From NCBI RefSeq assembly GCF_002951615.1, contig NZ_CP019062.1:2170001-2234000 (forward strand): a stretch of 64,000 nucleotides of DNA. Direction: 5' to 3'. Shown one piece after another: positions 1-64,000 of this stretch (the first letter of the stretch is position 1; each line of letters opens with the position of its first letter). The notes beneath the pieces are model-generated. The model had not been told where the DNA came from. It worked only from the letters and a program-made list of their open reading frames with translations, and searched no databases. Source of the DNA: Rahnella sikkimica. Its GTDB lineage: Bacteria; Pseudomonadota; Gammaproteobacteria; Enterobacterales; Enterobacteriaceae. Position numbers and translations under genes: made by a program.

Positions 1-2
1 TT

Positions 3-131
3 TTAAGGGAAGTGTCAGGTTTCCGACAACTTGAGCAGTCGATGGTTCAGCCATTGATGAACCGTTTAAGCGCAACAGGGTACAAGGATATCAATTCGTT
101 GAAACTCCGGCTATGGAAACTTGTCCTATAA
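3..131 (+). CDS. 3' end of an unidentified gene cut by the window edge
   Basis: An open frame enters from the left edge and runs 42 codons to a TAA at 129-131. The translated tail is rich in Leu, Arg and Gln and ends in WKLVL. I do not recognise the family. It lies on the same strand as opgC, 126 bases upstream, and no strong terminator is visible between them. A chance open frame cannot be excluded at this length. Confidence 0.3.
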   Translation, partial: LREVSGFRQLEQSMVQPLMNRLSATGYKDINSLKLRLWKLVL

Positions 132-257
132 CAAGGCATGTTTTAAGGTAAGAAACTAAACTAATGTCAACGACGATCATTTTTGGTTACCTGAGAAATT
201 ACCCTTAAGACAAACTTCGCTCTAAAATTAGGATGAGCCACTTACAACGGATACGTA

Positions 258-1442
258 ATGAAACCACAAAAACCGCAACGTGAGTTTTTCCTGGACTCTA
301 TCCGCGCCTATTTGATGCTGCTGGGTATTCCTTTCCATATATCATTGATTTACTCCAGTCATATCTGGGCGGTAAACAGTGCGGTGCCTTCGCACGGCCT
401 GACAATTTTCAATGATATTATTCACGCCTTCCGGATGCAGGTTTTCTTCGTCATCTCCGGGTATTTTTCTTATATGCTGTACGAGCGCTACGACTCACAC
501 CAGTGGCTCAAGGTGCGTCTTGAGCGGGTCGCTATCCCGCTGGTGGCGGCATTTCCGCTGATCACCCTCCCACAGCTTTATTTTTTGATGAAATTCACGG
601 ATAAATTTTCCGGCTGGGGAAATATGGATTTCTATCAAAAGATTAACATTACCGTTTGGGAATTAGTGTCCCATTTATGGTTCCTGTTAACGCTGGTTAT
701 TCTGACCAGCATTTGTTTTTACCTTTTCAAATTCATTAAAGAAATTAAGACTAATCGTATTCAATTAATAAAAAGCCGAACCAACACGTTAGGAAAACTC
801 TCAATTGTATTTTTATTTATCGGCTTAATTTACGCGGCGTTTAACCGCGGACTGTATCTTTTTGCACCTCATTTACTTTCTAACGGTGCGTTTAATTTCA
901 TCGTTATGCAGACATTGTTTTATCTGCCATTTTTCATCCTCGGCGCGTTTGCTTATAAATTCTCCTGGTTGAAAGAGCTGTTCCTGAAGCCATCAGCCAC
1001 AGCGGGTGTGGTAAGCATCTTCCTGTTCGCCGCTTACATGTTTAATCAGCACGTGAATACTCCGCAGCTGTACTCGATGGAAATCGACGCCATCATCACC
1101 ACCCTGCTGGGGATCCTGATGGTTAACGTGGTGTTTTCATTCAGCCATTACCTGCTCAACTTTCAGGCACCGTGGATCACTTATCTGGTGAATTCGTCGC
1201 TGTTTATCTATCTGATTCATCACCCGTTAACGCTGATTTACGGGGCATTTATCACGCCGAAGATCCACAGCGACTGGCTGGGCTTCTGGCTGGGTCTGGT
1301 GTTTGTCTTCGGTATCGCGTTCATTCTTTACGAAGTGCACAAACGCATTCCGATTCTGCGATTCCTCTTCTCGGGTAAACCGCAGCATACGGCGAAGAAA
1401 AATGCGTCGGACACCACGCCACCGCAAAATCAGGCGTCCTGA
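258..1442 (+). CDS. opgC: Osmoregulated periplasmic glucan succinyltransferase OpgC (MdoC)
   Basis: This 394-residue multispanning inner-membrane protein of the acyltransferase-3 family matches E. coli OpgC almost end to end. Shared blocks include REFFLDSIRAYLMLLGIPFH near the N-terminus, RMQVFFVISGYFSYML around residues 60-75 and FNFIVMQTLFYLPFFILGA in the middle. OpgC adds succinyl groups to osmoregulated periplasmic glucans. About ten hydrophobic segments are apparent, and the last 15 residues are polar. In E. coli opgC is divergent from opgGH; here opgGH are not in view and the gene stands alone before a terminator. Confidence 0.93.
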   Translation: MKPQKPQREFFLDSIRAYLMLLGIPFHISLIYSSHIWAVNSAVPSHGLTIFNDIIHAFRMQVFFVISGYFSYMLYERYDSHQWLKVRLERVAIPLVAAFPLITLPQLYFLMKFTDKFSGWGNMDFYQKINITVWELVSHLWFLLTLVILTSICFYLFKFIKEIKTNRIQLIKSRTNTLGKLSIVFLFIGLIYAAFNRGLYLFAPHLLSNGAFNFIVMQTLFYLPFFILGAFAYKFSWLKELFLKPSATAGVVSIFLFAAYMFNQHVNTPQLYSMEIDAIITTLLGILMVNVVFSFSHYLLNFQAPWITYLVNSSLFIYLIHHPLTLIYGAFITPKIHSDWLGFWLGLVFVFGIAFILYEVHKRIPILRFLFSGKPQHTAKKNASDTTPPQNQAS

Positions 1443-1464
1443 CGCTACGTGCGCAGCGAAAACA

Positions 1465-1496
1465 AAAAGGGCCGTGCGGTTAAGCATGGCCCTTTT
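1465..1496. terminator. Bidirectional terminator between opgC and the efflux operon
   Basis: The arms AAAAGGGCCGTGC and GCATGGCCCTTTT form a stem of about 13 pairs (one G-U) around a six-base loop. A-rich and T-rich flanks suit termination of the two convergent units. Confidence 0.85.
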
Positions 1497-1529
1497 GCTT
1501 TCTGGTGTCTGGATTTTGAAGAGTGAAAC

Positions 1530-2564
1530 TCAGCGTGATGCGGTATCTATTGTCGGGATTACGGACATCCCGACTTTTAGCCGCTTCGCGTCGGCCTGAT
1601 CTTTATCCAGCACAATCTTCACCGCCAGACGCTGCACCACTTTGGTGTAGTTACCGGTCGCATTATCCGGTGAAATCGGCGAAAAAGTGACGCCCGTCGC
1701 CGGAGAAATACTGTCTACTTTCCCTTTCAGCGTCACGCCCGGCAGTGCATCGATTTTGATATCAACAGGCTGATTCTGCTGAACATCGCCCAGCTGCGTT
1801 TCCAGATAATTCGCCACAATATAGGCATCATGAAGCGGCACAACGGCCAGCACGCGCGTTCCTGCGCTGACATAACCGCCAATGCGCAAAGAACGTTGCC
1901 CGACCACGCCGTCAACCGGTGCCGTGATTTCTGTATAGGTAAGATTCAGTTTCGCCTGCGCCAGCGCGGTCGCCGCAGAATCAATCGCTGCTTTGGCCTG
2001 CGCCTGTTCGGCTTTCAGTACGTCAACCTGCTTTTCTGCTGCCTGCGCAGCAGCCATGTCGCTTTGCTGAGAAGCCAGCTTTGAGCGCAAATTAGCGTCA
2101 GATTCATCGCGCGCATCGGCGGTACCTGAGCCATTTTGCAGTAAACGTTTGTAGCGGTCAGCACTCTGGCGGGCATACGCAATACTGGCAGAATCCGCAT
2201 TCACCATGGCCTGCGCCTGTAAAATAGTCTGCTGCTGTTTCGCCAGTTGCGCGGTCAGGCTGAGCATTTGCGCATTCGCCGTTTCGAGACTGGCCTCTGC
2301 GGTGAGCACGGCATTGCGGTAATCGCGATCGTCAATTTTTGCCAGCACATCCCCCGCTTTTACGTTCTGATTATCCTGAACATACACATCGGCAATCGTG
2401 CCGGAAATTCGCGGGGCGACCAGCGTGGAGTCTGCCGACACAAAAGCATCATCGGTTTCCGGTGCGCGCTCTGAAGACAACATCCAGAAGGCAATCACAA
2501 TCAGTAATACCACCACCACGGCGGCAACCAGCCAGCTCAGGCGGACAGGCGATGTTTTTATCAT
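1530..2564 (-). CDS. HlyD/EmrA-family membrane fusion protein
   Basis: A 344-residue periplasmic adaptor with one N-terminal transmembrane helix (about residues 10-30), a lipoyl/barrel-sandwich half (VAPRISGTIADVYVQDNQ), a long Ala/Gln-rich coiled coil (about 80-200) and the returning half with GVVGQRSLRIGGYVSAG. It joins the inner-membrane MFS pump encoded just upstream to an outer-membrane channel. The start follows GAGAGAAAATCATC. It lies 58 bases after the MFS gene on the same strand, so the order is pump then adaptor, the reverse of emrAB. The substrate is unknown. Confidence 0.85.
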   Translation of the reverse strand: MIKTSPVRLSWLVAAVVVVLLIVIAFWMLSSERAPETDDAFVSADSTLVAPRISGTIADVYVQDNQNVKAGDVLAKIDDRDYRNAVLTAEASLETANAQMLSLTAQLAKQQQTILQAQAMVNADSASIAYARQSADRYKRLLQNGSGTADARDESDANLRSKLASQQSDMAAAQAAEKQVDVLKAEQAQAKAAIDSAATALAQAKLNLTYTEITAPVDGVVGQRSLRIGGYVSAGTRVLAVVPLHDAYIVANYLETQLGDVQQNQPVDIKIDALPGVTLKGKVDSISPATGVTFSPISPDNATGNYTKVVQRLAVKIVLDKDQADAKRLKVGMSVIPTIDTASR

Positions 2565-2622
2565 GATGATTTTCTCTCGTACTTTCTTATAGTGAAATTC
2601 ATTCGTTCAGGTGATGCTTCAT

Positions 2623-4245
2623 TCAGGGGCGTTTAACCAGAGACTGAGGCGGATAGGACCGTTTGGGCAGGATGGCGGCCAGCAATATCAGCGCCATTGC
2701 CAGACCGATAATCAGCATATAGATATCAGCGAGGCTCAGAATCAGCGCCTGCTTCCTGACCAGCCTGGAAAACTGCGTAATGATTTCGGTTGAAATCGCC
2801 GAGCCATCACTGTTCAGCGGTGCCAGAAAACTGCTGCCACCGCCATAAGGCTGGGAAAGCAGATAGTTCACGCCGCCAATATGATTGAGTAAAACGTTAG
2901 AATGGAACTGCTCACGATCGCTGACCATTACGCCCAGAATCGCACTTCCCGCAATACTCCCCATTCCGCGCGTTGTATTAAACATCGCGGCGGCAAACGG
3001 CCCTTCCTGCGGCTGAACGACGCTGGTTGCGCCGAGCAAAATGGGCAGCACCGCCATCGGCTGTCCGAACGCCTGCATAATCTGAATCACATAAAAGTTG
3101 TCGCGCGCCCAGACGCTGGTGATATGCGTTCCCCAGTAACAGGAAAGCCCCACCAGCCCCAGCCCGCAGGCCAGAACCCAGCGGCTGTCGACCCAGCGGA
3201 ACGTCAGGAAAAACGCCACCAGCGGAGCAAGAAGCAGCTGCGGCAAACCGATCGTCAGTGCCAGCGGCCCGACCTGCACCGCACGAAATCCACCGACCTG
3301 CTGCATGAAGTTCGCGGGCAACGCCGAACCGGATAAAAACAGGAACATCAGCGCAAACAGCGTGATTAATCCGTGCGCCAGGTTATGACGTTTCAGCATC
3401 TGCAATTTGAACAGCGGCAACGGGTGATGCCATTCGTTAACCAGAAAAACGGTTAACAGCGCCAGCGAGGCAAAAAACATCACGGTAATCAGCGGCGAGT
3501 GGAACCAGTCCAGCCGTTCGCCCTGCTGAAGAACCAGCACCAGCAAAGAAATGCCGCTGCATCCCGTCACCATCCCCACAATATCCATCTGTTTCAAACG
3601 CTCGAAACGCTGTGGATCTTGCGGTAATCCGTAACCAATCAGCAGATAGCCCAGCACGCACGGCGGGATAACCTGCCAGAAGACCCATTTCCAGCCAACA
3701 TAATCGGTCCAGATGGCCGCCATAGAGGTGGCAATATTCGGCCCAAATGTGGCGGTCAGCGCATACGCACTCAGCCCGTAAAGTTTGTACTGCGGCGGCA
3801 TAAACCGCAGTGCCGCCGTCATCAGCAAAGGCGGCATCGCCCCGCCAAATACCCCCTGAACCGCACGCAACGTAATAAACACCGGCAGGTTTGGCGAGTA
3901 CGGCAAAACAGCGGCCACCAGCAAAAAGCCCAGCGTGACGAACAGCGTGAAGCGGCGCAGCGAAAACGTCACCGCCAGCCACGGCGCAATCATCATGGCT
4001 GCTACTTCGGCCGCCTGATAGGAGCCGATCAGCCATGAACCGGGATCATTACTGATACTTAAAGCGCCACGAACATCAGCCAAAGCAATATCCGTGACAC
4101 GGTCGTTCAGGCCGGAGCAAAGTGCGACGATCAATACGCCCGCTAATCCGGTGACCAGCCTCGCGCTAAACGTTGGCGGCCCGGACGTTCCGGCGCTGCT
4201 GGCGGCCGGTGCCTGTGCAATTGGCTGATTCATAATTTTGCTCAT
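2623..4245 (-). CDS. DHA2-family MFS multidrug efflux transporter (EmrB-like)
   Basis: A 540-residue transporter with about 14 hydrophobic helices, typical in length for the 14-TMS drug:H+ antiporter-2 family. It carries the family features GSWLIGSYQAAEVAAMMIAPWL (TM2 region) and GVFGGAMPPLLMTAALRF. The N-terminal 30 residues are polar and Ala/Pro-rich. It forms an operon with the downstream HlyD adaptor and is divergent from an IclR regulator across 244 bases of palindrome-bearing DNA, which suggests local control. A second ATG four codons in (4233) is an alternative start; neither has a strong ribosome site. Confidence 0.86.
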   Translation of the reverse strand: MSKIMNQPIAQAPAASSAGTSGPPTFSARLVTGLAGVLIVALCSGLNDRVTDIALADVRGALSISNDPGSWLIGSYQAAEVAAMMIAPWLAVTFSLRRFTLFVTLGFLLVAAVLPYSPNLPVFITLRAVQGVFGGAMPPLLMTAALRFMPPQYKLYGLSAYALTATFGPNIATSMAAIWTDYVGWKWVFWQVIPPCVLGYLLIGYGLPQDPQRFERLKQMDIVGMVTGCSGISLLVLVLQQGERLDWFHSPLITVMFFASLALLTVFLVNEWHHPLPLFKLQMLKRHNLAHGLITLFALMFLFLSGSALPANFMQQVGGFRAVQVGPLALTIGLPQLLLAPLVAFFLTFRWVDSRWVLACGLGLVGLSCYWGTHITSVWARDNFYVIQIMQAFGQPMAVLPILLGATSVVQPQEGPFAAAMFNTTRGMGSIAGSAILGVMVSDREQFHSNVLLNHIGGVNYLLSQPYGGGSSFLAPLNSDGSAISTEIITQFSRLVRKQALILSLADIYMLIIGLAMALILLAAILPKRSYPPQSLVKRP

Positions 4246-4335
4246 TAACTTCGCCGCTTATGTTGCGCCGAGAAGGAGAAGTCACACCTGCGCCGGGAAA
4301 GGCACCGGTAAAGTGAGTAACGTCACTTTTATTTC

Positions 4336-4393
4336 GATGCATTGCATCGCATCGTGATACACGCCGAAATACTATAATACGGTACAGTGTATT
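4336..4393. promoter_or_regulatory. Palindromes between the efflux operon and the IclR gene
   Basis: GATGCA-T-TGCATC (4336-4348) is a 13-bp perfect odd-centred palindrome. AATAC (4368-4372) and GTATT (4389-4393) are inverted arms, and ATTGCAAT (4391-4398) is a third palindrome. Their position between divergent genes makes them candidate operators for the IclR protein. The assignment is inferred. Confidence 0.45.
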
Positions 4394-4489
4394 GCAATGT
4401 GATTAGGAATTGTTTTTCACCGGTTCAGCCATTACATTGGCAAGACGAGGTGTTGGCGGATGACACCGGATCATGAATAAGGAAAACGA

Positions 4490-5254
4490 ATGGCGCAGGA
4501 TATTCCGGCAGACGAAGAGCGCAGCGGTGGGATCCAGGTGATCTCGCGTGCGGCATCGGTGCTTAATGCACTGGGCAAACACCCTCAGGGCATGAGCCTG
4601 GGAGCCATCGCGAATGATGTCGATCTTCCCCGCTCCACGGTGCAGCGTATTGTTGCCGCGCTGGCAGAAGAAGGTCTGGTCCGTTCGGAAGGCAACGGCG
4701 GTGTTCGGCTCGGGCCGACGCTGCTGAAACTCGCCTCTACCGTACACACCGACATGATCGCCATCGCCACCCCTTTCCTTCGCCATCTGAACGAAATCAC
4801 CGGGGAAACCGTGGCCATTGGCCGCGCCAGTGGCCGTCAGATTGCCAATATTCACTGTATTGTGGCGGAAAAAGAGTTACGTATTGTTCCCCGCGTTGGC
4901 CTGAATTTGCCGATTTACAGCACGTCTTCAGGTCGTGCCCTGCTGGCGCTTAAAACAGATGAGGAAGTTCGTCTTATTGTTGGAGAAGTTCTGGAACCGG
5001 CGACGAAAAATACCGTCAGCACGCTCGGCGCATTGCTCGACATCATTGCCGACGTTCGCCGCGACGGGTACTCGATTGAAACAAGCGAAACCGTGGAAGG
5101 TGTCTCCACTGTCGCGGTTGCCATCGACACGATTTTGGGCCGCTATTCGGTTTCCGTTCTGGTTCCGACTCCGCGCCTTGACGCCAAACAGGACGTGATC
5201 CGCACCGCTTTGCTTGAGTGCAAAGATGCGCTGACCAGCGAAATTGGCAAGTAA
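4490..5254 (+). CDS. IclR-family transcriptional regulator
   Basis: A 254-residue protein with an N-terminal winged helix-turn-helix (LPRSTVQRIVAALAEEGLVR, about residues 45-65) and a C-terminal GAF-like effector domain (about 85-250) including LPIYSTSSGRALLAL. IclR proteins bind small aromatic or organic acids and control neighbouring catabolic or efflux genes. It is divergent from the DHA2/HlyD pump and is followed 38 bases later by a universal stress protein gene on the same strand, so the two may be co-transcribed. The effector cannot be predicted. Confidence 0.88.
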   Translation: MAQDIPADEERSGGIQVISRAASVLNALGKHPQGMSLGAIANDVDLPRSTVQRIVAALAEEGLVRSEGNGGVRLGPTLLKLASTVHTDMIAIATPFLRHLNEITGETVAIGRASGRQIANIHCIVAEKELRIVPRVGLNLPIYSTSSGRALLALKTDEEVRLIVGEVLEPATKNTVSTLGALLDIIADVRRDGYSIETSETVEGVSTVAVAIDTILGRYSVSVLVPTPRLDAKQDVIRTALLECKDALTSEIGK

Positions 5255-5292
5255 CAACGAACCTTAGAAATCAGGCTGTAGAAGGAATATCA

Positions 5293-5739
5293 ATGTTTGA
5301 CGTCATTTTGTTAGCCGTAGATGGCTCCAGACAAACGAAATTCGTCGTAGATTTAAGCCGCCAGCTCGCCCGCGGCCACAATTCAACGGTGTATGTCACC
5401 TGTTGTATCGATGAGTCTTACGCACTGGAAGAAAACGGCGATACACCCGGCGAAGTCACCGATTATCCGCCTGCCGAAGAAGAGCAAAATACCGCCCGCG
5501 CCGTGGTCGGCCAGGCCCTGAAAACGCTGGCGCAAGCGGGGATTCAGGCCAAAGGCAATATCATAGTCGGTAACGCCGGAGAAGCGCTGGTAGCGGAAGC
5601 GGTGAAAAGACAGGCGTCGGTCATCGTGATGGGGCACCGGCAACTTTCGGCTTTTGGCCGCATCATGAAAGGTTCTGTCAGCGCAGAAGTTATCGCGCGG
5701 TCACCCTGCCCGGTGATGGTAGAAGTGCGGGGGAACTGA
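5293..5739 (+). CDS. Universal stress protein, UspA superfamily
   Basis: A 148-residue cytoplasmic protein with the Usp fold: an N-terminal strand and acidic residue (MFDVILLAVDGS) and the C-terminal nucleotide-binding region VIVMGHRQLSAFGRIMKG followed by SVSAEVIARSPCPVMVV-like sequence. The ATG at 5293 follows GAAGGA at a good distance; an upstream in-frame extension would run into the IclR gene. It probably shares a transcript with the IclR regulator and ends at a strong terminator. The acidic insertion around residues 45-65 is longer than in UspA. Confidence 0.85.
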   Translation: MFDVILLAVDGSRQTKFVVDLSRQLARGHNSTVYVTCCIDESYALEENGDTPGEVTDYPPAEEEQNTARAVVGQALKTLAQAGIQAKGNIIVGNAGEALVAEAVKRQASVIVMGHRQLSAFGRIMKGSVSAEVIARSPCPVMVEVRGN

Positions 5740-5770
5740 TTCTTCTGCAATCCCTGCAAGTAAAAATGCA

Positions 5771-5792
5771 AAAAGCGCCAAATGGCGCTTTT
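5771..5792 (+). terminator. Rho-independent terminator after the usp gene
   Basis: The perfect arms AAAAGCGCCA and TGGCGCTTTT enclose a two-base spacer, 32 bases after the usp stop codon. The flanks allow function in both directions, so it may also serve the convergent gene at 5811. Confidence 0.85.
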
Positions 5793-5810
5793 AAAATTCG
5801 GGAAACAGGA

Positions 5811-6071
5811 CTATTTCGTATTCATTAACCCCATCGACTTTGCCCATTCCGTGATGTGCTCACGATAGAAAAAGGCAATATCAAATTCCAGGGAGCATTC
5901 CCTTGAAGGGGTGACCGTACCTAAACACGGATATTCCTGCGGACGACATTCAAATAAAAACTCATCCATTTCTTCGTCGGTCAGCAACGTATCGCCTTCT
6001 ATCTTGTCCTGATAAAAATAGGCATCCAACATCCAGAGACGGAACTCAAAATCGTTTTTAATCAGGCGCAT
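5811..6071 (-). CDS. Small hypothetical protein, paralogue of the gene at 7327
   Basis: An 86-residue acidic protein. It aligns along its whole length with the protein at 7327-7590: both have N(D/E)FE(F/Y)R near the start, E(M/V)(D/E)(E/D)F(L/I)F in the middle, a following RP..YPC and a C-terminal FFY(R/K)E....EWA..MG. That shared start favours the ATG at 6071 over the GTG at 6104. The conserved Cys in YPC and the aromatic tail are the most constant positions. I do not know a named family or function for either copy. Confidence 0.65.
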   Translation of the reverse strand: MRLIKNDFEFRLWMLDAYFYQDKIEGDTLLTDEEMDEFLFECRPQEYPCLGTVTPSRECSLEFDIAFFYREHITEWAKSMGLMNTK

Positions 6072-6498
6072 AGCGGTAATCTCAGTAAATGACAAATAGC
6101 GCACCTGAGTAAAAAATCCTTAACACGTCAATATGATATCAGGCACGCATTGCGTTCAGGCCTTCCATTGCTGATTTCATATAACAAGAAATTAACACAA
6201 CAATCACACTTAGCAAGCAGCACTTTCTCTTAAAAGTTTATCGAAGAAGTGTTTATTGTCATTCCTCACAATAATCGGCTTTTAATATAATCCCCATGAA
6301 TGGTTTATATTTTAAATATTCAGTATGCGATTAATTTTGCAGGAAATTATCAGCAGAAGAGGTTTTAAAACGATTAAAAACGAAAAGGAACAGAACTGAC
6401 ATTGGGGATGCCTCGCATCACCACTGCCAACCCTGTTCCCACAAACTGTCGTTACTGTACTTTCGTGTTCGCTTTCTTAGCTGTTCTGTAAAACGTGA
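6072..6498. other. AT-rich gap without a recognisable gene
   Basis: No convincing coding frame is seen here. The only clear structure is TTATTGT (6253-6259) and ACAATAA (6268-6274), a 7-bp inverted repeat with an 8-base spacer that could be an operator. The gap contains the promoter side of the minus-strand gene at 5811 and the region downstream of the minus-strand gene at 6499. Confidence 0.5.
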
Positions 6499-6840
6499 TT
6501 ACCAGCGGCCAGGAGGCGGGCCTTCACGCCAGTGTCCCGGAGGACCATCGTGCCAGTAGCCAGGAGGTGGGCCTTCGTGCCAGTGCTCATGATGCCAGTA
6601 GCGTGGCGGCGGTGGCGGCGCCGGTTCGTAATACACCCAATGCCCGCGACCTTCATCACGATAATGATCGTCCCACCAGCCTGGCGGACGCCAGTCACCA
6701 CCGTCCCAATAATATCCACGATTATCGCGGTCACCGATATGCAGTGACAGCCCCGGCATATTAAGCCCAACCTCGACGTCTGCCTGTGCGATGGCTGGCA
6801 AAGTGAGCAAAACGGCGAGAACAAAAATCAGTTTTTTCAT
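6499..6840 (-). CDS. DUF2502-like secreted protein, Pro/His/Trp-rich
   Basis: A 113-residue protein with a Sec signal peptide (MKKLIFVLAVLLTLPAIAQA, residues 1-20). The mature start VEVGLNMPGLSLHIGDRDN followed by GYYWDGGDWR matches the pattern of E. coli YpeC (DUF2502). The remainder is low complexity: repeated PPGYWHDGPPGHW-like units rich in Pro, Gly, His and Trp, which may bind metal or be intrinsically disordered. The ATG at 6840 is chosen because the signal peptide begins there; an upstream in-frame start would place a polar stretch before it. The function of DUF2502 is unknown. Confidence 0.72.
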   Translation of the reverse strand: MKKLIFVLAVLLTLPAIAQADVEVGLNMPGLSLHIGDRDNRGYYWDGGDWRPPGWWDDHYRDEGRGHWVYYEPAPPPPPRYWHHEHWHEGPPPGYWHDGPPGHWREGPPPGRW

Positions 6841-7043
6841 TGTGAACCTCACGACCTGCTTATCAGGTGATGACAAAGTACCGCCAGCTATCTTCCTGTT
6901 CTATAGGAATTTATCCCAAAAAAAACGTCCTGACGCTATCCTTACAGTTGCGTCAGAGGCAATTTTGGGAGACCGGGGTGCAACACTATGTCAGCAAAGG
7001 AGATTCAGCCGAAAATGTAGGAACAAGAATAAATGACAGATAC

Positions 7044-7065
7044 AAAAAAACCGCCGAAGCGGTTT
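7044..7065 (-). terminator. Terminator of the 43-residue gene
   Basis: On the minus strand AAACCGC-TTCG-GCGGTTT is followed by an uninterrupted T run. It lies 26 bases after the stop codon of the small gene at 7092-7223 and supports that gene being a separate transcript. Confidence 0.88.
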
Positions 7066-7091
7066 CCTGTTTGCTGCTTTGTTGGGCAAAA

Positions 7092-7223
7092 TCAGATTTT
7101 GCAACCTTCGCAGTCACTTTCGTCCTGAACGGCTTCAGGCACTTCTGCTGCTTTTTCAGCCGCTTTTACTTCAGCTGTTTCAAGTGCAGCATCAATGTCA
7201 AAATCAAAAATATCGTCGCTCAT
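7092..7223 (-). CDS. 43-residue acidic protein with C-terminal CxxC
   Basis: This short gene runs from ATG at 7223 to TGA at 7092. The product begins MSDDIFDFDIDAAL, continues with an Ala/Glu/Lys-rich helix and ends in CEGCKI. Support comes from AAGGTGATGAGA before the start, a compact frame and a textbook terminator right after the stop. The protein is strongly acidic, has no signal peptide and offers a single Cys pair that could bind metal or be redox active. I do not recognise the family. It lies between the DUF2502-like gene and a paralogous hypothetical gene. Confidence 0.6.
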   Translation of the reverse strand: MSDDIFDFDIDAALETAEVKAAEKAAEVPEAVQDESDCEGCKI

Positions 7224-7326
7224 TCTCATCACCTTAATTGTTCAAAATCGAATTCAGTATAAACGACAGTCCCTGCCCGGTGCCGGTTTTTTTGTGCCCT
7301 GCAGCGGCAACAATCGCCTGCTAACA

Positions 7327-7590
7327 TCAACTGTCGAAGCCAAAGCCCATTTTATGTGCCCACTCAAACACTTGTTCTTTATAGAAAAAGCGGGGTTCGC
7401 ACACACCCGGTTCTCCCGGCGTCTGAATCATCACCGCGACGCAGGGATAAGCCACCGGGCGCGCGTCAAATATAAAATCTTCCACTTCCTGATCGGCAAA
7501 CTCAGAGGTTTCGCCTACCGCGCTGGCCTGGAATATTTCATCCATGATCCACTGGCGGTATTCAAATTCGTTGCTGATAAATTTCATCAT
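7327..7590 (-). CDS. Small hypothetical protein, paralogue of the gene at 5811
   Basis: An 87-residue acidic protein that aligns end to end with the product of 5811-6071 (see that entry for the shared positions). The start ATG at 7590 is preceded by AGGGGTAA. The conserved RPVAYPCVAV and C-terminal FFYKEQVFEWAHKMGF suggest a small folded alpha/beta protein rather than a disordered one. There is no signal peptide or membrane segment. No family name is known to me. Two copies within 1.5 kb, with two unrelated small genes between them, suggest a local duplication followed by divergence. Confidence 0.7.
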   Translation of the reverse strand: MMKFISNEFEYRQWIMDEIFQASAVGETSEFADQEVEDFIFDARPVAYPCVAVMIQTPGEPGVCEPRFFYKEQVFEWAHKMGFGFDS

Positions 7591-7637
7591 TTACCCCTGT
7601 TCGGCTTTTACTTAACATGCGGTCAGAACCGGATTAT

Positions 7638-7913
7638 TCAATGATGCAGCGCATCGCCACCGCAGCAAGGGCACATTTGGGCGCGGGAAACCGACATTGC
7701 AACGCTGCCGTCACTGTCCCACTCCACGCGTAAAGGTTTGCCATTGTCGTTTTCGGCTTTGATGAAGCGATCAAAATGTGTCGCCTGTCCGGTCATCGTT
7801 TCAGTCAGCAACAGTTCATCGCCAGCATAAATGCGCGCGGTCGCCTGTGCATCCTGTTTTTCACCGGAAGTGATTTTGTGCAGATGATGAATAGTAAGTT
7901 TGATTCGTTCCAC
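7638..7913 (-). CDS. Small hypothetical protein with a C-terminal CPCCGG motif
   Basis: A 91-residue protein beginning ERIKLTIHHLHKITSGEKQ after the initiator. The GTG at 7911-7913 is chosen because AGGAG sits seven bases upstream, whereas the longer frame has no ribosome site. The C-terminus reads MCPCCGGDALHH, a Cys/His cluster that could hold a metal ion. The body is polar and probably beta-rich. The family is unknown to me. A strong inverted repeat (7933-7976) lies just upstream and may be its operator. Confidence 0.6.
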   Translation of the reverse strand: MERIKLTIHHLHKITSGEKQDAQATARIYAGDELLLTETMTGQATHFDRFIKAENDNGKPLRVEWDSDGSVAMSVSRAQMCPCCGGDALHH

Positions 7914-7932
7914 TGTCGCTCCTGTAGCGGCT

Positions 7933-7976
7933 GGTATCATTTTTCGAAGGTACAATTCATTCACGAAAATGATACC
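7933..7976. promoter_or_regulatory. 11-bp inverted repeat upstream of the CPCCGG gene
   Basis: GGTATCATTTT (7933-7943) and AAAATGATACC (7966-7976) are perfect inverted arms with a 22-base spacer. Partial pairing continues outward through GGCTG/CAGCC with a one-base offset. The arms are 33 bp apart from start to start, about three helical turns. It does not match a Fur, Zur or CRP box closely enough to name the regulator. Confidence 0.5.
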
Positions 7977-8041
7977 CAGCCACTATTTTATCAGAGCATA
8001 CAGGGTAACGTCATGGGCAGAGGCCATGTTTAACGGCGGGA

Positions 8042-8548
8042 TTAGTGAGCTAACTGTGCTGTTCGGGTGGGATCTTGCTTTTGACTTTCCAGACGCGCCA
8101 GATCATACACATCATAAAAGTCGATGGACCCTTTATTACGTACGATCGATTCAATGCGATTTTTGACCCACAAACTCACGCTGCCGGCACTCAGGATTTC
8201 CTTAACCGCCTCACCGGATAATTCGCGGCTGAAATACCATTCGCCGTTATAGCAAACACGAAGATCTAACACGCCAATATCTTCGTAGCGGTAAACGGGT
8301 TTGATTTCAAGCAGCAGCATCGCCGACATAAACAGTAAAAATGCGGTGAAGCCGATAAACCAACCGATGCCCATGTACGGTGAAACATACATCACCGCGC
8401 CGACGGCGATATAGCCGACCAGCATCGCCAGGCACAGCCACGGATGGTTCACGAAGAACTCCCCGTTGATGCGTGCCTTTCCGTCGCGCCCTTCCTGACG
8501 GTTGATTCGATCTATTTCACTGTTTAATACATTTTTGATTACGTCCAT
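8042..8548 (-). CDS. ylaC: YlaC-family inner-membrane protein
   Basis: A 168-residue protein related to E. coli YlaC, recognised by RYEDIGVLDLRVCYNGEWY around residues 87-105 and the C-terminal DFYDVYDLARLES. Two hydrophobic helices (about residues 38-58 and 61-80) separate a short cytoplasmic N-terminus from a soluble C-terminal domain. It is about 12 residues longer than the E. coli protein. The start is preceded by GAGGTTATGAG. The function of YlaC is not established. Confidence 0.85.
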   Translation of the reverse strand: MDVIKNVLNSEIDRINRQEGRDGKARINGEFFVNHPWLCLAMLVGYIAVGAVMYVSPYMGIGWFIGFTAFLLFMSAMLLLEIKPVYRYEDIGVLDLRVCYNGEWYFSRELSGEAVKEILSAGSVSLWVKNRIESIVRNKGSIDFYDVYDLARLESQKQDPTRTAQLAH

Positions 8549-8630
8549 CTCATAACCTCACTGCGTGACGACTATAATGCAATCTGATTACATAATTTTA
8601 TCACGACAACTGTTATAGCGCGTAGAGCAG

Positions 8631-8651
8631 TTACCGTTCCTAAAACGGTAA
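8631..8651. promoter_or_regulatory. 8-bp inverted repeat upstream of sbmC
   Basis: TTACCGTT (8631-8638) and AACGGTAA (8644-8651) are perfect arms around CCTAA. AACTGTTATAG occurs as a direct repeat at 8608-8618 and 8651-8661. No CTGT-N8-ACAG LexA box, which controls E. coli sbmC, is visible in this gap. Confidence 0.4.
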
Positions 8652-8730
8652 ACTGTTATAGATAATTTTGGCATTGACGTTTTACCCACATGGAAACCAT
8701 CCAATTTGTGTCAGATAAAAGGAGATCATC

Positions 8731-9207
8731 GTGGCATTATCAATCGTAGAAAGACCGGCCAAAAAGCTGGTGAGCTACCGGGTTGTCGGTCCTTATCAGG
8801 AGTCAATCCACAGCGGCTTTCAGCAACTGACCAAATGGGTTGCGCGCCATCATCAGCCGCATACTGAATGGCTGACCTGGTTTCATGATAACCCAGATAC
8901 CACGCCTGGAGAGGCTTTGCGGGCCGATCCCTCCGTCTGCGTCGCCGATAATTTTATTCTGGATGAAGCAGAAGGCCTGTCGCTGCAAACGTTACCGGGA
9001 GGCACTTATGCGGCCTATCACACCACCATTGCCGACGGTAATTTTGAGAAAGCCTGGCGCGATTTTTATGCACAATTGCTGACCAGCACGCACTACCGGC
9101 CGGACGGAAAAGCCTGTTTCGAGCACTACCTCAGCGATGGTTCGAAAAGTGGCATCTGGGAAGTTGTACTTTATCAGTCTGTGGAGAAAATTCCCGCTAT
9201 CCGCTAA
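8731..9207 (+). CDS. sbmC: SbmC/GyrI-family DNA gyrase-modulating protein
   Basis: A 158-residue protein of the GyrI-like small-molecule-binding fold, matching E. coli SbmC in length and at VVGPYQESIHSGFQQLTKWV, WFHDNPDTTPGEALRAD and CFEHYLSDG. SbmC protects gyrase from microcin B17 and is a DNA-damage-inducible protein in E. coli. The GTG start at 8731 is set by AAAAGGAG at the right distance. It is monocistronic and convergent with deoR, separated by only five bases. Related GyrI-domain proteins also act as drug-binding modules, so the exact ligand is uncertain. Confidence 0.82.
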   Translation: MALSIVERPAKKLVSYRVVGPYQESIHSGFQQLTKWVARHHQPHTEWLTWFHDNPDTTPGEALRADPSVCVADNFILDEAEGLSLQTLPGGTYAAYHTTIADGNFEKAWRDFYAQLLTSTHYRPDGKACFEHYLSDGSKSGIWEVVLYQSVEKIPAIR

Positions 9208-9212
9208 AAGTC

Positions 9213-9977
9213 TCAGACCAGAAGCGGAATGTCAGACTGGTTGCAAAAATCGAGATAAGCCCGCGGTGGCTCAGCGTTGCTGACCAGTACATTGAATCGG
9301 GCAAGAGGTGCGATTGCCGCCGGTCGCACCTGATCAAACTTCGTGCTGTCTGCCACCAGAATGCTTTGCGCAGAACGCTCCATCGCCTGATGCTTCATCA
9401 GCAATTCATCAAAATTGTAACAGGTCACGCCGTGCTCGATACTGACGCCGGCCGCCGAAATAAAGGCTTTGGCCGGGCGGATATAATCCAGTTCGCTGCT
9501 GCGCCCTAAGGGCGTGAAAATACTGTTGCTGGATTTGAACGCGCCACCACACAAAATCACGTCACAGTGAGGCTTTTCCTGCAATGCCAGAAAGGTATTA
9601 AGCGAATAGCAGATGGCCGTAAAGGTGAGAGTTTCAGGAATGCTTTCAATAACATAAGGCATGGTTGTGCCGCAATCAAAAAACACCGTGTCATTCGTCT
9701 GAATCAGCCCCGCAGCGCGTGAGGCAAGCTGCTTTTTCTCCGCAACCTGACGCATTTTCTGCTCGCTGACAAAGTAATGCGTCGCCGGATTATTCTTCGG
9801 ATCCTTTACAATGTAGCCGCCCAGTAAAATTACCGGCGCAGGTTCCGCGTTAAGGTCACGGCGAATCGTCATTTCGGAAACATTAAGCAGTAAAGACGCT
9901 TCTTTCAGATGAATTTTGTCGGTCTTTTTTAATGCCAGCAGCAGCCGCTGGATCCTGTCTTCACGCTTATTTTCCAT
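9213..9977 (-). CDS. deoR: Deoxyribose operon repressor DeoR
   Basis: A 254-residue repressor, nearly the length of E. coli DeoR (252). The N-terminal helix-turn-helix carries SEMTIRRDLN (about residues 34-43). The sugar-phosphate sensor domain carries FFDCGTTMPYVIE, CYSLNTFLALQEKPHC and ISAAGVSIEHGVTCYN, all shared with E. coli DeoR. It should sense deoxyribose-5-phosphate and repress nucleoside catabolism. The start follows GAGATAACACC. It stands alone, convergent with sbmC. The deo catabolic genes are not in this window. Confidence 0.9.
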   Translation of the reverse strand: MENKREDRIQRLLLALKKTDKIHLKEASLLLNVSEMTIRRDLNAEPAPVILLGGYIVKDPKNNPATHYFVSEQKMRQVAEKKQLASRAAGLIQTNDTVFFDCGTTMPYVIESIPETLTFTAICYSLNTFLALQEKPHCDVILCGGAFKSSNSIFTPLGRSSELDYIRPAKAFISAAGVSIEHGVTCYNFDELLMKHQAMERSAQSILVADSTKFDQVRPAAIAPLARFNVLVSNAEPPRAYLDFCNQSDIPLLV

Positions 9978-10314
9978 GGTGTTATCTCACGCCTTTCCCG
10001 TTCGCAGCCGCTCACTATACCTTTGCCGCACAACCACCGCAAACCCGCCAGGAGCCTGAGCTTACTGCAATTGCCGTTTCGTCAGATACCCGCCAGAAAC
10101 AGCACTGGTAGAGCGAACCCTTAATGCGTTGGTGGGAAGGAAGGAGGAAGGAATATGGCGGCCATCGATAGGAAACTTTTCACCGCCCATCAGCAGCTTG
10201 TGCGCTCTCTACACGTAGTTGGCGCTGAAATCCACTGATAATTAAATTATCGTTAAGTAACTGCCGCCTTTTTGTGCTAGACTACTGGCCGCTCTAAGTA
10301 AAACCGGAGGTTTT
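9978..10314. other. Gap between deoR and a small zinc-ribbon gene
   Basis: No coding frame is convincing. GATAATTAAATTATC (around 10216-10230) is a near-palindrome in the AT-rich part. GTGCTAGACT, about 40 bases before the next start codon, resembles an extended -10 for the gene at 10315. An A/G-rich GGAAGGAAGGAGGAAGGAA tract lies around 10137-10153. Confidence 0.4.
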
Positions 10315-10581
10315 ATGAGTTCCCCTGTTGTAAGCGCTCAAGACGAGTGTCCGTTGTGCCAAAGCACGAATAAGACGTCGGTAAATATGTCGGCGAAAAT
10401 TGTCACTGTGACCTGCACTTCATGTGGCCGTTACAGTATCTTCCGAAAAACTATGGAAGAAATTTCTATAGACAGGAAGAAACGCGTTGCCCTGCAGGCG
10501 TTCTTCACCAGTCAGCCTAACTACCATCTGCCTTTATCTATCAGGGCACTGAGCAACACTGAATCACCGGGTGAATTTTAA
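10315..10581 (+). CDS. 88-residue protein with a four-cysteine zinc-ribbon pattern
   Basis: The N-terminal half carries CPLCQS and, about 18 residues later, CTSCGR, the two knuckles of a zinc ribbon. The second half is basic then polar (DRKKRVALQAFF) and lacks catalytic motifs. CGGAGGTTTT precedes the start and a terminator follows, so it is a single-gene unit. In E. coli this position beyond the tRNA cluster is occupied by yecA, to which this protein is not obviously related. A nucleic-acid- or protein-binding role is only a guess from the ribbon. Confidence 0.7.
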   Translation: MSSPVVSAQDECPLCQSTNKTSVNMSAKIVTVTCTSCGRYSIFRKTMEEISIDRKKRVALQAFFTSQPNYHLPLSIRALSNTESPGEF

Positions 10582-10587
10582 CCCTAA

Positions 10588-10609
10588 AAACGCCCCTCGG
10601 GGCTGTTTT
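10588..10609 (+). terminator. Terminator after the zinc-ribbon gene
   Basis: GCCCC-TC-GGGGC, with A residues before it and TGTTTTA after it, lies ten bases past the stop codon. Confidence 0.75.
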
Positions 10610-10691
10610 ATTTCCCTTCTCTGCACTTACTCCCCTGCACGCCACATGAAAAATCATCATTGCGAATTCTTGTGGCTTGCTGAATTTCAGA

Positions 10692-10717
10692 CATAAAAAA
10701 ACCACCCGAAGGTGGCT
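10692..10717 (-). terminator. Terminator of the tRNA/pgsA transcript
   Basis: On the minus strand CCACC-TTCG-GGTGG is followed by a run of seven T. It lies 50 bases downstream of the tRNA-Leu gene, the last gene of the minus-strand cluster. Confidence 0.8.
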
Positions 10718-10766
10718 ATAACGACATTACTACTTTATTGCTTTTGATTATTCAGCTAATTTCCCA

Positions 10767-10852
10767 TGGTACCCGGGACGAGACTTGAACTCGTACAGCC
10801 TAAGGCCGAGGGATTTTAAATCCCTTGTGTCTACCGATTCCACCACCCGGGC
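10767..10852 (-). tRNA. leuZ: tRNA-Leu (anticodon TAA)
   Basis: An 86-base cloverleaf beginning GCCCGGGTGGTGGAATCGG and ending ACCCGGGTACCA-type with encoded CCA. The anticodon stem GGGAT/ATCCC encloses a loop with TAA, and a long variable arm is present as expected for tRNA-Leu. It is the third tRNA of the E. coli-like glyW-cysT-leuZ series. Confidence 0.95.
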
Positions 10853-10863
10853 TCCGGGAAAAT

Positions 10864-10937
10864 TGGAGGCGCGTTCCGGAGTCGAACCGGACTAGGCGGA
10901 TTTGCAATCCGCTACATAACCGCTTTGTTAACGCGCC
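10864..10937 (-). tRNA. cysT: tRNA-Cys (anticodon GCA)
   Basis: A 74-base tRNA starting GGCGCGTTAACAAAGCGG, with anticodon GCA in the loop of GCGGA/TCCGC and encoded CCA. It is nearly identical to E. coli cysT. Confidence 0.96.
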
Positions 10938-10995
10938 TTAAATCTTACTACTTGTCTTGCACTTAAACCAATTCGCGAACCAGTTTAATAAAATT

Positions 10996-11071
<76 letters not shown>

Positions 11072-11218
11072 TTTAATCAGAACGTACTGATTTTTTTAAC
11101 TATCTTCTGGCGCATAACTGGCTGCCTTCCGATGCGTTGCATTCTACTGACCTGACGGATTGAGTCAATAAAATTATCAGGTTCATGCGATCGTTTGACG
11201 TTTTTTACGTCAGTTTGA

Positions 11219-11767
11219 TCAGGGTTCCAGCAAATCGTGACGCGCAGCGTTCAAATACTGGAACATTGACCAGAAAGTCAGCACCGCCGCAATGTAAAGC
11301 GCCACCACACCGACACCCACCACAATGTTATCAGGACGCCATAATAATGCGACCAGGGACAGCATTTGCGCCGTTGTCTTCACTTTACCAATCCAGGACA
11401 CCGCAACACTGCTTCGTTTTCCGATTTCCGCCATCCACTCACGCAACGCAGAAATGATAATTTCGCGGGCAATCATCGTCGCCGCAGGCAACGTAATCCA
11501 CCATGAATGGAAATATTCAGCGACCAGCACCAGCGCAATGGCCACCAAAACTTTGTCTGCGACCGGATCCAGAAATGCACCAAAGCGCGTTGTTTGCTTC
11601 AGGCGACGGGCAAGATAACCATCAAACCAGTCAGTCACTGCAGCAAAAACGAAAATCAATGCGCAAACCATGGGTGCCCATGGATAAGGCAGATAGAAGG
11701 CCAGCACAAAGAACGGTATCAGGACAACGCGGAACAGGGTAAGGCACGTAGGTATATTCAATTGCAT
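11219..11767 (-). CDS. pgsA: CDP-diacylglycerol--glycerol-3-phosphate phosphatidyltransferase
   Basis: A 182-residue inner-membrane enzyme making phosphatidylglycerol phosphate from CDP-diacylglycerol and glycerol-3-phosphate. The CDP-alcohol phosphotransferase signature is complete: [15 protein letters not shown] followed by [12 protein letters not shown] (about residues 45-72). Start [20 protein letters not shown] and length match E. coli PgsA. It lies 56 bases after uvrC and before the three tRNA genes on the same strand, so pgsA and the tRNAs may share a transcript. Confidence 0.96.
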
Positions 11768-11823
11768 AGCGAAGGTAACTGTTTGTCCGGTGTGGATATT
11801 ATGAGTATGTTGCTACATTGCCT

Positions 11824-13659
11824 TTAGTGTTTCAACGCATTATGAATCTTTTCTGCCAATGCGTTTGAAATACCCGGCACCTGTGCAATTTCCTCTACGC
11901 TGGCATTCAGTAATGGCTGAATGCCTCCCATGTATTTCAGTAAAACCTGACGCCGTTTTGGCCCGACGCCTTCAATTTCTTCCAGGGCACTGGTCGTACG
12001 CACTTTAGCGCGACGCTGGCGGTGGCCGGTGATCGCATGATTGTGCGAATCATCGCGAATATGTTGAATCACATGCAATGCCGGAGAATCCGCTGGCAGC
12101 GCAATCCCCTCACCTTCAGGCACAAAAAACAGCGTTTCCAGCCCGGCTTTGCGGTCAGCACCTTTTGCGATACCAATCAGCAGCGGTTTAGATTTATCCC
12201 ACTCAACATTCAGCGAGTCAAAAACATCGCGTGCCATACCGAGCTGACCTTTCCCGCCATCGATAAAAATGACATCGGGAATTTTCTTTTCATCGAGCGC
12301 CTTACTATAACGGCGGTTCAGCACCTGAGCCATCGCCGCATAATCATCGCCAGGCGTAATACCGGTGATGTTGTAGCGGCGGTATTCCGAGCGCACGGGG
12401 CCGTTGCCGTCGAAAACCACGCACGAAGCGACCGTTTGCTCGCCCATAGTATGGCTGATGTCGAAGCATTCCATGCGGTTAATTTCAGCAAGATGGAGTG
12501 TTTTTGCCAATTCTGCCAGACGCTGATGGATTGTAGATTGCTGCGCAAGCTTCGTTGTCAGGGCGGTGGATGCGTTGGTGCGCGCCAGTTTCAGATAACG
12601 CGCACGGTCACCGCGAGGTTTGCTCTGAATCTGGACCTTGCGTCCAGCCATTTCACTCAGCGATTCCGCCAGCAGATCTTTTTCTGGCAGGCTGAAATCG
12701 AGCAAAATTTCGCCGGGAAGCGTGCGCATCTGGCTACCCTGCAAATAGAATTGCCCGACAAACGTCTGAACGACTTCGCCCAGATCGGTTCCGCCCGGCA
12801 CTTTCGGGTAATAGCTGCGGCTGCCGAGCACTTTGCCCTGGCGGATAAACAGCACGTGCAGACAGGCCATCCCGGATTCAAAGGCGACGCCGATGACGTC
12901 CAGATCTTCGCTGTTGCCCGAAACAAACTGACGCTCAGTGACGCGGCGAACGGCCTGAATCTGATCGCGGATCCGTCCGGCATCTTCAAAGCGTAAATCT
13001 TTGCTGGCTTCTTCCATGCGGTTAACCAGCTGTGTGACAACTTGCTGGTCTTTGCCCGACAGGAACAGGCGCACGTAATCCACCTGATCGTTGTATTCCT
13101 GATCGCTGACCAGCCCTTTGACGCACGGCCCCAGACAGCGGCCAATCTGATATTGCAGACACGGGCGTGAGCGGTTGCTGTAAACGCTGTTTTCGCACTG
13201 ACGGATAGGGAAAAGTTTTTGCAACAGCGCCAGCGTTTCACGGACAGCGTAAGAATTGGGGAAAGGCCCGAAATATTCGCCTTTCGCATGCTTCGCGCCA
13301 CGGTGAACGGTAATTCTCGGATGGTTGTCCGCGCTGAGGAAGATCAGCGGGTACGACTTATCATCGCGCAGCAAAACGTTATAGCGCGGCTGATACAGTT
13401 TGATGTAGTTGTGTTCGAGCAACAGCGCTTCTGTTTCCGTATGCGTCACGGTGACATCGATTTGTGCGATATTCTTGACCAGCGTTTCCGTTTTACGGCT
13501 GGAAATCTGGACGCGAAAATAGCTGGAAAGACGTTTTTTAAGGTCTTTGGCTTTACCTACATAGATTACGGTGCCACTGGCGTCATACATCCTGTAGACG
13601 CCCGGCTGGCTGGTGACCGTTTTCAGAAAGGCTTTAGGGTCGAAACGCTCATCACTCAC
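11824..13659 (-). CDS. uvrC: Excinuclease ABC subunit C
   Basis: A 611-residue nucleotide-excision-repair endonuclease that makes both incisions around UvrAB-marked lesions. It has an N-terminal GIY-YIG domain ([25 protein letters not shown]), the Cys region [22 protein letters not shown] written here only as landmark residues around 140-165, a UVR motif near 200-240, an RNase H-like C-terminal nuclease domain and a final helix-hairpin-helix pair ([20 protein letters not shown]). The GTG at 13657-13659 is chosen because the product then aligns with the 610-residue E. coli protein; it overlaps the end of uvrY by eight bases. An ATG at 13692 would add 11 unmatched residues. Confidence 0.95.
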
Positions 13660-14308
13660 TGCCTGATAAAGTCTCCGCGTTGAACAAGCCATGTCGGATG
13701 GCCAAATGGGTTAACTCAACATCGCCGCTGATATTTAGTTTACTAAACATCCTATAACGATAACTGTTAACGGTCTTCGGACTCAAGTTCAGCTGTTCTG
13801 AAATTTCATTCACCTTTTGCCCTTTGGTAATCATAAGCATGATCTGTAACTCACGCTCCGATAAGGAATCAAACGGTGTTTCAGATTGGGGTTCAATCTG
13901 GCTGAGTGCCATTTGTTGAGCGATGTCAGACGCAATATAACGCTGCCCCGAATCAACCAGGCGGATAGCATTCACCACTTCCTGTGGCGCTGCCCCTTTA
14001 CTCAGATAGCCCGAAGCCCCGGCCTGCATCACTTTGGCCGGTAACGGATTTTCGGTATAAATCGTCAGGATGATTATCTTGATGTCAGGCGAAAAACGAA
14101 TGATTTTCTTCGTCGCTTCTAACCCGCCGATACCCGGCATATTCATATCCATCAGGACAATATCAACATCGTTGGCGCGACACCATTTGACGGCGTCTTC
14201 ACCGCACTGCACTTCACCAACGACTTTGATGCCTTTGATATCTTCAAGAATGCGTCGTATCCCTGCGCGCACCAGTTCATGGTCATCAACAAGAAGAACG
14301 CTAATCAA
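13652..14308 (-). CDS. uvrY: Response regulator UvrY (BarA/UvrY system, GacA-type)
   Basis: A 218-residue response regulator. The receiver domain has the acidic pair D8-D9, phosphoacceptor D54 (VLMDMNMPG) and the conserved Lys in YLSKG; the C-terminal LuxR-type helix-turn-helix reads [20 protein letters not shown]. In E. coli, BarA phosphorylates UvrY, which activates csrB and csrC. The TTG at 14306-14308 is chosen because GGAG lies eight bases upstream and the product matches the 218-residue E. coli protein; an ATG further upstream lacks a ribosome site. It is translationally overlapped with uvrC. Confidence 0.95.
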
Positions 14309-14965
14309 AGAGAATTCTCCAAAAAATAAGGGCGACACACCGTCATGTTCTTAAAGCCCGTCTTAACGTAATCATGCACGCTGAACATTAATAGTGTTCT
14401 CAGACCGCTTATAAACGAAGAGGAGGTGGCAATTAGAGGCCAGCATTAACAAACTCGCCCCACTACCGCTCATCGGCAGTGTTTTAATCAGGAAGACAAA
14501 AAGCATTATTATAGCCCACGTATTTTACTCTATCACGCGGCCCTGACCAAGGAATGTCTGAAAAAAACTACTTTGCTGAATGTAAATGAGAAGTGCCATC
14601 ACCTGTATTAATAATTCATTAAAAAAACCTGTGTAATCAACAGAAAAGGCGGGTAAGAGGTCCGATCTTTTCAACAGAACAAAAATAATAACACCGGAAC
14701 TTTCAGGCTTAAAACAGGCATTTTCTTAGACTGGCTATTTATCCGCCAACACGTTCCTTTCATATATCTATGATATACCCGATTATTATTTTGGATCGCA
14801 CGAATTGCTGATGGCTTATATGAATAAGTCTGCACATCCGGATGAAAGGTTCTCAGCTTACTATTATGTTTAGTATTCTTTACGACAGCCCGAATACTTT
14901 GTATGAATAATCCTATTCTGCCGTTTTTACGGCAACAGGTCGGCGCTGCACTAAAACGTGCCAAC

Positions 14966-14976
14966 TATGCTAAAAT
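14966..14976 (+). promoter_or_regulatory. Extended -10 promoter element upstream of yecF
   Basis: TATGCTAAAAT contains a TG one base before a TAAAAT hexamer, the extended -10 form. No good -35 is seen. Initiation would fall near 14983, just before the hairpin at 14989. Confidence 0.5.
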
Positions 14977-14988
14977 GCTGCCACTTTT

Positions 14989-15017
14989 CACCCGTCAATC
15001 CGGGTGGGTTCTTTTTT
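14989..15017 (+). terminator. Terminator-like hairpin in the yecF leader
   Basis: CACCCG-TCAATC-CGGGTG is followed within five bases by TTTTTT. It lies downstream of a promoter-like element and upstream of yecF, so it could attenuate yecF transcription or end a very short RNA. Confidence 0.55.
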
Positions 15018-15084
15018 GCCCTGTTCTTTTTACCGTACAGAATTCGGCGTGCTGCGCGGCAGCCTGTCTGAGGAGATTTAAATA

Positions 15085-15309
15085 ATGAGTAATTGCGATT
15101 TTACGACTGAAGCAAACGTTCAAACACTGGCGACCGAAGTGGCCTGCCTGAAAGCCACTCTGACCCTGATTTTGAAGGCAATTGGTCAGGCTGATGCAGG
15201 TAAAGTCATGCTGAATATGGAACGTTTTGTCGCGCAGATGGAAGACGAACAACAGGCTGAAGTCTTCAAAAACTCCCTGCAACAAATCAAGTTCGCTTAC
15301 CGCCAGTAA
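15085..15309 (+). CDS. yecF: YecF, DUF2594 family
   Basis: A 74-residue protein matching E. coli YecF in length and at [34 protein letters not shown] and the C-terminal QIKFAYRQ. It is predicted to be largely helical and cytoplasmic. GAGGAG precedes the ATG at good spacing. In E. coli yecF neighbours uvrY and sdiA; here it is divergent from uvrY. The function is unknown. Confidence 0.88.
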
Positions 15310-15380
15310 GAACATTTCGGAGCCTGCCGCCCGGCGGGTTCCGCGCTTTCCCCGCACGACCTCCCGATTTTCGCCCTGAA

Positions 15381-15408
15381 TTCTGCCACACTTAAATTCT
15401 GCTATAAT
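15381..15408 (+). promoter_or_regulatory. Promoter for the 56-residue gene
   Basis: A perfect TATAAT (15403-15408) lies 16 bases after TTCTGC (15381-15386), a partial -35. The start codon of the next gene is 35 bases downstream. Confidence 0.55.
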
Positions 15409-15442
15409 AATGCCCTGTATTCACATCATCAGGACAACCGCT

Positions 15443-15613
15443 ATGAGCGAAAATAATAAAGAAAACAAAAGCAAGGCAGACGAAGTCCATGTCAGCGACG
15501 GGCTGGCTGAGCTGATTGAAGCCGCCGAACTGCTGACGGAAGAAGAAATCGAAAAAGCAGCGGAGCAGGCCAAAAAGGCCGTCGAAGACGCCAAGAATCA
15601 GAAACATCACTGA
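15443..15613 (+). CDS. 56-residue charged helical protein
   Basis: The product starts MSENNKENKSKADEVHVSDG and continues as an amphipathic, Glu/Ala/Lys-rich helix ending NQKHH. AGGA precedes the ATG at 15443, and a TATAAT promoter element is placed correctly; a start 11 codons earlier has no ribosome site. There is no signal peptide or membrane segment. The AraC gene starts four bases after its stop, so the two are probably translationally coupled. I know no family for it. Confidence 0.6.
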   Translation: MSENNKENKSKADEVHVSDGLAELIEAAELLTEEEIEKAAEQAKKAVEDAKNQKHH

Positions 15614-15616
15614 TCA

Positions 15617-16393
15617 ATGCACCGCAATTTCCTTGCACCTCATCAGGCCATCGCGCCGCTGGCTATTGATTATCAGCACGGCGACAGCGAAGCCGCACAC
15701 AGTCACAGCTGTTCTCAACTGATTCACACATTATCTGGCGTTGTGGAAGTTCACACCGCGCTCGGCACCTGGATGGTACCGCCCGGTCGCGGCGTCTGGC
15801 TGCCCGCAAACGTGGAACACAGTCTGCGTTTTATCGGCGGCGTAAAAGCCCGCACCTTATTTGTCGATCCCCTCGCCCGTGCCGATTTACCCGCACAGTG
15901 TCAGGTGGTCCAGATTTCTCCCCTGCTCCGCGAACTGATACTGACGTCTCTGACGATCCCGCCTGACTACTTGCCCGGCGGCCGTGATGAACGGATTATG
16001 GAATTGCTGCTCGATGAACTTCGGTTGCTGCCGACGCTGCCGCTTCATCTGCCGGAGCCTAAAGAGCCGGAGTTACTGGTACTCTGCCAGCAAATCCGTG
16101 CTGATCTGTGCGCGTCCTGGGAACTTGAGGATGTGGCTCAGCGCCTGGATATCAGCAGCCGGACGCTTTCGCGCCGGTTTCAGCGCGAAACCGGATTGCG
16201 GTTCAGTGACTGGGTCAGACAGGCGAAATTACTCGACGCGATTAATCAGCTGGCGGCGGGGCTTTCGGTGATTGATGTCGCGCTGGCACTCGGCTACGAC
16301 AGCCCGAGTGCTTTCAGCGCAATGTTCCGCCGTTCCCTTGGCGTTTCACCCAGCGAATATTTTAGTCAGACAGAATCCCGCCTGCCGCATTAA
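15617..16393 (+). CDS. AraC-family regulator with an N-terminal cupin
   Basis: A 258-residue regulator: a cupin-like sensor (about residues 10-85, with HSHSCSQLIHTLSGVVEV and VPPGRGVWLPANVEH) and a C-terminal pair of AraC helix-turn-helix motifs (about 155-250, including DISSRTLSRRFQRETGLRF and DVALALGYDSPSAFSAMFRR). The architecture resembles the NimR (YeaM) type that controls efflux genes. There is no clear ribosome site, so coupling to the preceding small gene is likely. Its 3' end overlaps the convergent leuA-like gene by 32 bases. Confidence 0.85.
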   Translation: MHRNFLAPHQAIAPLAIDYQHGDSEAAHSHSCSQLIHTLSGVVEVHTALGTWMVPPGRGVWLPANVEHSLRFIGGVKARTLFVDPLARADLPAQCQVVQISPLLRELILTSLTIPPDYLPGGRDERIMELLLDELRLLPTLPLHLPEPKEPELLVLCQQIRADLCASWELEDVAQRLDISSRTLSRRFQRETGLRFSDWVRQAKLLDAINQLAAGLSVIDVALALGYDSPSAFSAMFRRSLGVSPSEYFSQTESRLPH

Positions 16394-18032
16394 ACAGCGC
16401 CTGCACGGAAGCGCCGGACACATCGCTGTCGATGCCCACGCCGTAGCAGGTTTCACCGAAACGCCCCTGACAGCTCACATACGCGACTGCACGACTGTGG
16501 CTCTGATGCCCTAACGTGTGCTCGTGGTAATCGCCAATTTCCAGTTCCACGTCAAAACTGCGACGCAAGGCATCGGCCGCGCCGGACAACAGCCCGTTGC
16601 CGCTGCCGGAAATCTGCTGTTCCTCGTTGCGGTAGCGGATGCGCGCACTAAAATGACAGACGTTTTGCTCATCGCTGCGGATATCGTAGCTCAGCAGTTT
16701 CACCACCGGTTCATCCGTCAGCCCGTAACGCGCACGGAACAGCCGCCAGATATCGCTGGTGCTCATTTCCTTGCCATGCGTATCGGTTTCGCGCTGCACG
16801 GCTTTGCTGAAATCTATCTGCAAACCGCGCGGCAGTTTCAGCCCGTGATTCTGTTCCAGCAACCAGGCCGCGCCGCTTTTACCCGACTGACTGTTCACAC
16901 GGATCACCGCCTCGTAACTGCACCCGACATCGGCAGGATCAAGCGGCAGATAAGGCACACGCCAGACGTCGCTTTCTGCGGTTTTCTGCGCTGCAAAACC
17001 TTTCTTGATGGCATCCTGATGCGAACCTGAGAACGCGGTAAACACCAGTTCACCGGCATAAGGATGGCGCGGATGTACCGGCAGCTGATTACATTCCTCG
17101 ACGGCTTCAACAATTGCCTGCAAATTACTGAAATCCAGCGCCGGGTTTACGCCCTGCGTATAGAGATTCAGCGCCAGCGTCACGATATCCACATTCCCGG
17201 TACGTTCGCCGTTTCCGAACAGACAACCTTCGACGCGATCGGCTCCCGCCAGCATCCCCAGCTCGGCACACGCCACGCCGGTTCCACGGTCATTATGCGG
17301 ATGCACGCTGACGGAAACCTGCGAACGGCGGCTGAAATGACGGCAAAACCATTCAATCTGATCGGCGTAAATATTTGGGGTGCTGACTTCAACGGTCGCC
17401 GGTAAGTTGATAATCATCGGGCGCGCAACGCCGGGTTCCCAGACATTCGCCACCGCTTCGCACACTTCAAGTGAAAACTCCAGTTCGGTAAAACAAAACG
17501 TTTCCGGAGAATATTCGAACGTCCATTGCGTTTGTGAATATTGTTCGCACAACTGGCGAATCTGCTGCGCACCGCGAACGGCCAGCTCACGGGTGGCGGC
17601 CTTATCCTGATTGAAGACCACTTCGCGAAAAACCGGCGCGGTGGCGTTATATAAATGCACGATGGCGCGCGGCACATCTTTAAGCGCTTCAAAAGTACGG
17701 GCAATCAGATCCGGACGCGACGGCGTCAGCACCTGAATCACCACATCGTCGGGGATCAGTTTGTCTTCAATCAACCCGCGTACAAAATCAAAATCGGTTT
17801 GCGACGCTGAAGGAAACGCCACTTCAATTTGCTTAAAACCACAGCGCACCAGCAGGTCAAAAAACTGACGCTTACGGGCATTATCCATGGGTTCCGCCAG
17901 CGCCTGATTTCCGTCACGCAGATCACTTGAACACCATTGCGGCGCTTTATCGAGTGTATTCCCCGGCCACTGGCGATCCGGCAAATTCACCGGGGGGAAT
18001 GGACGATATTTTTGTGACGGGTCGTTTAACAT
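16362..18032 (-). CDS. leuA: 2-isopropylmalate synthase of the long (LeuA type 2) class
   Basis: A 556-residue enzyme condensing acetyl-CoA with 2-oxoisovalerate, the first step of leucine synthesis. The TIM-barrel active site has WCSSDLRDGNQAL (about residues 33-45), the metal-binding HPHNDRGTG and GNGERTGNVD; a LeuA-type C-terminal regulatory domain follows (about 420-556). The N-terminal YRPFPPVNLPDRQWP and total length fit the class common in actinobacteria and fungi, not the roughly 520-residue enterobacterial LeuA of leuABCD. The ATG at 18032 is set by CTGGAGAACCGT. It is monocistronic, with no leucine-rich leader peptide upstream. Confidence 0.88.
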   Translation of the reverse strand: MLNDPSQKYRPFPPVNLPDRQWPGNTLDKAPQWCSSDLRDGNQALAEPMDNARKRQFFDLLVRCGFKQIEVAFPSASQTDFDFVRGLIEDKLIPDDVVIQVLTPSRPDLIARTFEALKDVPRAIVHLYNATAPVFREVVFNQDKAATRELAVRGAQQIRQLCEQYSQTQWTFEYSPETFCFTELEFSLEVCEAVANVWEPGVARPMIINLPATVEVSTPNIYADQIEWFCRHFSRRSQVSVSVHPHNDRGTGVACAELGMLAGADRVEGCLFGNGERTGNVDIVTLALNLYTQGVNPALDFSNLQAIVEAVEECNQLPVHPRHPYAGELVFTAFSGSHQDAIKKGFAAQKTAESDVWRVPYLPLDPADVGCSYEAVIRVNSQSGKSGAAWLLEQNHGLKLPRGLQIDFSKAVQRETDTHGKEMSTSDIWRLFRARYGLTDEPVVKLLSYDIRSDEQNVCHFSARIRYRNEEQQISGSGNGLLSGAADALRRSFDVELEIGDYHEHTLGHQSHSRAVAYVSCQGRFGETCYGVGIDSDVSGASVQALFNAAGGILSD

Positions 18033-18224
18033 ACGGTTCTCCAGAGGAATAAAGTGAGCTGCATTGCTTGATGAATTCCATGGTACGCAAACGATATCTT
18101 TCTGCGCCTTGCTAACTGACAGCAACCCTCGCAAAACGGACAAAAAGAAAATGATAAATGAATCAGAGTCACGCTATAGTGCATAACTAAACGCGTCCAG
18201 ATCGGCGATCCGAGGTCGTACAGA

Positions 18225-19991
18225 ATGAAAAGGGTTCTGAATCCAAACGAAAAGAAACGGCTTGCGGCGCTGCAAAAACTCAAGATTGCGGACAGTAATC
18301 CGGATGAAGTACTTGATCTGATTACCCGGCTGACGCAGCAAATTTTCGATATTCCTATTTGCATCATTACTCTGGTTGACCAACATCGTCAGTGGTTTAA
18401 ATCCAAAACCCCTACGGCGACACAGTACACTGCACGTGATATTGCTTTTTGCGACTACACCATCCGGTCTTCGTCGGTTATGGTCGTGAACGATGCGACA
18501 CGGGATCAGCGTTTTAATGAGAATCCGCTGGTCACAGCAGACGAAGGAATGCGCTTCTATGCCGGTGCCCCGCTTATTACGCGTGATGGTTTTGCGATCG
18601 GCAGCCTGTGTCTGGCAGACAAACAGCCGAGAGATTTTTCCGTACAGGAAGTGGAAATGCTCTCAGATCTCGCCGCTATCGTCATTGATATTATCGAGTC
18701 ACGCAGCTCAATGAGCTTTACGGATATCGTTACGCGCCTGCCAAACCGCCAGCGGCTGATGGAAGACATCTCGCAGCTCATCAAAACGCCGGATAACACG
18801 TCTTATCTGCTGATCCTGATTGATACGCTCGACACGCTTTATGCCTACGACATCGGGCGCTCAATTGGTATTCCGAAAGTCGAAAACATTCTGAAAGACG
18901 TCGGGGCGTTTCTGCGCAGCGAACTCAATGAAAATGACAAAGTTTACAGCCTGATGCTCGGGCGCTTTGCGCTGATCAAACGGCTCGATGAACAGCAGGA
19001 AATTTTCAATCAGCTGGAAATTGCCGCCACGAAAATCCAGCGCAGCATTACCAGCGATATTCCGATCAACGTCCGGCTGCACGCGGGCTATACCGTCTTT
19101 TCGTCAACGTCATCCTGCGCGGAAACCACCCTGCGTCAGGGGATGTCGTCACTGCATGACGCCATCAGCAACAACCAGCTGGTGATGCCGTATCAGCGGG
19201 AATCGGACGTTATTCAGCTGCGTGCATTCAATTTGCTGAATGACCTGATGGCGACCGTCGCGTCCTGTGAAGATTTTCATCTGGTTTATCAGCCGAAAAT
19301 TCGTCTGGCCGACAAAAAATTCCAGGGTGTGGAAGCGCTGATCCGCTGGCAACACCCGACGCTGGGGATCATTTCCCCGTCAGAATTTATTCCTCTGGCA
19401 GAAAAAACGCCGCTGATTACGCCGCTGACCAACTGGGTGATCACCCAGGCCGTGATGCAGATTGCTGAATGGCAAAAACGCGGCGCGCAGATTCAGGTTT
19501 CCATCAACCTGACGGCCAATAATCTGGTGGAACAGGATTTGGTTCAGCGTATTCATACCGCACTGATCCTGCATCAGGTTTCCCCGTCGATGCTGGAAAT
19601 TGAGTGTCTGGAAACCCAGACCCTGGCGAATAACCCGCACGCCGTCGCGTCGCTGGATGCGCTGAGAAGAATGGGTATCAGCATTGCGCTGGACGATTTT
19701 GGCTCCGGCTACAGCAACCTGAATTATCTGCAAAAAATTCCGGCGGATACGCTGAAGCTGGATCAGTCCCTGATTCAGGGCATCAGCAATGACAGCAAAA
19801 GCAAAGTGATCGTTAAATCGATGATTGAAATGGCGCACGCACTGAGCTATCAGGTCGTTGCTGAAGGGGTTGAGGACAACGACACCCTGCTGTGTCTGGA
19901 AGAACTGCGTTGTGATTCCGTGCAGGGCTTCTACTTTTCCCGTCCGCTGCATCACGATCAGATACTGGAATGGTCTAAACCGTACACCTGA
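18225..19991 (+). CDS. GAF-GGDEF(degenerate)-EAL cyclic-di-GMP phosphodiesterase candidate
   Basis: A 588-residue cytoplasmic protein. A GAF domain (about residues 20-165) contains FCDYTIRSSSVMVVNDA. A GGDEF-fold domain (about 170-320) has LGRFALI where GGDEF should be, so it should not make cyclic-di-GMP. The EAL domain (about 335-585) keeps EALIRW, INLTANNL, DDFGSGYSNLNYL, LKLDQSLI and VAEGVED, so hydrolysis is plausible. One deviation is LEIEC where LEITE is usual. It is divergent from the leuA-like gene across 192 bases with TATAGT at 18175. The signal sensed by the GAF domain is unknown. Confidence 0.87.
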   Translation: MKRVLNPNEKKRLAALQKLKIADSNPDEVLDLITRLTQQIFDIPICIITLVDQHRQWFKSKTPTATQYTARDIAFCDYTIRSSSVMVVNDATRDQRFNENPLVTADEGMRFYAGAPLITRDGFAIGSLCLADKQPRDFSVQEVEMLSDLAAIVIDIIESRSSMSFTDIVTRLPNRQRLMEDISQLIKTPDNTSYLLILIDTLDTLYAYDIGRSIGIPKVENILKDVGAFLRSELNENDKVYSLMLGRFALIKRLDEQQEIFNQLEIAATKIQRSITSDIPINVRLHAGYTVFSSTSSCAETTLRQGMSSLHDAISNNQLVMPYQRESDVIQLRAFNLLNDLMATVASCEDFHLVYQPKIRLADKKFQGVEALIRWQHPTLGIISPSEFIPLAEKTPLITPLTNWVITQAVMQIAEWQKRGAQIQVSINLTANNLVEQDLVQRIHTALILHQVSPSMLEIECLETQTLANNPHAVASLDALRRMGISIALDDFGSGYSNLNYLQKIPADTLKLDQSLIQGISNDSKSKVIVKSMIEMAHALSYQVVAEGVEDNDTLLCLEELRCDSVQGFYFSRPLHHDQILEWSKPYT

Positions 19992-20030
19992 TCCTTATCC
20001 GCACAGAGTTTGTGTAAAAACAGCCATAAA

Positions 20031-20054
20031 AAAACCCGCTTCGACGCGGGTTTT
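20031..20054. terminator. Bidirectional terminator
   Basis: AAAACCCGC and GCGGGTTTT flank TTCGAC. It separates the convergent EAL gene and the lipoprotein gene, with A and T runs suitable for both strands. Confidence 0.88.
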
Positions 20055-20063
20055 TCATTTCTG

Positions 20064-20477
20064 TCATTCGCCCGTTTTAGGCCGGATGTTGTAGGTTCCG
20101 AAGAAACTGCGATCCGTTTCCAGACTGACCGGTTTACCGTTCGCATCCACGGTAATCGAACCGGTGGTTTTGGTCAGCGCGCAGGCAAGACGAACCTCGA
20201 AAGTGCGGATACCGTTTGGCACATTTAAATCGACATACTGATTAAAGTGCAGCGAGGCGATGGTCTTACCATCCAGGATCACGATCAGCGGACAGGTCTT
20301 TTCAAAAGGTATCACCGACCACTGTTCGATGCGGTGCAATCTGACGTGCGTCTGCCCCGCCGGCGGCGTGGTGCTGGCATTGGCGAACGACGACTTGACC
20401 TGAAGTGTCGGCTCGTAAGGATTAGCTGCGCACCCGGCTAAAAGTAAAGCAGCCAAAGCCACCAGTGTTTTTTTCAT
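20064..20477 (-). CDS. Putative outer-membrane lipoprotein, unknown family
   Basis: A 137-residue protein with a lipoprotein signal peptide (MKKTLVALAALLLAGC), cleavage before Cys16 and Ala-Ala at the following positions, which predicts outer-membrane sorting. The mature part is beta-rich, with FEKTCPLIVILDGKTIASL and VPNGIRTFEVRLACALTKT, suggesting a small immunoglobulin-like or PEGA-like fold with a Cys pair. CAGGGAGATAACG precedes the ATG. It is a single-gene unit. I do not recognise a named family. Confidence 0.78.
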   Translation of the reverse strand: MKKTLVALAALLLAGCAANPYEPTLQVKSSFANASTTPPAGQTHVRLHRIEQWSVIPFEKTCPLIVILDGKTIASLHFNQYVDLNVPNGIRTFEVRLACALTKTTGSITVDANGKPVSLETDRSFFGTYNIRPKTGE

Positions 20478-20893
20478 CGTTATCTCCCTGAGTTTATGCC
20501 CGAATAATAGCAGCGTGCGCGCATTTGTCCGACTCTTTTTAGGAGAGATTTACAGGCACGACAAGACAGAAGCACGGCTCAGAAGATAAAACAAAAGTGC
20601 CCGCAAAAGGCCCTGATACCCAATAAACCCGTAATTCCCCCAGGCGGAAACTGAATATTCTGAATCAATCATCCAAACCTCTCCGATTGAAAATCTATTT
20701 CCCGCCCGGAATTCAAATTCAACCACATTAAAACTAATTCGAACTCACTGAATAAACTAAAGACAAGACATGACTTTTTATTCCCGGAATCAGAACGGAA
20801 TAATTATACAGACGAATGAGGAAGACAGAGCAGAAGGAAAACGAGAGACAAAATTGCGAAGGGGAAAATACAACAGACTGATTACTAAGATGT
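20478..20893. other. Gap between the lipoprotein gene and tRNA-Lys
   Basis: No supported gene is seen. The stretch is AT-rich (for example ACTGAATAAACTAAAGACAA) and includes the lipoprotein promoter side and the region downstream of the minus-strand tRNA. No classical terminator for the tRNA is obvious. Confidence 0.45.
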
Positions 20894-20969
20894 TGGTGGG
20901 TCGTGGCGGGTTCGAACCGCCGACCAATTGATTAAGAGTCAACTGCTCTACCGACTGAGCTAACGACCC
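20894..20969 (-). tRNA. tRNA-Lys (anticodon CTT)
   Basis: A 76-base tRNA starting GGGTCGTTAGCTCAGTCGG with encoded CCA. The anticodon stem GTTGA/TCAAT encloses CTCTTAA, giving anticodon CTT rather than the TTT of E. coli lysine tRNAs. The acceptor GGGTCGT/ACGACCC and the T arm GGCGGTTCGAACCCGCC pair fully. It is a single gene. Confidence 0.93.
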
Positions 20970-21338
20970 AACGGGACGGATTATTCTCCTCTCAACGGAT
21001 GATGTCAAACGCTTATCCCTGTTTTTTTTCAGTCTTTTTCAGGATTATTTGTGAAGCCCATCACAGTGAAAAACGGTATTATTCCCGTCGCTGTCACTGA
21101 CATTTGATTAATTAACACTCAGTTATCCGCAATGTAAAAAATACGATACATTTTTTTCAGCGGCATTTTTCATGCCAGTTATAATAAATGCGCAGTTAAC
21201 ATTACTATTACACCGGTCATCCCGGCTGTCGTTCCAGATGGGGGACAAAAGAGCCTTTGAGAGCTCAGTTTACTGACATAAATAAATGCGATATGGCGGA
21301 GTTCATACGCAGAAAGCAAAAACAGGAATCAATACAAC
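20970..21338. other. cycA upstream region
   Basis: This 369-base gap holds a perfect CRP consensus (listed separately) and a TATAAT at 21180-21185 without a good -35. Just before the start codon, CAATACAACATG is the kind of CA-rich sequence that pairs with the GcvB seed region; E. coli cycA is a known GcvB target. The GcvB link here is inferred from that knowledge. Confidence 0.5.
21050..21065. promoter_or_regulatory. CRP-binding site consensus
   Basis: TGTGA-AGCCCA-TCACA matches the TGTGA-N6-TCACA consensus in all ten defined positions. It lies between the divergent tRNA-Lys and cycA genes, about 120 bases upstream of the cycA TATAAT, so the regulated promoter is uncertain. Confidence 0.65.
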
Positions 21339-22736
21339 ATGCAAGAAGAGTCAAAAATCCTCGCACAGTCAGAGGAAGAGAACGCAGAAGGTCTGCGGCG
21401 AAACCTCTCTAACCGCCATATTCAGCTTATCGCTATCGGCGGTGCCATCGGTACCGGCCTGTTTATGGGCTCCGGAAAAACCATCAGCCTCGCCGGTCCT
21501 TCCATCATCTTCGTGTATATGATCATCGGCTTTATGCTGTTTTTCGTGATGCGCGCGATGGGCGAATTACTGCTTTCCAATCTTGAATACAAATCTTTCA
21601 GTGACTTCGCCGCCGACCTTCTCGGTCCATGGGCCGGATATTTCACCGGCTGGACCTACTGGTTCTGCTGGGTCGTCACCGGCATCGCCGACGTCGTCGC
21701 CATCACCGCCTACGCGCAGTTCTGGTTCCCCGGCCTCTCGCAATGGATCGCCTCCTTGCTCTGCGTTCTGGTTCTCCTCAGCCTGAACCTGGCCACCGTC
21801 AAAATGTTTGGTGAGATGGAATTCTGGTTTGCGATGATCAAAATCGTCGCCATTGTCGGGCTGATCATTGCCGGGCTGGTGATGGTTCTGACGCATTTCC
21901 AGACGCCAACCGGCACCGTCGCTTCTTTCAGTAACCTGTGGAACGATGGCGGATTCTTCCCGAAAGGCGTCAGCGGATTCTTCGCCGGTTTCCAGATTGC
22001 GGTCTTCGCCTTTGTCGGGATTGAACTGGTGGGCACAACCGCTGCCGAGACTAAAGATCCGCAGAAATCGCTGCCACGCGCCATCAACGCAATACCGCTG
22101 CGCATCATCATGTTCTACGTTTTCTCGCTGATCATGATTATGTCGGTCACGCCGTGGAGCCACGTTGTCGCGGATAAAAGCCCGTTTGTTGAGCTGTTTG
22201 TTCTGGCCGGTCTGCCCGCTGCGGCGAGCATCATCAACTTTGTCGTGCTGACGTCTGCCGCCTCTTCCGCCAACAGCGGCGTGTTCTCCACCAGCCGTAT
22301 GCTGTTTGGTCTGGCTCAGGAAGGCAACGCGCCGAAAGCGTTCGGCAAACTCTCCTCCCGCGCCGTACCGTCTAACGGGCTGACCTTCTCCTGTATCTGC
22401 CTGCTCGGCGGTGTGGTGCTGATTTACCTGATCCCGAACGTGATGACGGTCTTCACGCTGGTCACCACCGTCTCTGCGATTCTGTTTATGTTCGTCTGGA
22501 CCATCATCCTCTGTTCGTATCTGGTCTACCGTCGTAAACGTCCGCAACTGCACGAAGCGTCCATCTACAAAATGCCGCTCGGTAAAATCATGTGCTGGGT
22601 ATGCATGGCATTCTTCGCCTTCGTGCTGGTACTCCTGACGTTGCAGGATGACACCCGCCAGGCACTGATGGTTACGCCGCTGTGGTTTGTGGTGCTGGGC
22701 ATTGGCTACTGGCTGAGAAGCAGAAGCCGCGCTTAA
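21339..22736 (+). CDS. cycA: D-serine/D-alanine/glycine permease CycA
   Basis: A 465-residue APC-superfamily amino-acid:proton symporter with 12 hydrophobic helices, nearly identical to E. coli CycA through GAIGTGLFMGSGKTISLAG, GWTYWFCWVVTG and SSANSGVFSTSRMLFGLAQ. It imports glycine, D- and L-alanine, D-serine and D-cycloserine. The start follows a leader with a CA-rich GcvB-like target. The C-terminal tail after the last helix is only a few basic residues. Monocistronic, with a strong terminator 19 bases past the stop. Confidence 0.96.
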   Translation: MQEESKILAQSEEENAEGLRRNLSNRHIQLIAIGGAIGTGLFMGSGKTISLAGPSIIFVYMIIGFMLFFVMRAMGELLLSNLEYKSFSDFAADLLGPWAGYFTGWTYWFCWVVTGIADVVAITAYAQFWFPGLSQWIASLLCVLVLLSLNLATVKMFGEMEFWFAMIKIVAIVGLIIAGLVMVLTHFQTPTGTVASFSNLWNDGGFFPKGVSGFFAGFQIAVFAFVGIELVGTTAAETKDPQKSLPRAINAIPLRIIMFYVFSLIMIMSVTPWSHVVADKSPFVELFVLAGLPAAASIINFVVLTSAASSANSGVFSTSRMLFGLAQEGNAPKAFGKLSSRAVPSNGLTFSCICLLGGVVLIYLIPNVMTVFTLVTTVSAILFMFVWTIILCSYLVYRRKRPQLHEASIYKMPLGKIMCWVCMAFFAFVLVLLTLQDDTRQALMVTPLWFVVLGIGYWLRSRSRA

Positions 22737-22754
22737 CCGAGTCAGAAATATAGC

Positions 22755-22777
22755 AAAGGAGCCTTTCCGGCTCCTTT
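22755..22777. terminator. Terminator after cycA
   Basis: AAAGGAGCC-TTTCC-GGCTCCTTT is a nine-pair perfect stem between cycA and the convergent DUF457 gene. Confidence 0.87.
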
Positions 22778-22784
22778 GTCTTTA

Positions 22785-23774
22785 CTACTCCACATCCAGC
22801 GCCGACCTGAACTGCCGCCACATCTTCACCGCTGACGGTCTGGCCGAGGCCACTTTGACCGGCAATTCAGGCGGTTCTCCGGCTTTCATCTCTCCGAGAT
22901 CAAACACAAAGGTATAATCCGGTTCCTGACCCATGCGTAAATCGCTGACCAGAATGTGTCCGCCCTGCTCTTTCACACTGAAAAATCCGTGGCTGAACCA
23001 CGCGACGCGGGCGAGAAATGCGTTGTCTTTATGCGCTTCGTACAGCGCTTCTCCGCGCGGATAAAAGCGGAAACGGATCGGGGAATCCGGGTGCAGCAGC
23101 GATGTAAAACCCTCGCCGTAGCTGTTTTTATTCATCACCACCACGCGCCACACCAGCGAGTTGAGCGGCGTCGGCGTCACCAGAACCTGCGTGCTTTCGA
23201 TATTCTGCCGCTGCAACTCTTCACTGACGTGCACCGTCACCTCATGCTGCTCGATGACCGTGCAGATAAGATACAAACAGCTCACGCCCAGCAGCACGTT
23301 GTTCCACATGATCCCGCGCTGTTGCTCGCGGTACAGCGCCAGCCCGACGCCGATGATCAGCGGCAGGGTATACAGCGGATCGACGATGAAAATGCTGCCG
23401 ACCGCAAACGGATAATGCGTAAAAGGAATGCCCAGCTGCGTGCCGTAAACCGTCATTAAATCGAGCAGCGGATGCGTGATCAGCGCCAGCCAGACCGTGC
23501 CGCACCAGCGTCTGAAATATTGCCCGGCGCTGAAAATTTTCGCCATCATCCAGGCGAGCAGCGGCGAAATCAGCGTGAGATACAACAACGCATGCGTCTG
23601 CGTGCGGTGCTGCGTCATATTGCTGATGGCGTCGCCGTGATCGTAAAAGACATCCAGATCCGGCAACGTTCCGCAGACCGCGCCCGCCAGCGCGGATTTC
23701 CACACCGGCGTCCGCTTGCCCATCACCGCGATACCGACGGCAGCGCCCAAGACTAATTGTGAAACCGAATCCAT
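22785..23774 (-). CDS. DUF457 membrane-bound metal-dependent hydrolase (YdjM/YbcI type)
   Basis: A 329-residue inner-membrane protein. The N-terminal half (about 1-190) is hydrophobic and carries the polar signature of the family: GTLPDLDVFYDHGD and MTQHRTQTHALLY, then THPLLDLMTVYGTQL. These His/Asp clusters are the presumed metal site. The C-terminal half (about 190-329) is soluble and mixed alpha/beta. GAAGAGGTCAGG precedes the start. It begins ten bases after rutR on the same strand, so rutR and this gene are likely co-transcribed. The substrate is unknown. Confidence 0.8.
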   Translation of the reverse strand: MDSVSQLVLGAAVGIAVMGKRTPVWKSALAGAVCGTLPDLDVFYDHGDAISNMTQHRTQTHALLYLTLISPLLAWMMAKIFSAGQYFRRWCGTVWLALITHPLLDLMTVYGTQLGIPFTHYPFAVGSIFIVDPLYTLPLIIGVGLALYREQQRGIMWNNVLLGVSCLYLICTVIEQHEVTVHVSEELQRQNIESTQVLVTPTPLNSLVWRVVVMNKNSYGEGFTSLLHPDSPIRFRFYPRGEALYEAHKDNAFLARVAWFSHGFFSVKEQGGHILVSDLRMGQEPDYTFVFDLGEMKAGEPPELPVKVASARPSAVKMWRQFRSALDVE

Positions 23775-23784
23775 CCTGACCTCT

Positions 23785-24474
23785 TCAAGCCCGAAGCTGT
23801 ATGCCTTCGGTAATAATGCGCTGCACGTTGCTCACGGTCAGTTCGAAAAACTCAGGATCGTTGAGCGTTTTGCCGGTAATGGCTTCAACCTGCACGCCAA
23901 AATCGGCGTAATGCTGCGTGGTTGCCCACAGCATAAAAATCAGCTGCATCGGATCAACCGGCGCAATTAATTCATCTTTTATCCAGCCGCGGATCACATC
24001 CGATTTATCTTCCACCAGCGTTTTCAGGCTGCCGCCGAGTTCCTGTTTCAGCAGCGGCGCGCCCTGCACCATCTCCAGACAAAACAGTCGCGACGCCTGC
24101 GGATGATCGCGGGAAACACAGAGTTTCAGGCGGATATAGTCGCGTATCGCTTCCAGCGGATGTTGATCCCGTTGCAGCGCTTTCAGCGGGGCCAGCCAGA
24201 TATCCAGCAGGCCTTTCAGCACGGCAATATACAGATCTTCTTTCGACGGGAAGTAATACAGCAGATTGGTTTTCGAGACGTCGGCGCGCTCGGCGACCTG
24301 ATCCAGGCTGGTGCCGTGAATGCCGTACAGCGAGAAAAATTCCAGCGCGGCGGCCATGATATTGCCACGTTTGGCGGCGACCGCCCGCGAGCGGCGCGTC
24401 GGTGCTTTCACCCCGGCTTTGCGGGATGTACTTTCCCCGGCGGCGGGCTGAGGAGGTTCGACCAATGGCTTCAC
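23785..24474 (-). CDS. rutR: TetR-family regulator RutR
   Basis: A 229-residue repressor divergent from the rut operon. The TetR helix-turn-helix is complete (SLDQVAERADVSKTNLLYYF), and the ligand domain shares IWLAPLKAL, ASRLFCLEMVQGAPLLKQEL, WATTQHYADFGVQVEAITG and NVQRIITEGI with E. coli RutR, which senses uracil and thymine. It is about 17 residues longer than the E. coli protein at the N-terminus. The GTG at 24472-24474 is chosen because AGGAAATCCTT precedes it; a TTG at 24492 is the alternative and has no ribosome site. Confidence 0.9.
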   Translation of the reverse strand: MKPLVEPPQPAAGESTSRKAGVKAPTRRSRAVAAKRGNIMAAALEFFSLYGIHGTSLDQVAERADVSKTNLLYYFPSKEDLYIAVLKGLLDIWLAPLKALQRDQHPLEAIRDYIRLKLCVSRDHPQASRLFCLEMVQGAPLLKQELGGSLKTLVEDKSDVIRGWIKDELIAPVDPMQLIFMLWATTQHYADFGVQVEAITGKTLNDPEFFELTVSNVQRIITEGIQLRA

Positions 24475-24554
24475 AAGGATTTCCTGAGACAAACAGCAAG
24501 GATGAAATCATAACAAATAGGGATAAATGCGACTATCGCTATAAGTCAGGCCAA

Positions 24555-24595
24555 TTAAACAACAAATTAATAACCATAATAATTGTGTTGTTTAA
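24555..24595. promoter_or_regulatory. 10-bp inverted repeat near the rutR start
   Basis: TTAAACAACA (24555-24564) and TGTTGTTTAA (24586-24595) are perfect arms with a 21-base spacer, and pairing continues inward through AATTA/TAATT with a one-base slip. It is distinct from the RutR box and could serve a second regulator of rutR or rutA. Confidence 0.45.
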
Positions 24596-24646
24596 CAAAA
24601 ATGCACCATTTGCGGACATTCCTGCCTGATTAACGTGCAGTTTGTT

Positions 24647-24662
24647 TTGACCAAATGGTCTG
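24647..24662. promoter_or_regulatory. RutR operator
   Basis: TTGACCA-AA-TGGTCTG matches the RutR palindrome TTGACCA-NN-TGGTCAA except for the last two bases. It lies 73-88 bases upstream of the sigma-54 promoter, between rutR and rutA. Confidence 0.85.
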
Positions 24663-24734
24663 AAACAGACCGCTTGCTCCACCAGTAACTAAAATATTTT
24701 ATTAACCTGCTGATAATCATCACATTTAAAAAAG

Positions 24735-24750
24735 TGGCACTGCCTTTGCA
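24735..24750 (+). promoter_or_regulatory. Sigma-54 promoter of the rut operon
   Basis: TGGCAC-TGCCT-TTGCA fits the -24/-12 consensus TGGCAC-N5-TTGCW exactly. Transcription would begin near 24762, leaving a leader of about 110 bases before rutA. In E. coli the rut operon is activated by NtrC under nitrogen limitation; TGCACC at 24602-24607 is a possible NtrC half-site. Confidence 0.9.
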
Positions 24751-24872
24751 ATACTCACCCCGTTAGGAAATTTCAGCACGGTGCAATTCGGAACCCGCAG
24801 GACGCACTCAAGCCGCGCAGAGATTTTCGCAAGCCCTTGTATTGAAAAATGAATCTTCAACTGAGGTGAGCT

Positions 24873-25964
24873 ATGAAAATCGGTGTCTTTATTCCTATCG
24901 GCAACAACGGCTGGTTAATTTCTGAAACCGCGCCACAGTACAAACCAACTTTTGAACTGAACAAAACCATCGTGCAGAAGGCGGAGCATTATCATTTCGA
25001 CTTTGCGCTGTCGATGATCAAACTGCGCGGCTTCGGCGGTAAAACCGAATTCTGGGAACACAACATGGAGTCGTTCACGCTGATGGCGGGCCTTGCCGCC
25101 GTGACCTCCCGCATCCAGCTCTACGCCACCGCCGCCACGCTGGTGATGCCACCGGCGATTGTTGCGCGCATGGCTGCCACCATTGATTCCATCTCCAATG
25201 GCCGTTTCGGCGTGAACGTCGTCACCGGCTGGCAGAAACCGGAATACGAACAAATGGGCATGTGGCCGGGCGACGACTATTTCAGCCGCCGTTATGACTA
25301 TCTGACCGAATATGTCAGCGTCCTGCGCGACCTGTGGGGCACCGGCCACTGCACGCTCGACGGCGAATTCTTCAAGATGGACGACTGCCGCGTGAGCCCG
25401 CGCCCGCAGTCTGAAATGAAAGTGATCTGCGCCGGACAAAGCGACGCAGGCATGGCGTTCTCTGCTAAACACGCCGATTTCAACTTCTGCTTTGGCAAAG
25501 GCGTTAACACGCCGACCGCGTTTGCGCCGACCGCTGCACGCATGAAAACGGCGGCGCAAGCCGAAGGCCGCGACGTCTCCTCTTACGTGCTTTTTATGGT
25601 CATCGCGGATGAAACCGACGCCGCCGCCCGCGCCAAATGGGAACTGTACAAAGACGGTGCCGATGCCGAAGCGCTGGCGTGGCTTACCGACCAGAGCAGC
25701 AAAGATACCAAATCCGGTGCCGACACCAATGTCCGCCAGATGGCCGACCCCACGTCGGCGGTCAATATCAACATGGGCACGCTGGTCGGTTCCTACGCCA
25801 GCGTCGCCAGAATGCTTGATGAAATCGACACCGTGCCGGGCGCAGGCGGCGTCCTGCTGACCTTCGACGATTTCGTAGAAGGCATCGAAAACTTTGGCCG
25901 TTTCATCCAGCCATTAATGAAAACCCGCCAGCACATCGCAACAGAACAGAAAGAGGTGGCCTGA
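24873..25964 (+). CDS. rutA: Pyrimidine monooxygenase RutA
   Basis: A 363-residue FMN-dependent luciferase-family enzyme that opens the uracil ring between N3 and C4 to give ureidoacrylate (peracid). The start [20 protein letters not shown] and internal [19 protein letters not shown] are family hallmarks shared with E. coli RutA. It depends on reduced flavin from RutF. It heads the operon after a sigma-54 promoter and GAGGTGAGCT. Its stop overlaps the rutB start by one base. Confidence 0.97.
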
Positions 25965-26731
25965 TGACGTTGTTTGAGAAACCGAAAGCGGTTGAAGATC
26001 TGAACGTGGTTCGCCGCGAACCGAAGAACAGCGGTGAGGAAACCATTCTCACGGCCCGTCCGGAAGCCATTGCGTTTACACCGCAGCAAACGGCGCTGAT
26101 TGTGGTGGATATGCAGAATGCGTACGCCTCGCAGGGCGGTTATCTGGATTTGGCCGGTTTTGACGTCTCCGCGACCGCGCCGGTGATCGCCAACATCAAA
26201 GTGGCCATTGCCGCCGCGCGCGCCGCAGGCATCAAAGTGATCTTCTTCCAGAACGGCTGGGACAATCAGTACGTCGAAGCCGGTGGCGCAGGTTCGCCAA
26301 ACTTTCACAAATCCAACGCGCTGAAAACCATGCGTAAACGCCCGGAACTGATGGGTAAATTACTGGCAAAAGGCGACTGGGATTACGACCTGGTGGATGA
26401 ACTCCGGCCACAGCCGGGCGACATCGTGCTGCCTAAACCGCGCTACAGCGGATTCTTCAACACCCAGCTCGACAGCCTGCTGCGCAGCTACGGCATTCAC
26501 CACCTGGTGTTCACCGGCATCGCCACCAACGTGTGCGTGGAATCCACGCTGCGTGACGGTTTCTTCCTCGAATATTTTGGCGTGGTGCTTGAAGACGCCA
26601 CCCATCAGGCTGGCCCGGAATTCGCGCAAAAAGCGGCGATTTATAACATCGAAACGTTCTTTGGCTGGGTCTCCAGCGTGCGCGATTTCTGCGACGCTGT
26701 GGGTTATGACGCTAAACAAAACGCCGCATAA
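25964..26731 (+). CDS. rutB: Ureidoacrylate amidohydrolase RutB
   Basis: A 255-residue isochorismatase-fold hydrolase. The catalytic triad is visible: Asp in VVDMQNAY (about residue 49), Lys in the later LPKPRYSGF and Cys in [17 protein letters not shown]. It hydrolyses ureidoacrylate (or its peracid) to carbamate and aminoacrylate. The sequence follows E. coli RutB throughout, and TAATG-type overlap with rutA indicates translational coupling. RutC follows after 26 bases with AAAAGGAAATTG as its ribosome site. Confidence 0.96.
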
Positions 26732-26757
26732 CGGCTTTATGAAAAGGAAATTGAAAT

Positions 26758-27144
26758 ATGCCTAAAAGTGCCATTATTCCGGCTGGCAGCGGCGTTCCGC
26801 TGGCACCGTTTGTTCCGGGAACGCTGGCCGACGGCGTGGTTTACGTCTCCGGCACGTTGCCTTTTGATAAAGACAATAACGTCGTGCATCTGGGCGATGC
26901 CGCCGCGCAAACCCGCCATGTGCTGGAAACCATCAAAAGCGTGATTGAAACCGCGGGCGGCACAATGGATGACGTCACCATGAACTCGATTTTCATCACC
27001 GACTGGGCGAATTACGCCGCCGTGAATCAGGTTTACGCCGACTATTTTCCGGGCGAAAAACCGGCGCGGTTCTGCATTCAGTGCGGGCTGGTCAAACCGG
27101 GCGCGCTGATTGAAATCGCCACTATCGCGCACATCGGCAAGTAA
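26758..27144 (+). CDS. rutC: 3-aminoacrylate deaminase RutC (RidA family)
   Basis: A 128-residue RidA/YjgF-family protein that speeds the hydrolysis of 3-aminoacrylate to malonic semialdehyde. Family landmarks are [20 protein letters not shown] near residues 18-37 and the C-terminal [19 protein letters not shown], which includes the conserved Arg. Its length fits the trimer-forming family. It is the third gene of the operon. The product, malonic semialdehyde, would normally be reduced by RutE, which is absent here. Confidence 0.96.
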
Positions 27145-27185
27145 AGCGCAGGGTTCCGACCTCCTGAACACCTTGAGGAAACACC

Positions 27186-28025
27186 ATGTATTACAAGGTA
27201 TTGGGTAACAATAATGCAGACGCCGAAACCGTGGTGCTTTCCTCCGGCCTCGGCGGTTCAGGCAGCTTCTGGCAACCCCAACTGGCGATGCTGAGCGCGC
27301 ATTTTCGCGTCATCATCTATGACCAGCACGGAACCGGCGTCAGTAAAGGCACGGTACCCGCCGGTTACCGGATGGAAGACATGGCGGATGAACTCGCCGG
27401 ACTGCTCAACGAACTGGATATCACCCGCTGCCATCTGGTGGGCCACGCGCTCGGCGGCATTATTGGCCTGCATCTGGCCCTGCGTTATCCCGCGCTGCTG
27501 CAAAGCCTGGTGGTGATCAACGGCTGGGCGAAGCTCGACAACCAGACGCGCCGCTGCTTTGAAGTCCGCCAGAATTTACTGCTCAACAGCGGCGTCGATG
27601 CCTACGTGCAGGCGCAACCGCTGTTTCTGTATCCGGGCGACTGGCTGTCGGCCAACGACGCATTACTTCAGGAAGAGCGCCAGCATCAGGTGGCGCATTT
27701 TCAGGGAATGGAAAACCTGCTTCACCGGCTTCAGGCGCTGATGAATTCCGATTTAACGGAAACGCTCGGGCAGGTGATCGCACCCACGCTGGCGTTCAGC
27801 TGCAAAGATGATTTGCTGGTGCCGTGGATGCGCTCTGCCGACCTCGCCGAACGGCTGCAAAACAGTGAACACACACAAATGCTGTACGGCGGCCATGCCA
27901 TGAGCGTGACCGACCCGGAAACGTTTAACCCGATTTTACTGGAATGGCTGCAACGGCATTCATCGCAAAAACCTGCCGCGCCTTCCCACCACCTGCCCAC
28001 GGAGACAACATGGCCGAAACACTAA
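27186..28025 (+). CDS. rutD: Putative carbamate hydrolase RutD
   Basis: A 279-residue alpha/beta-hydrolase-fold protein matching E. coli RutD at [43 protein letters not shown] and [14 protein letters not shown]. The nucleophile elbow reads GHALGG, with Ala in the usual Ser place, as in E. coli RutD, so chemistry by a Ser nucleophile is not expected. It is thought to help remove carbamate or aminoacrylate. It is about 13 residues longer than the E. coli protein at the C-terminus, and that tail overlaps the start of rutF by 16 bases. Confidence 0.93.
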
Positions 28026-28537
28026 CCGCTAAGCCAACGGCATCAACCGTCGAAAAACAAGCGTTCCGCGATGCGATGGCGCATCTCGGTTCCGCCGTTA
28101 ACATCATCACCACCGACGGCCCCGGCGGGCGCGCGGGCTTTACCGCATCGGCCGTGTGCAGCGTCACCGACTCCCCGCCGACCTTACTCGTTTGCCTGAA
28201 CCGCTCGGCGTCGGTGTATCCGGCCTTTACCGAAAATCAGGTGCTGTGCGTCAACACGCTCGCCGACTGTCATGAATCGCTGTCGAATTTATTCGGCGGA
28301 AAAACGCCGATGGAACAACGTTTTGACGCCGCTGAATGGTCATCCCTTTCCACAGGCTCTCCGATTCTCAGCGATGCGCTGGTGTCGTTTGATTGCAAAA
28401 TTACGCAAGTCACCCAGATTGGCACCCACGATATTTTGTTTTGCGAAGCCGTCGCGATCACCCGCAACGACGAACGCCACGGACTGGTGTATTTCGACCG
28501 CCGCTATCACCCGCTGATGCGGCAGTCAGCCTGTTAA
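28010..28537 (+). CDS. rutF: FMN reductase RutF
   Basis: A 175-residue flavin reductase of the HpaC-like family that supplies FMNH2 to RutA. Recognisable stretches are [39 protein letters not shown] and [11 protein letters not shown]. The ATG at 28010 is set by GGAGACAAC; it lies inside the rutD coding end. rutE would be expected between rutD and rutF in E. coli order but there is no room for it here. It could also feed the second luciferase-like monooxygenase downstream (inference). Confidence 0.95.
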
Positions 28538-28562
28538 CTCAACCTGATTAGGGAATTGCAGC

Positions 28563-29918
28563 ATGGCAAATACCAATACCTCCTGGTTTCCAAAGTGGCG
28601 TAAAAGAGAAGGCAATCTGGATGGCGCCGTTATTGCGCCGGACGAACGGCTGCCGTTAGGGCCGACGGTGATTATGGGGCTGCAACATACCGTCGCCATG
28701 TTCGGCGCAACGGTATTAATGCCGTTGCTGATGGGGTTTGACGCCAACATGGCGATCCTGATGTCCGGCATCGGCACCCTGCTGTTTTTCCTGGTGGTCG
28801 GCGGACGCGTGCCGAGCTATCTCGGATCGAGCGCGGCGTTTGTCGGTTTGGTGATTGCGGTGACCGGCTACAGTGGCCACGGCGCGAACCCGAATATCGG
28901 CGTGGCGCTCGGCGGCATTATTGCCTGCGGCGTCATTTATACGCTGATTGGTTTTGTGGTGATGGCCGTCGGCACGCGCTGGATTGAACGCCTGATGCCG
29001 CCGGTCGTGACCGGTGCGGTAGTGATGGCGATTGGTCTGAACCTCGCGCCGATTGCCATTAACAGCGTTTCGGCGTCGTCGTTTGACAGCTGGATGGCGG
29101 TGGTGACCGTGCTGTGTATCGGTTCGGTGGCCGTTTTCACCCGCGGGCTGGTGCAGCGCTTACTCCTGCTGCTCGGGCTGGTGGCGGCGTATCTGATTTA
29201 TATGCTGGTCACAAACGTCCTGGGGCTGGGCGCACCGGTGGATTTCACCGCCGTCACACAGGCTGCGTGGTTTGGTCTGCCAACCATCACCACGCCGGTG
29301 TTCAGCACCCACGCGATGCTGATGATTGCGCCGGTGGCCGTGATTCTGGTGGCCGAAAATCTCGGACACATTAAAGCAGTCGCGGGCATGACCGGTAAAA
29401 ACCTCGACCCGTACATGGGCCGCGCGTTTGTCGGCGACGGGCTGGCGACATTACTGTCAGCCTCCGCGGGCGGAACCGGCGTGACCACTTACGCAGAAAA
29501 CATCGGCGTCATGGCGGTTACAAAAATTTATTCCACGCTGATTTTCGTCGCTGCTGCGATTGTTGCCATTGTGTTGGGCTTCTCGCCCAAATTTGGTGCA
29601 CTGATCCACACCATTCCCGGTCCGGTATTAGGCGGCGCATCGATTGTGGTGTTCGGTTTGATTGCCGTCGCCGGTGCGCGCATCTGGGTACAAAACCAGG
29701 TGGATCTGGGTCTTAACGGAAATCTCATCATGGTTGCCGTCACGCTGGTACTGGGCGCAGGCAACTTTACCCTGAGTCTGGGCGGCTTCAGCATGGGCGG
29801 CATCGGCACGGCGACGTTTGGCGCAATCTTGCTGAACGCCTTCCTCAGCCGCAGCAAACAGGTTAAAACGCAGCCGGAAATAAAAACTGGCACAGAAGCT
29901 GCATTAAAAGATCACTGA
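28563..29918 (+). CDS. rutG: Uracil permease RutG (NCS2 family)
   Basis: A 451-residue uracil/xanthine-family permease with 12-14 hydrophobic segments. The N-terminal GLQHTVAMFGATVLMPLLMG and the central VAENLGHIKAVAGMTGKNLD plus GGTGVTTYAENIGVMAVTKI are the conserved NCS2 substrate and signature regions. It imports pyrimidines for the Rut pathway. It is the last gene of the operon and is followed by a strong terminator. Confidence 0.95.
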   Translation: MANTNTSWFPKWRKREGNLDGAVIAPDERLPLGPTVIMGLQHTVAMFGATVLMPLLMGFDANMAILMSGIGTLLFFLVVGGRVPSYLGSSAAFVGLVIAVTGYSGHGANPNIGVALGGIIACGVIYTLIGFVVMAVGTRWIERLMPPVVTGAVVMAIGLNLAPIAINSVSASSFDSWMAVVTVLCIGSVAVFTRGLVQRLLLLLGLVAAYLIYMLVTNVLGLGAPVDFTAVTQAAWFGLPTITTPVFSTHAMLMIAPVAVILVAENLGHIKAVAGMTGKNLDPYMGRAFVGDGLATLLSASAGGTGVTTYAENIGVMAVTKIYSTLIFVAAAIVAIVLGFSPKFGALIHTIPGPVLGGASIVVFGLIAVAGARIWVQNQVDLGLNGNLIMVAVTLVLGAGNFTLSLGGFSMGGIGTATFGAILLNAFLSRSKQVKTQPEIKTGTEAALKDH

Positions 29919-29958
29919 CGACCTCAGTTTCTCCTTAGCTCATCATTTTTGATGATCG

Positions 29959-30006
29959 CCAGCGGTTATCCGGTCCACCCGTCCGGATTAACCGCTGGTT
30001 TTTTTC
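29959..30006 (+). terminator. Terminator of the rut operon
   Basis: CCAGCGGTTATCCGG and CCGGATTAACCGCTGG pair over 15 positions with one bulge, followed by a run of seven T. It separates the rut operon from the next monooxygenase cluster. Confidence 0.92.
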
Positions 30007-30197
30007 TTTCTGTTTCCTGCCATTTCCTCTCCTGCGTCCCCTTTTCCTGCTTTTGCTGGATTTCGGCAAACCAATGCACATTTCCTTCGTTCACCTCCCT
30101 TTTAAATTGGTTTGTTATGGCACCAGCACTTTCGTTCTAAAGCACGCCGGAAGTGATTCATCTGCCAGCAATCACCAAAAATAAAAAGGGTCTCACT

Positions 30198-31838
30198 ATG
30201 CACATTCTTCGCCGGAGAAACGCGGTCACACGCGCACTGGCTTTAGGGGTATTGATCACCAGTTCTTACGCCGTTTTTGCCGCCGATTCAACGCCGGTTC
30301 AGGGCGGAACGCTGGTTTATCTCGAACAACAGGCACACACCAACTTATATCCTCCGGCGGGAGGTTTTTACCCGAACGGCGGCATCCTGAATCAGATCAC
30401 CGACAAGCTGACCTATCAGAACCCGAAGACGCTGGAAGTCGAACCGTGGATTGCCGAATCCTGGAGCTTCAACGCCGACAAAACCGAATACACCTTCAAA
30501 CTGCGTCCGGGCGTGACCTTCTCCGACGGCACGCCGCTTGATGCCAACGCCGTAGCGAAAAACTTCGACACCTACGGGCTGGGCAACAAAGAACGCCATC
30601 TGCCGGTTTCCGAAGTGATTAACAACTACGACCACAGCGAAGTGGTTGATCCGCTGACCGTGAAGTTCTACTTCAAAAAATCCTCACCGGGCTTCCTGCA
30701 AGGCACGGCGACCATCGGCTCCGGGCTGGTATCACTGAGCACGCTGGATCGCAATTTTGATGCGCTGGGCGACGCGACGCACATCATCGGTTCCGGCCCG
30801 TTCGTGGTCAGCAAGGAAACGCTCGGTCGTGAAGTCGATCTGACGGCGCGCAAAGATTACAACTGGGGGCCGAAAAACCTCAAACAGCAGGGTCGCGCTA
30901 ATCTCGACGTCATCAAAGTGATCGTCACCGGTGAAGACAGCGTGCGTATCGGCGCGCTGCTGGCCGGTCAGGCAGATTTCATCCGTCAGGTTCAGGCGTA
31001 TGACGAGAAGCAGGCCAAAGACCAGAACTTCCCGATTTATGCCGCGCCAACCAAAGGCGTGAACGACAGTATTTCGTTCCGTCCGGACAACGCGCTGGTG
31101 TCTGATCTGAAAGTCCGTCAGGCGCTGCTGCACGCCACCAACAGCAAACAGGTGGTCGAAACGCTGTTCTCGCCAAACTATCCGCAGGCCACGTCCGTCA
31201 TCGCCAAAACGGCTGCCGGTTACGTGGATCTGAGCAACAAACTCACTTATGACCCGACGCTGTCGAAAAAGCTGCTGGACGAAGCGGGCTGGAAACCGGG
31301 CCCGAACGGCCTGCGCCAGAAAGACGGCAAAACGCTGTCACTGACCATTTATGAATCCCTGCCGCAACCACAGAACAAAGAAGTCTTGCAGCTGATTTCG
31401 CAGCAGTGGAATCAGGTCGGCGCGAAGCTGAACATCCTGGCCGGTGACGCGGGCAGCCGCGTAGCCGACAACCTGGATCCGGAAAAAACGCCGGCGAACG
31501 TGGTGGAAGTCGGCCGCGCCGATCCGGACGTCATCAAAAGCTCCTTCTACCCGACCAACCGCGATGCGCTGCTGCAAAAAGGCGGCCTGAGCAGCAAGGT
31601 GAAAAGCTTCCGTGACGACAAACTGAATGACCTGCTGGTGGCAATTTCAGCCGAAGTAGATCCGAAAAAACGTCTGGCGCTGGCCGGTGACGTGCAGAAC
31701 TACCTGCTCGATCAGGCTTACGTCATTCCGATTTTCGAAGAGCCACAAGTTTATGCCGGAGCACCTTACTTTAAAGGCGTGAGCTTTGAAGCCGTTGGCC
31801 GTCCAAGCTTCTACGCCGCATGGCTTGAAAAGCACTAA
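30198..31838 (+). CDS. ABC transporter substrate-binding protein, peptide/opine/nickel family
   Basis: A 546-residue periplasmic protein of the SBP_bac_5 family with a Sec signal peptide (about residues 1-29, ending AVFAAD). Family landmarks include ITDKLTYQNPKTLEVEPWIA and GPFVVSKETLGREVDLTAR. The ATG at 30198 is set by AAAAAGGGTCTCACT and by the signal peptide; an upstream start would add 15 polar residues. It heads a seven-gene unit with two permeases, a fused ATPase and three enzymes. It resembles the KPN_01854-type binding protein family, which I recall as a marker of such clusters. The ligand is unknown. Confidence 0.88.
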   Translation: MHILRRRNAVTRALALGVLITSSYAVFAADSTPVQGGTLVYLEQQAHTNLYPPAGGFYPNGGILNQITDKLTYQNPKTLEVEPWIAESWSFNADKTEYTFKLRPGVTFSDGTPLDANAVAKNFDTYGLGNKERHLPVSEVINNYDHSEVVDPLTVKFYFKKSSPGFLQGTATIGSGLVSLSTLDRNFDALGDATHIIGSGPFVVSKETLGREVDLTARKDYNWGPKNLKQQGRANLDVIKVIVTGEDSVRIGALLAGQADFIRQVQAYDEKQAKDQNFPIYAAPTKGVNDSISFRPDNALVSDLKVRQALLHATNSKQVVETLFSPNYPQATSVIAKTAAGYVDLSNKLTYDPTLSKKLLDEAGWKPGPNGLRQKDGKTLSLTIYESLPQPQNKEVLQLISQQWNQVGAKLNILAGDAGSRVADNLDPEKTPANVVEVGRADPDVIKSSFYPTNRDALLQKGGLSSKVKSFRDDKLNDLLVAISAEVDPKKRLALAGDVQNYLLDQAYVIPIFEEPQVYAGAPYFKGVSFEAVGRPSFYAAWLEKH

Positions 31839-31854
31839 CAGGCAGGAGTGAATC

Positions 31855-32814
31855 ATGAACCGATACGTTAGCGGTCGTTTTGGGCAGGCTTTGCTGGTGT
31901 TGTGGGCGGCGTTTACCGTCTCCTTCATTCTCCTGCAAGTGCTGCCGGGCGATGCCATTCTGATTAAATTCCAGAACCCGGACATGGGGCTGAGCCCGGC
32001 GCAAATCGCGGACATGCGCGCGGCCTACGGCGCGGATGTGCCGCTGGTGCAGCAATATCTGCACACGCTGGGGAATTTCCTGCGCGGGGATCTGGGCTAT
32101 TCGATTCAGGCTGGCGTACCGGTCACTGAATTACTCAGCAGCAACTTTCCGCCGACTTTGCGGCTGGCGCTGATGGGCTTCGCACTGGCCGCCGTGGTGG
32201 CCTTTGCGCTGGCGTTTACCTCCAGCCTGCTGCATTTCGGCTGGCTGAAAAACCTGTTGCAGTCGGTGCCGTCGCTGTTTATCTCCATTCCGACTTTCTG
32301 GCTCGGCATCGCGTTGATTCAGTTTTTCTCTTTCCATCTGCGCTGGATCCCGGTGATCAATCCGGGGGAATGGGTCGGGCTGATTCTGCCGGTGGTGACG
32401 CTGGCCGTACCGATTTCCGCACCGCTGGCGCAGATCCTGATCCGCAGCATTGATCAGGTGCAAACCCAGCCGTTCGTCGCCGTTGCCCGCGCCAAAGGGG
32501 CCAGCCGCAGCGGCGTGTTGTGGCGTCATGTGGCGCGCAACGCCCTGCTTCCGGTGCTGACTATCGCCGGTTTGCTGTTTGGCGAACTGATCGCCGGGGC
32601 GCTGATCACCGAAACGGTATTTGGCCTGAATGGCCTCGGTCAACTGACACAGCAGGCGGTGAACAATCAGGACGTCGCGGTTTTACAGGCGATTGTGGTG
32701 ATTTCCGCCGCCGCTTTTGTCGGCATCAACTTACTGGTCGATTTGCTTTATCCGCTGCTCGATCCGCGCCTTAAAGCCAATGCCTCGAAAAACTCAAAGG
32801 GAGCCACCGCATGA
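31855..32814 (+). CDS. ABC transporter permease (DppB-like)
   Basis: A 319-residue inner-membrane subunit with six hydrophobic helices and the permease coupling motif (EAA-like) region VARAKGASRSGVLWRHVARNALLPVL around residues 205-230, listed here by its position. The N-terminal FGQALLVLWAAFTVSFILLQ and GDAILIKF fit the DppB/OppB family. It starts 17 bases after the binding-protein gene with CAGGAGTG upstream and overlaps the next permease by four bases, so it is clearly co-transcribed. Confidence 0.9.
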   Translation: MNRYVSGRFGQALLVLWAAFTVSFILLQVLPGDAILIKFQNPDMGLSPAQIADMRAAYGADVPLVQQYLHTLGNFLRGDLGYSIQAGVPVTELLSSNFPPTLRLALMGFALAAVVAFALAFTSSLLHFGWLKNLLQSVPSLFISIPTFWLGIALIQFFSFHLRWIPVINPGEWVGLILPVVTLAVPISAPLAQILIRSIDQVQTQPFVAVARAKGASRSGVLWRHVARNALLPVLTIAGLLFGELIAGALITETVFGLNGLGQLTQQAVNNQDVAVLQAIVVISAAAFVGINLLVDLLYPLLDPRLKANASKNSKGATA

Positions 32815-33674
32815 GCAGCTTACCGCTGGGTAAAAGCATACTTTCCGTGCCCGCCACACAGCGCCGCCGCTGGAAACCGGCCCGTTTACAGCCGGGGCTG
32901 ATCATCGCCTGGCTGGTGATCGCGACCGTGATTTTATGGGCGGTCGCGCCCGGCTGGTTTACCGATTACAGCGGCACTGAAGGCATCGCGGGCGCGCAGC
33001 GTCTGGCGCCGCAGGCCGGCCACTGGCTGGGCACCGATCAGCTCGGCCGTGACGTGTACGCCCGCATCGTTTACGGCGCGTCGCATTCACTCTCCGGCGC
33101 ACTGGTCGCCGTGGCGCTCGGGCTGGTGTTCGGCACCGCATTAGGGCTGGCAGCCGGGGCCAGCGGCGGCATTGTTGACGCCATTGTCATGCGCATCAAC
33201 GACGTGTTGCTGTCGATTCCCGGTCTGTTGTTGTCGCTGAGCGTCATCATTTTGCTCGGCTTCGGCACGGTTCACGCGGCGATTGCCGTCGGGGTCACCT
33301 CCGTCGCCAACTTCGCCCGCCTCGCCCGCGCCGAAGTGGTATTGGTGCGCCACAGCGATTACGTCGAAGCGGCCTACGGCAGCGGCGGCACCTTCTTCTC
33401 GATCCTCTGGCGGCACATTTTGCCGAACTCGCTGACGTCGGTGATTGCCTTCTCCGCACTGCAATTTGGCAGTGCAATTCTGGCGATTTCCACCCTGAGT
33501 TTCCTTGGTTACGGCACACCGCCGCCAACGCCGGAATGGGGTTTACTGATTGCCGAAGGCCGTAACTACATTTCAACCGCCTGGTGGCTGACCACCTTCC
33601 CCGGTGTCGTCGTGGTGCTGGTGGTGCTTTCCGCCAACCGCATCAGCCAGTCATTACGCAGGAGAACACGATGA
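32811..33674 (+). CDS. ABC transporter permease (DppC-like)
   Basis: A 287-residue inner-membrane subunit of the DppC/OppC family with an N-terminal cytoplasmic stretch, TM1 (about residues 30-50), the periplasmic APQAGHWLGTDQLGRDVYAR family signature and five further helices. The coupling loop includes RHSDYVEAAYGSGGTFFSIL. Start and stop codons overlap their neighbours by four bases (ATGA) on both sides, which indicates coupled translation within the import operon. Confidence 0.9.
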   Translation: MSSLPLGKSILSVPATQRRRWKPARLQPGLIIAWLVIATVILWAVAPGWFTDYSGTEGIAGAQRLAPQAGHWLGTDQLGRDVYARIVYGASHSLSGALVAVALGLVFGTALGLAAGASGGIVDAIVMRINDVLLSIPGLLLSLSVIILLGFGTVHAAIAVGVTSVANFARLARAEVVLVRHSDYVEAAYGSGGTFFSILWRHILPNSLTSVIAFSALQFGSAILAISTLSFLGYGTPPPTPEWGLLIAEGRNYISTAWWLTTFPGVVVVLVVLSANRISQSLRRRTR

Positions 33675-35290
33675 GCACACAGGCGACTTTCAATAGCCCC
33701 ACCGCCCCCGTTCTTGAGCTGGATAACGTGACGATTGCCTACGACGGCAAAGCGGTAGTCCACAACGTCTCGTTTTCCATTAATGCCGGAGAAGTGCTGG
33801 CGCTGGTGGGTGAATCGGGTTCCGGTAAAACCACCACCGCGCAGTCGATCATCGGCCTGCTGGCGGAAAACGGTCATATCGAACAGGGCGAAATCCGCCT
33901 GAACGGCACCGACATCAGCCAGTGGTCGCAGAAGCGTCTCGACGCCCTGCGCGGCGCACGCATCAGCCTGATCCCGCAGGATCCGACCAGTTCGCTGGAT
34001 CCGGTCAAAACCATCGGTTCGCAGGTTGCCGAAATTCTGGATATCCACCAGCGCCTGCCGCGTGTTCAGCGCGACGCCCGCGTGGTGGAACTGCTGACCC
34101 GCGTCGGCCTCACGCACCCGGAACAACGCGCGAAACAGTATCCGCACGAACTTTCCGGCGGCATGAAACAGCGCGTGCTGATTGCGATTGCCATTGCGCT
34201 GCAACCGGCGCTGATCATTGCCGACGAACCGACCAGCGCGCTCGACGTCACCGTGCAAAAACGCATTCTGGATTTGATTGACGATTTGCGCCGCGAATCC
34301 GGCACCGCCGTTTTGCTGGTCACGCACGATCTGGCGATTGCCGCCGAACGCGCCGACCGTTTGCTGGTATTCCGTAACGGCAAAGTGCAGGAACAGGGCG
34401 TGACGGCGGAAGTGCTGAACGCACCGAAAAGCGAATACACCCGCCAGCTGTTTGCCGACGTTCCTGCCCTATCAGGCCGTCACCGTGCGCATATTGCCGC
34501 CGTCGCCGAACCGGTGCTGGTGGTCGAAAATGTCACCCATGATTTCTCACTGGGCGGCAAACATCAGGCGGCATTTCGCGCCGTCGATAACGTCTCGTTC
34601 AGCATTCCGCGCGGCACCACACATTCTCTGGTCGGCGAATCCGGCTCGGGTAAAACCACGCTCGCACGCATTCTGCTCGGTTTCCAGAAACCGGACAGAG
34701 GCCGCGTACTGATCGACGGCGAAGACATCACGCGCCTCAGGGGCGAAGCGCTGCGTCAGGTGCGCCGTAAAATTCAGCTGGTGTATCAGAACCCGTTCGC
34801 CTCGCTCGATCCGTCGCAGACTTTGTTCAGCGTGATTGAAGAACCGCTGCTGAACTTCGAAAAAATACCGTCAGCGGTGCGCCGTGAACGCGTTCTGGAT
34901 ATCGCCCGCCGCGTGGCGCTGCCGGAAGAACTGCTGGGCCGCAAACCGCGTGAGCTTTCCGGCGGCCAGCGTCAGCGCGTGGCGATTGCCCGCGCGCTGA
35001 TCCTTGAACCGAAAGTGCTGGTGCTCGACGAGGCGACTTCGGCGCTCGACGTCACCGTACAGGCGCAAATCCTGACCCTGCTTCAGCAGCTTCAGGATTC
35101 ACTCGGCCTGACCTATTTATTTATCTCGCACGATCTGGCGACCGTCCGGCAAATCTCCCACAGCGTCTCGGTGCTCAACCGCGGGCAACAGGTGGATTCC
35201 GGCAACGTGGAAGACGTGTTTGCGCTGCCTTCCAGCGATTACACGCGTCAGCTGATCGATGCGATCCCCGGCCGCCACCGCGCCGCCTGA
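33671..35290 (+). CDS. Fused dual ATPase subunit of the peptide/opine-type ABC importer
   Basis: A 539-residue protein joining DppD-like and DppF-like ATPase domains. Each half has Walker A (GESGSGKTT), a signature (LSGGMKQR in the first, LSGGQRQR in the second) and Walker B (ALIIADEPTSALD and VLVLDEATSALD). The two domains meet near residues 265-285. Both nucleotide sites look intact. The ATG at 33671 follows GGAGAACACG and overlaps the permease stop; longer frames have no support. Such tandem fusions resemble GsiA and YejF. Confidence 0.92.
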   Translation: MSTQATFNSPTAPVLELDNVTIAYDGKAVVHNVSFSINAGEVLALVGESGSGKTTTAQSIIGLLAENGHIEQGEIRLNGTDISQWSQKRLDALRGARISLIPQDPTSSLDPVKTIGSQVAEILDIHQRLPRVQRDARVVELLTRVGLTHPEQRAKQYPHELSGGMKQRVLIAIAIALQPALIIADEPTSALDVTVQKRILDLIDDLRRESGTAVLLVTHDLAIAAERADRLLVFRNGKVQEQGVTAEVLNAPKSEYTRQLFADVPALSGRHRAHIAAVAEPVLVVENVTHDFSLGGKHQAAFRAVDNVSFSIPRGTTHSLVGESGSGKTTLARILLGFQKPDRGRVLIDGEDITRLRGEALRQVRRKIQLVYQNPFASLDPSQTLFSVIEEPLLNFEKIPSAVRRERVLDIARRVALPEELLGRKPRELSGGQRQRVAIARALILEPKVLVLDEATSALDVTVQAQILTLLQQLQDSLGLTYLFISHDLATVRQISHSVSVLNRGQQVDSGNVEDVFALPSSDYTRQLIDAIPGRHRAA

Positions 35291-35321
35291 GTCAGCACAT
35301 GAAAAAGAAAAGAGGGACATT

Positions 35322-36398
35322 ATGAGCAGCAAACGTCTTGGGTTTTTCACCCGACTTCTGGATAACACCAGCGCGCAGGAACGTTACCGACTGGCGACGG
35401 AGCAAATCATTCACGCCGAGCAGCTGGGTTTTGACTCCGCGTGGGTCGCGCAGCACCATTTTCACGAAGCGGAAGGCGGCCTGCCCGCTCCGCTGGTTTT
35501 CCTGGCGCAGGTTGCGGCGCACACCCGTTTTATCCGTCTCGGCACCGGCGTGATTACGCTGCCGATGGAAAATGCGGTGCGCGTGGCAGAAGACACCGCC
35601 GTGCTGGATTTACTCTCCGGCGGACGTCTTGAAGTCGGGCTGGGCTCCGGCGGCACGCCGTCGTCATTCCTGCCGTTCGGCTTTGAAAGCAGCGAGCGCG
35701 GCGCGGTGTTTAGCCATAATCTGCAAACCCTGCTGACCGCGTGGCGCGGTGAACCGCTGGCAGGCACCGATAACCGGCTGTATCCGGCGGCACCGCATCT
35801 GGAAAAACGCGTCTGGCAGGCCACGTTCTCGGTGGACGGCGGCGCGCGTGCCGGGAAATCCGGCGACGGGCTGATGCTTTCGCGCACCCAGCCGCGCCCG
35901 GCGAATGCGCCAGATCTGCGTCTCGACGAACTGCAAAACCCGATTATCGATGCCTATCTCGACGCGCTGCCGGAAGGCGTTGCGCCGCGCATCATGGGTT
36001 CACGCACGGCGTTTGTGACGGAAAACGGTGACGAAGCCCGCGAACTGGCGCAAAAAGGTTTACGCCGTCAGGCCGAAAATCACCGCGCCAGCGGACAAAT
36101 TGTGAAAGGCGATACGCTGGACGATTACATCCGCACGTTTGACGTGCATCTCGGCACTGCCGCACAGGTCACCGCCACGCTACAGGCCGACACTGCGCTG
36201 GCCCGCGTCACCGATCTGGCGTTTCAGGTGCATTCTATCGATCCGCCGCACCCTTACATTTTGCGTTCCATTGAACTGATTGCGCGTCACGTCGCGCCCG
36301 CTCTCGGCTGGGTTCGCCGCACGCCGCAGCGCCACGTTTCCACCGCTTCCGCCGACCCTACGTTATCTAAGGCTGCATCTACACAGGACAACTTATGA
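35322..36398 (+). CDS. Luciferase-like FMN-dependent monooxygenase
   Basis: A 358-residue LLM-class flavoprotein. Typical features are GFDSAWVAQHHFHEAEGG (about residues 37-54), RLGTGVITLPMENAVRVAED and GGRLEVGLGSGG, which form the TIM-barrel flavin and substrate pocket. It is distant from RutA and seems to belong to the group I recall as the KPN_01858 family, whose substrate is unassigned. AGAGGGACATT precedes the ATG. It ends in a four-base overlap with the CMD/AhpD gene. No flavin reductase is encoded in this operon. Confidence 0.87.
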   Translation: MSSKRLGFFTRLLDNTSAQERYRLATEQIIHAEQLGFDSAWVAQHHFHEAEGGLPAPLVFLAQVAAHTRFIRLGTGVITLPMENAVRVAEDTAVLDLLSGGRLEVGLGSGGTPSSFLPFGFESSERGAVFSHNLQTLLTAWRGEPLAGTDNRLYPAAPHLEKRVWQATFSVDGGARAGKSGDGLMLSRTQPRPANAPDLRLDELQNPIIDAYLDALPEGVAPRIMGSRTAFVTENGDEARELAQKGLRRQAENHRASGQIVKGDTLDDYIRTFDVHLGTAAQVTATLQADTALARVTDLAFQVHSIDPPHPYILRSIELIARHVAPALGWVRRTPQRHVSTASADPTLSKAASTQDNL

Positions 36399-37504
36399 CC
36401 ACTTATTCGACTGACCTGCTGGAAAAACTGGCTGACATTACGCCGTCTTCTGAACTGAAACAAGCGCGTGACACCCGCGACGCCGCGACCCGTCACGCGC
36501 AGGGCAGCTACGATGCGCTGTTTACCGAACAGGACGGCGTGGATTTCTCGCTGGCCGAACGTTTGCGTTTAGCGCAAAACGTGGCGCGCTGGCACGGCGA
36601 TTCACAGCTCACCAATCACTATTCCGAGCGTTTGCAGGATTTGCCGGACATCGACGAAACCGCCCGTCTCGACGCCGCGCTGACCCACGGCGAGCGCCTG
36701 AGTTTCAAACCCGCCAGCGCCACGCCAGCGCACTTGCAGGCACTGAAAAAAGCCGGCTGGTCGGTGGATGCCATCGTCACGATTTCGCAGCTGATTGCTT
36801 TCGTCAGTTTCCAGAGCCGTGCGCTGCGCAGTTACCGTCTGATTGGCGGCAAACCGGTGGAAAACGCCAGCAATAAACCGGTCGGCGCCGCGTTCTGGCG
36901 CACTGAGCCGAACACCCACAGCGGCCGCGACGCGCCGCAGGCTTTCACGCAGGAGGAACTCGGCTGGGAACCGTGGATCCCGTCCAAAAAGCTGGAGGAA
37001 TTTGATGAAGCCCAGCAGGTGATTCTGGCGAAGTTCGGCCATACGGATTCCGACTATTTCCGTCTGTTAGGCCGCAACCTGCCGGTGCTTGAGCAACGCA
37101 CGCTGACCGACAAAGGCATTTTCTACACCTCCGGCGGCCTGCCGCGCAAAGAGCGCGAACTGGCGGCTACCGTGGCGAGCAAAATCAACGGCTGTATTTA
37201 CTGTGCGTCGGTGCATTCGCGCAAAGCCAGCCAGCTTTCCAAACAAACTGAAGACGTTCAGCGGCTGATCGACACCCCGCCGGGCGGCATTCTCAGCAAA
37301 GATCAATCCCCGCGCTGGCAGGCTGAAATTGATTTCGCCGCCGCGCTCTCCGCCACGCCGCCGGTCGCCTCGCCGGAGCACGTTAAGGCGTTGCGCGATC
37401 AGGGTTTGAGCGAACTGGAAATCGTCGATCTGGCGCAGTCTGTGGCGTTCTTCGCCTGGGCAAACCGCCTGATGTTAACGCTGGGAGAACCGTTTAATGA
37501 CTGA
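36395..37504 (+). CDS. Fused CMD-domain / alkylhydroperoxidase-like protein
   Basis: A 369-residue protein with two AhpD/carboxymuconolactone-decarboxylase-type halves. The first (about 1-185) has the helical core GWSVDAIVTISQLIAFVSF but no Cys pair. The second (about 190-369) has LPRKERELAATVASKINGC leading into C267-IY-C270-ASV-H274, the CxxCxxxH redox motif of AhpD. Elsewhere these halves are, as I recall, separate genes (Avi_7170 and Avi_7169 types); here they are one chain. It overlaps the monooxygenase and the VOC gene at its two ends. It may detoxify a peroxide or process the monooxygenase product (inference). Confidence 0.85.
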   Translation: MTTYSTDLLEKLADITPSSELKQARDTRDAATRHAQGSYDALFTEQDGVDFSLAERLRLAQNVARWHGDSQLTNHYSERLQDLPDIDETARLDAALTHGERLSFKPASATPAHLQALKKAGWSVDAIVTISQLIAFVSFQSRALRSYRLIGGKPVENASNKPVGAAFWRTEPNTHSGRDAPQAFTQEELGWEPWIPSKKLEEFDEAQQVILAKFGHTDSDYFRLLGRNLPVLEQRTLTDKGIFYTSGGLPRKERELAATVASKINGCIYCASVHSRKASQLSKQTEDVQRLIDTPPGGILSKDQSPRWQAEIDFAAALSATPPVASPEHVKALRDQGLSELEIVDLAQSVAFFAWANRLMLTLGEPFND

Positions 37505-38357
37505 TTCACAGACTTCTCAACGCCTGATACCGCAGCTCGATCACGTGGTGATTAACGTCGCCGAACAGCTTAACGGTGCGGAGCAGCAGTTCCGCCGTCT
37601 CGGTTTCCAGCTCACGCCGCGCGGCCATCATTCGCTCGGATCCAGCAATCATCTGGCGATTTTCGGCGAAAACTATCTGGAACTGCTTGGGTTTGAGCCG
37701 GGCAATGCGCATACGCGTCAGGATCTCTGGCAGGCCCCGCTCGGCCTCACCGGTCTGGTGTGGAAAACGCAGAATTCGAACGCGGTGTTTGATCATCTGC
37801 AACAGCAAAATATTGCGGGTTTCGCACCGGCAGAATTCTTCCGTCCGGTAGCGCTTAACGATGGCACATCGCCCAACGCCCGTTTCCGCACCGTCCCGCT
37901 GGCCGCTGACCGCGTGCCCAATGGCCGCAGTTTCTTCTGCCAGCACCTGACCCCGGAACTGGTGTGGCGCACCGAGTGGCAAAACCACCCGAACGGCGTC
38001 GCGGACATCACCGGTTTTGTGATCTCCGCCGCCTCCCCGCAGGCCGCCGCTAAAGTGTACGGCGAACTGTTCGGCGCAGAAGCCTTGCAAACGAATGCTG
38101 AAGGCGTGACATTGCGCGCCGGTCGTGCAACTGTCCGGTTTGTGACGCCAGAGCAGGCGCAGGCTGAATTTGGCATCGTGCCGGAGGGGGAAAACGGCAG
38201 TGCGCGGATGATCGGGTTGGAGTTTGCGACCCGGTCGCTGGATGCGGTGCGCAATAGCCTGCGCGTGGGGGAAATTTCGTTTAGTGACTTAACCCGTGGG
38301 GTTTTGGTTCGCGCAGCGGATTCACTGGGAGTGGCGGTCAGATTTAGCGAAGAATAA
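37497..38357 (+). CDS. VOC-superfamily (glyoxalase-like) protein
   Basis: A 286-residue protein with an N-terminal vicinal-oxygen-chelate module (QLDHVVINVAEQL, about residues 13-25, then SNHLAIFGENYLELLGFEPG) and a second, weaker module from about 165 onward (ADITGFVISAASPQAAAKVYG). The His and Glu in these stretches are the likely metal ligands. It overlaps the preceding gene by eight bases and is the last gene of the unit. Lyase, isomerase or dioxygenase chemistry is possible; the substrate is unknown. Confidence 0.8.
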   Translation: MTDSQTSQRLIPQLDHVVINVAEQLNGAEQQFRRLGFQLTPRGHHSLGSSNHLAIFGENYLELLGFEPGNAHTRQDLWQAPLGLTGLVWKTQNSNAVFDHLQQQNIAGFAPAEFFRPVALNDGTSPNARFRTVPLAADRVPNGRSFFCQHLTPELVWRTEWQNHPNGVADITGFVISAASPQAAAKVYGELFGAEALQTNAEGVTLRAGRATVRFVTPEQAQAEFGIVPEGENGSARMIGLEFATRSLDAVRNSLRVGEISFSDLTRGVLVRAADSLGVAVRFSEE

Positions 38358-38396
38358 ATTCCAGGTCGTGGGCATCGGCCCACACCGACTAAAACC

Positions 38397-38479
38397 TTGG
38401 GTTACCACCCAAAAGGGCTTCAAGGTCAACACCTTGGGCTCGCCGCCCAAACACTGCAAGACCTTGGGTTGCCACCCAA
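38397..38479 (+). repeat. Left hairpin array, three units
   Basis: The units TTGGGT-TACC-ACCCAA (38397-38412), TTGGGC-TCGCC-GCCCAA (38434-38450) and TTGGGT-TGCC-ACCCAA (38464-38479) begin 37 and 30 bases apart. Compensatory changes (T-A against C-G) at the sixth pair keep the stems paired. Confidence 0.85.
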
Positions 38480-38485
38480 ACCGGC

Positions 38486-38517
38486 CTCAAGGGTGGTCTA
38501 TCGCCACCACCCTTGAG
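38486..38517. repeat. 12-bp perfect stem-loop after the left array
   Basis: CTCAAGGGTGGT (38486-38497) and ACCACCCTTGAG (38506-38517) pair perfectly around an eight-base loop. The other module has the analogous AGGGCGCG...CGCGCCCT stem at 38956-38979, different in sequence but in the same relative place. Confidence 0.85.
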
Positions 38518-38989
38518 AATCCCGGGCTCTTAAACTGCGCGCTGCCGCTCGCTGGCTATGTTTCAGGTGCCACAGCTATTGCCGCGAAAACTTGCCGCTA
38601 CGCGGTTCCCTTACTCGGTTTCGAGCCATAGGTCTCGAAACACTTCGCTCGGCAAGCTTTCTGAAAGCGGCCACTGGCTATGTAATTCAGCATGTTTTTT
38701 GAAAGCGGCCGGAGGCTTATCTAAATTCAACGGCATTTTTAAGTAGCAATCAGCGGTGAGGTTGCGAATTAGAAAGTTTGTGGCCGCTTTCAAAACGACG
38801 TTGAGTGAGAGGTGAGAAACGGCGAGAGTCTTTTCTGAGCAGGTTCGAACCCGAAGCGAAAGTACCGCGCAGCGGCGGCGTTTGCGGCACTAGCCGGAGT
38901 TGCTGAAACATAGCCAGCGAGCGGCAGCACGCAGTTGAAAAGCGCGGGTGTCCAGAGGGCGCGCGCGTTAACGCGCCCTTTGGGCCAGT

Positions 38990-39090
38990 TTGGGCGGCGA
39001 GCCCAAGGTTTTGCGGGTTTGGGTGGCAACCCAAGGTTTTGCAGGTTTGGGCTGCAACCCAAGGTCTTGCCGTTTTGGGCCGCAACCCAA
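38990..39090 (-). repeat. Right hairpin array, four units
   Basis: Units begin at 38990, 39019, 39047 and 39075, spaced 28-29 bases. Each has a TTGGG...CCCAA stem. The 38990 unit is the exact reverse complement of the second left unit over about 22 bases. Intervening sequence is GGTTTTGC-like and nearly constant, unlike CRISPR spacers. Confidence 0.85.
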
Positions 39091-39101
39091 AACCCTCCCC
39101 T

Positions 39102-40037
39102 TCAGGTGAAGTAAAACCTGATCAGGTGGAAAAACACCGGTGCTGCAAAACACAACGAATCAATGCGATCCATCATCCCACCGTGCCCTTCGATCATCGC
39201 GCCGAAATCCTTCACGCCGCGGTCGCGCTTAATCGCCGACATACACAACCCCCCGGCGAAGCCGAGTAAGGTGATGACCAGCGAAATCAGTGCGGCCTGC
39301 CACGGGGCGAACGGGGTGATCCACCACAGCAATGTCCCGACCAGCGTGGCGCTGAGGATCCCGCCGACAAAGCCTTCGAGGGTTTTGTTCGGGCTGAGAC
39401 GCGGCGCAATCGGGCGTTTGCCGAAAAGCTTGCCGAACACGTACTGCAACACGTCGGAAATCTGCACCACAATCATCAGGAACAGCAGCAGTTTGATGTT
39501 CTGGTTCTCATAACCGGGAATGTTCAGCATCAGCAAGGCTGGCGCGTGGCTAATGCAGTACACCGCCAGCATCATGCTCCACTGAATTTTCGCGCTGCGC
39601 TCAAGGAAATTGACCGTGTCTCCGGCCAGCGCCATGCGGGTGGGAATAAACAGAAACGCGTAGACCGGAATGAAGATCGCAAACGTGCCGTACCAGCGTT
39701 CGCCGACCAGCAAATATTGCAGCGGCAGCATGATGAAGAAGCACCAGAACAGCGCTTCGTGATCGCCGCGCCGGGTGGGCGTCAGCGTGATGCATTCGCG
39801 CAAGGCCAGGAACGACATCACGGCAAACAGCAGCGTCGAGCCGATCGGGCCGAACCACATCGCCATCACCGATAAAATACACATCATCCACCAGGCGCGG
39901 ATGCGGGCATTCAGGTTGGCGACGACCGGCGTGTTACCTTTCACCAGCGCGATCAGATAGCCCAGAATGCTGGCAATCAGCAGCACACCAAACAATCCGC
40001 ACAGTAAGTAAACTAACGATTTATCCTGAAAATTCAT
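39102..40037 (-). CDS. CdsA-like phosphatidate cytidylyltransferase (YnbB-type)
   Basis: A 311-residue membrane protein with about eight helices and the cytidylyltransferase core: QISDVLQYVFGKLFGK followed by LSPNKTLEGFVGG, then KRDRGVKDFGAMIEGHGGMM and DRIDS near the C-terminus. It should make CDP-diacylglycerol or a related CDP-lipid. Length and partners resemble YnbB, so this is an accessory copy rather than the housekeeping CdsA. It overlaps the upstream acyltransferase by four bases (ATGA). Third gene of the triad. Confidence 0.88.
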   Translation of the reverse strand: MNFQDKSLVYLLCGLFGVLLIASILGYLIALVKGNTPVVANLNARIRAWWMMCILSVMAMWFGPIGSTLLFAVMSFLALRECITLTPTRRGDHEALFWCFFIMLPLQYLLVGERWYGTFAIFIPVYAFLFIPTRMALAGDTVNFLERSAKIQWSMMLAVYCISHAPALLMLNIPGYENQNIKLLLFLMIVVQISDVLQYVFGKLFGKRPIAPRLSPNKTLEGFVGGILSATLVGTLLWWITPFAPWQAALISLVITLLGFAGGLCMSAIKRDRGVKDFGAMIEGHGGMMDRIDSLCFAAPVFFHLIRFYFT

Positions 40038-40684
40038 GGTGCCAGTGTCTCCAGAGCAGCCCGCGCACGAAGCAGAAATTCCGCTTTCTCTTCCCCTTCC
40101 CGGATACTTTCAACCGGTTCACCAAACGTCGCCGAACACAGAATGGGCACCACCAGCCGGGAGCCTTTCGGCAGCACGCGGTTGAGGTTTTCAAGATAAA
40201 CCGGCACCAGTTCGACATCCGGGTTCATTTTCGCCAGATGCCAGATCCCGCTTTTGAAGGGCGAGATTTCCTCGCCGTTGCCACGGGTGCCTTCCGGGAA
40301 AATAATCAGCGACTGACCTTTTTTCAGCGGGTCGTTCATCAGTTCCAGCGCATTGTTCGGCTGCTCAGACTGTTTTTCAGCAGGACGCCGTTTGATCAGC
40401 ACCGCGTTAAACACACGGCGTGCGATGTAACGCCGTAATTTCGAGGAGAGCCAGTAATCGGCTGCCGCTACCGGACGAACCTGCGCGCGCAGATGACCGG
40501 GCAGGCTGGCCCAAATCACCATGCCGTCGAGATGGCTGGAGTGGTTGGCGTAGTAAATGCGGGCCTGTTGATCCGGCAAAGGTGCCAGCCAGCGGGCGCG
40601 GACGCCGGTCAGCAGGCGGCAAAGTCGCACCAGAAAACCGGCCACCAGCCGGCCGTCCAGCGGTAATTTAGTGCGAGGTTCCAT
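40034..40684 (-). CDS. 1-acylglycerol-3-phosphate acyltransferase-like protein (PlsC family)
   Basis: A 216-residue acyltransferase with the catalytic HX4D motif in YANHSSHLDGMVIW (about residues 68-81) and the glycerophosphate-binding FPEGTRGNGEEISPFKSG around 138-155. The ATG at 40684 is set by GAGGGAGATAACG; a longer frame would add 18 residues with no ribosome site. It overlaps the upstream phosphotransferase gene by 17 bases and the CdsA-like gene by four. It probably acylates a lysophospholipid made or used by the neighbouring enzymes. Confidence 0.87.
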   Translation of the reverse strand: MEPRTKLPLDGRLVAGFLVRLCRLLTGVRARWLAPLPDQQARIYYANHSSHLDGMVIWASLPGHLRAQVRPVAAADYWLSSKLRRYIARRVFNAVLIKRRPAEKQSEQPNNALELMNDPLKKGQSLIIFPEGTRGNGEEISPFKSGIWHLAKMNPDVELVPVYLENLNRVLPKGSRLVVPILCSATFGEPVESIREGEEKAEFLLRARAALETLAP

Positions 40685-41360
40685 CGTTATCTCCCTCAGT
40701 TCCGGCCTTTTCATGCAGTTCACGCAAAATACGCGCACCGCGACGCCAGCAGGTCATCAGCGCGCCGAGCGTAATGACCGCCAGACAAATCAGCAGCAGA
40801 AGTTGACCCCACTGCGACGGCAGGAAAATCGCAATCACCGCGCCCGCACACAGAATCGCCATGCGGTGCTGTTTTGCCATCGGCCCGAGAAATTGCTGTT
40901 TCAGCCCGCAGGTTCCGCCCAGCAGACGCAAATATGCCGTCATCAGCGCCAGCAGCGCCGCAATCCAGCCCAGCGTTACCGCCTCCGGCATCGCCACCAG
41001 GCCATAACCGACACCCGCAAGAATCAGCGTATCGGAAACACGATCCGGTAATTCGTTGTAAACCGGCCCCGCCGGGCTGGCCATGCCGCCTTCCACTGCC
41101 ACCATGCCGTCGAGCAGGTTGCAGATGAGCCGCCCCTGAATCATCAGCGCCGCCAGCAACAGAAGAAATCCGCGCCCGATAGCCGTTTCACAATAAAACG
41201 CCAGCAGAAAACTCAGTCCGGATACCAGCGCAAACCCCATGCTGGCGACGGAAATCTGATTCGGCGTAACCCCTTTATTCTTTAACCAGACCGCGCTGTT
41301 TTTGGCCCAACGTTTATCCCGTGTGGCGATCGGCCGCCGATCCTTGAGATTTAAGTCCAT
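40668..41360 (-). CDS. CDP-alcohol phosphatidyltransferase (YnbA-like)
   Basis: A 230-residue membrane enzyme with about six helices. The CDP-alcohol signature is of the variant NLLDG...G...NELPDRVSD type seen in E. coli YnbA, with Asn in place of the first Asp of the usual DxxDG. It should transfer a phosphatidyl group from CDP-diacylglycerol to an alcohol that cannot be named from sequence. It heads the three-gene operon; the start codon is at 41360 and the upstream 270 bases are shared with the divergent ABC genes. Confidence 0.85.
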   Translation of the reverse strand: MDLNLKDRRPIATRDKRWAKNSAVWLKNKGVTPNQISVASMGFALVSGLSFLLAFYCETAIGRGFLLLLAALMIQGRLICNLLDGMVAVEGGMASPAGPVYNELPDRVSDTLILAGVGYGLVAMPEAVTLGWIAALLALMTAYLRLLGGTCGLKQQFLGPMAKQHRMAILCAGAVIAIFLPSQWGQLLLLICLAVITLGALMTCWRRGARILRELHEKAGTEGDNDGTSH

Positions 41361-41581
41361 AAATAATATCCCTTTATTACTGAAAACTGATGACCCTGAT
41401 TTCTATAAGCCTTTGTAAGGCATCCAGATAATAGTGAAGTTGCCTGCGGGGTGATATGTTTTTGTTCAGCCATCGCCAATAAATCTCTCCCTGCGGCTTA
41501 TGCCGATTTGAGCATCCCTTAGACCTTTTAATTGGTTGATTAAATCACACAATATGTTAAAACTCTGCTATATCGCATTTT

Positions 41582-41597
41582 AGACGGCTAAACGTCT
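41582..41597. promoter_or_regulatory. Tandem met-box-like operator (MetJ)
   Basis: AGACGGCT followed directly by AAACGTCT gives two adjacent 8-bp boxes, each matching the met-box AGACGTCT in seven of eight positions. Adjacent boxes are the arrangement MetJ requires. A TATATC hexamer lies eight bases upstream (41569-41574), so a bound repressor would overlap the promoter. The start codon of the ABC gene is 38 bases downstream. Confidence 0.6.
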
Positions 41598-41634
41598 GAA
41601 GCTCCACACCCTCCGTTTAGAAGGCCAACGTACA

Positions 41635-43137
41635 GTGACCGCTTCCCGTCTTGAGATGCGCAATATCTCGATTTCATTTGCCGGTTTTCCCGCACTTCGC
41701 CAGGTTGATTTCACGCTGGAAGGCGGATCCGTCCATGCGCTGGTCGGCGCGAACGGTGCCGGAAAATCGACGCTGATGGCTGCCCTTTCCGGCACGCACG
41801 ATCATTACACCGGGCAGATCACCATCGACGGCGAGCCGGTGAACATCAAACTTCCGCACCACGCGCGGGCGCACGGCATTCATCTGGTCCAGCAGGAAGT
41901 GGATGTCGCGCTGGTACCCACGCTGAATGTCGCCGAAAACATCATGCTGGACCGGCTTTCCGAGCCCGGTCATCTGCATAACTGGCCGCGTTTATACCGT
42001 CAGGCGCAGTTGCTGGTAGAACAGCTTGGCCTGAACATCAGCCTGAAAGCCCGTATCGAAAACTGCACGCTCGCCGAGAAACAGCTGATTTTGCTGGCGC
42101 GCGCGCTGTCGCACAAATGCCGTTTCCTGATCCTTGATGAGCCGACCGCGCCGCTGGATCAGGCAGAAAGCGCCCGACTGTTTGCGCTGGTACGCAAGCT
42201 GAAAAATGCGGGTATGGCGGTGGTCTTTATTTCCCACCGCATTCATGAACTGCGCGAAATCTGCGACCGCATGACGGTGCTGCGCGACGGACGTCTGGTC
42301 AGCGATGACAGCATGGACGGCCTGAGCAACGAACAGATTATCGAGAAAATGATCGGCCATCAGCTCGATGATATTTATCCGCCGCGCCGTCCGCCGCACA
42401 GCGGAGAAACGCTGCTGCACATTCACGGCATGCATGACAAAGACAAGTTGCGCGATATCTCGCTGCGCCTGCACCGGGGTGAAATCCTCGGTATAGCCGG
42501 GCTGGCGGGCGCAGGTAAAACCGAGCTGTGCAAAGCGCTGTTTGGCGCGACGCCCAGTCAGGTCGAAAGCGGTGAGCTGAACGGCAAACCGTGGAAGCCG
42601 AAAGAACCGCATCTTTCCGTGGAACAGGGTCTGGCGTTAGTGCCGGAAGAACGGCGCAAGGAAGGGATTTTCATTGATGAAAATATCCCGATGAACCTCA
42701 GCGTCACCGCCGACGATTCGTTTTCGCGCTGGAGTATTTTCAGTAAACGCCAGTCGCTGTCGTGGGCGAAAGACATTATCAGCCGCTTAGGCATTCGCGC
42801 TTCCGGGCCGATGCAGAAGCTGGCGAGGCTTTCCGGGGGTAACCAGCAAAAGGTGGCTATCGGAAAATGGCTGCGCAGTGAGAGTCAGGTGTTGATTTTT
42901 GACGAACCGACCAAAGGCGTAGACATCAAGGCCAAAACGGACGTGTTCAGGCTGATTGACGGCCTGGCGCAACAGGGAAAAGGCATTATTTATGCTTCCG
43001 GTGAGTTCGCCGAACTGGTCGGTTTATGCGACCGCATTCTGGTGTTATGGGATGGCCGCATCGTGGCCGAACTGGACGCCGCAGACGTCGACGAAGAAAC
43101 CTTATTAGTCTATTCAACCGGAGGAACACCCGCGTGA
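41635..43137 (+). CDS. Ribose-type ABC importer ATPase, two-domain (RbsA/MglA class)
   Basis: A 500-residue ATPase with two nucleotide-binding domains. Domain 1 has Walker A GANGAGKST (about residue 36) and Walker B LILDEPTAPLD but a degenerate signature (CTLAEKQ). Domain 2 has a weak Walker A (GLAGAGKTE), signature LSGGNQQK and Walker B LIFDEPTKGVD. This asymmetry is normal for the sugar-importer class. The GTG start is the first in-frame start after a plausible AGAAGG. It is coupled to the permease by overlap. A met-box-like operator lies just upstream, which is unusual for a sugar transporter. Confidence 0.88.
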   Translation: MTASRLEMRNISISFAGFPALRQVDFTLEGGSVHALVGANGAGKSTLMAALSGTHDHYTGQITIDGEPVNIKLPHHARAHGIHLVQQEVDVALVPTLNVAENIMLDRLSEPGHLHNWPRLYRQAQLLVEQLGLNISLKARIENCTLAEKQLILLARALSHKCRFLILDEPTAPLDQAESARLFALVRKLKNAGMAVVFISHRIHELREICDRMTVLRDGRLVSDDSMDGLSNEQIIEKMIGHQLDDIYPPRRPPHSGETLLHIHGMHDKDKLRDISLRLHRGEILGIAGLAGAGKTELCKALFGATPSQVESGELNGKPWKPKEPHLSVEQGLALVPEERRKEGIFIDENIPMNLSVTADDSFSRWSIFSKRQSLSWAKDIISRLGIRASGPMQKLARLSGGNQQKVAIGKWLRSESQVLIFDEPTKGVDIKAKTDVFRLIDGLAQQGKGIIYASGEFAELVGLCDRILVLWDGRIVAELDAADVDEETLLVYSTGGTPA

Positions 43138-44144
43138 GCAAAGCCGTGGTGAGTAAAGAAAGTACATTGGCAGCGGGTCAGCCCTGGCGTCATCAGCTGT
43201 TCGAGTTTTTGTATAAATGGGGCATGTTGCTGACCGTTGTGCTGCTGATTGCCGCGTTTGGCGTAGCCTCGGACAACTTCCTCGAACCGTCGAACATTAT
43301 TAATATTCTGCGCTCCATCGCCATCGTGACGGTGATTGCCATCGGTGTATCGATTTCACTTTCGGTTGGCGGCTTTGATTTGTCGGTCGGTTCAACGGCC
43401 TCACTCGCCAATGCGCTGGTGATTTCGATGTTCGTCTGGCACGGGTTTGGCACCACCGAAGCGATTCTGATCACGCTCGCGCTGTGTACGCTCGTCGGTC
43501 TGTTTAACGCCTTCCTGATTGTTATCCTGAAAATCCCCGACATGCTCGCCACCCTCGCCAGCCTGTTCGTCATTCAGGGCGCGGCGATGACCTACAGCTA
43601 CGGCGGTTCGATCACCGAAAACATGGTGCTGCCGAGCGGCGACATGGCAGAAGGTACTGTCCCTGCGGTGTTCAGCCTGCTGGGCCAGGTGCCGGTGATT
43701 GTGATCGTGATGGCGGTAGTGACCGTCGCGGTACAACTGTTTATGTCCCTCACCAAGCATGGCCGCCGCATGTACGCCATCGGCGGCAACCCGCTGGCCG
43801 CACGTCTGGCGGGGATCCGTACCGCGCGTTACCGCGTGATAGCCTATGTGATTTCCTCGGTTCTGGCAGGCGCAGGCGGCATTTTGCTGGCGTCGCGTAT
43901 CGGGTCATCGCAGGTGAACGCCGGTAGCGGTTATCTGATGGACGCCGTCGCCGCCGCGTATATCGGTTTTTCCCTCGCCGGTTCCGGCAAACCCAATGCG
44001 TTAGGGACGCTGCTTGGCGCGGTGATTCTGGGCGTTCTGTCGAACGGACTGGTGATGTTGTCGGTGCCGTATTATGCGATGGATATTATTAAAGGGTTGG
44101 TGTTGGCGGTGGCGCTGGCGTTGACGTATATACAGAAGCGGTAG
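43134..44144 (+). CDS. Ribose-type ABC importer permease (BPD_transp_2)
   Basis: A 336-residue permease with 8-10 hydrophobic helices and the family signatures GGFDLSVGSTASLANALV (about residues 80-97) and YAIGGNPLAARLAGI. The GTG at 43134 is set by GGAGGAACACCC and overlaps the ATPase stop by four bases. No periplasmic binding protein gene precedes or follows the pair, although the class requires one. The gene is followed by a large inverted repeat that may end the transcript. Confidence 0.88.
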   Translation: MSKAVVSKESTLAAGQPWRHQLFEFLYKWGMLLTVVLLIAAFGVASDNFLEPSNIINILRSIAIVTVIAIGVSISLSVGGFDLSVGSTASLANALVISMFVWHGFGTTEAILITLALCTLVGLFNAFLIVILKIPDMLATLASLFVIQGAAMTYSYGGSITENMVLPSGDMAEGTVPAVFSLLGQVPVIVIVMAVVTVAVQLFMSLTKHGRRMYAIGGNPLAARLAGIRTARYRVIAYVISSVLAGAGGILLASRIGSSQVNAGSGYLMDAVAAAYIGFSLAGSGKPNALGTLLGAVILGVLSNGLVMLSVPYYAMDIIKGLVLAVALALTYIQKR

Positions 44145-44152
44145 CTTTTGAG

Positions 44153-44279
44153 CTCCCTCCCCTGCGAAGGGGAGGGTTGGGGTGGGGTATTAATGGCGAA
44201 TTCGTGAGCTGAAGTTTGCACGGGCAGTATTTTCGTCTGCTAAACCCCCTCCCAACCTCCCCCTTCGCAGGGGGAGGAG
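44153..44279. repeat. Long inverted repeat of G/C-rich hairpins
   Basis: The left arm (44153-44188) contains CTCCCTCCCCTGCGAAGGGG then AGGGTTGGGGTGGGG. The right arm (44245-44279) is a near-perfect reverse complement, with CCCCCTCCCAACC then TCCCCCTTCGCAGGGGG. Each arm is itself a hairpin, and the 56-base middle is unremarkable. It looks like a dispersed intergenic repeat inserted between convergent genes, and may act as a terminator. Confidence 0.8.
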
Positions 44280-44291
44280 TAAATAATCCTT

Positions 44292-44843
44292 TTACTTCAG
44301 CACCTTAAACATCACACTCGTCGACTCCAGCACACCTCCCGTCGACATCGCGTACTGCGGGATCACGCCGCTCAGCGTAAACCCCTGATTCTCATATAAT
44401 GTCTGCGCCGGGCTGCCGGTCACCGTATCGAGCACCAGCAGCGTTTTACCTTCCCGGTGCGCCAGCGCTTCCACCGCGTCCATCAGTTTTTTCGCCACGC
44501 CTTTGCGGCGTCCTTGCGGGTGAACCATCAGTTTGACCACGTCGCCACGATGCGCGCCGTTGGCGGGTTGATCGACCACCAGCTGAACGGTGCCGATGAT
44601 TTTTCCGGCTTCGCGGGCGACCAGAAGACGCTTTTCGCCCCGCTCAAAAACCGGCAATAATTTTTGCCAGAACGCCTGCGCCTGCACAAATCCGAACGGC
44701 AGAATGAACCCGATGCTTGCGCCGAGTGCCACCGACTGCATCAGGGTTTCCGCCAGCGCATCCAGATCCGCTTCCGGCAATACGCCGCCCTGCACTTCGC
44801 TTATCACTACATCGCTGATCACTGCTTCACTGCCGTTTTGCAT
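44292..44843 (-). CDS. GNAT-family N-acetyltransferase
   Basis: A 183-residue acetyltransferase. The acetyl-CoA pocket is recognisable from VVKLMVHPQGRRKGVAKKLM (about residues 102-121), and the flanking strand AREAGKIIGTVQLVVD is typical of the fold. The C-terminal QTLYENQGFTLSGVIPQYA is the usual closing motif. AAGGTTCATCATT precedes the start. It follows the XRE-cupin regulator by 25 bases on the same strand. Such regulator/GNAT pairs are common; the acetyl acceptor is unknown. Confidence 0.85.
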   Translation of the reverse strand: MQNGSEAVISDVVISEVQGGVLPEADLDALAETLMQSVALGASIGFILPFGFVQAQAFWQKLLPVFERGEKRLLVAREAGKIIGTVQLVVDQPANGAHRGDVVKLMVHPQGRRKGVAKKLMDAVEALAHREGKTLLVLDTVTGSPAQTLYENQGFTLSGVIPQYAMSTGGVLESTSVMFKVLK

Positions 44844-44868
44844 AATGATGAACCTTACTGTGTCAGAT

Positions 44869-45438
44869 TTAAGGACGTGAAATCACAATGGCGTAGCGGG
44901 CATCCGCCGGGCCAGGAACGTGGAATGATGAGGTGCCGTGAAGATGAAAACGCAGGCAGTCTCCGGCTTCAAGCCGGTAAGTGCGGGAATCGAGCGTCAA
45001 TACCAGAACGCCTTCCAGCATCCAGATATGCTGCTCAAGGCCGTCCACCGGCGGGGAATCGTACGCAATCGTGGCACCGGCTTTTAACGTGCCGGAAATC
45101 AGTTCGGCGCGAAAACCCGGTGCGGGCGGGGAAACGGAACGGCGATCAAAACCGGTTTCACGATCATGCCAGACCGGCTGCTGCGCGGCGCGGATAAGCT
45201 CCGGCGGGTTGTCTTCCAGCGCCATCAGCAGGCGGGATGTGGTCAGCCCATAGGCCGCACTCAGCTTGCCCAGCAGTGACGCCGTCGGGCTGGTTTCTGC
45301 CCGCTCGACGCGTGAAAGCGTCGCCCGGCTGATGCCCGTGCGCTGCGCCAGCTGTTCCAGCGACCAGCCCTGGCTGACGCGTAATTCCGCCAGCCGTTCG
45401 GCCAGACGCAGATCGTGACTGTCCTGCCCTTCTTCCAT
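44869..45438 (-). CDS. XRE-family regulator with a C-terminal cupin
   Basis: A 189-residue regulator with an N-terminal lambda-repressor-type helix-turn-helix (SLEQLAQRTGISRATLSRVE, about residues 26-45) and a C-terminal cupin (about 110-185; LEQHIWMLEGVLVLTLDSRT and AGDCLRFHLHG). AAGGGGAACGAA precedes the start. It leads a two-gene operon with the GNAT enzyme and is divergent from the MerR-led operon. TCTCA-TT-TGAGA at 45479-45490 may be its own operator. Confidence 0.86.
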   Translation of the reverse strand: MEEGQDSHDLRLAERLAELRVSQGWSLEQLAQRTGISRATLSRVERAETSPTASLLGKLSAAYGLTTSRLLMALEDNPPELIRAAQQPVWHDRETGFDRRSVSPPAPGFRAELISGTLKAGATIAYDSPPVDGLEQHIWMLEGVLVLTLDSRTYRLEAGDCLRFHLHGTSSFHVPGPADARYAIVISRP

Positions 45439-45530
45439 TTCGTTCCCCTTGCAAAAATCTCAATAAAGGGAAAATATCTCTCATTTGAGAAATTCGCAAG
45501 TTAAAATTCTGTAAGAGAAAAGCATTCGCC

Positions 45531-45564
45531 AAGTTGTACAGAAATAATAAAGTTGTACAACTTT
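45531..45564. promoter_or_regulatory. MerR/MlrA-type operator upstream of the Cfa operon
   Basis: AAAGTTGTACAACTTT (45549-45564) is a 16-bp perfect palindrome. The half-site AAGTTGTACA also occurs at 45531-45540, so that AAGTTGTACA and TGTACAACTT form an inverted pair around 13 bases. E. coli MlrA is known to bind TTGTACA half-sites in inverted orientation. The first gene of the operon encodes an MlrA-like protein, so autoregulation is likely. Confidence 0.7.
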
Positions 45565-45618
45565 CAGATCTGGCGCTAGAGTTATCCCATAAGCGGTATG
45601 AATACTTTGGATTTAACT

Positions 45619-46479
45619 ATGTCTCTTTACAGCATCGGCGAAGTCGCACGTATTTGTGGTATCAACCCGGTCACGCTGCGTGCATGGCAGCGCCGCTATG
45701 GCTTGCTTAAACCGCAGCGCACCGAAGGCGGTCACCGTCTTTTTAATGATGAAGATCTCGAGACCATCCGCACCATTCTGGGCTGGATTAATCGCGGCAT
45801 TCCCGTCGGGCAGGTGAAATCTCTGCTGGAAGGCAAAGTTGAGGCGTTACCGGGCGGCTGGTCGCAGGCGGAACACCGTCTTCTGACCGCGCTGCAGGAT
45901 GGCCGCAGCAGCAAAGTGCGTCAGCTGATGACCGAACTGGGGCGGGAATATCCGGCGGCTTCGTTTGTGAATAACGTGCTGCGCCCGTTGCGCGAGCGTC
46001 TGGGTTCCGGCGATTCGCGTCTGCTGATGCTGCGCAGCCAGCTGGACGGGCTGATCATTGAGCATTCAGTGATGAGTATGAATGCCGCGCGAAAACGTCC
46101 GGGCATGCTGGCAACACTGACTGGCTGGGGGCAAATTGACAGCACCGAGTTGTGGCTCGAAGCCATCGTGCGTTGCGAAGAAGGCATGCAGGTGGACGTC
46201 TTACCGGTTCCGCTTGATGAACCAAATTTGGAAAATCTGAGCGGCGCGCAAATATTGTTATGGTCCGAAGGCAAACTGACGCAGATCCAGCGCCAGCGCC
46301 TTCTGGGCTGGGTGGAACAGGGCCTGTCGGTGACGCTTTTGGGCAGCGCGGCGATTATTCTCAGCGCCGGAGAAAATGAATCCCAACATGCTGTTGCGGC
46401 AGACGCCTTACGACATGCTGACCTCCTCGCAACGCCTGAGAGGGAGTTTTTGCACAAAGAAGGAAAAAATCATGATTAA
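45619..46479 (+). CDS. MerR-family regulator, MlrA-like
   Basis: A 286-residue regulator whose DNA-binding domain (SLYSIGEVARICGINPVTLR onward to about residue 70) is very close to that of E. coli MlrA. The C-terminal half has the helical and Rossmann layout of the B12-binding CarH/LitR group, but I cannot find the DxHxxG cobalamin motif, so light sensing through B12 is unlikely. The ATG at 45619 is chosen by homology (MlrA starts MALYTIGEV); an ATG at 45598 would add seven residues. It leads the operon and overlaps the next gene by eight bases. Confidence 0.85.
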   Translation: MSLYSIGEVARICGINPVTLRAWQRRYGLLKPQRTEGGHRLFNDEDLETIRTILGWINRGIPVGQVKSLLEGKVEALPGGWSQAEHRLLTALQDGRSSKVRQLMTELGREYPAASFVNNVLRPLRERLGSGDSRLLMLRSQLDGLIIEHSVMSMNAARKRPGMLATLTGWGQIDSTELWLEAIVRCEEGMQVDVLPVPLDEPNLENLSGAQILLWSEGKLTQIQRQRLLGWVEQGLSVTLLGSAAIILSAGENESQHAVAADALRHADLLATPEREFLHKEGKNHD

Positions 46480-46924
46480 ACATTTTCCTGAGCCCGCAAT
46501 TGCTCCCGATGTTCTGTCGCGGCTTTGCGAATTTTATCGCCATCTTGAAATGAGCCAGTTGCCGCAGCTTTCGCGCATCTACCATCCGCATGTGGTGTTT
46601 ATCGATCCGGTTTCGCATTACGACGGCGTGGACGCGCTCGAACGCTATTTTTCACAGTTACTCAAAAAGGTGAATTATTGCCGCTTTGAAATCCAGCCTC
46701 CGCTGCTTCAGGGCGACGAAGCGTCGCTGTTCTGGCAGATGGAATTTTCCCATCCGTCACTGAAAAAGGGGCAGGCCATGTTTCTGCACGGTGCGAGCCA
46801 TGTCCGCCTGAGCGACAACCGCATTATTTATCAGCGCGATTATTACGACCTCGGGGCGATGTTGTATGAACATTTGCCACTGCTCGGCGGCGCAGTCCGT
46901 GCTGTGAAAGCGAGGTTGAAATAA
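46472..46924 (+). CDS. NTF2-like (SnoaL-type) protein
   Basis: A 150-residue protein of the nuclear-transport-factor-2 fold, recognised by the N-terminal helix pattern, YHPHVVFIDPVSHYDGVDAL (about residues 38-57) and a C-terminal VRLSDNRIIYQRDYYDLGAML. The ATG at 46472 is set by AAGAAGGAAAAAATC. Members of this family bind small hydrophobic ligands or are isomerases. It lies second in an operon type where it normally accompanies an SDR, a FAD oxidoreductase, DUF1365 and a Cfa-like enzyme. Its exact role is unknown. Confidence 0.82.
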   Translation: MIKHFPEPAIAPDVLSRLCEFYRHLEMSQLPQLSRIYHPHVVFIDPVSHYDGVDALERYFSQLLKKVNYCRFEIQPPLLQGDEASLFWQMEFSHPSLKKGQAMFLHGASHVRLSDNRIIYQRDYYDLGAMLYEHLPLLGGAVRAVKARLK

Positions 46925-47640
46925 TGCGCCGCGTACTGATTACCGGTGCAAGCTCGGGCATCGGAAAGCAACTGGCGCTGGATTACGCCGCCGAAGGCTG
47001 GGAAGTCACGGCGTGCGGGCGCGATGAGGCAAAACTTATCAGCACGGCGGCGGACAGCCCGCTGATCATTCCGTTACCTTTTGATATCACCGATTTACAG
47101 GCCACGCGTCAGGCATTGCAGGGCGTACAGGCCGATTTAGTGATTCTGTGTGCCGGAACCTGTGAGTACATCGATAACGGCGTGGTGGAAGCTGAAAAAG
47201 TCATGCGCGTCATGAACACCAATTTCATCGGCCCGGTAAATTGTCTCGACGCCCTGCTGCCTGGCTTAGCACCCGGTAGCCGGGTCGCGCTGGTGGGTTC
47301 CACCGCATGGCTCTTGCCTTTCTCGCGCAGCGAAGCGTATGGCGCATCGAAAGCCGCACTGGCCTTTTTCGCCCGTTCACTGAGCGTCGACCTGGCTTCG
47401 CGTCAGATTCATATTTCACTGATCCAGCCGGGATTCGTGGAAACACCGCTGACCGACAAGAACAATTTCCCGATGCCGATGATGATTACCGTCACGCAGG
47501 CTTCACAGCATATCCGTAAAAAGCTGGCGCGCGGTGCCAGCGAAATTGCTTTCCCGCCCCTTTTTGCCGGTTTCCTCAAGGTGGCGTCACTGCTGCCGGT
47601 CAGCCTGCAAAAGTGGTTATGTCGAAAAATGGTGAGATGA
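46924..47640 (+). CDS. Short-chain dehydrogenase/reductase
   Basis: A 238-residue classical SDR with the nucleotide-binding GASSGIGKQ at residues 7-15 and the Ser...Tyr-x3-Lys catalytic set (VGSTAWL, then EAYGASKAA, about residues 124-142). The start overlaps the previous stop (TAATG). The C-terminal helix is hydrophobic and may touch the membrane. The substrate is probably a lipid-linked or otherwise hydrophobic carbonyl given its neighbours, but that is inference. Confidence 0.87.
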   Translation: MRRVLITGASSGIGKQLALDYAAEGWEVTACGRDEAKLISTAADSPLIIPLPFDITDLQATRQALQGVQADLVILCAGTCEYIDNGVVEAEKVMRVMNTNFIGPVNCLDALLPGLAPGSRVALVGSTAWLLPFSRSEAYGASKAALAFFARSLSVDLASRQIHISLIQPGFVETPLTDKNNFPMPMMITVTQASQHIRKKLARGASEIAFPPLFAGFLKVASLLPVSLQKWLCRKMVR

Positions 47641-47641
47641 A

Positions 47642-48997
47642 ATGACAATAAAAGTGGCGATCGTAGGAAGCGGCATTTCAGGCCTGAGCTGTGCATGGAT
47701 GCTGGCGAAAAACCAGCCCGATTGCGAGATTACGGTGTTCGAATCGTCGGAAACGTTAGGCGGGCATACGGCCACGCAGGATGTGATGTCGGACGGCAAA
47801 TCGTATGCCATCGATACCGGCTTTATTGTGTATAACTCACGGACCTACCCGCATTTTATCGCCCTGCTCAAAGAACTGGGCATTGAAGGCCAGCCGACGG
47901 AAATGAGTTTCTCGGTACGTAATCCGGCGACCAAACTGGAATACAACGGACATTCGCTCAACAGTTTGTTTGCCCAGCGGCGTAATCTGTTCAGACCGAA
48001 ATTCTGGCGCTTTATTTTTGAAATTCTGCGGTTTAATAAGCTGTGCAAAGCCCGGCTGCTGAACCCGCACAATGACGAAGACACGCTGGCCGACTTGCTC
48101 GACCAGAACGGTTTTTCGCCGTTTTTCGCGCTGCATTATGTGTTGCCGATGGGCGCGGCGATCTGGTCTTCGTCCCTGGGCGATATGGCGAATTTTCCAC
48201 TGTCGATGTTCCTGCGGTTTTTCGATAACCACGGACTGCTGGATGTGACAAACCGTCCGCAGTGGATGGTGGTGCCCGGCGGCTCGCGGGAATATATCCA
48301 TCGTATGCAATCGCAGCTCCCTGCCCGTGTGAAACTCCTGACCCGAGCGCCGGTCAGTAAAGTCATCCGCTCCTCGTGCGGCGTGGTGGTGCATTCTGCG
48401 CAGGGCGAAGCGCATTTCGATCAGGTCATTTTCGCCTGCCATTCGGATCAGGCACTCGCGATTCTGGGTGATCAGGCCACTGCGGATGAACGCGCCATTC
48501 TCAGCGAACTGCCTTATCAGGCCAACGACGTGATCCTGCATACCGATACCCGCCTGCTGCCGCGTGAGAAACGCGCCTGGGCGAGCTGGAATTATCAGTT
48601 GCCCAATACGCTGGGCACCGCGTCGCGCGCGGACATGCGTGACGGCAATGCCTCAAACACCCGTCGCGCCAGCGTGACCTACAACATGAATATTTTGCAG
48701 GGGCTGGATGCGCCGAAAACCTTCTGCGTTTCGCTCAATCCGCTGACGCCGGTTGACGCCAGCAAGGTGCTGTTTCGCGCCACCTACATGCATCCGGTGC
48801 TCAATGTCGCCAGCCATCAGGCGCAACAGCAGCGTTATCAGATCAACGGCCATAACCGTACCTGGTTCTGCGGCGCTTACTGGTACAACGGTTTTCATGA
48901 AGACGGCGTTAACAGCGCCCGCGACGTGGTTGAACAGCTTAACCTGCAACTTTACCGTGAAAGTAATGCCGGGCAGGCTGAACAGGAGGCGTCATGA
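47642..48997 (+). CDS. FAD-dependent amine oxidase-like oxidoreductase
   Basis: A 451-residue flavoprotein. The N-terminal Rossmann motif VAIVGSGISGLSCAW is followed by the glycine-rich GGHTATQDV and, at about residue 220, a substrate-domain PGGSREYIHRMQS. The C-terminal NRTWFCGAYWYNGFHEDGVN is a family landmark. Homologues are annotated as NAD/FAD-binding proteins found beside DUF1365 and Cfa genes. It may desaturate or oxidise a fatty acyl group on phospholipid before or after methylation. It overlaps DUF1365 by four bases. Confidence 0.87.
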   Translation: MTIKVAIVGSGISGLSCAWMLAKNQPDCEITVFESSETLGGHTATQDVMSDGKSYAIDTGFIVYNSRTYPHFIALLKELGIEGQPTEMSFSVRNPATKLEYNGHSLNSLFAQRRNLFRPKFWRFIFEILRFNKLCKARLLNPHNDEDTLADLLDQNGFSPFFALHYVLPMGAAIWSSSLGDMANFPLSMFLRFFDNHGLLDVTNRPQWMVVPGGSREYIHRMQSQLPARVKLLTRAPVSKVIRSSCGVVVHSAQGEAHFDQVIFACHSDQALAILGDQATADERAILSELPYQANDVILHTDTRLLPREKRAWASWNYQLPNTLGTASRADMRDGNASNTRRASVTYNMNILQGLDAPKTFCVSLNPLTPVDASKVLFRATYMHPVLNVASHQAQQQRYQINGHNRTWFCGAYWYNGFHEDGVNSARDVVEQLNLQLYRESNAGQAEQEAS

Positions 48998-49710
48998 ACA
49001 GCACGTTGTACGTCGGCACGGTGCGCCATCGCCGGTTTACGCCGGTTGATCACCGTTTCGATTACGACATTTTCATGCCGCTCATTGATCTCGATGAGCT
49101 GGAACAATTGCCGGAAGTCGGGATTAAGCTTGAGCGCTTTTCTCCGGCCAGTTTTCGACGCAAAGATTATCTGGGTGGCGGCGATATTAAAACCAAAGCG
49201 CAGGACAGAATTGCTGAACTGACCGGCGACCGTCCCGACGGGCGGGTGATGTTGCTCTGCCAGCTGTGTTATTTCGGCTGCTATTTCAATCCGGTCAATT
49301 TCTACTACCTTTATGATAAGACCGGAATTTTGCGCTGGATGCTGGCCGAGGTGCGGAACACGCCCTGGAACGAACGCCACACCTACGCCGTGCTGCCAGA
49401 CGGCTCGCAACCGGTTCCGAAAGCCTTCCATGTGTCGCCGTTCAACCCAATGGACATGGTCTATCACTGGCGTCTGACACCCCCGGGAAAAGAATTACAC
49501 ATCACTATCGAAAATCACCGCAAAGAACGGGAATTCGATGCTGCCCTGTCGCTGACCGCCCGCCCGCTAACCCGCGACGCGTTGCGCCAGCAGTTGTGGC
49601 GGCTGCCTGTCATGACTGCAAAAACTGCCCTGACCATTTACTGGCAGGCAGTAAAACTGTGGCTAAAACGGGCCCCCATTTATTCTCATCCTCCTGTTGA
49701 TAAGGACTGA
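48994..49710 (+). CDS. DUF1365-family protein
   Basis: A 238-residue protein with the family start STLYVGTVRHRRFTPVDHRF (residues 3-22), the invariant CYFGCYFNPVNFYYLYD around 88-104 and FHVSPFNPMDMVYHW around 145-159. DUF1365 proteins accompany Cfa-like methyltransferases and FAD oxidoreductases in many bacteria and have been linked to light- or singlet-oxygen-responsive fatty-acid modification. There is no signal peptide. The start overlaps the oxidoreductase gene by four bases. Confidence 0.9.
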   Translation: MNSTLYVGTVRHRRFTPVDHRFDYDIFMPLIDLDELEQLPEVGIKLERFSPASFRRKDYLGGGDIKTKAQDRIAELTGDRPDGRVMLLCQLCYFGCYFNPVNFYYLYDKTGILRWMLAEVRNTPWNERHTYAVLPDGSQPVPKAFHVSPFNPMDMVYHWRLTPPGKELHITIENHRKEREFDAALSLTARPLTRDALRQQLWRLPVMTAKTALTIYWQAVKLWLKRAPIYSHPPVDKD

Positions 49711-49712
49711 CC

Positions 49713-50945
49713 ATGAGCCAACCCGAAGTGCAACTCGCCCGTGAGGGGGCGATGAACCGGCGCAGCAAGGCTGCACGCGCACTGATTCTCGGCGTATTAA
49801 AAAATCTGAATGGCGCAGGGTTAACGCTGCGTGAACCGGGTGAAGAAGCCGTCTTTTTTGGCGATCCGACCGCGCCTTTACAGGGTGAAATCGAGGTGCA
49901 TCGTTTGCGTGCTTACCGACGGGTTTTGCTCGGCGGAAGTATTGCGGCAGGCGAAAGCTTTATAGATGGCGACTGGACGACGCCCAATCTGACCACGGTT
50001 TTGCAACTGCTGGCCGAAAACATGAAGCTGGTGGATAAAATCGAAGCGCGTCTGAGCTGGCTGAGCACGCCGCTTAACAAGCTGATCCACTTCTTCCGCC
50101 GCAACAGTCTGACGCAGGCTCGCAAAAACATCTCGGCGCATTACGATCTTGGCAACGATTTTTATCAGGGTTTTCTGGATGAGAAGATGCTCTATTCATC
50201 CGCCTGGTATCAGGAAACGCAGATGACGCTGGAACAGGCGCAGGAAGCCAAAATGCGCCGTTTGTGCGACCAGCTGGAACTGCATGCGGGCGATCATCTG
50301 CTGGAAATCGGCACCGGCTGGGGTGCGATGGCGGAATTTGCCGCCAGGGAATATGGCTGTAAAGTCACCACAACAACCATCTCCCGCGAGCAATTTCAGT
50401 ACGCCCGTGACCGCATTGAAAAAGCCGGGCTCAGCGACCGCGTCACCGTCCTGTTTGAGGATTACCGTTCCCTGCGCGGCCAGTTCGACAAACTGGTTTC
50501 CATCGAAATGATCGAAGCCGTCGGCAAGCGCTATCTTTCCACTTTCTTCAAACGCTGCAATGCCCTGTTAAAACCGCAGGGACGGCTGGCGATTCAGGCG
50601 ATCACCATTGCCGATCAGCGTTATGCCAGCTACAGCCGCAACGTCGATTTTATCCAGCGCTACGTGTTCCCCGGTGGATTTCTCCCGTCCATTACCGCCA
50701 TGAATCAAACCATGACCCGCTGTACCGGGCTGGTGGTCCGCGACCTGTTCGACATCGGCTTTGATTACGCCCGCACGTTGCACGAATGGCGCGAACGGGT
50801 TCAGCGTTACTGGAATACCCAGCCGGATGGCGTTCAGGACGAACATTTCCGCCGCCTGTGGCTGTTTTATCTGTGCTATTGCGAAGCCGGATTCCGTGCC
50901 CGCACCATCAGCACCGTGCAGCTTATCGCCGAGCGACGCGGATGA
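49713..50945 (+). CDS. Cyclopropane-fatty-acid synthase-like methyltransferase
   Basis: A 410-residue SAM-dependent enzyme with an N-terminal lipid-interacting domain (about 1-130) and a Rossmann methyltransferase (about 135-400) containing SAHYDLGNDFYQGFLD, motif I LLEIGTGWGAMAEFAA and ISREQFQYARDRI. It should methylenate or methylate unsaturated acyl chains of membrane phospholipids. It is a paralogue type distinct from the housekeeping Cfa, always found with DUF1365 and the FAD oxidoreductase. The four-base overlap with the next gene shows coupled translation. Confidence 0.9.
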   Translation: MSQPEVQLAREGAMNRRSKAARALILGVLKNLNGAGLTLREPGEEAVFFGDPTAPLQGEIEVHRLRAYRRVLLGGSIAAGESFIDGDWTTPNLTTVLQLLAENMKLVDKIEARLSWLSTPLNKLIHFFRRNSLTQARKNISAHYDLGNDFYQGFLDEKMLYSSAWYQETQMTLEQAQEAKMRRLCDQLELHAGDHLLEIGTGWGAMAEFAAREYGCKVTTTTISREQFQYARDRIEKAGLSDRVTVLFEDYRSLRGQFDKLVSIEMIEAVGKRYLSTFFKRCNALLKPQGRLAIQAITIADQRYASYSRNVDFIQRYVFPGGFLPSITAMNQTMTRCTGLVVRDLFDIGFDYARTLHEWRERVQRYWNTQPDGVQDEHFRRLWLFYLCYCEAGFRARTISTVQLIAERRG

Positions 50946-51445
50946 AACCGTTGCGCTTCTGGCTGATGACGCTGGGCTTTGATGTCTGGTGGACGCTGGC
51001 CGTCTGGGGGCGCGAACGGTTTATCGTTCTGCTGGTGCTGAGCAGTTTTCTGATGCTGGCGTTCACGCCTTCACCCCGCCGTTTATGGGTAGCGGTCGCC
51101 TGTACGCTGGGCATCATGCTCGATTCGTTGTGGTGTATTGCAGGCCTGTTTGAGTTTACGGGTTCACAGGCCGTCCCGCCGTGGATGATGGCGCTCTGGC
51201 TGGGGTTCAGCGCGTGGTGGCTGTGGCTGCTGGGCGAAATACGTCTGACGTGGTACTGGCTGATCCCGCTCGGTGCAGTCAGCGGGCCGCTGGCGTATTA
51301 CCTCGGTATGCAGTTCGGCGCGATGCAGCTTATTGCCGCACCGCTTGACGTCTGGCTGGCGCTTGCCGCCGGATGGGCCATTTTCCTGCCGCTGATCAGC
51401 CTGCCGGTATTGCTCACCAATGCCAGGCTGCGGAGAACCCGATGA
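50942..51445 (+). CDS. DUF2878 inner-membrane protein
   Basis: A 167-residue very hydrophobic protein with about five membrane helices and the family pattern FDVWWTLAVWGRE near residues 13-25 followed by repeated Trp-rich segments (WWLWLLGEIRLTWYWLIPLG). The ATG at 50942 gives an ATGA overlap with the Cfa gene and is preceded by the same frame shift pattern as the next gene. Function unknown; it accompanies Cfa/DUF1365 operons elsewhere. Confidence 0.85.
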   Translation: MKPLRFWLMTLGFDVWWTLAVWGRERFIVLLVLSSFLMLAFTPSPRRLWVAVACTLGIMLDSLWCIAGLFEFTGSQAVPPWMMALWLGFSAWWLWLLGEIRLTWYWLIPLGAVSGPLAYYLGMQFGAMQLIAAPLDVWLALAAGWAIFLPLISLPVLLTNARLRRTR

Positions 51446-51969
51446 AACGTTTATTACTGCTTACGGTCGCGCTGCTGTTTTCATTCCCGGCCTTCGCCGC
51501 CACGCCGTGGGATCACTGGCGACAGGTCGGGCACGCCACGCTGAGCTGGGGGCCGTTTGACGTTTATGACTCACAGTTGCTGACACCGGAAGGTCACTAT
51601 CAGGCGCAGAAATGGCCGCAGGCCTTAGTGATCAACTATCTGCGCAGCATCGACCGCGAGGAACTGACCAAAGCCACGGAAGAACAGTGGCAGGCGCTCG
51701 GGTTGCTGGAACAGGCGCGGAAAAATGACTGGCTGAACAGTGTTAAAACAACCTGGCCGGACGTCAGTAATGGCAGCGGGATCGTTTTTCTGGCCAATGA
51801 AAACGGCGGGCAATTTTACAGCCGCGCGCCCAACAGCGTGCTGTTCCAGGCCATCGGCGAACCGTTCAGCCCGGCGTTTCGCGATGCATTTTTGGCGATC
51901 TGGCTTTCACCTGCGACGCAATATCCTGATTTACGCAGCAAACTCATCGGCGCAACGGCGTCCGATTAA
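51442..51969 (+). CDS. Chalcone-isomerase-like periplasmic protein
   Basis: A 175-residue protein with a Sec signal peptide (MKRLLLLTVALLFSFPAFAA, cleavage near 19-20). The mature protein has the bacterial chalcone-isomerase-like pattern VGHATLSWGPFDVYDSQLLT and a central YLRSIDREELTKATEEQW. Plant-like isomerase activity is not implied; the fold can bind fatty acids. The ATG overlaps the DUF2878 stop by four bases. It is likely a periplasmic lipid-handling partner in this operon (inference). Confidence 0.82.
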   Translation: MKRLLLLTVALLFSFPAFAATPWDHWRQVGHATLSWGPFDVYDSQLLTPEGHYQAQKWPQALVINYLRSIDREELTKATEEQWQALGLLEQARKNDWLNSVKTTWPDVSNGSGIVFLANENGGQFYSRAPNSVLFQAIGEPFSPAFRDAFLAIWLSPATQYPDLRSKLIGATASD

Positions 51970-51991
51970 CGTTTATCTGACCGGAGGTTTT

Positions 51992-52528
51992 ATGACAGTC
52001 CTGCGCAAAATGCTTCTCCCCCTTCTGGCGGCCTGCGCGCTGCTGCTGACCAGTTGCAGCGCCAGCATTAAAGATTATGCACAAACGCATCCGACGCTGG
52101 ATATCTTCACCTATTTTGCCGGTGATACCGTGGCTTACGGCATGGTGCAGGATTACAGCCATAAACAGACGCGGCGTTTTACTGCGAAAATTCATGGTGA
52201 TGTGGTGGCAGATACGCTGACGCTGCACGAAGATTTTGTGTATGACGACGGCGAGAAACAGACCCGCGTCTGGCGCATCCGCAAACTCGCGGACGGCACT
52301 TATACCGGCACGGCGGGCGATATTATCGGCACCGCAACCGGGCAATCGGCGGGGAATGCGTTTAACTGGAAATATGTCATGGACGTGAAATCAGGCGGCA
52401 GCACGTACCGCCTGACGTTCGACGACTGGATTTACCAGCAGGACGAACAGCATCTGTTTAACGTCACGTCGCTGAGAAAATTCGGCGTCGAAGTAGCGCG
52501 TGTAACGCTGTTCTTTGAGAAGAAGTAA
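51992..52528 (+). CDS. DUF3833-family lipoprotein
   Basis: A 178-residue protein with a lipoprotein signal peptide (RKMLLPLLAACALLLTSC, lipid-modified Cys near residue 23). The mature part has the family pattern YFAGDTVAYGMVQDYSHKQTR and DDWIYQQDEQHLFNVTSLRK. GGAGGTTTT precedes the ATG, 22 bases after the preceding stop. It is the last of nine genes and is followed by a stem-loop. Probably anchored in the outer membrane; function unknown. Confidence 0.87.
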   Translation: MTVLRKMLLPLLAACALLLTSCSASIKDYAQTHPTLDIFTYFAGDTVAYGMVQDYSHKQTRRFTAKIHGDVVADTLTLHEDFVYDDGEKQTRVWRIRKLADGTYTGTAGDIIGTATGQSAGNAFNWKYVMDVKSGGSTYRLTFDDWIYQQDEQHLFNVTSLRKFGVEVARVTLFFEKK

Positions 52529-52558
52529 GGGGTTAAGTCTGGGGGTTAAGTCTGGGGC

Positions 52559-52603
52559 TTAATTAGCATTTATCCGGCCCCCTCATAATCGGGGGCTAAT
52601 TAA
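52559..52603. terminator. Nested stem-loop after the nine-gene operon
   Basis: Outer arms TTAATTAGC (52559-52567) and GCTAATTAA (52595-52603) enclose an inner GCCCCC/GGGGGC stem (52577-52582, 52591-52596). It has no long T run. It is probably the 3' end of the operon. Just before it GGGTTAAGTCTG is repeated twice. Confidence 0.6.
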
Positions 52604-52760
52604 ACGCACAAACTCCCTATAAATTATGGCATGACTCTTACGTTTAATAAATTCCACCTGAGTACAGGTTATCTTCCTCAGATACCCTGCAGTATTGCAG
52701 TTAGAGTAAACGTGCTAAAAATGGATAGCTACACCATTTTATATACAGTCTTGAAAGCAT

Positions 52761-53147
52761 TTATTCCACTCTCTCTTTTAATCCATTTTCGAGCCAGCAG
52801 TCTTGGTATCTAATTAACGTATAACATCCTCCCCTGTGATCAGGCGTATCTGGAGTCATTCCTCCAGAATACATTTTGAATAGTAAATCATTACCCTGAA
52901 CTTCCCCGATAGAATAATCAACAATATAGTCATCAGGAATTGCCCCCGGAGGACTTACCTGAAAACTCGTTACACCTGAGAAAACCATATAACCATCTCC
53001 AATATCCTCATCAGTATAAAAACCCCAATTCTGAGAACCAGGTTTTAGCCTTGAAATAAAATCAATCTTAATTCTAACAATCAAATTCCAAGAGTCTATC
53101 TCAATCCCTTTGACAGATCTGTCGCCTAAGTAAATTCTCTCAATCAT
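52761..53147 (-). CDS. Candidate immunity protein for the orphan Rhs tip
   Basis: A 128-residue protein beginning MIERIYLGDRSVKGIEIDSW, with acidic character and a C-terminal CYTLIRYQDCWLENG. It lies 14 bases after the displaced Rhs toxin tip on the same strand, the usual place for a cognate immunity gene. The sequence resembles DUF6258-type immunity proteins from memory (uncertain). The local base composition is AT-richer than the Rhs core, as is typical for swapped tip/immunity cassettes. Confidence 0.65.
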   Translation of the reverse strand: MIERIYLGDRSVKGIEIDSWNLIVRIKIDFISRLKPGSQNWGFYTDEDIGDGYMVFSGVTSFQVSPPGAIPDDYIVDYSIGEVQGNDLLFKMYSGGMTPDTPDHRGGCYTLIRYQDCWLENGLKERVE

Positions 53148-53161
53148 GATAAACCCTTTAA

Positions 53162-53791
53162 TTAGTACATTTCACCTGAGCATAGGTTATCTGCAGATGC
53201 TGAGTCCATTACAGTTTCGTTACCTAAGGCACAGAAACATTGCGAAAAGTTGCCATTCTTGCATGATCTAAGTGTGAATATATGCACAATCGATTGTATA
53301 GCGCTAATCCCAGCAAGCCCCTTGATACTAAAGTGAGCACCTGAACTTCTAGGGTTAATTATATTCCCCTCAATATCTAAGGATGCTCCTTGACCTTTTA
53401 TTCCGGCTCCTGTCCCTGGTAAATGCGCATGGGAATGTGGTGTAGGATCTATTTTATGGCCCTGTGGATTTAGTCTGTACGCATTCGAACCATTATCATA
53501 AAAGGTGTGGGTATCTGGACTATTTGTATTATTCGGCGGATATGGGCCTGTTAATCCTCCTACTGGCTCCATCATGACATTCCCTCTGCTGTCTCCTATG
53601 AACCGGCCCACAGGCTGCCCTGTAATCGGATCTATTGTACATTGTTGATTTGCAGCCAGACCCATAGGGTCAATGCTTTGCAACGGATCCAACGCATAAC
53701 CATATAAATTCCATCCCCCTCTCAACCCAATCGGATCCTGCGTAATATACCGTCCCTGCATCGGGTCATAATAACGGTGACGGTTGTAATA
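53162..53791 (-). pseudogene. Displaced (orphan) Rhs C-terminal toxin tip
   Basis: A fragment of about 200 residues starts with the last bases of an Rhs core ([32 protein letters not shown]) and continues into a toxin tip that has lost its own gene start. The tip contains [40 protein letters not shown] and SGAHFSIKG, resembling polymorphic toxin type 24. No ribosome site precedes the only internal ATG (53761). A TAG at 53792-53794 in the same frame, also the stop of the upstream immunity gene, separates it from the main Rhs. It can be moved onto the main gene by recombination in the shared core. Confidence 0.72.
53709..53790 (-). repeat. Rhs core fragment repeated at 54726-54811
   Basis: About 80 bases here and at 54726-54811 are nearly identical (CTCAACCCAATCGGATCCTG and GGTCATAATAACGGTGACGG in both). 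Identity ends sharply after TTGTAAT, where the main gene continues and the orphan is truncated. This is the homology that lets tips be exchanged. Confidence 0.85.
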
Positions 53792-54217
53792 CTACCGAGT
53801 GCATTTGGAGTTTAAATAATATTCAACAACTTTATCAAATCCTTCATTTCTTTCAATTTCATATAAATCAGTGCATTTCAATATTAGATTATCTGAAGAA
53901 CTTAGCATGTAAATCCCCTCTGGAATTGAGTCGTCGCTGATATGGACATTTGTAATTATCCAAAAGTACGGAAACTGGTTACTTTTAATTCTTATACCAA
54001 GTAGATCGTACTTTCCATATATATATTTTTTTAGATAAATAAGTTCTCTTGATTTGTTTTTATTTTTATCTCTGTATGTTAATTCAACACCTTGCATGGC
54101 AGCATAGATAGGCTTGTTGGCGAGCTCACCATGATTAAGCATATAGTAGATGTAGTGTCCTCCCCAACATACAAGGGCGATGGCTGATAATAACAGGAAA
54201 CTACATCCTTTATTCAT
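53792..54217 (-). CDS. Candidate immunity protein for the main Rhs toxin
   Basis: A 141-residue protein with an N-terminal membrane anchor or signal (GCSFLLLSAIALVCWGGHYIYY) and a polar, Lys/Tyr-rich rest (YRDKNKNKSRELIYLKKYIYG) ending in a Cys-containing tail. It overlaps the rhs stop by eight bases, which is the standard toxin-immunity coupling. A membrane-linked immunity protein fits a toxin active in the periplasm or at the membrane. The base composition is AT-rich compared with the Rhs core. I do not recognise a named family. Confidence 0.7.
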   Translation of the reverse strand: MNKGCSFLLLSAIALVCWGGHYIYYMLNHGELANKPIYAAMQGVELTYRDKNKNKSRELIYLKKYIYGKYDLLGIRIKSNQFPYFWIITNVHISDDSIPEGIYMLSSSDNLILKCTDLYEIERNEGFDKVVEYYLNSKCTR

Positions 54218-57200
54218 GATTGAACTCCGAAAAATATGAAGAAATCAAAGTGCCCTGATTGATTTGAATCCCTGTATTTCCAGCAAGCATCCCTGCTACA
54301 AAACCTATTGTCGGAGGGAGTTGTGGCAACATCCCTTGAGATATAGCATCTGTCATGATTTTTTGTCCAACATTTGCTTTTGTAAAAGAATCTGCAACCA
54401 TCGTTGAGCAATTGTGCTTAGCTATGTTGTATTCAACGCCATTAGGGTAGTTTTCATTAATATAATTAATCATTGCTTCTTCTTGTAATGGCGTTGTTTT
54501 AATGACATATGCAGTGATGTTTCTATTTTCTGACTGTGTTCTTAAATATTCAGTGGTGCTGCTTCCATATTTATTTATTGTCCCATAACTAAATATACCT
54601 TTCCCAGAAAAAGCGAGTGCTGTATGTCCCACCGGATTCCCTTTTGTTGGGCCACCAGCCAATACCAGAGTATCTAATCCCATGGAATCAATTGAACTCA
54701 CCGGAACATTGTTAACATAGGAATAAAGATTCCATCCTCCTCTCAACCCAATCGGATCCTGCGTAATATAGCGTCCCTGCATCGGGTCATAATAACGGTG
54801 ACGGTTGTAATGCAACCCCGATTCTTCGTCGTAATGCTGGCCCTGCATTCTTATTAACTGGCGCAGATTGTACGGGTTGAAAACATCGACCGGGTTGCCC
54901 CAGACGTCCATCACAGCGCTCCATTCCACCTTGCTGGTTTTGTGATTAATCAGCGCAATGGGTGTGCCGAGGTGGTCGCAGTGATAAAGGTGCAGTTTCA
55001 GCGCGTCACCCTGCGGCAGCGGGTCGAGCCACAGCGCGAGGTTTTCGGCTTTCAGGCCGACGGCGTCCAGCCACTGCTGATTGTCGTCGCTGAGGTGATT
55101 TTTGCGGATGTCCTTTTCGATTTCATTCAGCCGCAGATGGAGTTCGGTCGGCAACGCGCTGCCGTTTTCTTCTTCGAGCTTTTCTGCCAGCGAGCGGTGG
55201 CTGTCTTCCATACGGGCATGTTCGGCGCGCAGCAGCGGGACGAAGCTGTTCGGGTGATAAATCGTGTGAAGCTGGATGTCGCGGTTTTCGGTCAGCACCA
55301 GCCGGTCGCCGTCCCAGCCGAACCAGATGTTCTGGGTTTCTGGCTGCCCGGACTGCGGATTGATTTGCGTGACGAGTTTGCCGACGCGCCGCCCGAGCGG
55401 GTCGTAGATATACCGCGCCTGCGTCTGAATCTGGCCGTCCTCTTCCATTTTCAGACGCGTCAGCCGGTGCGCCTGGTCGTAGGCGAAGTGGCTGATGGCC
55501 CCGCGCGGTGCTTCCCGCCAGCCGGCGCGGTACGGGCGTTTTTCCGTCAGGTTGCCAAATTTGTCGTGTTCATAAATATACCGCTCATCGCGCTGGATGC
55601 GGTTTTGATACCAGACCGGCAGCGTGTCCGTTAACGGCGTATTCAGGTCGGGATGCGTACAGTTGCGGTTACCGGCGGCGTCGGTGACGGTGGCGAGAAA
55701 ACCGTCCGGCGAGCTGACGCTGTTCAGGCGACCGGCTGGCGTGTAAGCGTAATGATGGTCACCGAGTCCGGTGGTCATCTGCGTCATCTGACCGGCGGCG
55801 TTGTAGTGATAATGGCGTTTCAGGTTCGGGTGGCCGACGTCCGGCGTGTGCTGCGCGGCGAGTTGTCCGGTGAGTGAATAGGTATTTTCACTCTGCCAGC
55901 CGTCGCTAAACCGGCGGGTGGTTTCGCGGTGCAGCCTGTCGCGGGTGAATTCCAGCAGCACGTCATCGCCGAGTTTTACGCCGAGCAGGTGGCCGGGGCC
56001 GTAGGTCTGCCAGCGGATTTCCGGCAGGCCGTCGTAGCGGACGGCGGATTCAAAGCCGCGCACGTCGAAGCCGCGCACCGCGGTGTGCTGCCAGAGCAGG
56101 TCTCCGTGGGCGTTGCGGATTATCTGCCGTTCGCCGTTAAGGTTGTCATTCGCGTCGTACTGAAAGCGCACGCTGACCAGATGGGTTTCGCTGCGGTGGG
56201 CGGTTTCGGTGACGCGCCCGGCGGCGTCATACTGCCAGAGCACGTCGTCCGGACCGTCGTTCGTTTCGGGGCGCTGCTGGCGGATAAGCTGGCCTTCATC
56301 ATCGTAATGCCAGTGCGTCATCAGCCCGGCATCGTCGCTGCGGATTAGCTGACCGGCGATGTTGTACTGATAACTCTGCACGCGGCCGTCAAAGCCGACC
56401 TCCTGAATCAGCCGGTCCATGACGTCGTAGCTGAATTTCGTGTCAGCGCCGTTTTCGTTAACCAGCCGCATCAGCCTGCCCGCGCTGTCGAATTCAGTCT
56501 GACGGTTCAGCCCGCCTTCGCTCTGTGCGGTTGGATTCCCGCGCTCGTCGTAGGTTTGCGTGGACTGACTGCCGTCTGGTCGGGTGACGGTGATGACGTC
56601 GCCCGCCGCGTTATATTCCCAGTGTGTTTTTGCTCCGCTGGCATCTTCGCGCGAAATCCGACGCCCGCGCGCATCGTACGCAAAGCGGGTTTTCATTCCT
56701 TCTTCGTGCTGGATTTCGACCGGCTGACCGTCGCGGTTATAGCGGTATGACGTATTAAACCCGGAGCAGTCAGTGAAGGCAATCAGCAAGCCGGCCGCGT
56801 TCCATTCCAGCGTCTGACGCCCGCCCGCCGCGTCTTCGGTAGCGCATGGCAGCGCACTTTTATCACCTGCATAGTGATAGCGGCGGGTCTGGTGCAGGGC
56901 GTCGGTTTCAGCGGTCAGACGCCCCAGTGCATCATATTCCCTGCTCACGCGGCGTCCGTCGGGCGCGGTGCTGCAAACCAGCTGCCCTTGTTTGTTGTAG
57001 TAGAACTGGCTGCGTTTTTCGCCGCCCGGATGCAAAGTCGCGCCCAGCGTGCCATTGGCCGGGTTGTGGTGAAATTCGGTGGTGCGCCCGGAAGCGTCGG
57101 TTTGCGATATCAGCTGGCCGCGGTTGTTGAACGCGCTTTGCGTGCAGCTGCCGTCGGCCTGCTCAAGTCTGACTACGCGGCGTAATCCCTTTTCGCCCTC

Positions 57201-58346
57201 GAAGTGATAGACGTGTAAGCGCCCGAGGCTGTCGGTGACGCGGGTCTGGTTTTTGGAGTATTCAAACTGATAGCTCAGGCCGCCGGGATTGACCTGCGAA
57301 ATGACTTTTCCGGACGCATCGTACACGTAGCGGGATGCCGGGCGTCCGGCGTAGCGGTGGGCAATCATCAGACCGGTGCCGCTCAGTTCCTGATGCCAGT
57401 CAAACTCGCGAACCACTTCGCCCGCGCGGTCGCAGACGGTTTTCAGTTCGCCGCGTGGCGTGAAGTCGTTGCGCACCAGCGGTCTGGTCGGCAAGTCCGA
57501 AAAGGCTAAATCTTTCGTCAGCCAGACGGCGGAAAGCCGCACGCCGCCATCTTCGCCCCAGCCGTTATCCGGCACGGGTTTGAAGTCTGGTACTGTCATC
57601 AGCTCAAGGCGAAAGCGCCGTCTACAACTGTCGGTGACGCCGGTAATCTGCCCGGCGAATTCGCCTTCGGCGTCGCGATGATAGTTAAGCTGATTGCCGA
57701 AACGGTCGGTCAGCCCGAGCAATAACCGGCTGGCGGGCAGCGGGCGCGGCAGCACGTCTTCTGAGGTTTCGGGCAACTGCACGCAGCCCAAAATCCACCA
57801 CGGGCCGGTGGCGTCATTGGCGACAAAATAGTAATGCGGGCTGTTGCGGAGTTCGTCCGGCAGCGCCTGCCACAATTTCCCGAGCGGATGAGCATCTATT
57901 TGCTTATCGGCACCGCCGCGCGCCAGCCAGAGATTTTCGCTGTGGCTGAACACAATTTGCCCCGGCGGCAGGTGATGAAAATGAATGCTCCGCCCCGAAT
58001 TATCGTTAAGGATGAGTTCGTCCGCGCGGATTTGCAGGCGGATATCCGCCGCCGCCGACCATCCGGGGCCGAACATCCCGACCGGCGCGGGCGTGTCCGT
58101 TTTATAGCTGCTGTAAGCACGCGAAAGGACAAACGGTAACGACGCGGGCAGCGCGATATCGGTCTCGCCGGGCAGGACTTTTGCGCCGAGCGACGGGTTA
58201 ACGGGGCTGCCTTCCACCACCCCGCCGGGACACACCGAACACGCCACACCGGTCGGTGCGCCAATCATCACGCCCAGAGAACCCTGAACAATCGGGCCGC
58301 CGATGGCGGTGTTATCGAACTTTCGGGCGGCAGGGAATCCGGTCAT
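54210..58346 (-). CDS. Rhs polymorphic toxin with an NlpC/P60- or LRAT-like C-terminal tip
   Basis: A 1378-residue Rhs protein. An N-terminal PAAR-like/GAPTGVACSVCPGGVVEG region (about 1-60) precedes a DUF6531 segment and a long series of YD repeats (about 300-1150), which form the toxin-enclosing cocoon. The core ends at QDPIGLRGG (about 1200), and the variable tip begins near 1225. The tip has H1241 (VGHTALAF), H1311 and C1313 (AKHNCSTMVADSF), the order expected of a circularly permuted papain-fold enzyme. The tip is AT-rich against a GC-rich core. No VgrG or other type VI genes are in this window. Confidence 0.88.
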   Translation of the reverse strand: MTGFPAARKFDNTAIGGPIVQGSLGVMIGAPTGVACSVCPGGVVEGSPVNPSLGAKVLPGETDIALPASLPFVLSRAYSSYKTDTPAPVGMFGPGWSAAADIRLQIRADELILNDNSGRSIHFHHLPPGQIVFSHSENLWLARGGADKQIDAHPLGKLWQALPDELRNSPHYYFVANDATGPWWILGCVQLPETSEDVLPRPLPASRLLLGLTDRFGNQLNYHRDAEGEFAGQITGVTDSCRRRFRLELMTVPDFKPVPDNGWGEDGGVRLSAVWLTKDLAFSDLPTRPLVRNDFTPRGELKTVCDRAGEVVREFDWHQELSGTGLMIAHRYAGRPASRYVYDASGKVISQVNPGGLSYQFEYSKNQTRVTDSLGRLHVYHFEGEKGLRRVVRLEQADGSCTQSAFNNRGQLISQTDASGRTTEFHHNPANGTLGATLHPGGEKRSQFYYNKQGQLVCSTAPDGRRVSREYDALGRLTAETDALHQTRRYHYAGDKSALPCATEDAAGGRQTLEWNAAGLLIAFTDCSGFNTSYRYNRDGQPVEIQHEEGMKTRFAYDARGRRISREDASGAKTHWEYNAAGDVITVTRPDGSQSTQTYDERGNPTAQSEGGLNRQTEFDSAGRLMRLVNENGADTKFSYDVMDRLIQEVGFDGRVQSYQYNIAGQLIRSDDAGLMTHWHYDDEGQLIRQQRPETNDGPDDVLWQYDAAGRVTETAHRSETHLVSVRFQYDANDNLNGERQIIRNAHGDLLWQHTAVRGFDVRGFESAVRYDGLPEIRWQTYGPGHLLGVKLGDDVLLEFTRDRLHRETTRRFSDGWQSENTYSLTGQLAAQHTPDVGHPNLKRHYHYNAAGQMTQMTTGLGDHHYAYTPAGRLNSVSSPDGFLATVTDAAGNRNCTHPDLNTPLTDTLPVWYQNRIQRDERYIYEHDKFGNLTEKRPYRAGWREAPRGAISHFAYDQAHRLTRLKMEEDGQIQTQARYIYDPLGRRVGKLVTQINPQSGQPETQNIWFGWDGDRLVLTENRDIQLHTIYHPNSFVPLLRAEHARMEDSHRSLAEKLEEENGSALPTELHLRLNEIEKDIRKNHLSDDNQQWLDAVGLKAENLALWLDPLPQGDALKLHLYHCDHLGTPIALINHKTSKVEWSAVMDVWGNPVDVFNPYNLRQLIRMQGQHYDEESGLHYNRHRYYDPMQGRYITQDPIGLRGGWNLYSYVNNVPVSSIDSMGLDTLVLAGGPTKGNPVGHTALAFSGKGIFSYGTINKYGSSTTEYLRTQSENRNITAYVIKTTPLQEEAMINYINENYPNGVEYNIAKHNCSTMVADSFTKANVGQKIMTDAISQGMLPQLPPTIGFVAGMLAGNTGIQINQGTLISSYFSEFNHE
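54726..54811 (-). repeat. Rhs core 3' end, the parent copy of the orphan homology
   Basis: This stretch encodes the last conserved core residues of the main rhs gene and matches 53709-53790. See that entry. Confidence 0.8.
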
Positions 58347-58536
58347 AAGTAAGTCCTTTTAAGTAAAACGTCCGTGGAATGATTGATTTGAAGGTGAGGT
58401 GTTTATCGTTGCATTCACGGTATAAATACAAATAAATCAATCAGATGAACGAAGCTAAACGTTAAAAGGAATATGCGTTGTGAGGAGGTTAACAGGTATG
58501 AGGAAAGCAGAAAAAGTGAAGGGGTGCAGATAAAAA

Positions 58537-58561
58537 AATCCCCGACGCAGGGTCAGGGATT
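58537..58561 (-). terminator. Terminator of yedA
   Basis: On the minus strand AATCCCTGAC-CCTGC-GTCGGGGATT forms a stem of about ten pairs with one mismatch, followed by a T run. It lies 28 bases after the yedA stop codon. Confidence 0.85.
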
Positions 58562-58588
58562 CGCAAGAGAAAATATTCAGGGGAAGTA

Positions 58589-59506
58589 TTAAACCTTCAC
58601 TTCTTTAATCACCGTTTTGCGGCGGCCGAAGACCAATTTACCCAGCGTCACCAGCAGAACGGCGCAAAGAATGATGCCTAAGGCCACCCATTCGACCGGC
58701 GAAAGGGATTCGCCGGCGAAGCTGATGCCCAGTAAAACGGCGACAATCGGGTTCACATAGGCATAGCTGGTGGCGACGGCGGGACGCACGGTTTTCAGCA
58801 GGAACATATAGGCGCTGACGGCAATCATCGATCCGAAAACGACCAGATAGCCCAGCGCCAGAAAGCCGCTCAGTTTTGGCGCAGCAGCAAGATGTTCACC
58901 GCTGACCCGGCTGGCAACCAGCAATACCACACCCGCAATAATCATTTCCGCTGCACCTGCCATCAGGCCTGTGGGCAACGTCAGGCGTGAACTCCACACC
59001 GAACCAAACGCCCAGCTCAGCGAGGCCAGCAAAATCAGCGCTGCGCCCCACGGATTGCCTTCCAGATTGTTGCCGGTATTGAGCAGCACAATGCCGAACA
59101 GGCCGATCGCCACGCCGGTCCATTCCAGACGGCTATTGGGCATTCCCCACAAACGGCTGAAGCACAGCGTAAACAGCGGAACAGTGGCAACCATCACGGC
59201 GGCAATGCCCGACGGCACCTGCATATGCTCAGCGACTGTCACCAGACCGTTACCGACGGAGAGCAGCAAAATGCCCACCGCACCGGCGGCCATCCACTGT
59301 TTCAGCGATGGCACTTTATGCCCGCGCAGCAGTAAAAACGTGAACATAATGCATCCGGCAACAAAGAAGCGCAGCCCGGCCATCATCAGCGGCGGCCAGC
59401 TTTCCACCCCCACGCGGATCACGAAATAGGTAGAACCCCAGATAAAATAGAGCGCAAACAGGGCTGCGATTAACGGCAGCAGGGAACGGGTAGCGGAGCC
59501 AGTCAT
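58589..59506 (-). CDS. yedA: Drug/metabolite transporter YedA (EamA family)
   Basis: A 305-residue transporter with ten hydrophobic helices in two EamA repeats (about residues 10-140 and 155-290). It follows E. coli YedA closely at YFIWGSTYFVIRVGVESWPP, NGLVTVAEHMQVPSGIAAV and SYAYVNPIVAVLLGISFAGE. It exports an unidentified metabolite. It is monocistronic with a strong terminator. Confidence 0.92.
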   Translation of the reverse strand: MTGSATRSLLPLIAALFALYFIWGSTYFVIRVGVESWPPLMMAGLRFFVAGCIMFTFLLLRGHKVPSLKQWMAAGAVGILLLSVGNGLVTVAEHMQVPSGIAAVMVATVPLFTLCFSRLWGMPNSRLEWTGVAIGLFGIVLLNTGNNLEGNPWGAALILLASLSWAFGSVWSSRLTLPTGLMAGAAEMIIAGVVLLVASRVSGEHLAAAPKLSGFLALGYLVVFGSMIAVSAYMFLLKTVRPAVATSYAYVNPIVAVLLGISFAGESLSPVEWVALGIILCAVLLVTLGKLVFGRRKTVIKEVKV

Positions 59507-59730
59507 AGGAATAACTTATTAGCGTGATAACGAAGGCAAACAGTTAACGCTATCCGCCTGATTTCCGGCAAGGGAATCTGTGCGATCGCGTCAAAATGTT
59601 GCTAAAAAGTTTCTGCATATGACAAAAAATAAGAGACGTTAGCGGATAACGTAATTAGCGCATGAATAGTGTGTTGCAGGAGGAGGTAAACAATTTATAA
59701 TTCGTCGTTCAAATTTCCGAGGTACTGCAC

Positions 59731-59907
59731 ATGAATTCGCTTGGCAAAAAATTATTTATCGCTCTGTTCGGCCTGATGGCAATTGGCGCAATTGGTGGCG
59801 TGATGGTCGCGGGCTATGCGGTGGTGATTCAGGACGACGCCAAACCGGTGAGCGATAACGATGCCCCTTCCGTGGTTCCGGCGCCGTCTTCAACGTCAGC
59901 GCACTGA
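59731..59907 (+). CDS. 58-residue single-pass membrane protein
   Basis: The product starts [19 protein letters not shown], has one membrane helix (about residues 7-31) and a polar, Pro/Ser/Asp-rich tail ending STSAH. CGAGGTACTGCAC gives a ribosome site at a good distance. It is transcribed toward yehW and overlaps its 3' end by 12 bases. Small membrane proteins of this kind are often missed. No family is known to me. Confidence 0.65.
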
Positions 59908-60666
59908 TTCACCGCCAGACCGCTGCTGCCACCGTTGCAGCCAGCGGCTCCAGCGTTCAAACAGCATATCCACGCAAATCGCCAGCAGCGCGACAATCAC
60001 TGCGCCCTGCAAAACATACGCCGTATTAAAGCCGCTCAGACCGATAATAATCGGCGACCCCAGGCTTGATGTGCCGACCGTTGACGCAATCGCCGCCGTC
60101 CCGATATTAATGATCACTGAGGTACGGATACCGGCAATAATCACCGGTGCGGCCAGCGGGATTTCGACCTTTCTCAGCATCTGCCAGCGGCTCATCCCGA
60201 CGCCCTGCGCAATTTCGCGTGCCGACGCAGGCACCGATTCAATCCCGGCAATCGTTCCCTGCAAAATGGGCAGCAATCCGTAAAGCACCAGCGCAATAAT
60301 CGCCGGTTTTTCGCTGAATCCCATCACCGGCACCGCCACCGCCAGCACGGCAACTGGCGGAAAAGTCTGCCCCATCGCCACCAGCGTTTCGACCAGCGAG
60401 CGGAATTCCTTACCCGCCGGACGCGTCACGCCCACGCCCGCCGCCACGCCAATCACTACCGCAATCAGGCTCGAAACGCCGACCAGCAGCAGGTGCGCTT
60501 CCACCAGCGAGGCGAAACTTTCCTGCTGATACACCGGTCTGCTGAGTTCGGGGAACATCCAGTGGAACAGACCGCCGAGCGACGTCATCCCGAAAATCAG
60601 CGCCAGTAAGAGTGCCAGTACCCAGAGGAAAGGATCCGTGAAAACTCGCCGTAACACGTGTTTCAT
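59896..60666 (-). CDS. yehW: Osmoprotectant ABC transporter permease YehW
   Basis: A 256-residue inner-membrane permease with about six helices and the betaine/OpuC-type coupling region [19 protein letters not shown]. The sequence follows E. coli YehW, and the last of four genes in osmF-yehYXW order supports it. Start overlaps the yehX stop by four bases. It differs from YehY by lacking the long N-terminal membrane extension. Confidence 0.92.
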
Positions 60667-61607
60667 ACACCGTTCCCTGTCGTCGTCAGATCCGCAAAAT
60701 GCAGCACACCGACCGGCTGCCCCTGCTCATCCACCACCGGCAATTGCTGAACCTGCTGCGCAACAAACTTTGACAGCGCCTGACTCAGGCTCATCGACGC
60801 CACCAGCGGTTTTTCGCTACCGGCGTAAAATTCGCCCTGTCGCGTGCGCGAACCGACTTCCTGTAAAGACAGCAAACGGATCCCCATATCGCTGCCGCCA
60901 AAGAAATCGCGCACGAACGGCGTCGCCGGTTTGGTCAGTAATTCCAGCGGCGTGCCCTGCTGCACCACCTGCCCATCGTTGAGCAGCACGATGCGGTCGG
61001 CCAGCGCCAGCGCTTCGTCGATGTCGTGCGTCACCAGCACAATCGTGCGGTGCGAGAGTTTATGAATGCGCGCCACTTCTTCCTGCAACGTCGCGCGGGT
61101 CACCGGATCGAGCGCGCCAAACGGTTCGTCCATCAGCAACACTTCCGGGTCTGACGCCAGCGCACGCGCCACGCCGACACGCTGCTGCTGCCCGCCGGAA
61201 AGCTGATGCGGATAGCGCGTGCGGAACTGTTTCGGATCCAGGCTCAGCAGCTTGAGCAATTCGGTCACGCGGTCGCGGATTTTGGCCTTCGGCCATTTCA
61301 GCAACTGCGGCACGGTGGCGATGTTCTCTTCCACCGTCCAGTGCGGGAACAACCCAATCGACTGAATGGCGTACCCCATCCGGCGGCGTAAATCCTGCGC
61401 GCGGAATTTTTCAATCGGTTCACCGGCAAAGAGAATTTCGCCGCGATCGTGCTCTTCGAGCCGGTTGATCATCTTCAGCGTGGTGGATTTCCCCGAACCG
61501 GATGTCCCGATCAGTACGGTGAATTCGCCTTTGGCCATTTCCAGCGTCAGGTCACGCACGACCGCCTTGCCAGCAAAGTGTTTACTTACCTGCTTGAAAT
61601 GAATCAT
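60663..61607 (-). CDS. yehX: Osmoprotectant ABC transporter ATPase YehX
   Basis: A 314-residue ATPase with Walker [10 protein letters not shown] (about residue 36), signature [10 protein letters not shown], Walker [13 protein letters not shown] and a C-terminal CBS-like segment (about 255-312; [19 protein letters not shown]), as in OpuA/ProV-type osmosensing ATPases. It overlaps yehY and yehW by four bases each. It energises import of glycine betaine or related osmolytes. Confidence 0.93.
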
Positions 61608-62773
61608 CTGCGTGAAGTTTCCAGTATTGAGACTGCGAATTTAAAGAGGCTGTCGACCACCACGGCCATCAGAACCGCCGGGATCACCCCGAGCAGCACC
61701 AGATCCAGCGCGCTGCTTAACAGGCCCTGGAACATAATCGCCCCCAGCCCGCCCGCGCCGATCAGCGCCGCGACCATCGCCATTCCGACGGTTTGCACCG
61801 CCACAATGCGGATGCCGGTGAGGATAACCGGCAGCGCAATTGGCATCTGGACGCGGAAAAACACCTGCCCGCGGTTCATGCCCATGCCGCGCGCGGATTC
61901 AGTCACCGCCTCCGGCACGGAATCAAGCCCGGCAATCACGCCGCGCACCAGCGGCAACAGGGAATAAAGCACCAGCGCGATAATCGCCGGGGCCAGCCCG
62001 ATACCGCTGATCCCATGATCGGCCAGCCACGGCAGCGCTTTTGCCAGACCGGCCAGCGGCGCGAGCAGCAGGCCAAACAGCGCAATCGACGGCACGGTCT
62101 GAATAATATTGAGCACCGACAGCACCGGCCCGCGCCAGCGCGCATTGCAGTGGCAGAGCAAACCAACCGGCAGGCCGATCAGCACCGCAGGCACCAGCGT
62201 GCCGAACAAAATCCCCAGATGCTGCCACACCGCGTCGTTAAACACGTCCGAACGGTTGTCGTACTCTTTCAGCAGCGACAGTTCAGAAAGCTGGCCGTAA
62301 AACAGCAGTAAAACCACCGGGATCAGCATCTGGATATTGAGCAAAATGCGCAGGGTGTGATTGCGGGTGAAACGGGAAATGGCGTCGGAGGCAATCAGCA
62401 AACACAGCGCCGCTGCCGCCCAGAAACCGCCGCCGAGCGAGGTGCGCGCAATGCTGTCTTCATTACCGCCGGTCAGTTGCACCGCCGTGTGTCCGGCCAG
62501 CCAGACCAGCGCCGCCAGCAGGATTTCTGCCAGCAACATCACCAGCAAATGACTGCGGCCAAACAAGGTAAGAAAAGCGCTCACCACCAGCAATATCACC
62601 GGAAGAAGCACAAAAAAGGTGTCGCTGTGAAGCAGCGAGGCCAGCGAAATGCCCTGCCCCGACACCAGCCGGTTAGGCGCATGGCTGAGAAAGGCCAGAC
62701 CGGAACCGGCCAGCAATAACAGGAAAACCAGCGTCAGCAATACGCGGTTTTTAACGGGAGAATGATGAGTCAA
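61604..62773 (-). CDS. yehY: Osmoprotectant ABC transporter permease YehY
   Basis: A 389-residue inner-membrane permease with an N-terminal extension of five or six extra helices (about 1-165) before the permease core. The core has LALVLYSLLPLVRGVIAGLD-like and MAMVAALIGAGGLGAIMFQG segments matching E. coli YehY. The start codon is TTG at 62773, set by AGGTAACGTT. It overlaps yehX by four bases and lies 60 bases after osmF. Confidence 0.92.
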   Translation of the reverse strand: MTHHSPVKNRVLLTLVFLLLLAGSGLAFLSHAPNRLVSGQGISLASLLHSDTFFVLLPVILLVVSAFLTLFGRSHLLVMLLAEILLAALVWLAGHTAVQLTGGNEDSIARTSLGGGFWAAAALCLLIASDAISRFTRNHTLRILLNIQMLIPVVLLLFYGQLSELSLLKEYDNRSDVFNDAVWQHLGILFGTLVPAVLIGLPVGLLCHCNARWRGPVLSVLNIIQTVPSIALFGLLLAPLAGLAKALPWLADHGISGIGLAPAIIALVLYSLLPLVRGVIAGLDSVPEAVTESARGMGMNRGQVFFRVQMPIALPVILTGIRIVAVQTVGMAMVAALIGAGGLGAIMFQGLLSSALDLVLLGVIPAVLMAVVVDSLFKFAVSILETSRR

Positions 62774-62833
62774 AACGTTACCTGATTTCAGTGAGCACGA
62801 CCCGCAGGCCGTGCTCCGGGCGTCACTGCCCGA

Positions 62834-63769
62834 TTATTTTTTGACGAAACCTTTGTCCTGCAGGTACTTCGCCGCGACCTTCTTCGCATCCTGCCCCTCA
62901 ACCGCAATTTTCGCGTTCAGCGTTTGCAGGGTTTTGGTATCAAGCGAAGCAAAGACCGGTTTCAGCAAATCAGGAATGTTCGGGTGCGCTTTCAGCGCGG
63001 CTTCGCGGATGATTGGCGCAGGCGCATAAATCGGCTGCACGCCTTTCGGATCTTCCAGCGTTTGCAGGCCCAGCGCGGCCACCGGGCCGTCGGTGCCATA
63101 CGCCATCGCCGCGTTCACGCCGGAGGTTTTTTCCGCTGCCGCTTTAATGGTGACCGCCGTATCGCCGCCTGCCAGCGACAGCAACTGCTGCTGATTCAGC
63201 TTGAAGCCGTAGGCATTTTCAAACGCCGGTAACGCATCCGGGCGCTCGATAAATTCCGCCGACGCCGCCAGTTTGAAATCCCCGCCGCTGCTGATAAATT
63301 TGCCCAAATCGGCCAGCGATTTCAGGTCATGCGCACTCGCCACGTCCTGACGCACCGCGATAGTCCAGGTGTTATTCGCCGGAGACGGGCTGAGCCAGAC
63401 AATTTTGTTCTGGTCGTAATCGAGCTTTTTCACTTTATCGAAACCGGCCTGCGCATTTTTCCACGCCGGATCTTTTTCATCGGAGAAGAAGAACGCGCCG
63501 TTACCGGTGTATTCCGGGTAAATATCGATTTCCCCGGCGGTGATCGCGCCGCGCACCACTTTGGTCGTCCCCAGCTGCAATTTATTGGTGGTGTGAATGC
63601 CGTTGGCTTCCAGCACCTGAATAATGATGTTACCGAGCAACGACCCTTCGGTATCGATTTTCGAGCCAACACGCACGGAATCGTCTGCGGCATGTGCAGT
63701 AAAACTCATGGCAGAAAGCGCCAGCATTGCTGCGGTCAGTCCCCGCACCCGCCCTTTTATTGCAGTCAT
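62834..63769 (-). CDS. osmF: Osmoprotectant-binding protein OsmF (YehZ)
   Basis: A 311-residue periplasmic binding protein of the OpuAC/glycine-betaine family with a signal peptide (about residues 1-27, ending SFTAHAADD). Landmarks are VRVGSKIDTEGSLLGNII, GEIDIYPEYTGNGAFFF and SPSPANNTWTIAVRQDV. It heads the yehZYXW operon; AAGAGGACATACC precedes the ATG. In E. coli the operon is induced by RpoS under osmotic stress and in stationary phase. The Tyr/Trp pocket residues fit a quaternary-amine ligand. Confidence 0.94.
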   Translation of the reverse strand: MTAIKGRVRGLTAAMLALSAMSFTAHAADDSVRVGSKIDTEGSLLGNIIIQVLEANGIHTTNKLQLGTTKVVRGAITAGEIDIYPEYTGNGAFFFSDEKDPAWKNAQAGFDKVKKLDYDQNKIVWLSPSPANNTWTIAVRQDVASAHDLKSLADLGKFISSGGDFKLAASAEFIERPDALPAFENAYGFKLNQQQLLSLAGGDTAVTIKAAAEKTSGVNAAMAYGTDGPVAALGLQTLEDPKGVQPIYAPAPIIREAALKAHPNIPDLLKPVFASLDTKTLQTLNAKIAVEGQDAKKVAAKYLQDKGFVKK

Positions 63770-63859
63770 GGTATGTCCTCTTATTGATTTTTTTAGGATT
63801 GTGTCGCCGGGCGACAGACGTTCAAATTGGCTTTCATCAGTGAAAAAAGCGTGCTAACA

Positions 63860-63866
63860 AGGATAG
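63860..63866 (-). promoter_or_regulatory. Possible RpoS-type -10 of osmF
   Basis: On the minus strand CTATCCT lies about 90 bases before the osmF start codon and resembles the sigma-S preferred CTATACT. No -35 is evident, which is common for RpoS promoters. Beyond it to the window end no gene is visible. Confidence 0.35.
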
Positions 63867-64000
63867 TCCAATTTCAGGTAAGGGATTGGAGGGTGGGTTA
63901 TAAAAACAGGCAGAGGTACAATCGGGAAATGCATAAATATAGGAAGCTTTTGTGAAAATTCGCTAATCCCGATTCACCGCCCGACCTTAGATCGCTTTGT

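Follow-up and report, generated by a model that had tools for sequence, protein, structure and literature searches.

Gene organization of the locus

The window (the whole 64,000-nucleotide stretch of Rahnella sikkimica DNA that was analysed) contains seven ORFs, all on the + strand, that span positions 30198–38357 and follow two upstream features:

29958–29999, + strand: terminator-like hairpin followed by a T run, marking the end of the rut unit and the upstream boundary of this unit (fold of -29.8 kcal/mol)
30061–30100, + strand: conserved promoter element that reads TTTnCnGCaATnnnTAGC and then AATTnCTTnGTTC in relatives; its position in the window was assigned by eye
30198–31838, + strand: substrate-binding protein, TIGR04028 (KPN_01854 family; 867.7 bits, cut-off 468.5), in 75 of 76 loci
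31855–32814, + strand: DppB/NikB-like permease (PF00528; top NCBIfam model Opp2B, 262.3 bits, below the cut-off of 350)
32811–33674, + strand: DppC/NikC-like permease (PF00528; top NCBIfam model Opp2C, 232.5 bits, below the cut-off of 300)
33671–35290, + strand: fused DppD-DppF-like ATPase with two nucleotide-binding domains (PF00005 in two stretches)
35322–36398, + strand: luciferase-like monooxygenase (LLM), TIGR04027 (KPN_01858 family; 567.3 bits, cut-off 412.9)
36395–37504, + strand: fused CMD (TIGR04029; 201.6 bits, cut-off 100.75) and AhpD (TIGR04030; 304.0 bits, cut-off 233.15) protein
37497–38357, + strand: VOC/glyoxalase-like accessory protein (PF13468; 106.1 bits, cut-off 25.1)

The initial annotation had proposed seven same-strand genes with these protein types, and ORF and family matches recovered all of them. 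Its description of neighbors that overlap or nearly touch is also correct, because the genes overlap by 4, 4, 4 and 8 bases or are separated by gaps of 16 and 31 bases. The binding-protein gene starts at 30198, downstream of the GTG (30153) that opens the mechanical ORF. The ATPase and LLM start codons (ATG at 33671 and 35322, respectively) are likewise internal to longer ORFs; the LLM query sequences began at 35319, one codon ahead of the ATG. None of the seven genes codes for an NADPH-FMN reductase, a GNAT acetyltransferase or an M20 deacetylase.

The hairpin at 29958–29999 sets the unit apart from rutG. None of 200 shuffled sequences folded as stably (z of -6.6), and a simple terminator pattern scan did not list it. 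A sigma-70 scan of positions 29850–38700 returned no promoters versus 2.3 expected.

Conservation of the operon

The relatives were the 80 best loci, with LLM identity of 64% or more. The order binding protein, permease, permease, ATPase, LLM, CMD, AhpD is kept in 75 of the 76 loci with room on both sides, the lone exception being L105. The first six genes are a real conserved unit, with conservation far beyond chance. This upholds the earlier proposal that importer, LLM and AhpD protein belong together, and the gene-neighborhood search that it recommended disposes of the objection that the order might be confined to this genome. The host family was represented by 198 genomes, the host among them: 25 carry the LLM (E ≤ 1e-80), 26 the binding protein (E ≤ 1e-120) and 24 both. 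In a class-wide search of 274 genomes only the host's own genome exceeded the cut-off. Many bacteria associated with plants or soil carry the six-gene set, and the operon spans two proteobacterial classes.

The window proteins exceed all four NCBIfam cut-offs (TIGR04027, TIGR04028, TIGR04029 and TIGR04030). These hypothetical equivalogs (KPN_01854/KPN_01858/Avi_7169/Avi_7170) represent the same gene set, so the KPN_01854, KPN_01858 and Avi_7170 families had been named correctly; the models name no function. The VOC protein matches none of them and is present at 25 of the 80 loci, which makes it an optional member and not the core component first supposed. The CMD/AhpD fusion holds in the window; in alphaproteobacterial loci, by contrast, CMD and AhpD are two separate matches annotated as two genes.

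Family assignments of the encoded proteins

The binding protein scores far below the cut-offs of the NikA (164.6 versus 393 bits), CntA (106.3 versus 800), GsiB (114 versus 594) and DppA (74 versus 1005) models, so that its original label, "peptide/opine-type", applies only loosely. Its closest solved structures are NikA-type proteins. When aligned with DppA, GsiB and NikA, it is gapped opposite the first Asp of the DppA motif GDNGDPDN, a residue that presumably binds the peptide amine. The gap weakly disfavors a plain dipeptide as the ligand. The AlphaFold model of the protein has a pLDDT of 54.5. The ATPase falls below the YejF cut-off (471.8 versus 834 bits) and exceeds those of NikD (415.5 versus 318.7), NikE (415.2 versus 332.55), CntD (399.3 versus 380) and CntF (401 versus 385), all whole-protein scores that sum two fused domains.

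Of the 26 families matching the LLM at E ≤ 0.001, 25 were listed, and SsuD (TIGR03565), NtaA/DmoA (TIGR03860) and SfnG were absent from these. The MsnO8 model (TIGR03558) gave 70.3 bits, under its cut-off of 166.95. A close relative of the LLM is PCX02514 of Klebsiella sp. PCX (PDB 8K74; phmmer E of 3.7e-137 over 324 residues). PCX02514 has been published as a poly(acrylic acid) monooxygenase, with reported cleavage of the chain, binding measured by ITC and a crystal structure at 1.97 Å (PMC11354265). The reported activity is slow (kcat of 0.00214 per s) and, in the sections covered, shown in vitro only; it required NADPH and failed with FMN or FMNH2, unlike bacterial luciferases (PMC11354265). 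Poly(acrylic acid) oxidation is published for PCX02514 only and not for the window LLM. The initial annotation had called the substrate unknown, which is no longer wholly up to date, as oxidation of poly(acrylic acid) has been published for this close LLM relative. PCX02514 goes part of the way toward the homologous cluster of proven function that would have overturned that description, having a reported structure and, in the sections of the paper covered, a slow in vitro activity. The publications on the TIGR04027-type family among the matches listed were PMC7194016 and PMC11354265. The words "sulfur" and "ABC transporter" are absent from the main text of the latter, and the literature searched yielded no sulfur chemistry for this LLM family. 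The matches listed for a sulfur or regulatory link included no publication about this cluster.

In the second, AhpD half of the CMD/AhpD protein, residues E255, C267, C270 and H274 are invariant in 16 sequences. This arrangement fits E-(12)-C-x-x-C-x3-H, which we take to be the AhpD catalytic pattern. The C-terminal half is AhpD-like with a CxxC motif, as in the AhpD-like peroxidases 3c1l, 2prr and 6k40. The top fold match of the whole two-half model was Sestrin2 (E of 2.3e-4, TM of 0.55), a likeness of architecture only, because identity is just 12%. Furthermore, the catalytic half comes first in Sestrin, whereas it is the second in the window protein.

Genomic neighbors and promoter element in relatives

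Genes with predicted roles in sulfur metabolism lie close to the cluster in part of the relatives. In A. ampelinum S4 the cluster's neighbors include tauA with its transporter and genes of the SfnB and SsuD types; in R. tumorigenes they include tauA, MetQ and a transporter for sulfonates, and in Rhizobium NXC24 a sulfonate transporter plus an LLM of the NtaA/DmoA family. NtaA/DmoA LLMs also adjoin the cluster in Serratia M24T3 and Rouxiella, one lies directly downstream in R. dioscoreae, and MetQ-like genes are adjacent in some relatives. An M20 amidohydrolase was found at 10 of the 80 loci, including within the Pantoea operon. In P. dispersa a divergent operon faces the cluster; it encodes LLMs of the MsnO8 and NtaA types together with M20, GNAT and a binding protein of the amino-acid type, an arrangement that resembles an S-alkylcysteine salvage pathway. 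In Klebsiella (L121), Roseateles (L120), Erwinia E602 (L117), S. americanum (L125) and Chimaeribacter (L126) the annotation shows no sulfur genes around the cluster, and of the SfnB-like genes in 43 genomes few were near the cluster among the matches listed (by eye).

Statistical support from the flanks is modest. A first form of the test was not significant (9/40 loci versus 5/40 controls, p = 0.19). Sulfur-type genes were found at 13/40 loci versus 3/40 controls (one-sided Fisher p = 0.005) with a narrower mask, shorter controls, MetQ added afterwards and queries from this cluster's own neighborhoods; excluding three circular loci gave 10/37 versus 3/37 (p = 0.03).

Within the same genomes, the promoters of tauA and ssuE share the left half of the promoter element. 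The matrix of the element was trained on 26 cluster promoters from 44 Enterobacterales loci listed. The 18 unused loci were 7 near-duplicates, one without an upstream region (L050) and 10 with a weak or misplaced best match (L051, L052, L054, L057 and six Pectobacteriaceae, in which the element was not recognised); two training promoters (L065 and L079) have a left-half score of only about 1. One tauA (L219) and one ssuE (L233) sequence were excluded ahead of the tests. The left half scored 7.86 on 19 tauA and 7.34 on 23 ssuE upstream regions versus 1.63 and 1.62, respectively, for column-permuted matrices (0/1000 reached the score in each case), and 0/300 dinucleotide shuffles did so. With the full set of sequences, its z was higher than in any of the 37 control gene groups; with one sequence per lineage, the values (4.6 and 4.4) were under the best control group's 4.9. 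In permuted-matrix tests the right half was not shared with tauA and ssuE (p = 0.12 and 0.40), nor was the whole 34-base matrix shared with tauA (p = 0.31). The reverse-complemented matrix scored 5.24 and 6.70, and the signal is thus partly that of a near-palindrome. A short pattern of the element occurs at 2 places in the host genome versus 10 for a reversed control and is unusable as a regulon predictor; one of these hits is immediately upstream of ssuE, whose sequence partly supplied the pattern. An earlier 13-base pattern had matched 308 places versus 235 for its control.

Taken together, the neighbors in part of the relatives and the shared promoter half-element suggest a link to sulfur supply.

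Candidate functions of the operon

A role for the operon as a sulfur-starvation scavenging module is the best reading and, in our judgment, a probable one. A sulfur-free pathway scavenging nitrogen or carbon from an N-acyl or amine compound of plant origin would agree with the amidohydrolase or amidase neighbors, the frequent plant association of the hosts and the rut pyrimidine nitrogen genes that adjoin the unit in Rahnella. We consider it improbable, as rut adjacency is limited to 7 Rahnella loci of the 80 and the promoter half-element is common to sulfur operons. An iron or nickel system, in which a metallophore or opine-like chelate enters through the importer and is degraded by the LLM and AhpD, is rather improbable as well. 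NikA-type proteins are the closest solved relatives of the binding protein, which nonetheless scores far under the NikA and CntA cut-offs, and the ATPase scores above the cut-offs of NikD, NikE, CntF and CntD, though with two domains adding up. In Pantoea, siderophore-type and FhuE genes are found close to the cluster copies. The KPN_01858 protein is higher in iron-limited Klebsiella, but TauC rises in the same experiment, and this joint increase favors the sulfur reading. No strong Fur box was found: the best match in the window was 9/19 and those in 24 relatives 10–13/19, although the relatives' mean of 11.25 exceeded that of shuffles (10.57; 0/100 sets reached it).

A pathway using polycarboxylates as a carbon source, with the LLM oxidizing long carboxylated chains as PCX02514 does, is highly improbable. 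Poly(acrylic acid) is a synthetic polymer whose size exceeds what an ABC importer can take up, and the operon is conserved in two proteobacterial classes. Chain cleavage, ITC and the 1.97 Å structure of so close a sequence relative speak for this pathway; the low kcat and the dependence on NADPH, with FMN and FMNH2 failing, speak against it (PMC11354265). Assigning the operon to sulfur starvation would cast doubt on the polymer-degrader reading of the enzyme.

The sarcosine and betaine genes flanking the Paracoccus cluster (L122) were set aside as a counter-example to sulfur scavenging, since this cluster looks decayed. Its binding protein and first permease are not annotated in the 31 kb examined, for which the gene table is incomplete; ORFs at 11.4–17.7 kb encode, by eye, the second permease together with an ATPase of reduced length.

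A proposed model for sulfur scavenging

The initial annotation envisaged an imported compound attacked by the monooxygenase and finished by the AhpD and VOC proteins. The conserved unit supports part of this scheme; sulfur supply, which it only hinted at ("desulfonate"), is added here. In the sulfur-scavenging model, sulfur limitation would act through a CysB/Cbl-type activator to turn on the operon via the element at 30061–30100. The ABC system, an importer by family, would bring in a small, putatively organosulfur compound, most likely an S-substituted cysteine or related thioether. The LLM could then oxidize it at the sulfur or the adjacent carbon to break the C-S bond, with FMNH2 presumably supplied by a flavin reductase encoded elsewhere. 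The CxxC of the AhpD half may reduce the reactive product (a sulfenic acid or peroxide), and the VOC protein, plus the M20 amidohydrolase in some relatives, would complete processing of the released fragment. More tentatively, the operon could represent a sulfur-acquisition system of plant- and soil-associated proteobacteria that had not been assigned before: a new LLM family would cleave the C-S bond of an imported cysteine-type thioether, and a two-half, Sestrin-like AhpD protein would reduce the resulting sulfenic acid. The AhpD protein would then do a job that other proteins do in B. subtilis. The four NCBIfam families are listed as "hypothetical equivalogs" with no assigned function, and an assignment to sulfur starvation would make them testable by a simple growth experiment.

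Known sulfur systems share some of these features. CmoO of B. subtilis is, we assume, an MsnO8-type enzyme; the window LLM scores below the MsnO8 cut-off, with no NtaA/DmoA match among the 25 of 26 listed. The B. subtilis cmo/yxe salvage of S-substituted cysteines (CmoO, CmoJ and YxeK) likewise couples an LLM to a reducing step (cmo) and to an ABC importer (yxe) (PMC10863075; PMC9706529). The window unit differs from it in having an Opp/Nik-type importer and neither acetyltransferase nor deacetylase, although M20 and GNAT partners occur in Pantoea relatives of the cluster. With a sulfur assignment, the known sulfur-scavenging systems would gain a design that combines importer, monooxygenase and AhpD. 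The E. coli ssuEADCB and tauABCD operons differ from the window unit, whose LLM lacks a TIGR03565 match among the 25 of 26 listed, whose importer is Opp/Nik-type and which has no flavin reductase; ssuEADCB nevertheless also pairs an importer with an LLM, and the promoter half-element is shared with both ssu and tauABCD.

Conservation and borders of the unit

The unit is real and well conserved. We scanned relatives of its luciferase-like monooxygenase (LLM) with one genome per species and worked with the best 80 of at least 541, all with LLM identities of at least 64%. The full gene order through both the CMD and AhpD parts was present in 75 of the 76 of these loci with room on both sides; at the sole exception (L105), the LLM and CMD-AhpD genes adjoin a different ATPase. 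CMD and AhpD are fused in Enterobacterales and are two separate matches in Rhizobium, Ensifer, Microvirga, Inquilinus and their relatives. Among the same best 80 of at least 541, VOC matches occurred in 25 loci and M20 amidohydrolase matches in 10, at any position in the locus. Within the host family the cluster is a patchy trait, with the LLM in 25 of 198 genomes, the binding protein in 26 and both in 24; three of the 25 LLM matches carry stop codons. The LLM is also encoded on 123 plasmid records, 64 of them from Pantoea. The Paracoccus denitrificans copy (L122:13473-17209) has apparently decayed: the second permease and a shortened ATPase are left (by eye), and LLM, CMD and AhpD are retained.

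The genome bearing the window (5.53 Mb, four contigs) has Rahnella as its nearest named relatives, with R. laticis proteins at 97-99% identity, and the host is accordingly termed Rahnella-like. Upstream of the unit lie rut genes, with RutG confirmed by the NCBIfam scan and RutC, RutD and RutF named from sequence and gene order; downstream, a run of intergenic repeats is followed by opposite-strand genes. The features discussed here are:

29958-29999, strong hairpin after rutG
30061-30100, conserved promoter element upstream of the binding-protein gene
38378-39090, repeats of the CCTTGGGTTGCCACCCAAA type in the intergenic stretch behind the unit, with an inverted-repeat pair (152-nt arms, 72% complementary)
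53162-53761, orphan Rhs core-plus-tip fragment after the Rhs-type repeat protein (named by eye from sequence)
54210-58346, minus strand, Rhs-type repeat protein (named by eye from sequence)

Given the hairpin after rutG and the repeats and opposite-strand genes downstream, the seven genes look like a separate unit. The repeats are a REP-like family; their pattern, at up to two mismatches, occurs at 39 places in the genome itself versus one for the reversed control. GC content in the window is lowest, at 0.439, between 52 and 54 kb.

Protein families and published relatives

Four family models were matched over their NCBIfam cut-offs: TIGR04028 by the binding protein, TIGR04027 by the LLM, and TIGR04029 and TIGR04030 by the halves of the fused protein. 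The VOC protein belongs to PF13468 and had no NCBIfam match at E <= 0.001. Both permeases are of the Opp/Dpp/Nik class, below every cut-off among the models listed. The fused ATPase exceeded several cut-offs (NikD, NikE, CntF, CntD and a dipeptide subfamily among them), with whole-protein scores that sum two domains. Outside its own family, the nearest models to the LLM in the NCBIfam scan were general luciferase-type ones, at up to 88.5 bits and all under cut-off. In 16 sequences, E255, C267, C270 and H274 of the AhpD half are invariant; no cysteine is conserved throughout in the CMD half. The predicted fold is helical in both halves (pLDDT 84.2). At the top of the Foldseek matches to this model stood Sestrin2, aligned end to end (E 2.3e-4, TM 0.55, 12% identity), along with single AhpD-like proteins that cover part of it.

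A PDB search with the LLM retrieved 8K74 (E 3.7e-137), the PCX02514 protein of Klebsiella sp. PCX. The accessible text of its report describes it as a poly(acrylic acid) monooxygenase picked through analogy to luciferase, with a kcat of 0.00214 per s and activity with NADPH and none with NADH, FAD, FMN or FMNH2 (PMC11354265). On our reading, poly(acrylic acid) oxidation is at best a side activity. Under iron limitation, KPN_01858, the Klebsiella member of TIGR04027, and TauC were both among the raised proteins, according to the accessible part of a second report (PMC7194016). Beyond these two papers, the matches listed for locus tags and family names included none on the family.

Sulfur-type neighbours and a partly shared promoter element

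The unit's job is most likely sulfur scavenging. In A. ampelinum S4, from which the name Avi_7170 probably derives (judging by older locus tags), tauA and its transporter lie near the unit. Other neighbours there are an LLM best matching alkanesulfonate monooxygenase models (223 bits, under cut-off) and two acyl-CoA-dehydrogenase-like proteins best matching sulfur_SfnB (119.5 and 261.3 bits, both below the cut-off of 430.9). The unit is flanked by a sulfonate transporter and tauA in Rhizobium tumorigenes, with MetQ genes farther along, and by a sulfonate transporter and an NtaA/DmoA LLM on opposite sides in Rhizobium NXC24. NtaA/DmoA LLMs also adjoin the cluster in Serratia M24T3 and two Rouxiella (that of R. 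badensis by clustering only), and in R. dioscoreae one follows immediately downstream (gap <25 bases). The two cluster-side NtaA/DmoA LLMs compared are ~35% identical to that of P. dispersa; therefore, the family, and not one gene, recurs beside the cluster. Rouxiella and Acerihabitans also carry MetQ-like proteins close to the cluster, with scores below MetQ cut-offs. Annotated sulfur genes were absent at the loci of Klebsiella (L121), Roseateles (L120), Erwinia E602 (L117), S. americanum (L125), Chimaeribacter (L126), Rhizobium RCAM05350 (L123, sparse gene table) and Paracoccus (L122, the decayed-looking cluster). Rouxiella has another importer directly behind its cluster (L055:12254-17371); the binding protein of this importer is a diverged TIGR04028-like one that scores 261 bits, under the cut-off. 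L050 and L057 have a similar gene order.

Flanks were compared in 40 genomes with 20 kb control windows ~30-110 kb off on the same contig. A first count, with a wider mask around the core (501 kb of flanks versus 800 kb of controls), found any sulfonate, LLM, SfnB or M20 gene at 9/40 loci versus 5/40 controls (rows read by us; one-sided p 0.19). A second used a narrower mask and 13 kb controls and added MetQ, only after it had been seen. Sulfur-type genes then occurred at 13/40 versus 3/40 (one-sided p 0.005), M20 or VOC at 15/40 versus 0/40 (p 6e-6), and sulfur-type genes at 10/37 versus 3/37 (p 0.03) without L060, L063 and L092, which are query sources or near-identical to a query; these p values are generous because the queries were drawn from this cluster's own neighbourhoods and some loci are close kin.

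The promoter element, TTTnCnGCaATnnnTAGC-nn-AATTnCTTnGTTC, starts at 30061 in the window. It lies ahead of the binding-protein gene, at about -80 to -140, in 33 (26 used and seven near-duplicates, by our reading of the listing) of the 43 Enterobacterales loci that have an upstream region. No copy was recognised at six Pectobacteriaceae loci. Comparison promoters came from the same genomes, 19 loci for tauA and 23 for ssuE, with the E. coli promoter added to each set; in the host, ssuE was found and tauA was not at the threshold used. The tau and ssu genes are controlled by Cbl and CysB. The left 20-base matrix scored 7.86 (tauA) and 7.34 (ssuE) versus 1.63 and 1.62 for column-permuted matrices, with 0/1000 reaching the real score for either gene, as did 0/300 dinucleotide shuffle sets. 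Scores of at least 9 occurred in 9/20 tauA and 8/24 ssuE promoters versus 6% of 232 other intergenic upstream regions. The left-half z values (5.65 and 5.71) exceeded the maximum over 37 control gene groups (4.89, set by five near-identical Serratia sequences from a gene that looks glycosyltransferase-like by eye) and fell slightly under it with one sequence per lineage (4.61 and 4.44). The reverse-complemented matrix still scores 5.24 (tauA) and 6.70 (ssuE), which counts against sharing, and the E. coli K-12 promoters themselves score just 6.5 and 7.9. By the permuted-matrix test, the right half is not common to tauA or ssuE (p 0.12 and 0.40) and the whole 34-base matrix is common to ssuE (0/1000) and not tauA (p 0.31). 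Against shuffles, the right half stood above for tauA (0/300) and not for ssuE (112/300), and sharing of a 38-base matrix with tauA was weak (12/300 reach). The shared left half is thus good but not conclusive sequence support for a putative common sulfur regulator of the cluster, tau and ssu.

Pantoea loci

An M20 amidohydrolase gene lies between those of AhpD and VOC in Pantoea sp. SOD02 and P. vagans; in P. dispersa, a short 'peptidase dimerization' piece alone remains at this site. An operon facing the P. dispersa cluster encodes an MsnO8 LLM (the type to which CmoO of B. subtilis presumably belongs), an M20 amidohydrolase, the NtaA/DmoA LLM, a binding protein, a GNAT protein and an amino-acid permease. 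Both LLMs and the M20 protein are over cut-offs; for the binding protein, two amino-acid models, including a cystine one, give matches that stay under cut-off. As far as the accessible text of the reports goes, this operon resembles in composition the S-alkylcysteine and S-succinocysteine pathways of B. subtilis (PMC10863075; PMC9706529). On P. vagans plasmid pPag3 (L127:231-6751), siderophore-type genes for a lysine N6-hydroxylase, an aminotransferase and a GNAT protein, together with an MFS transporter, directly precede the cluster.
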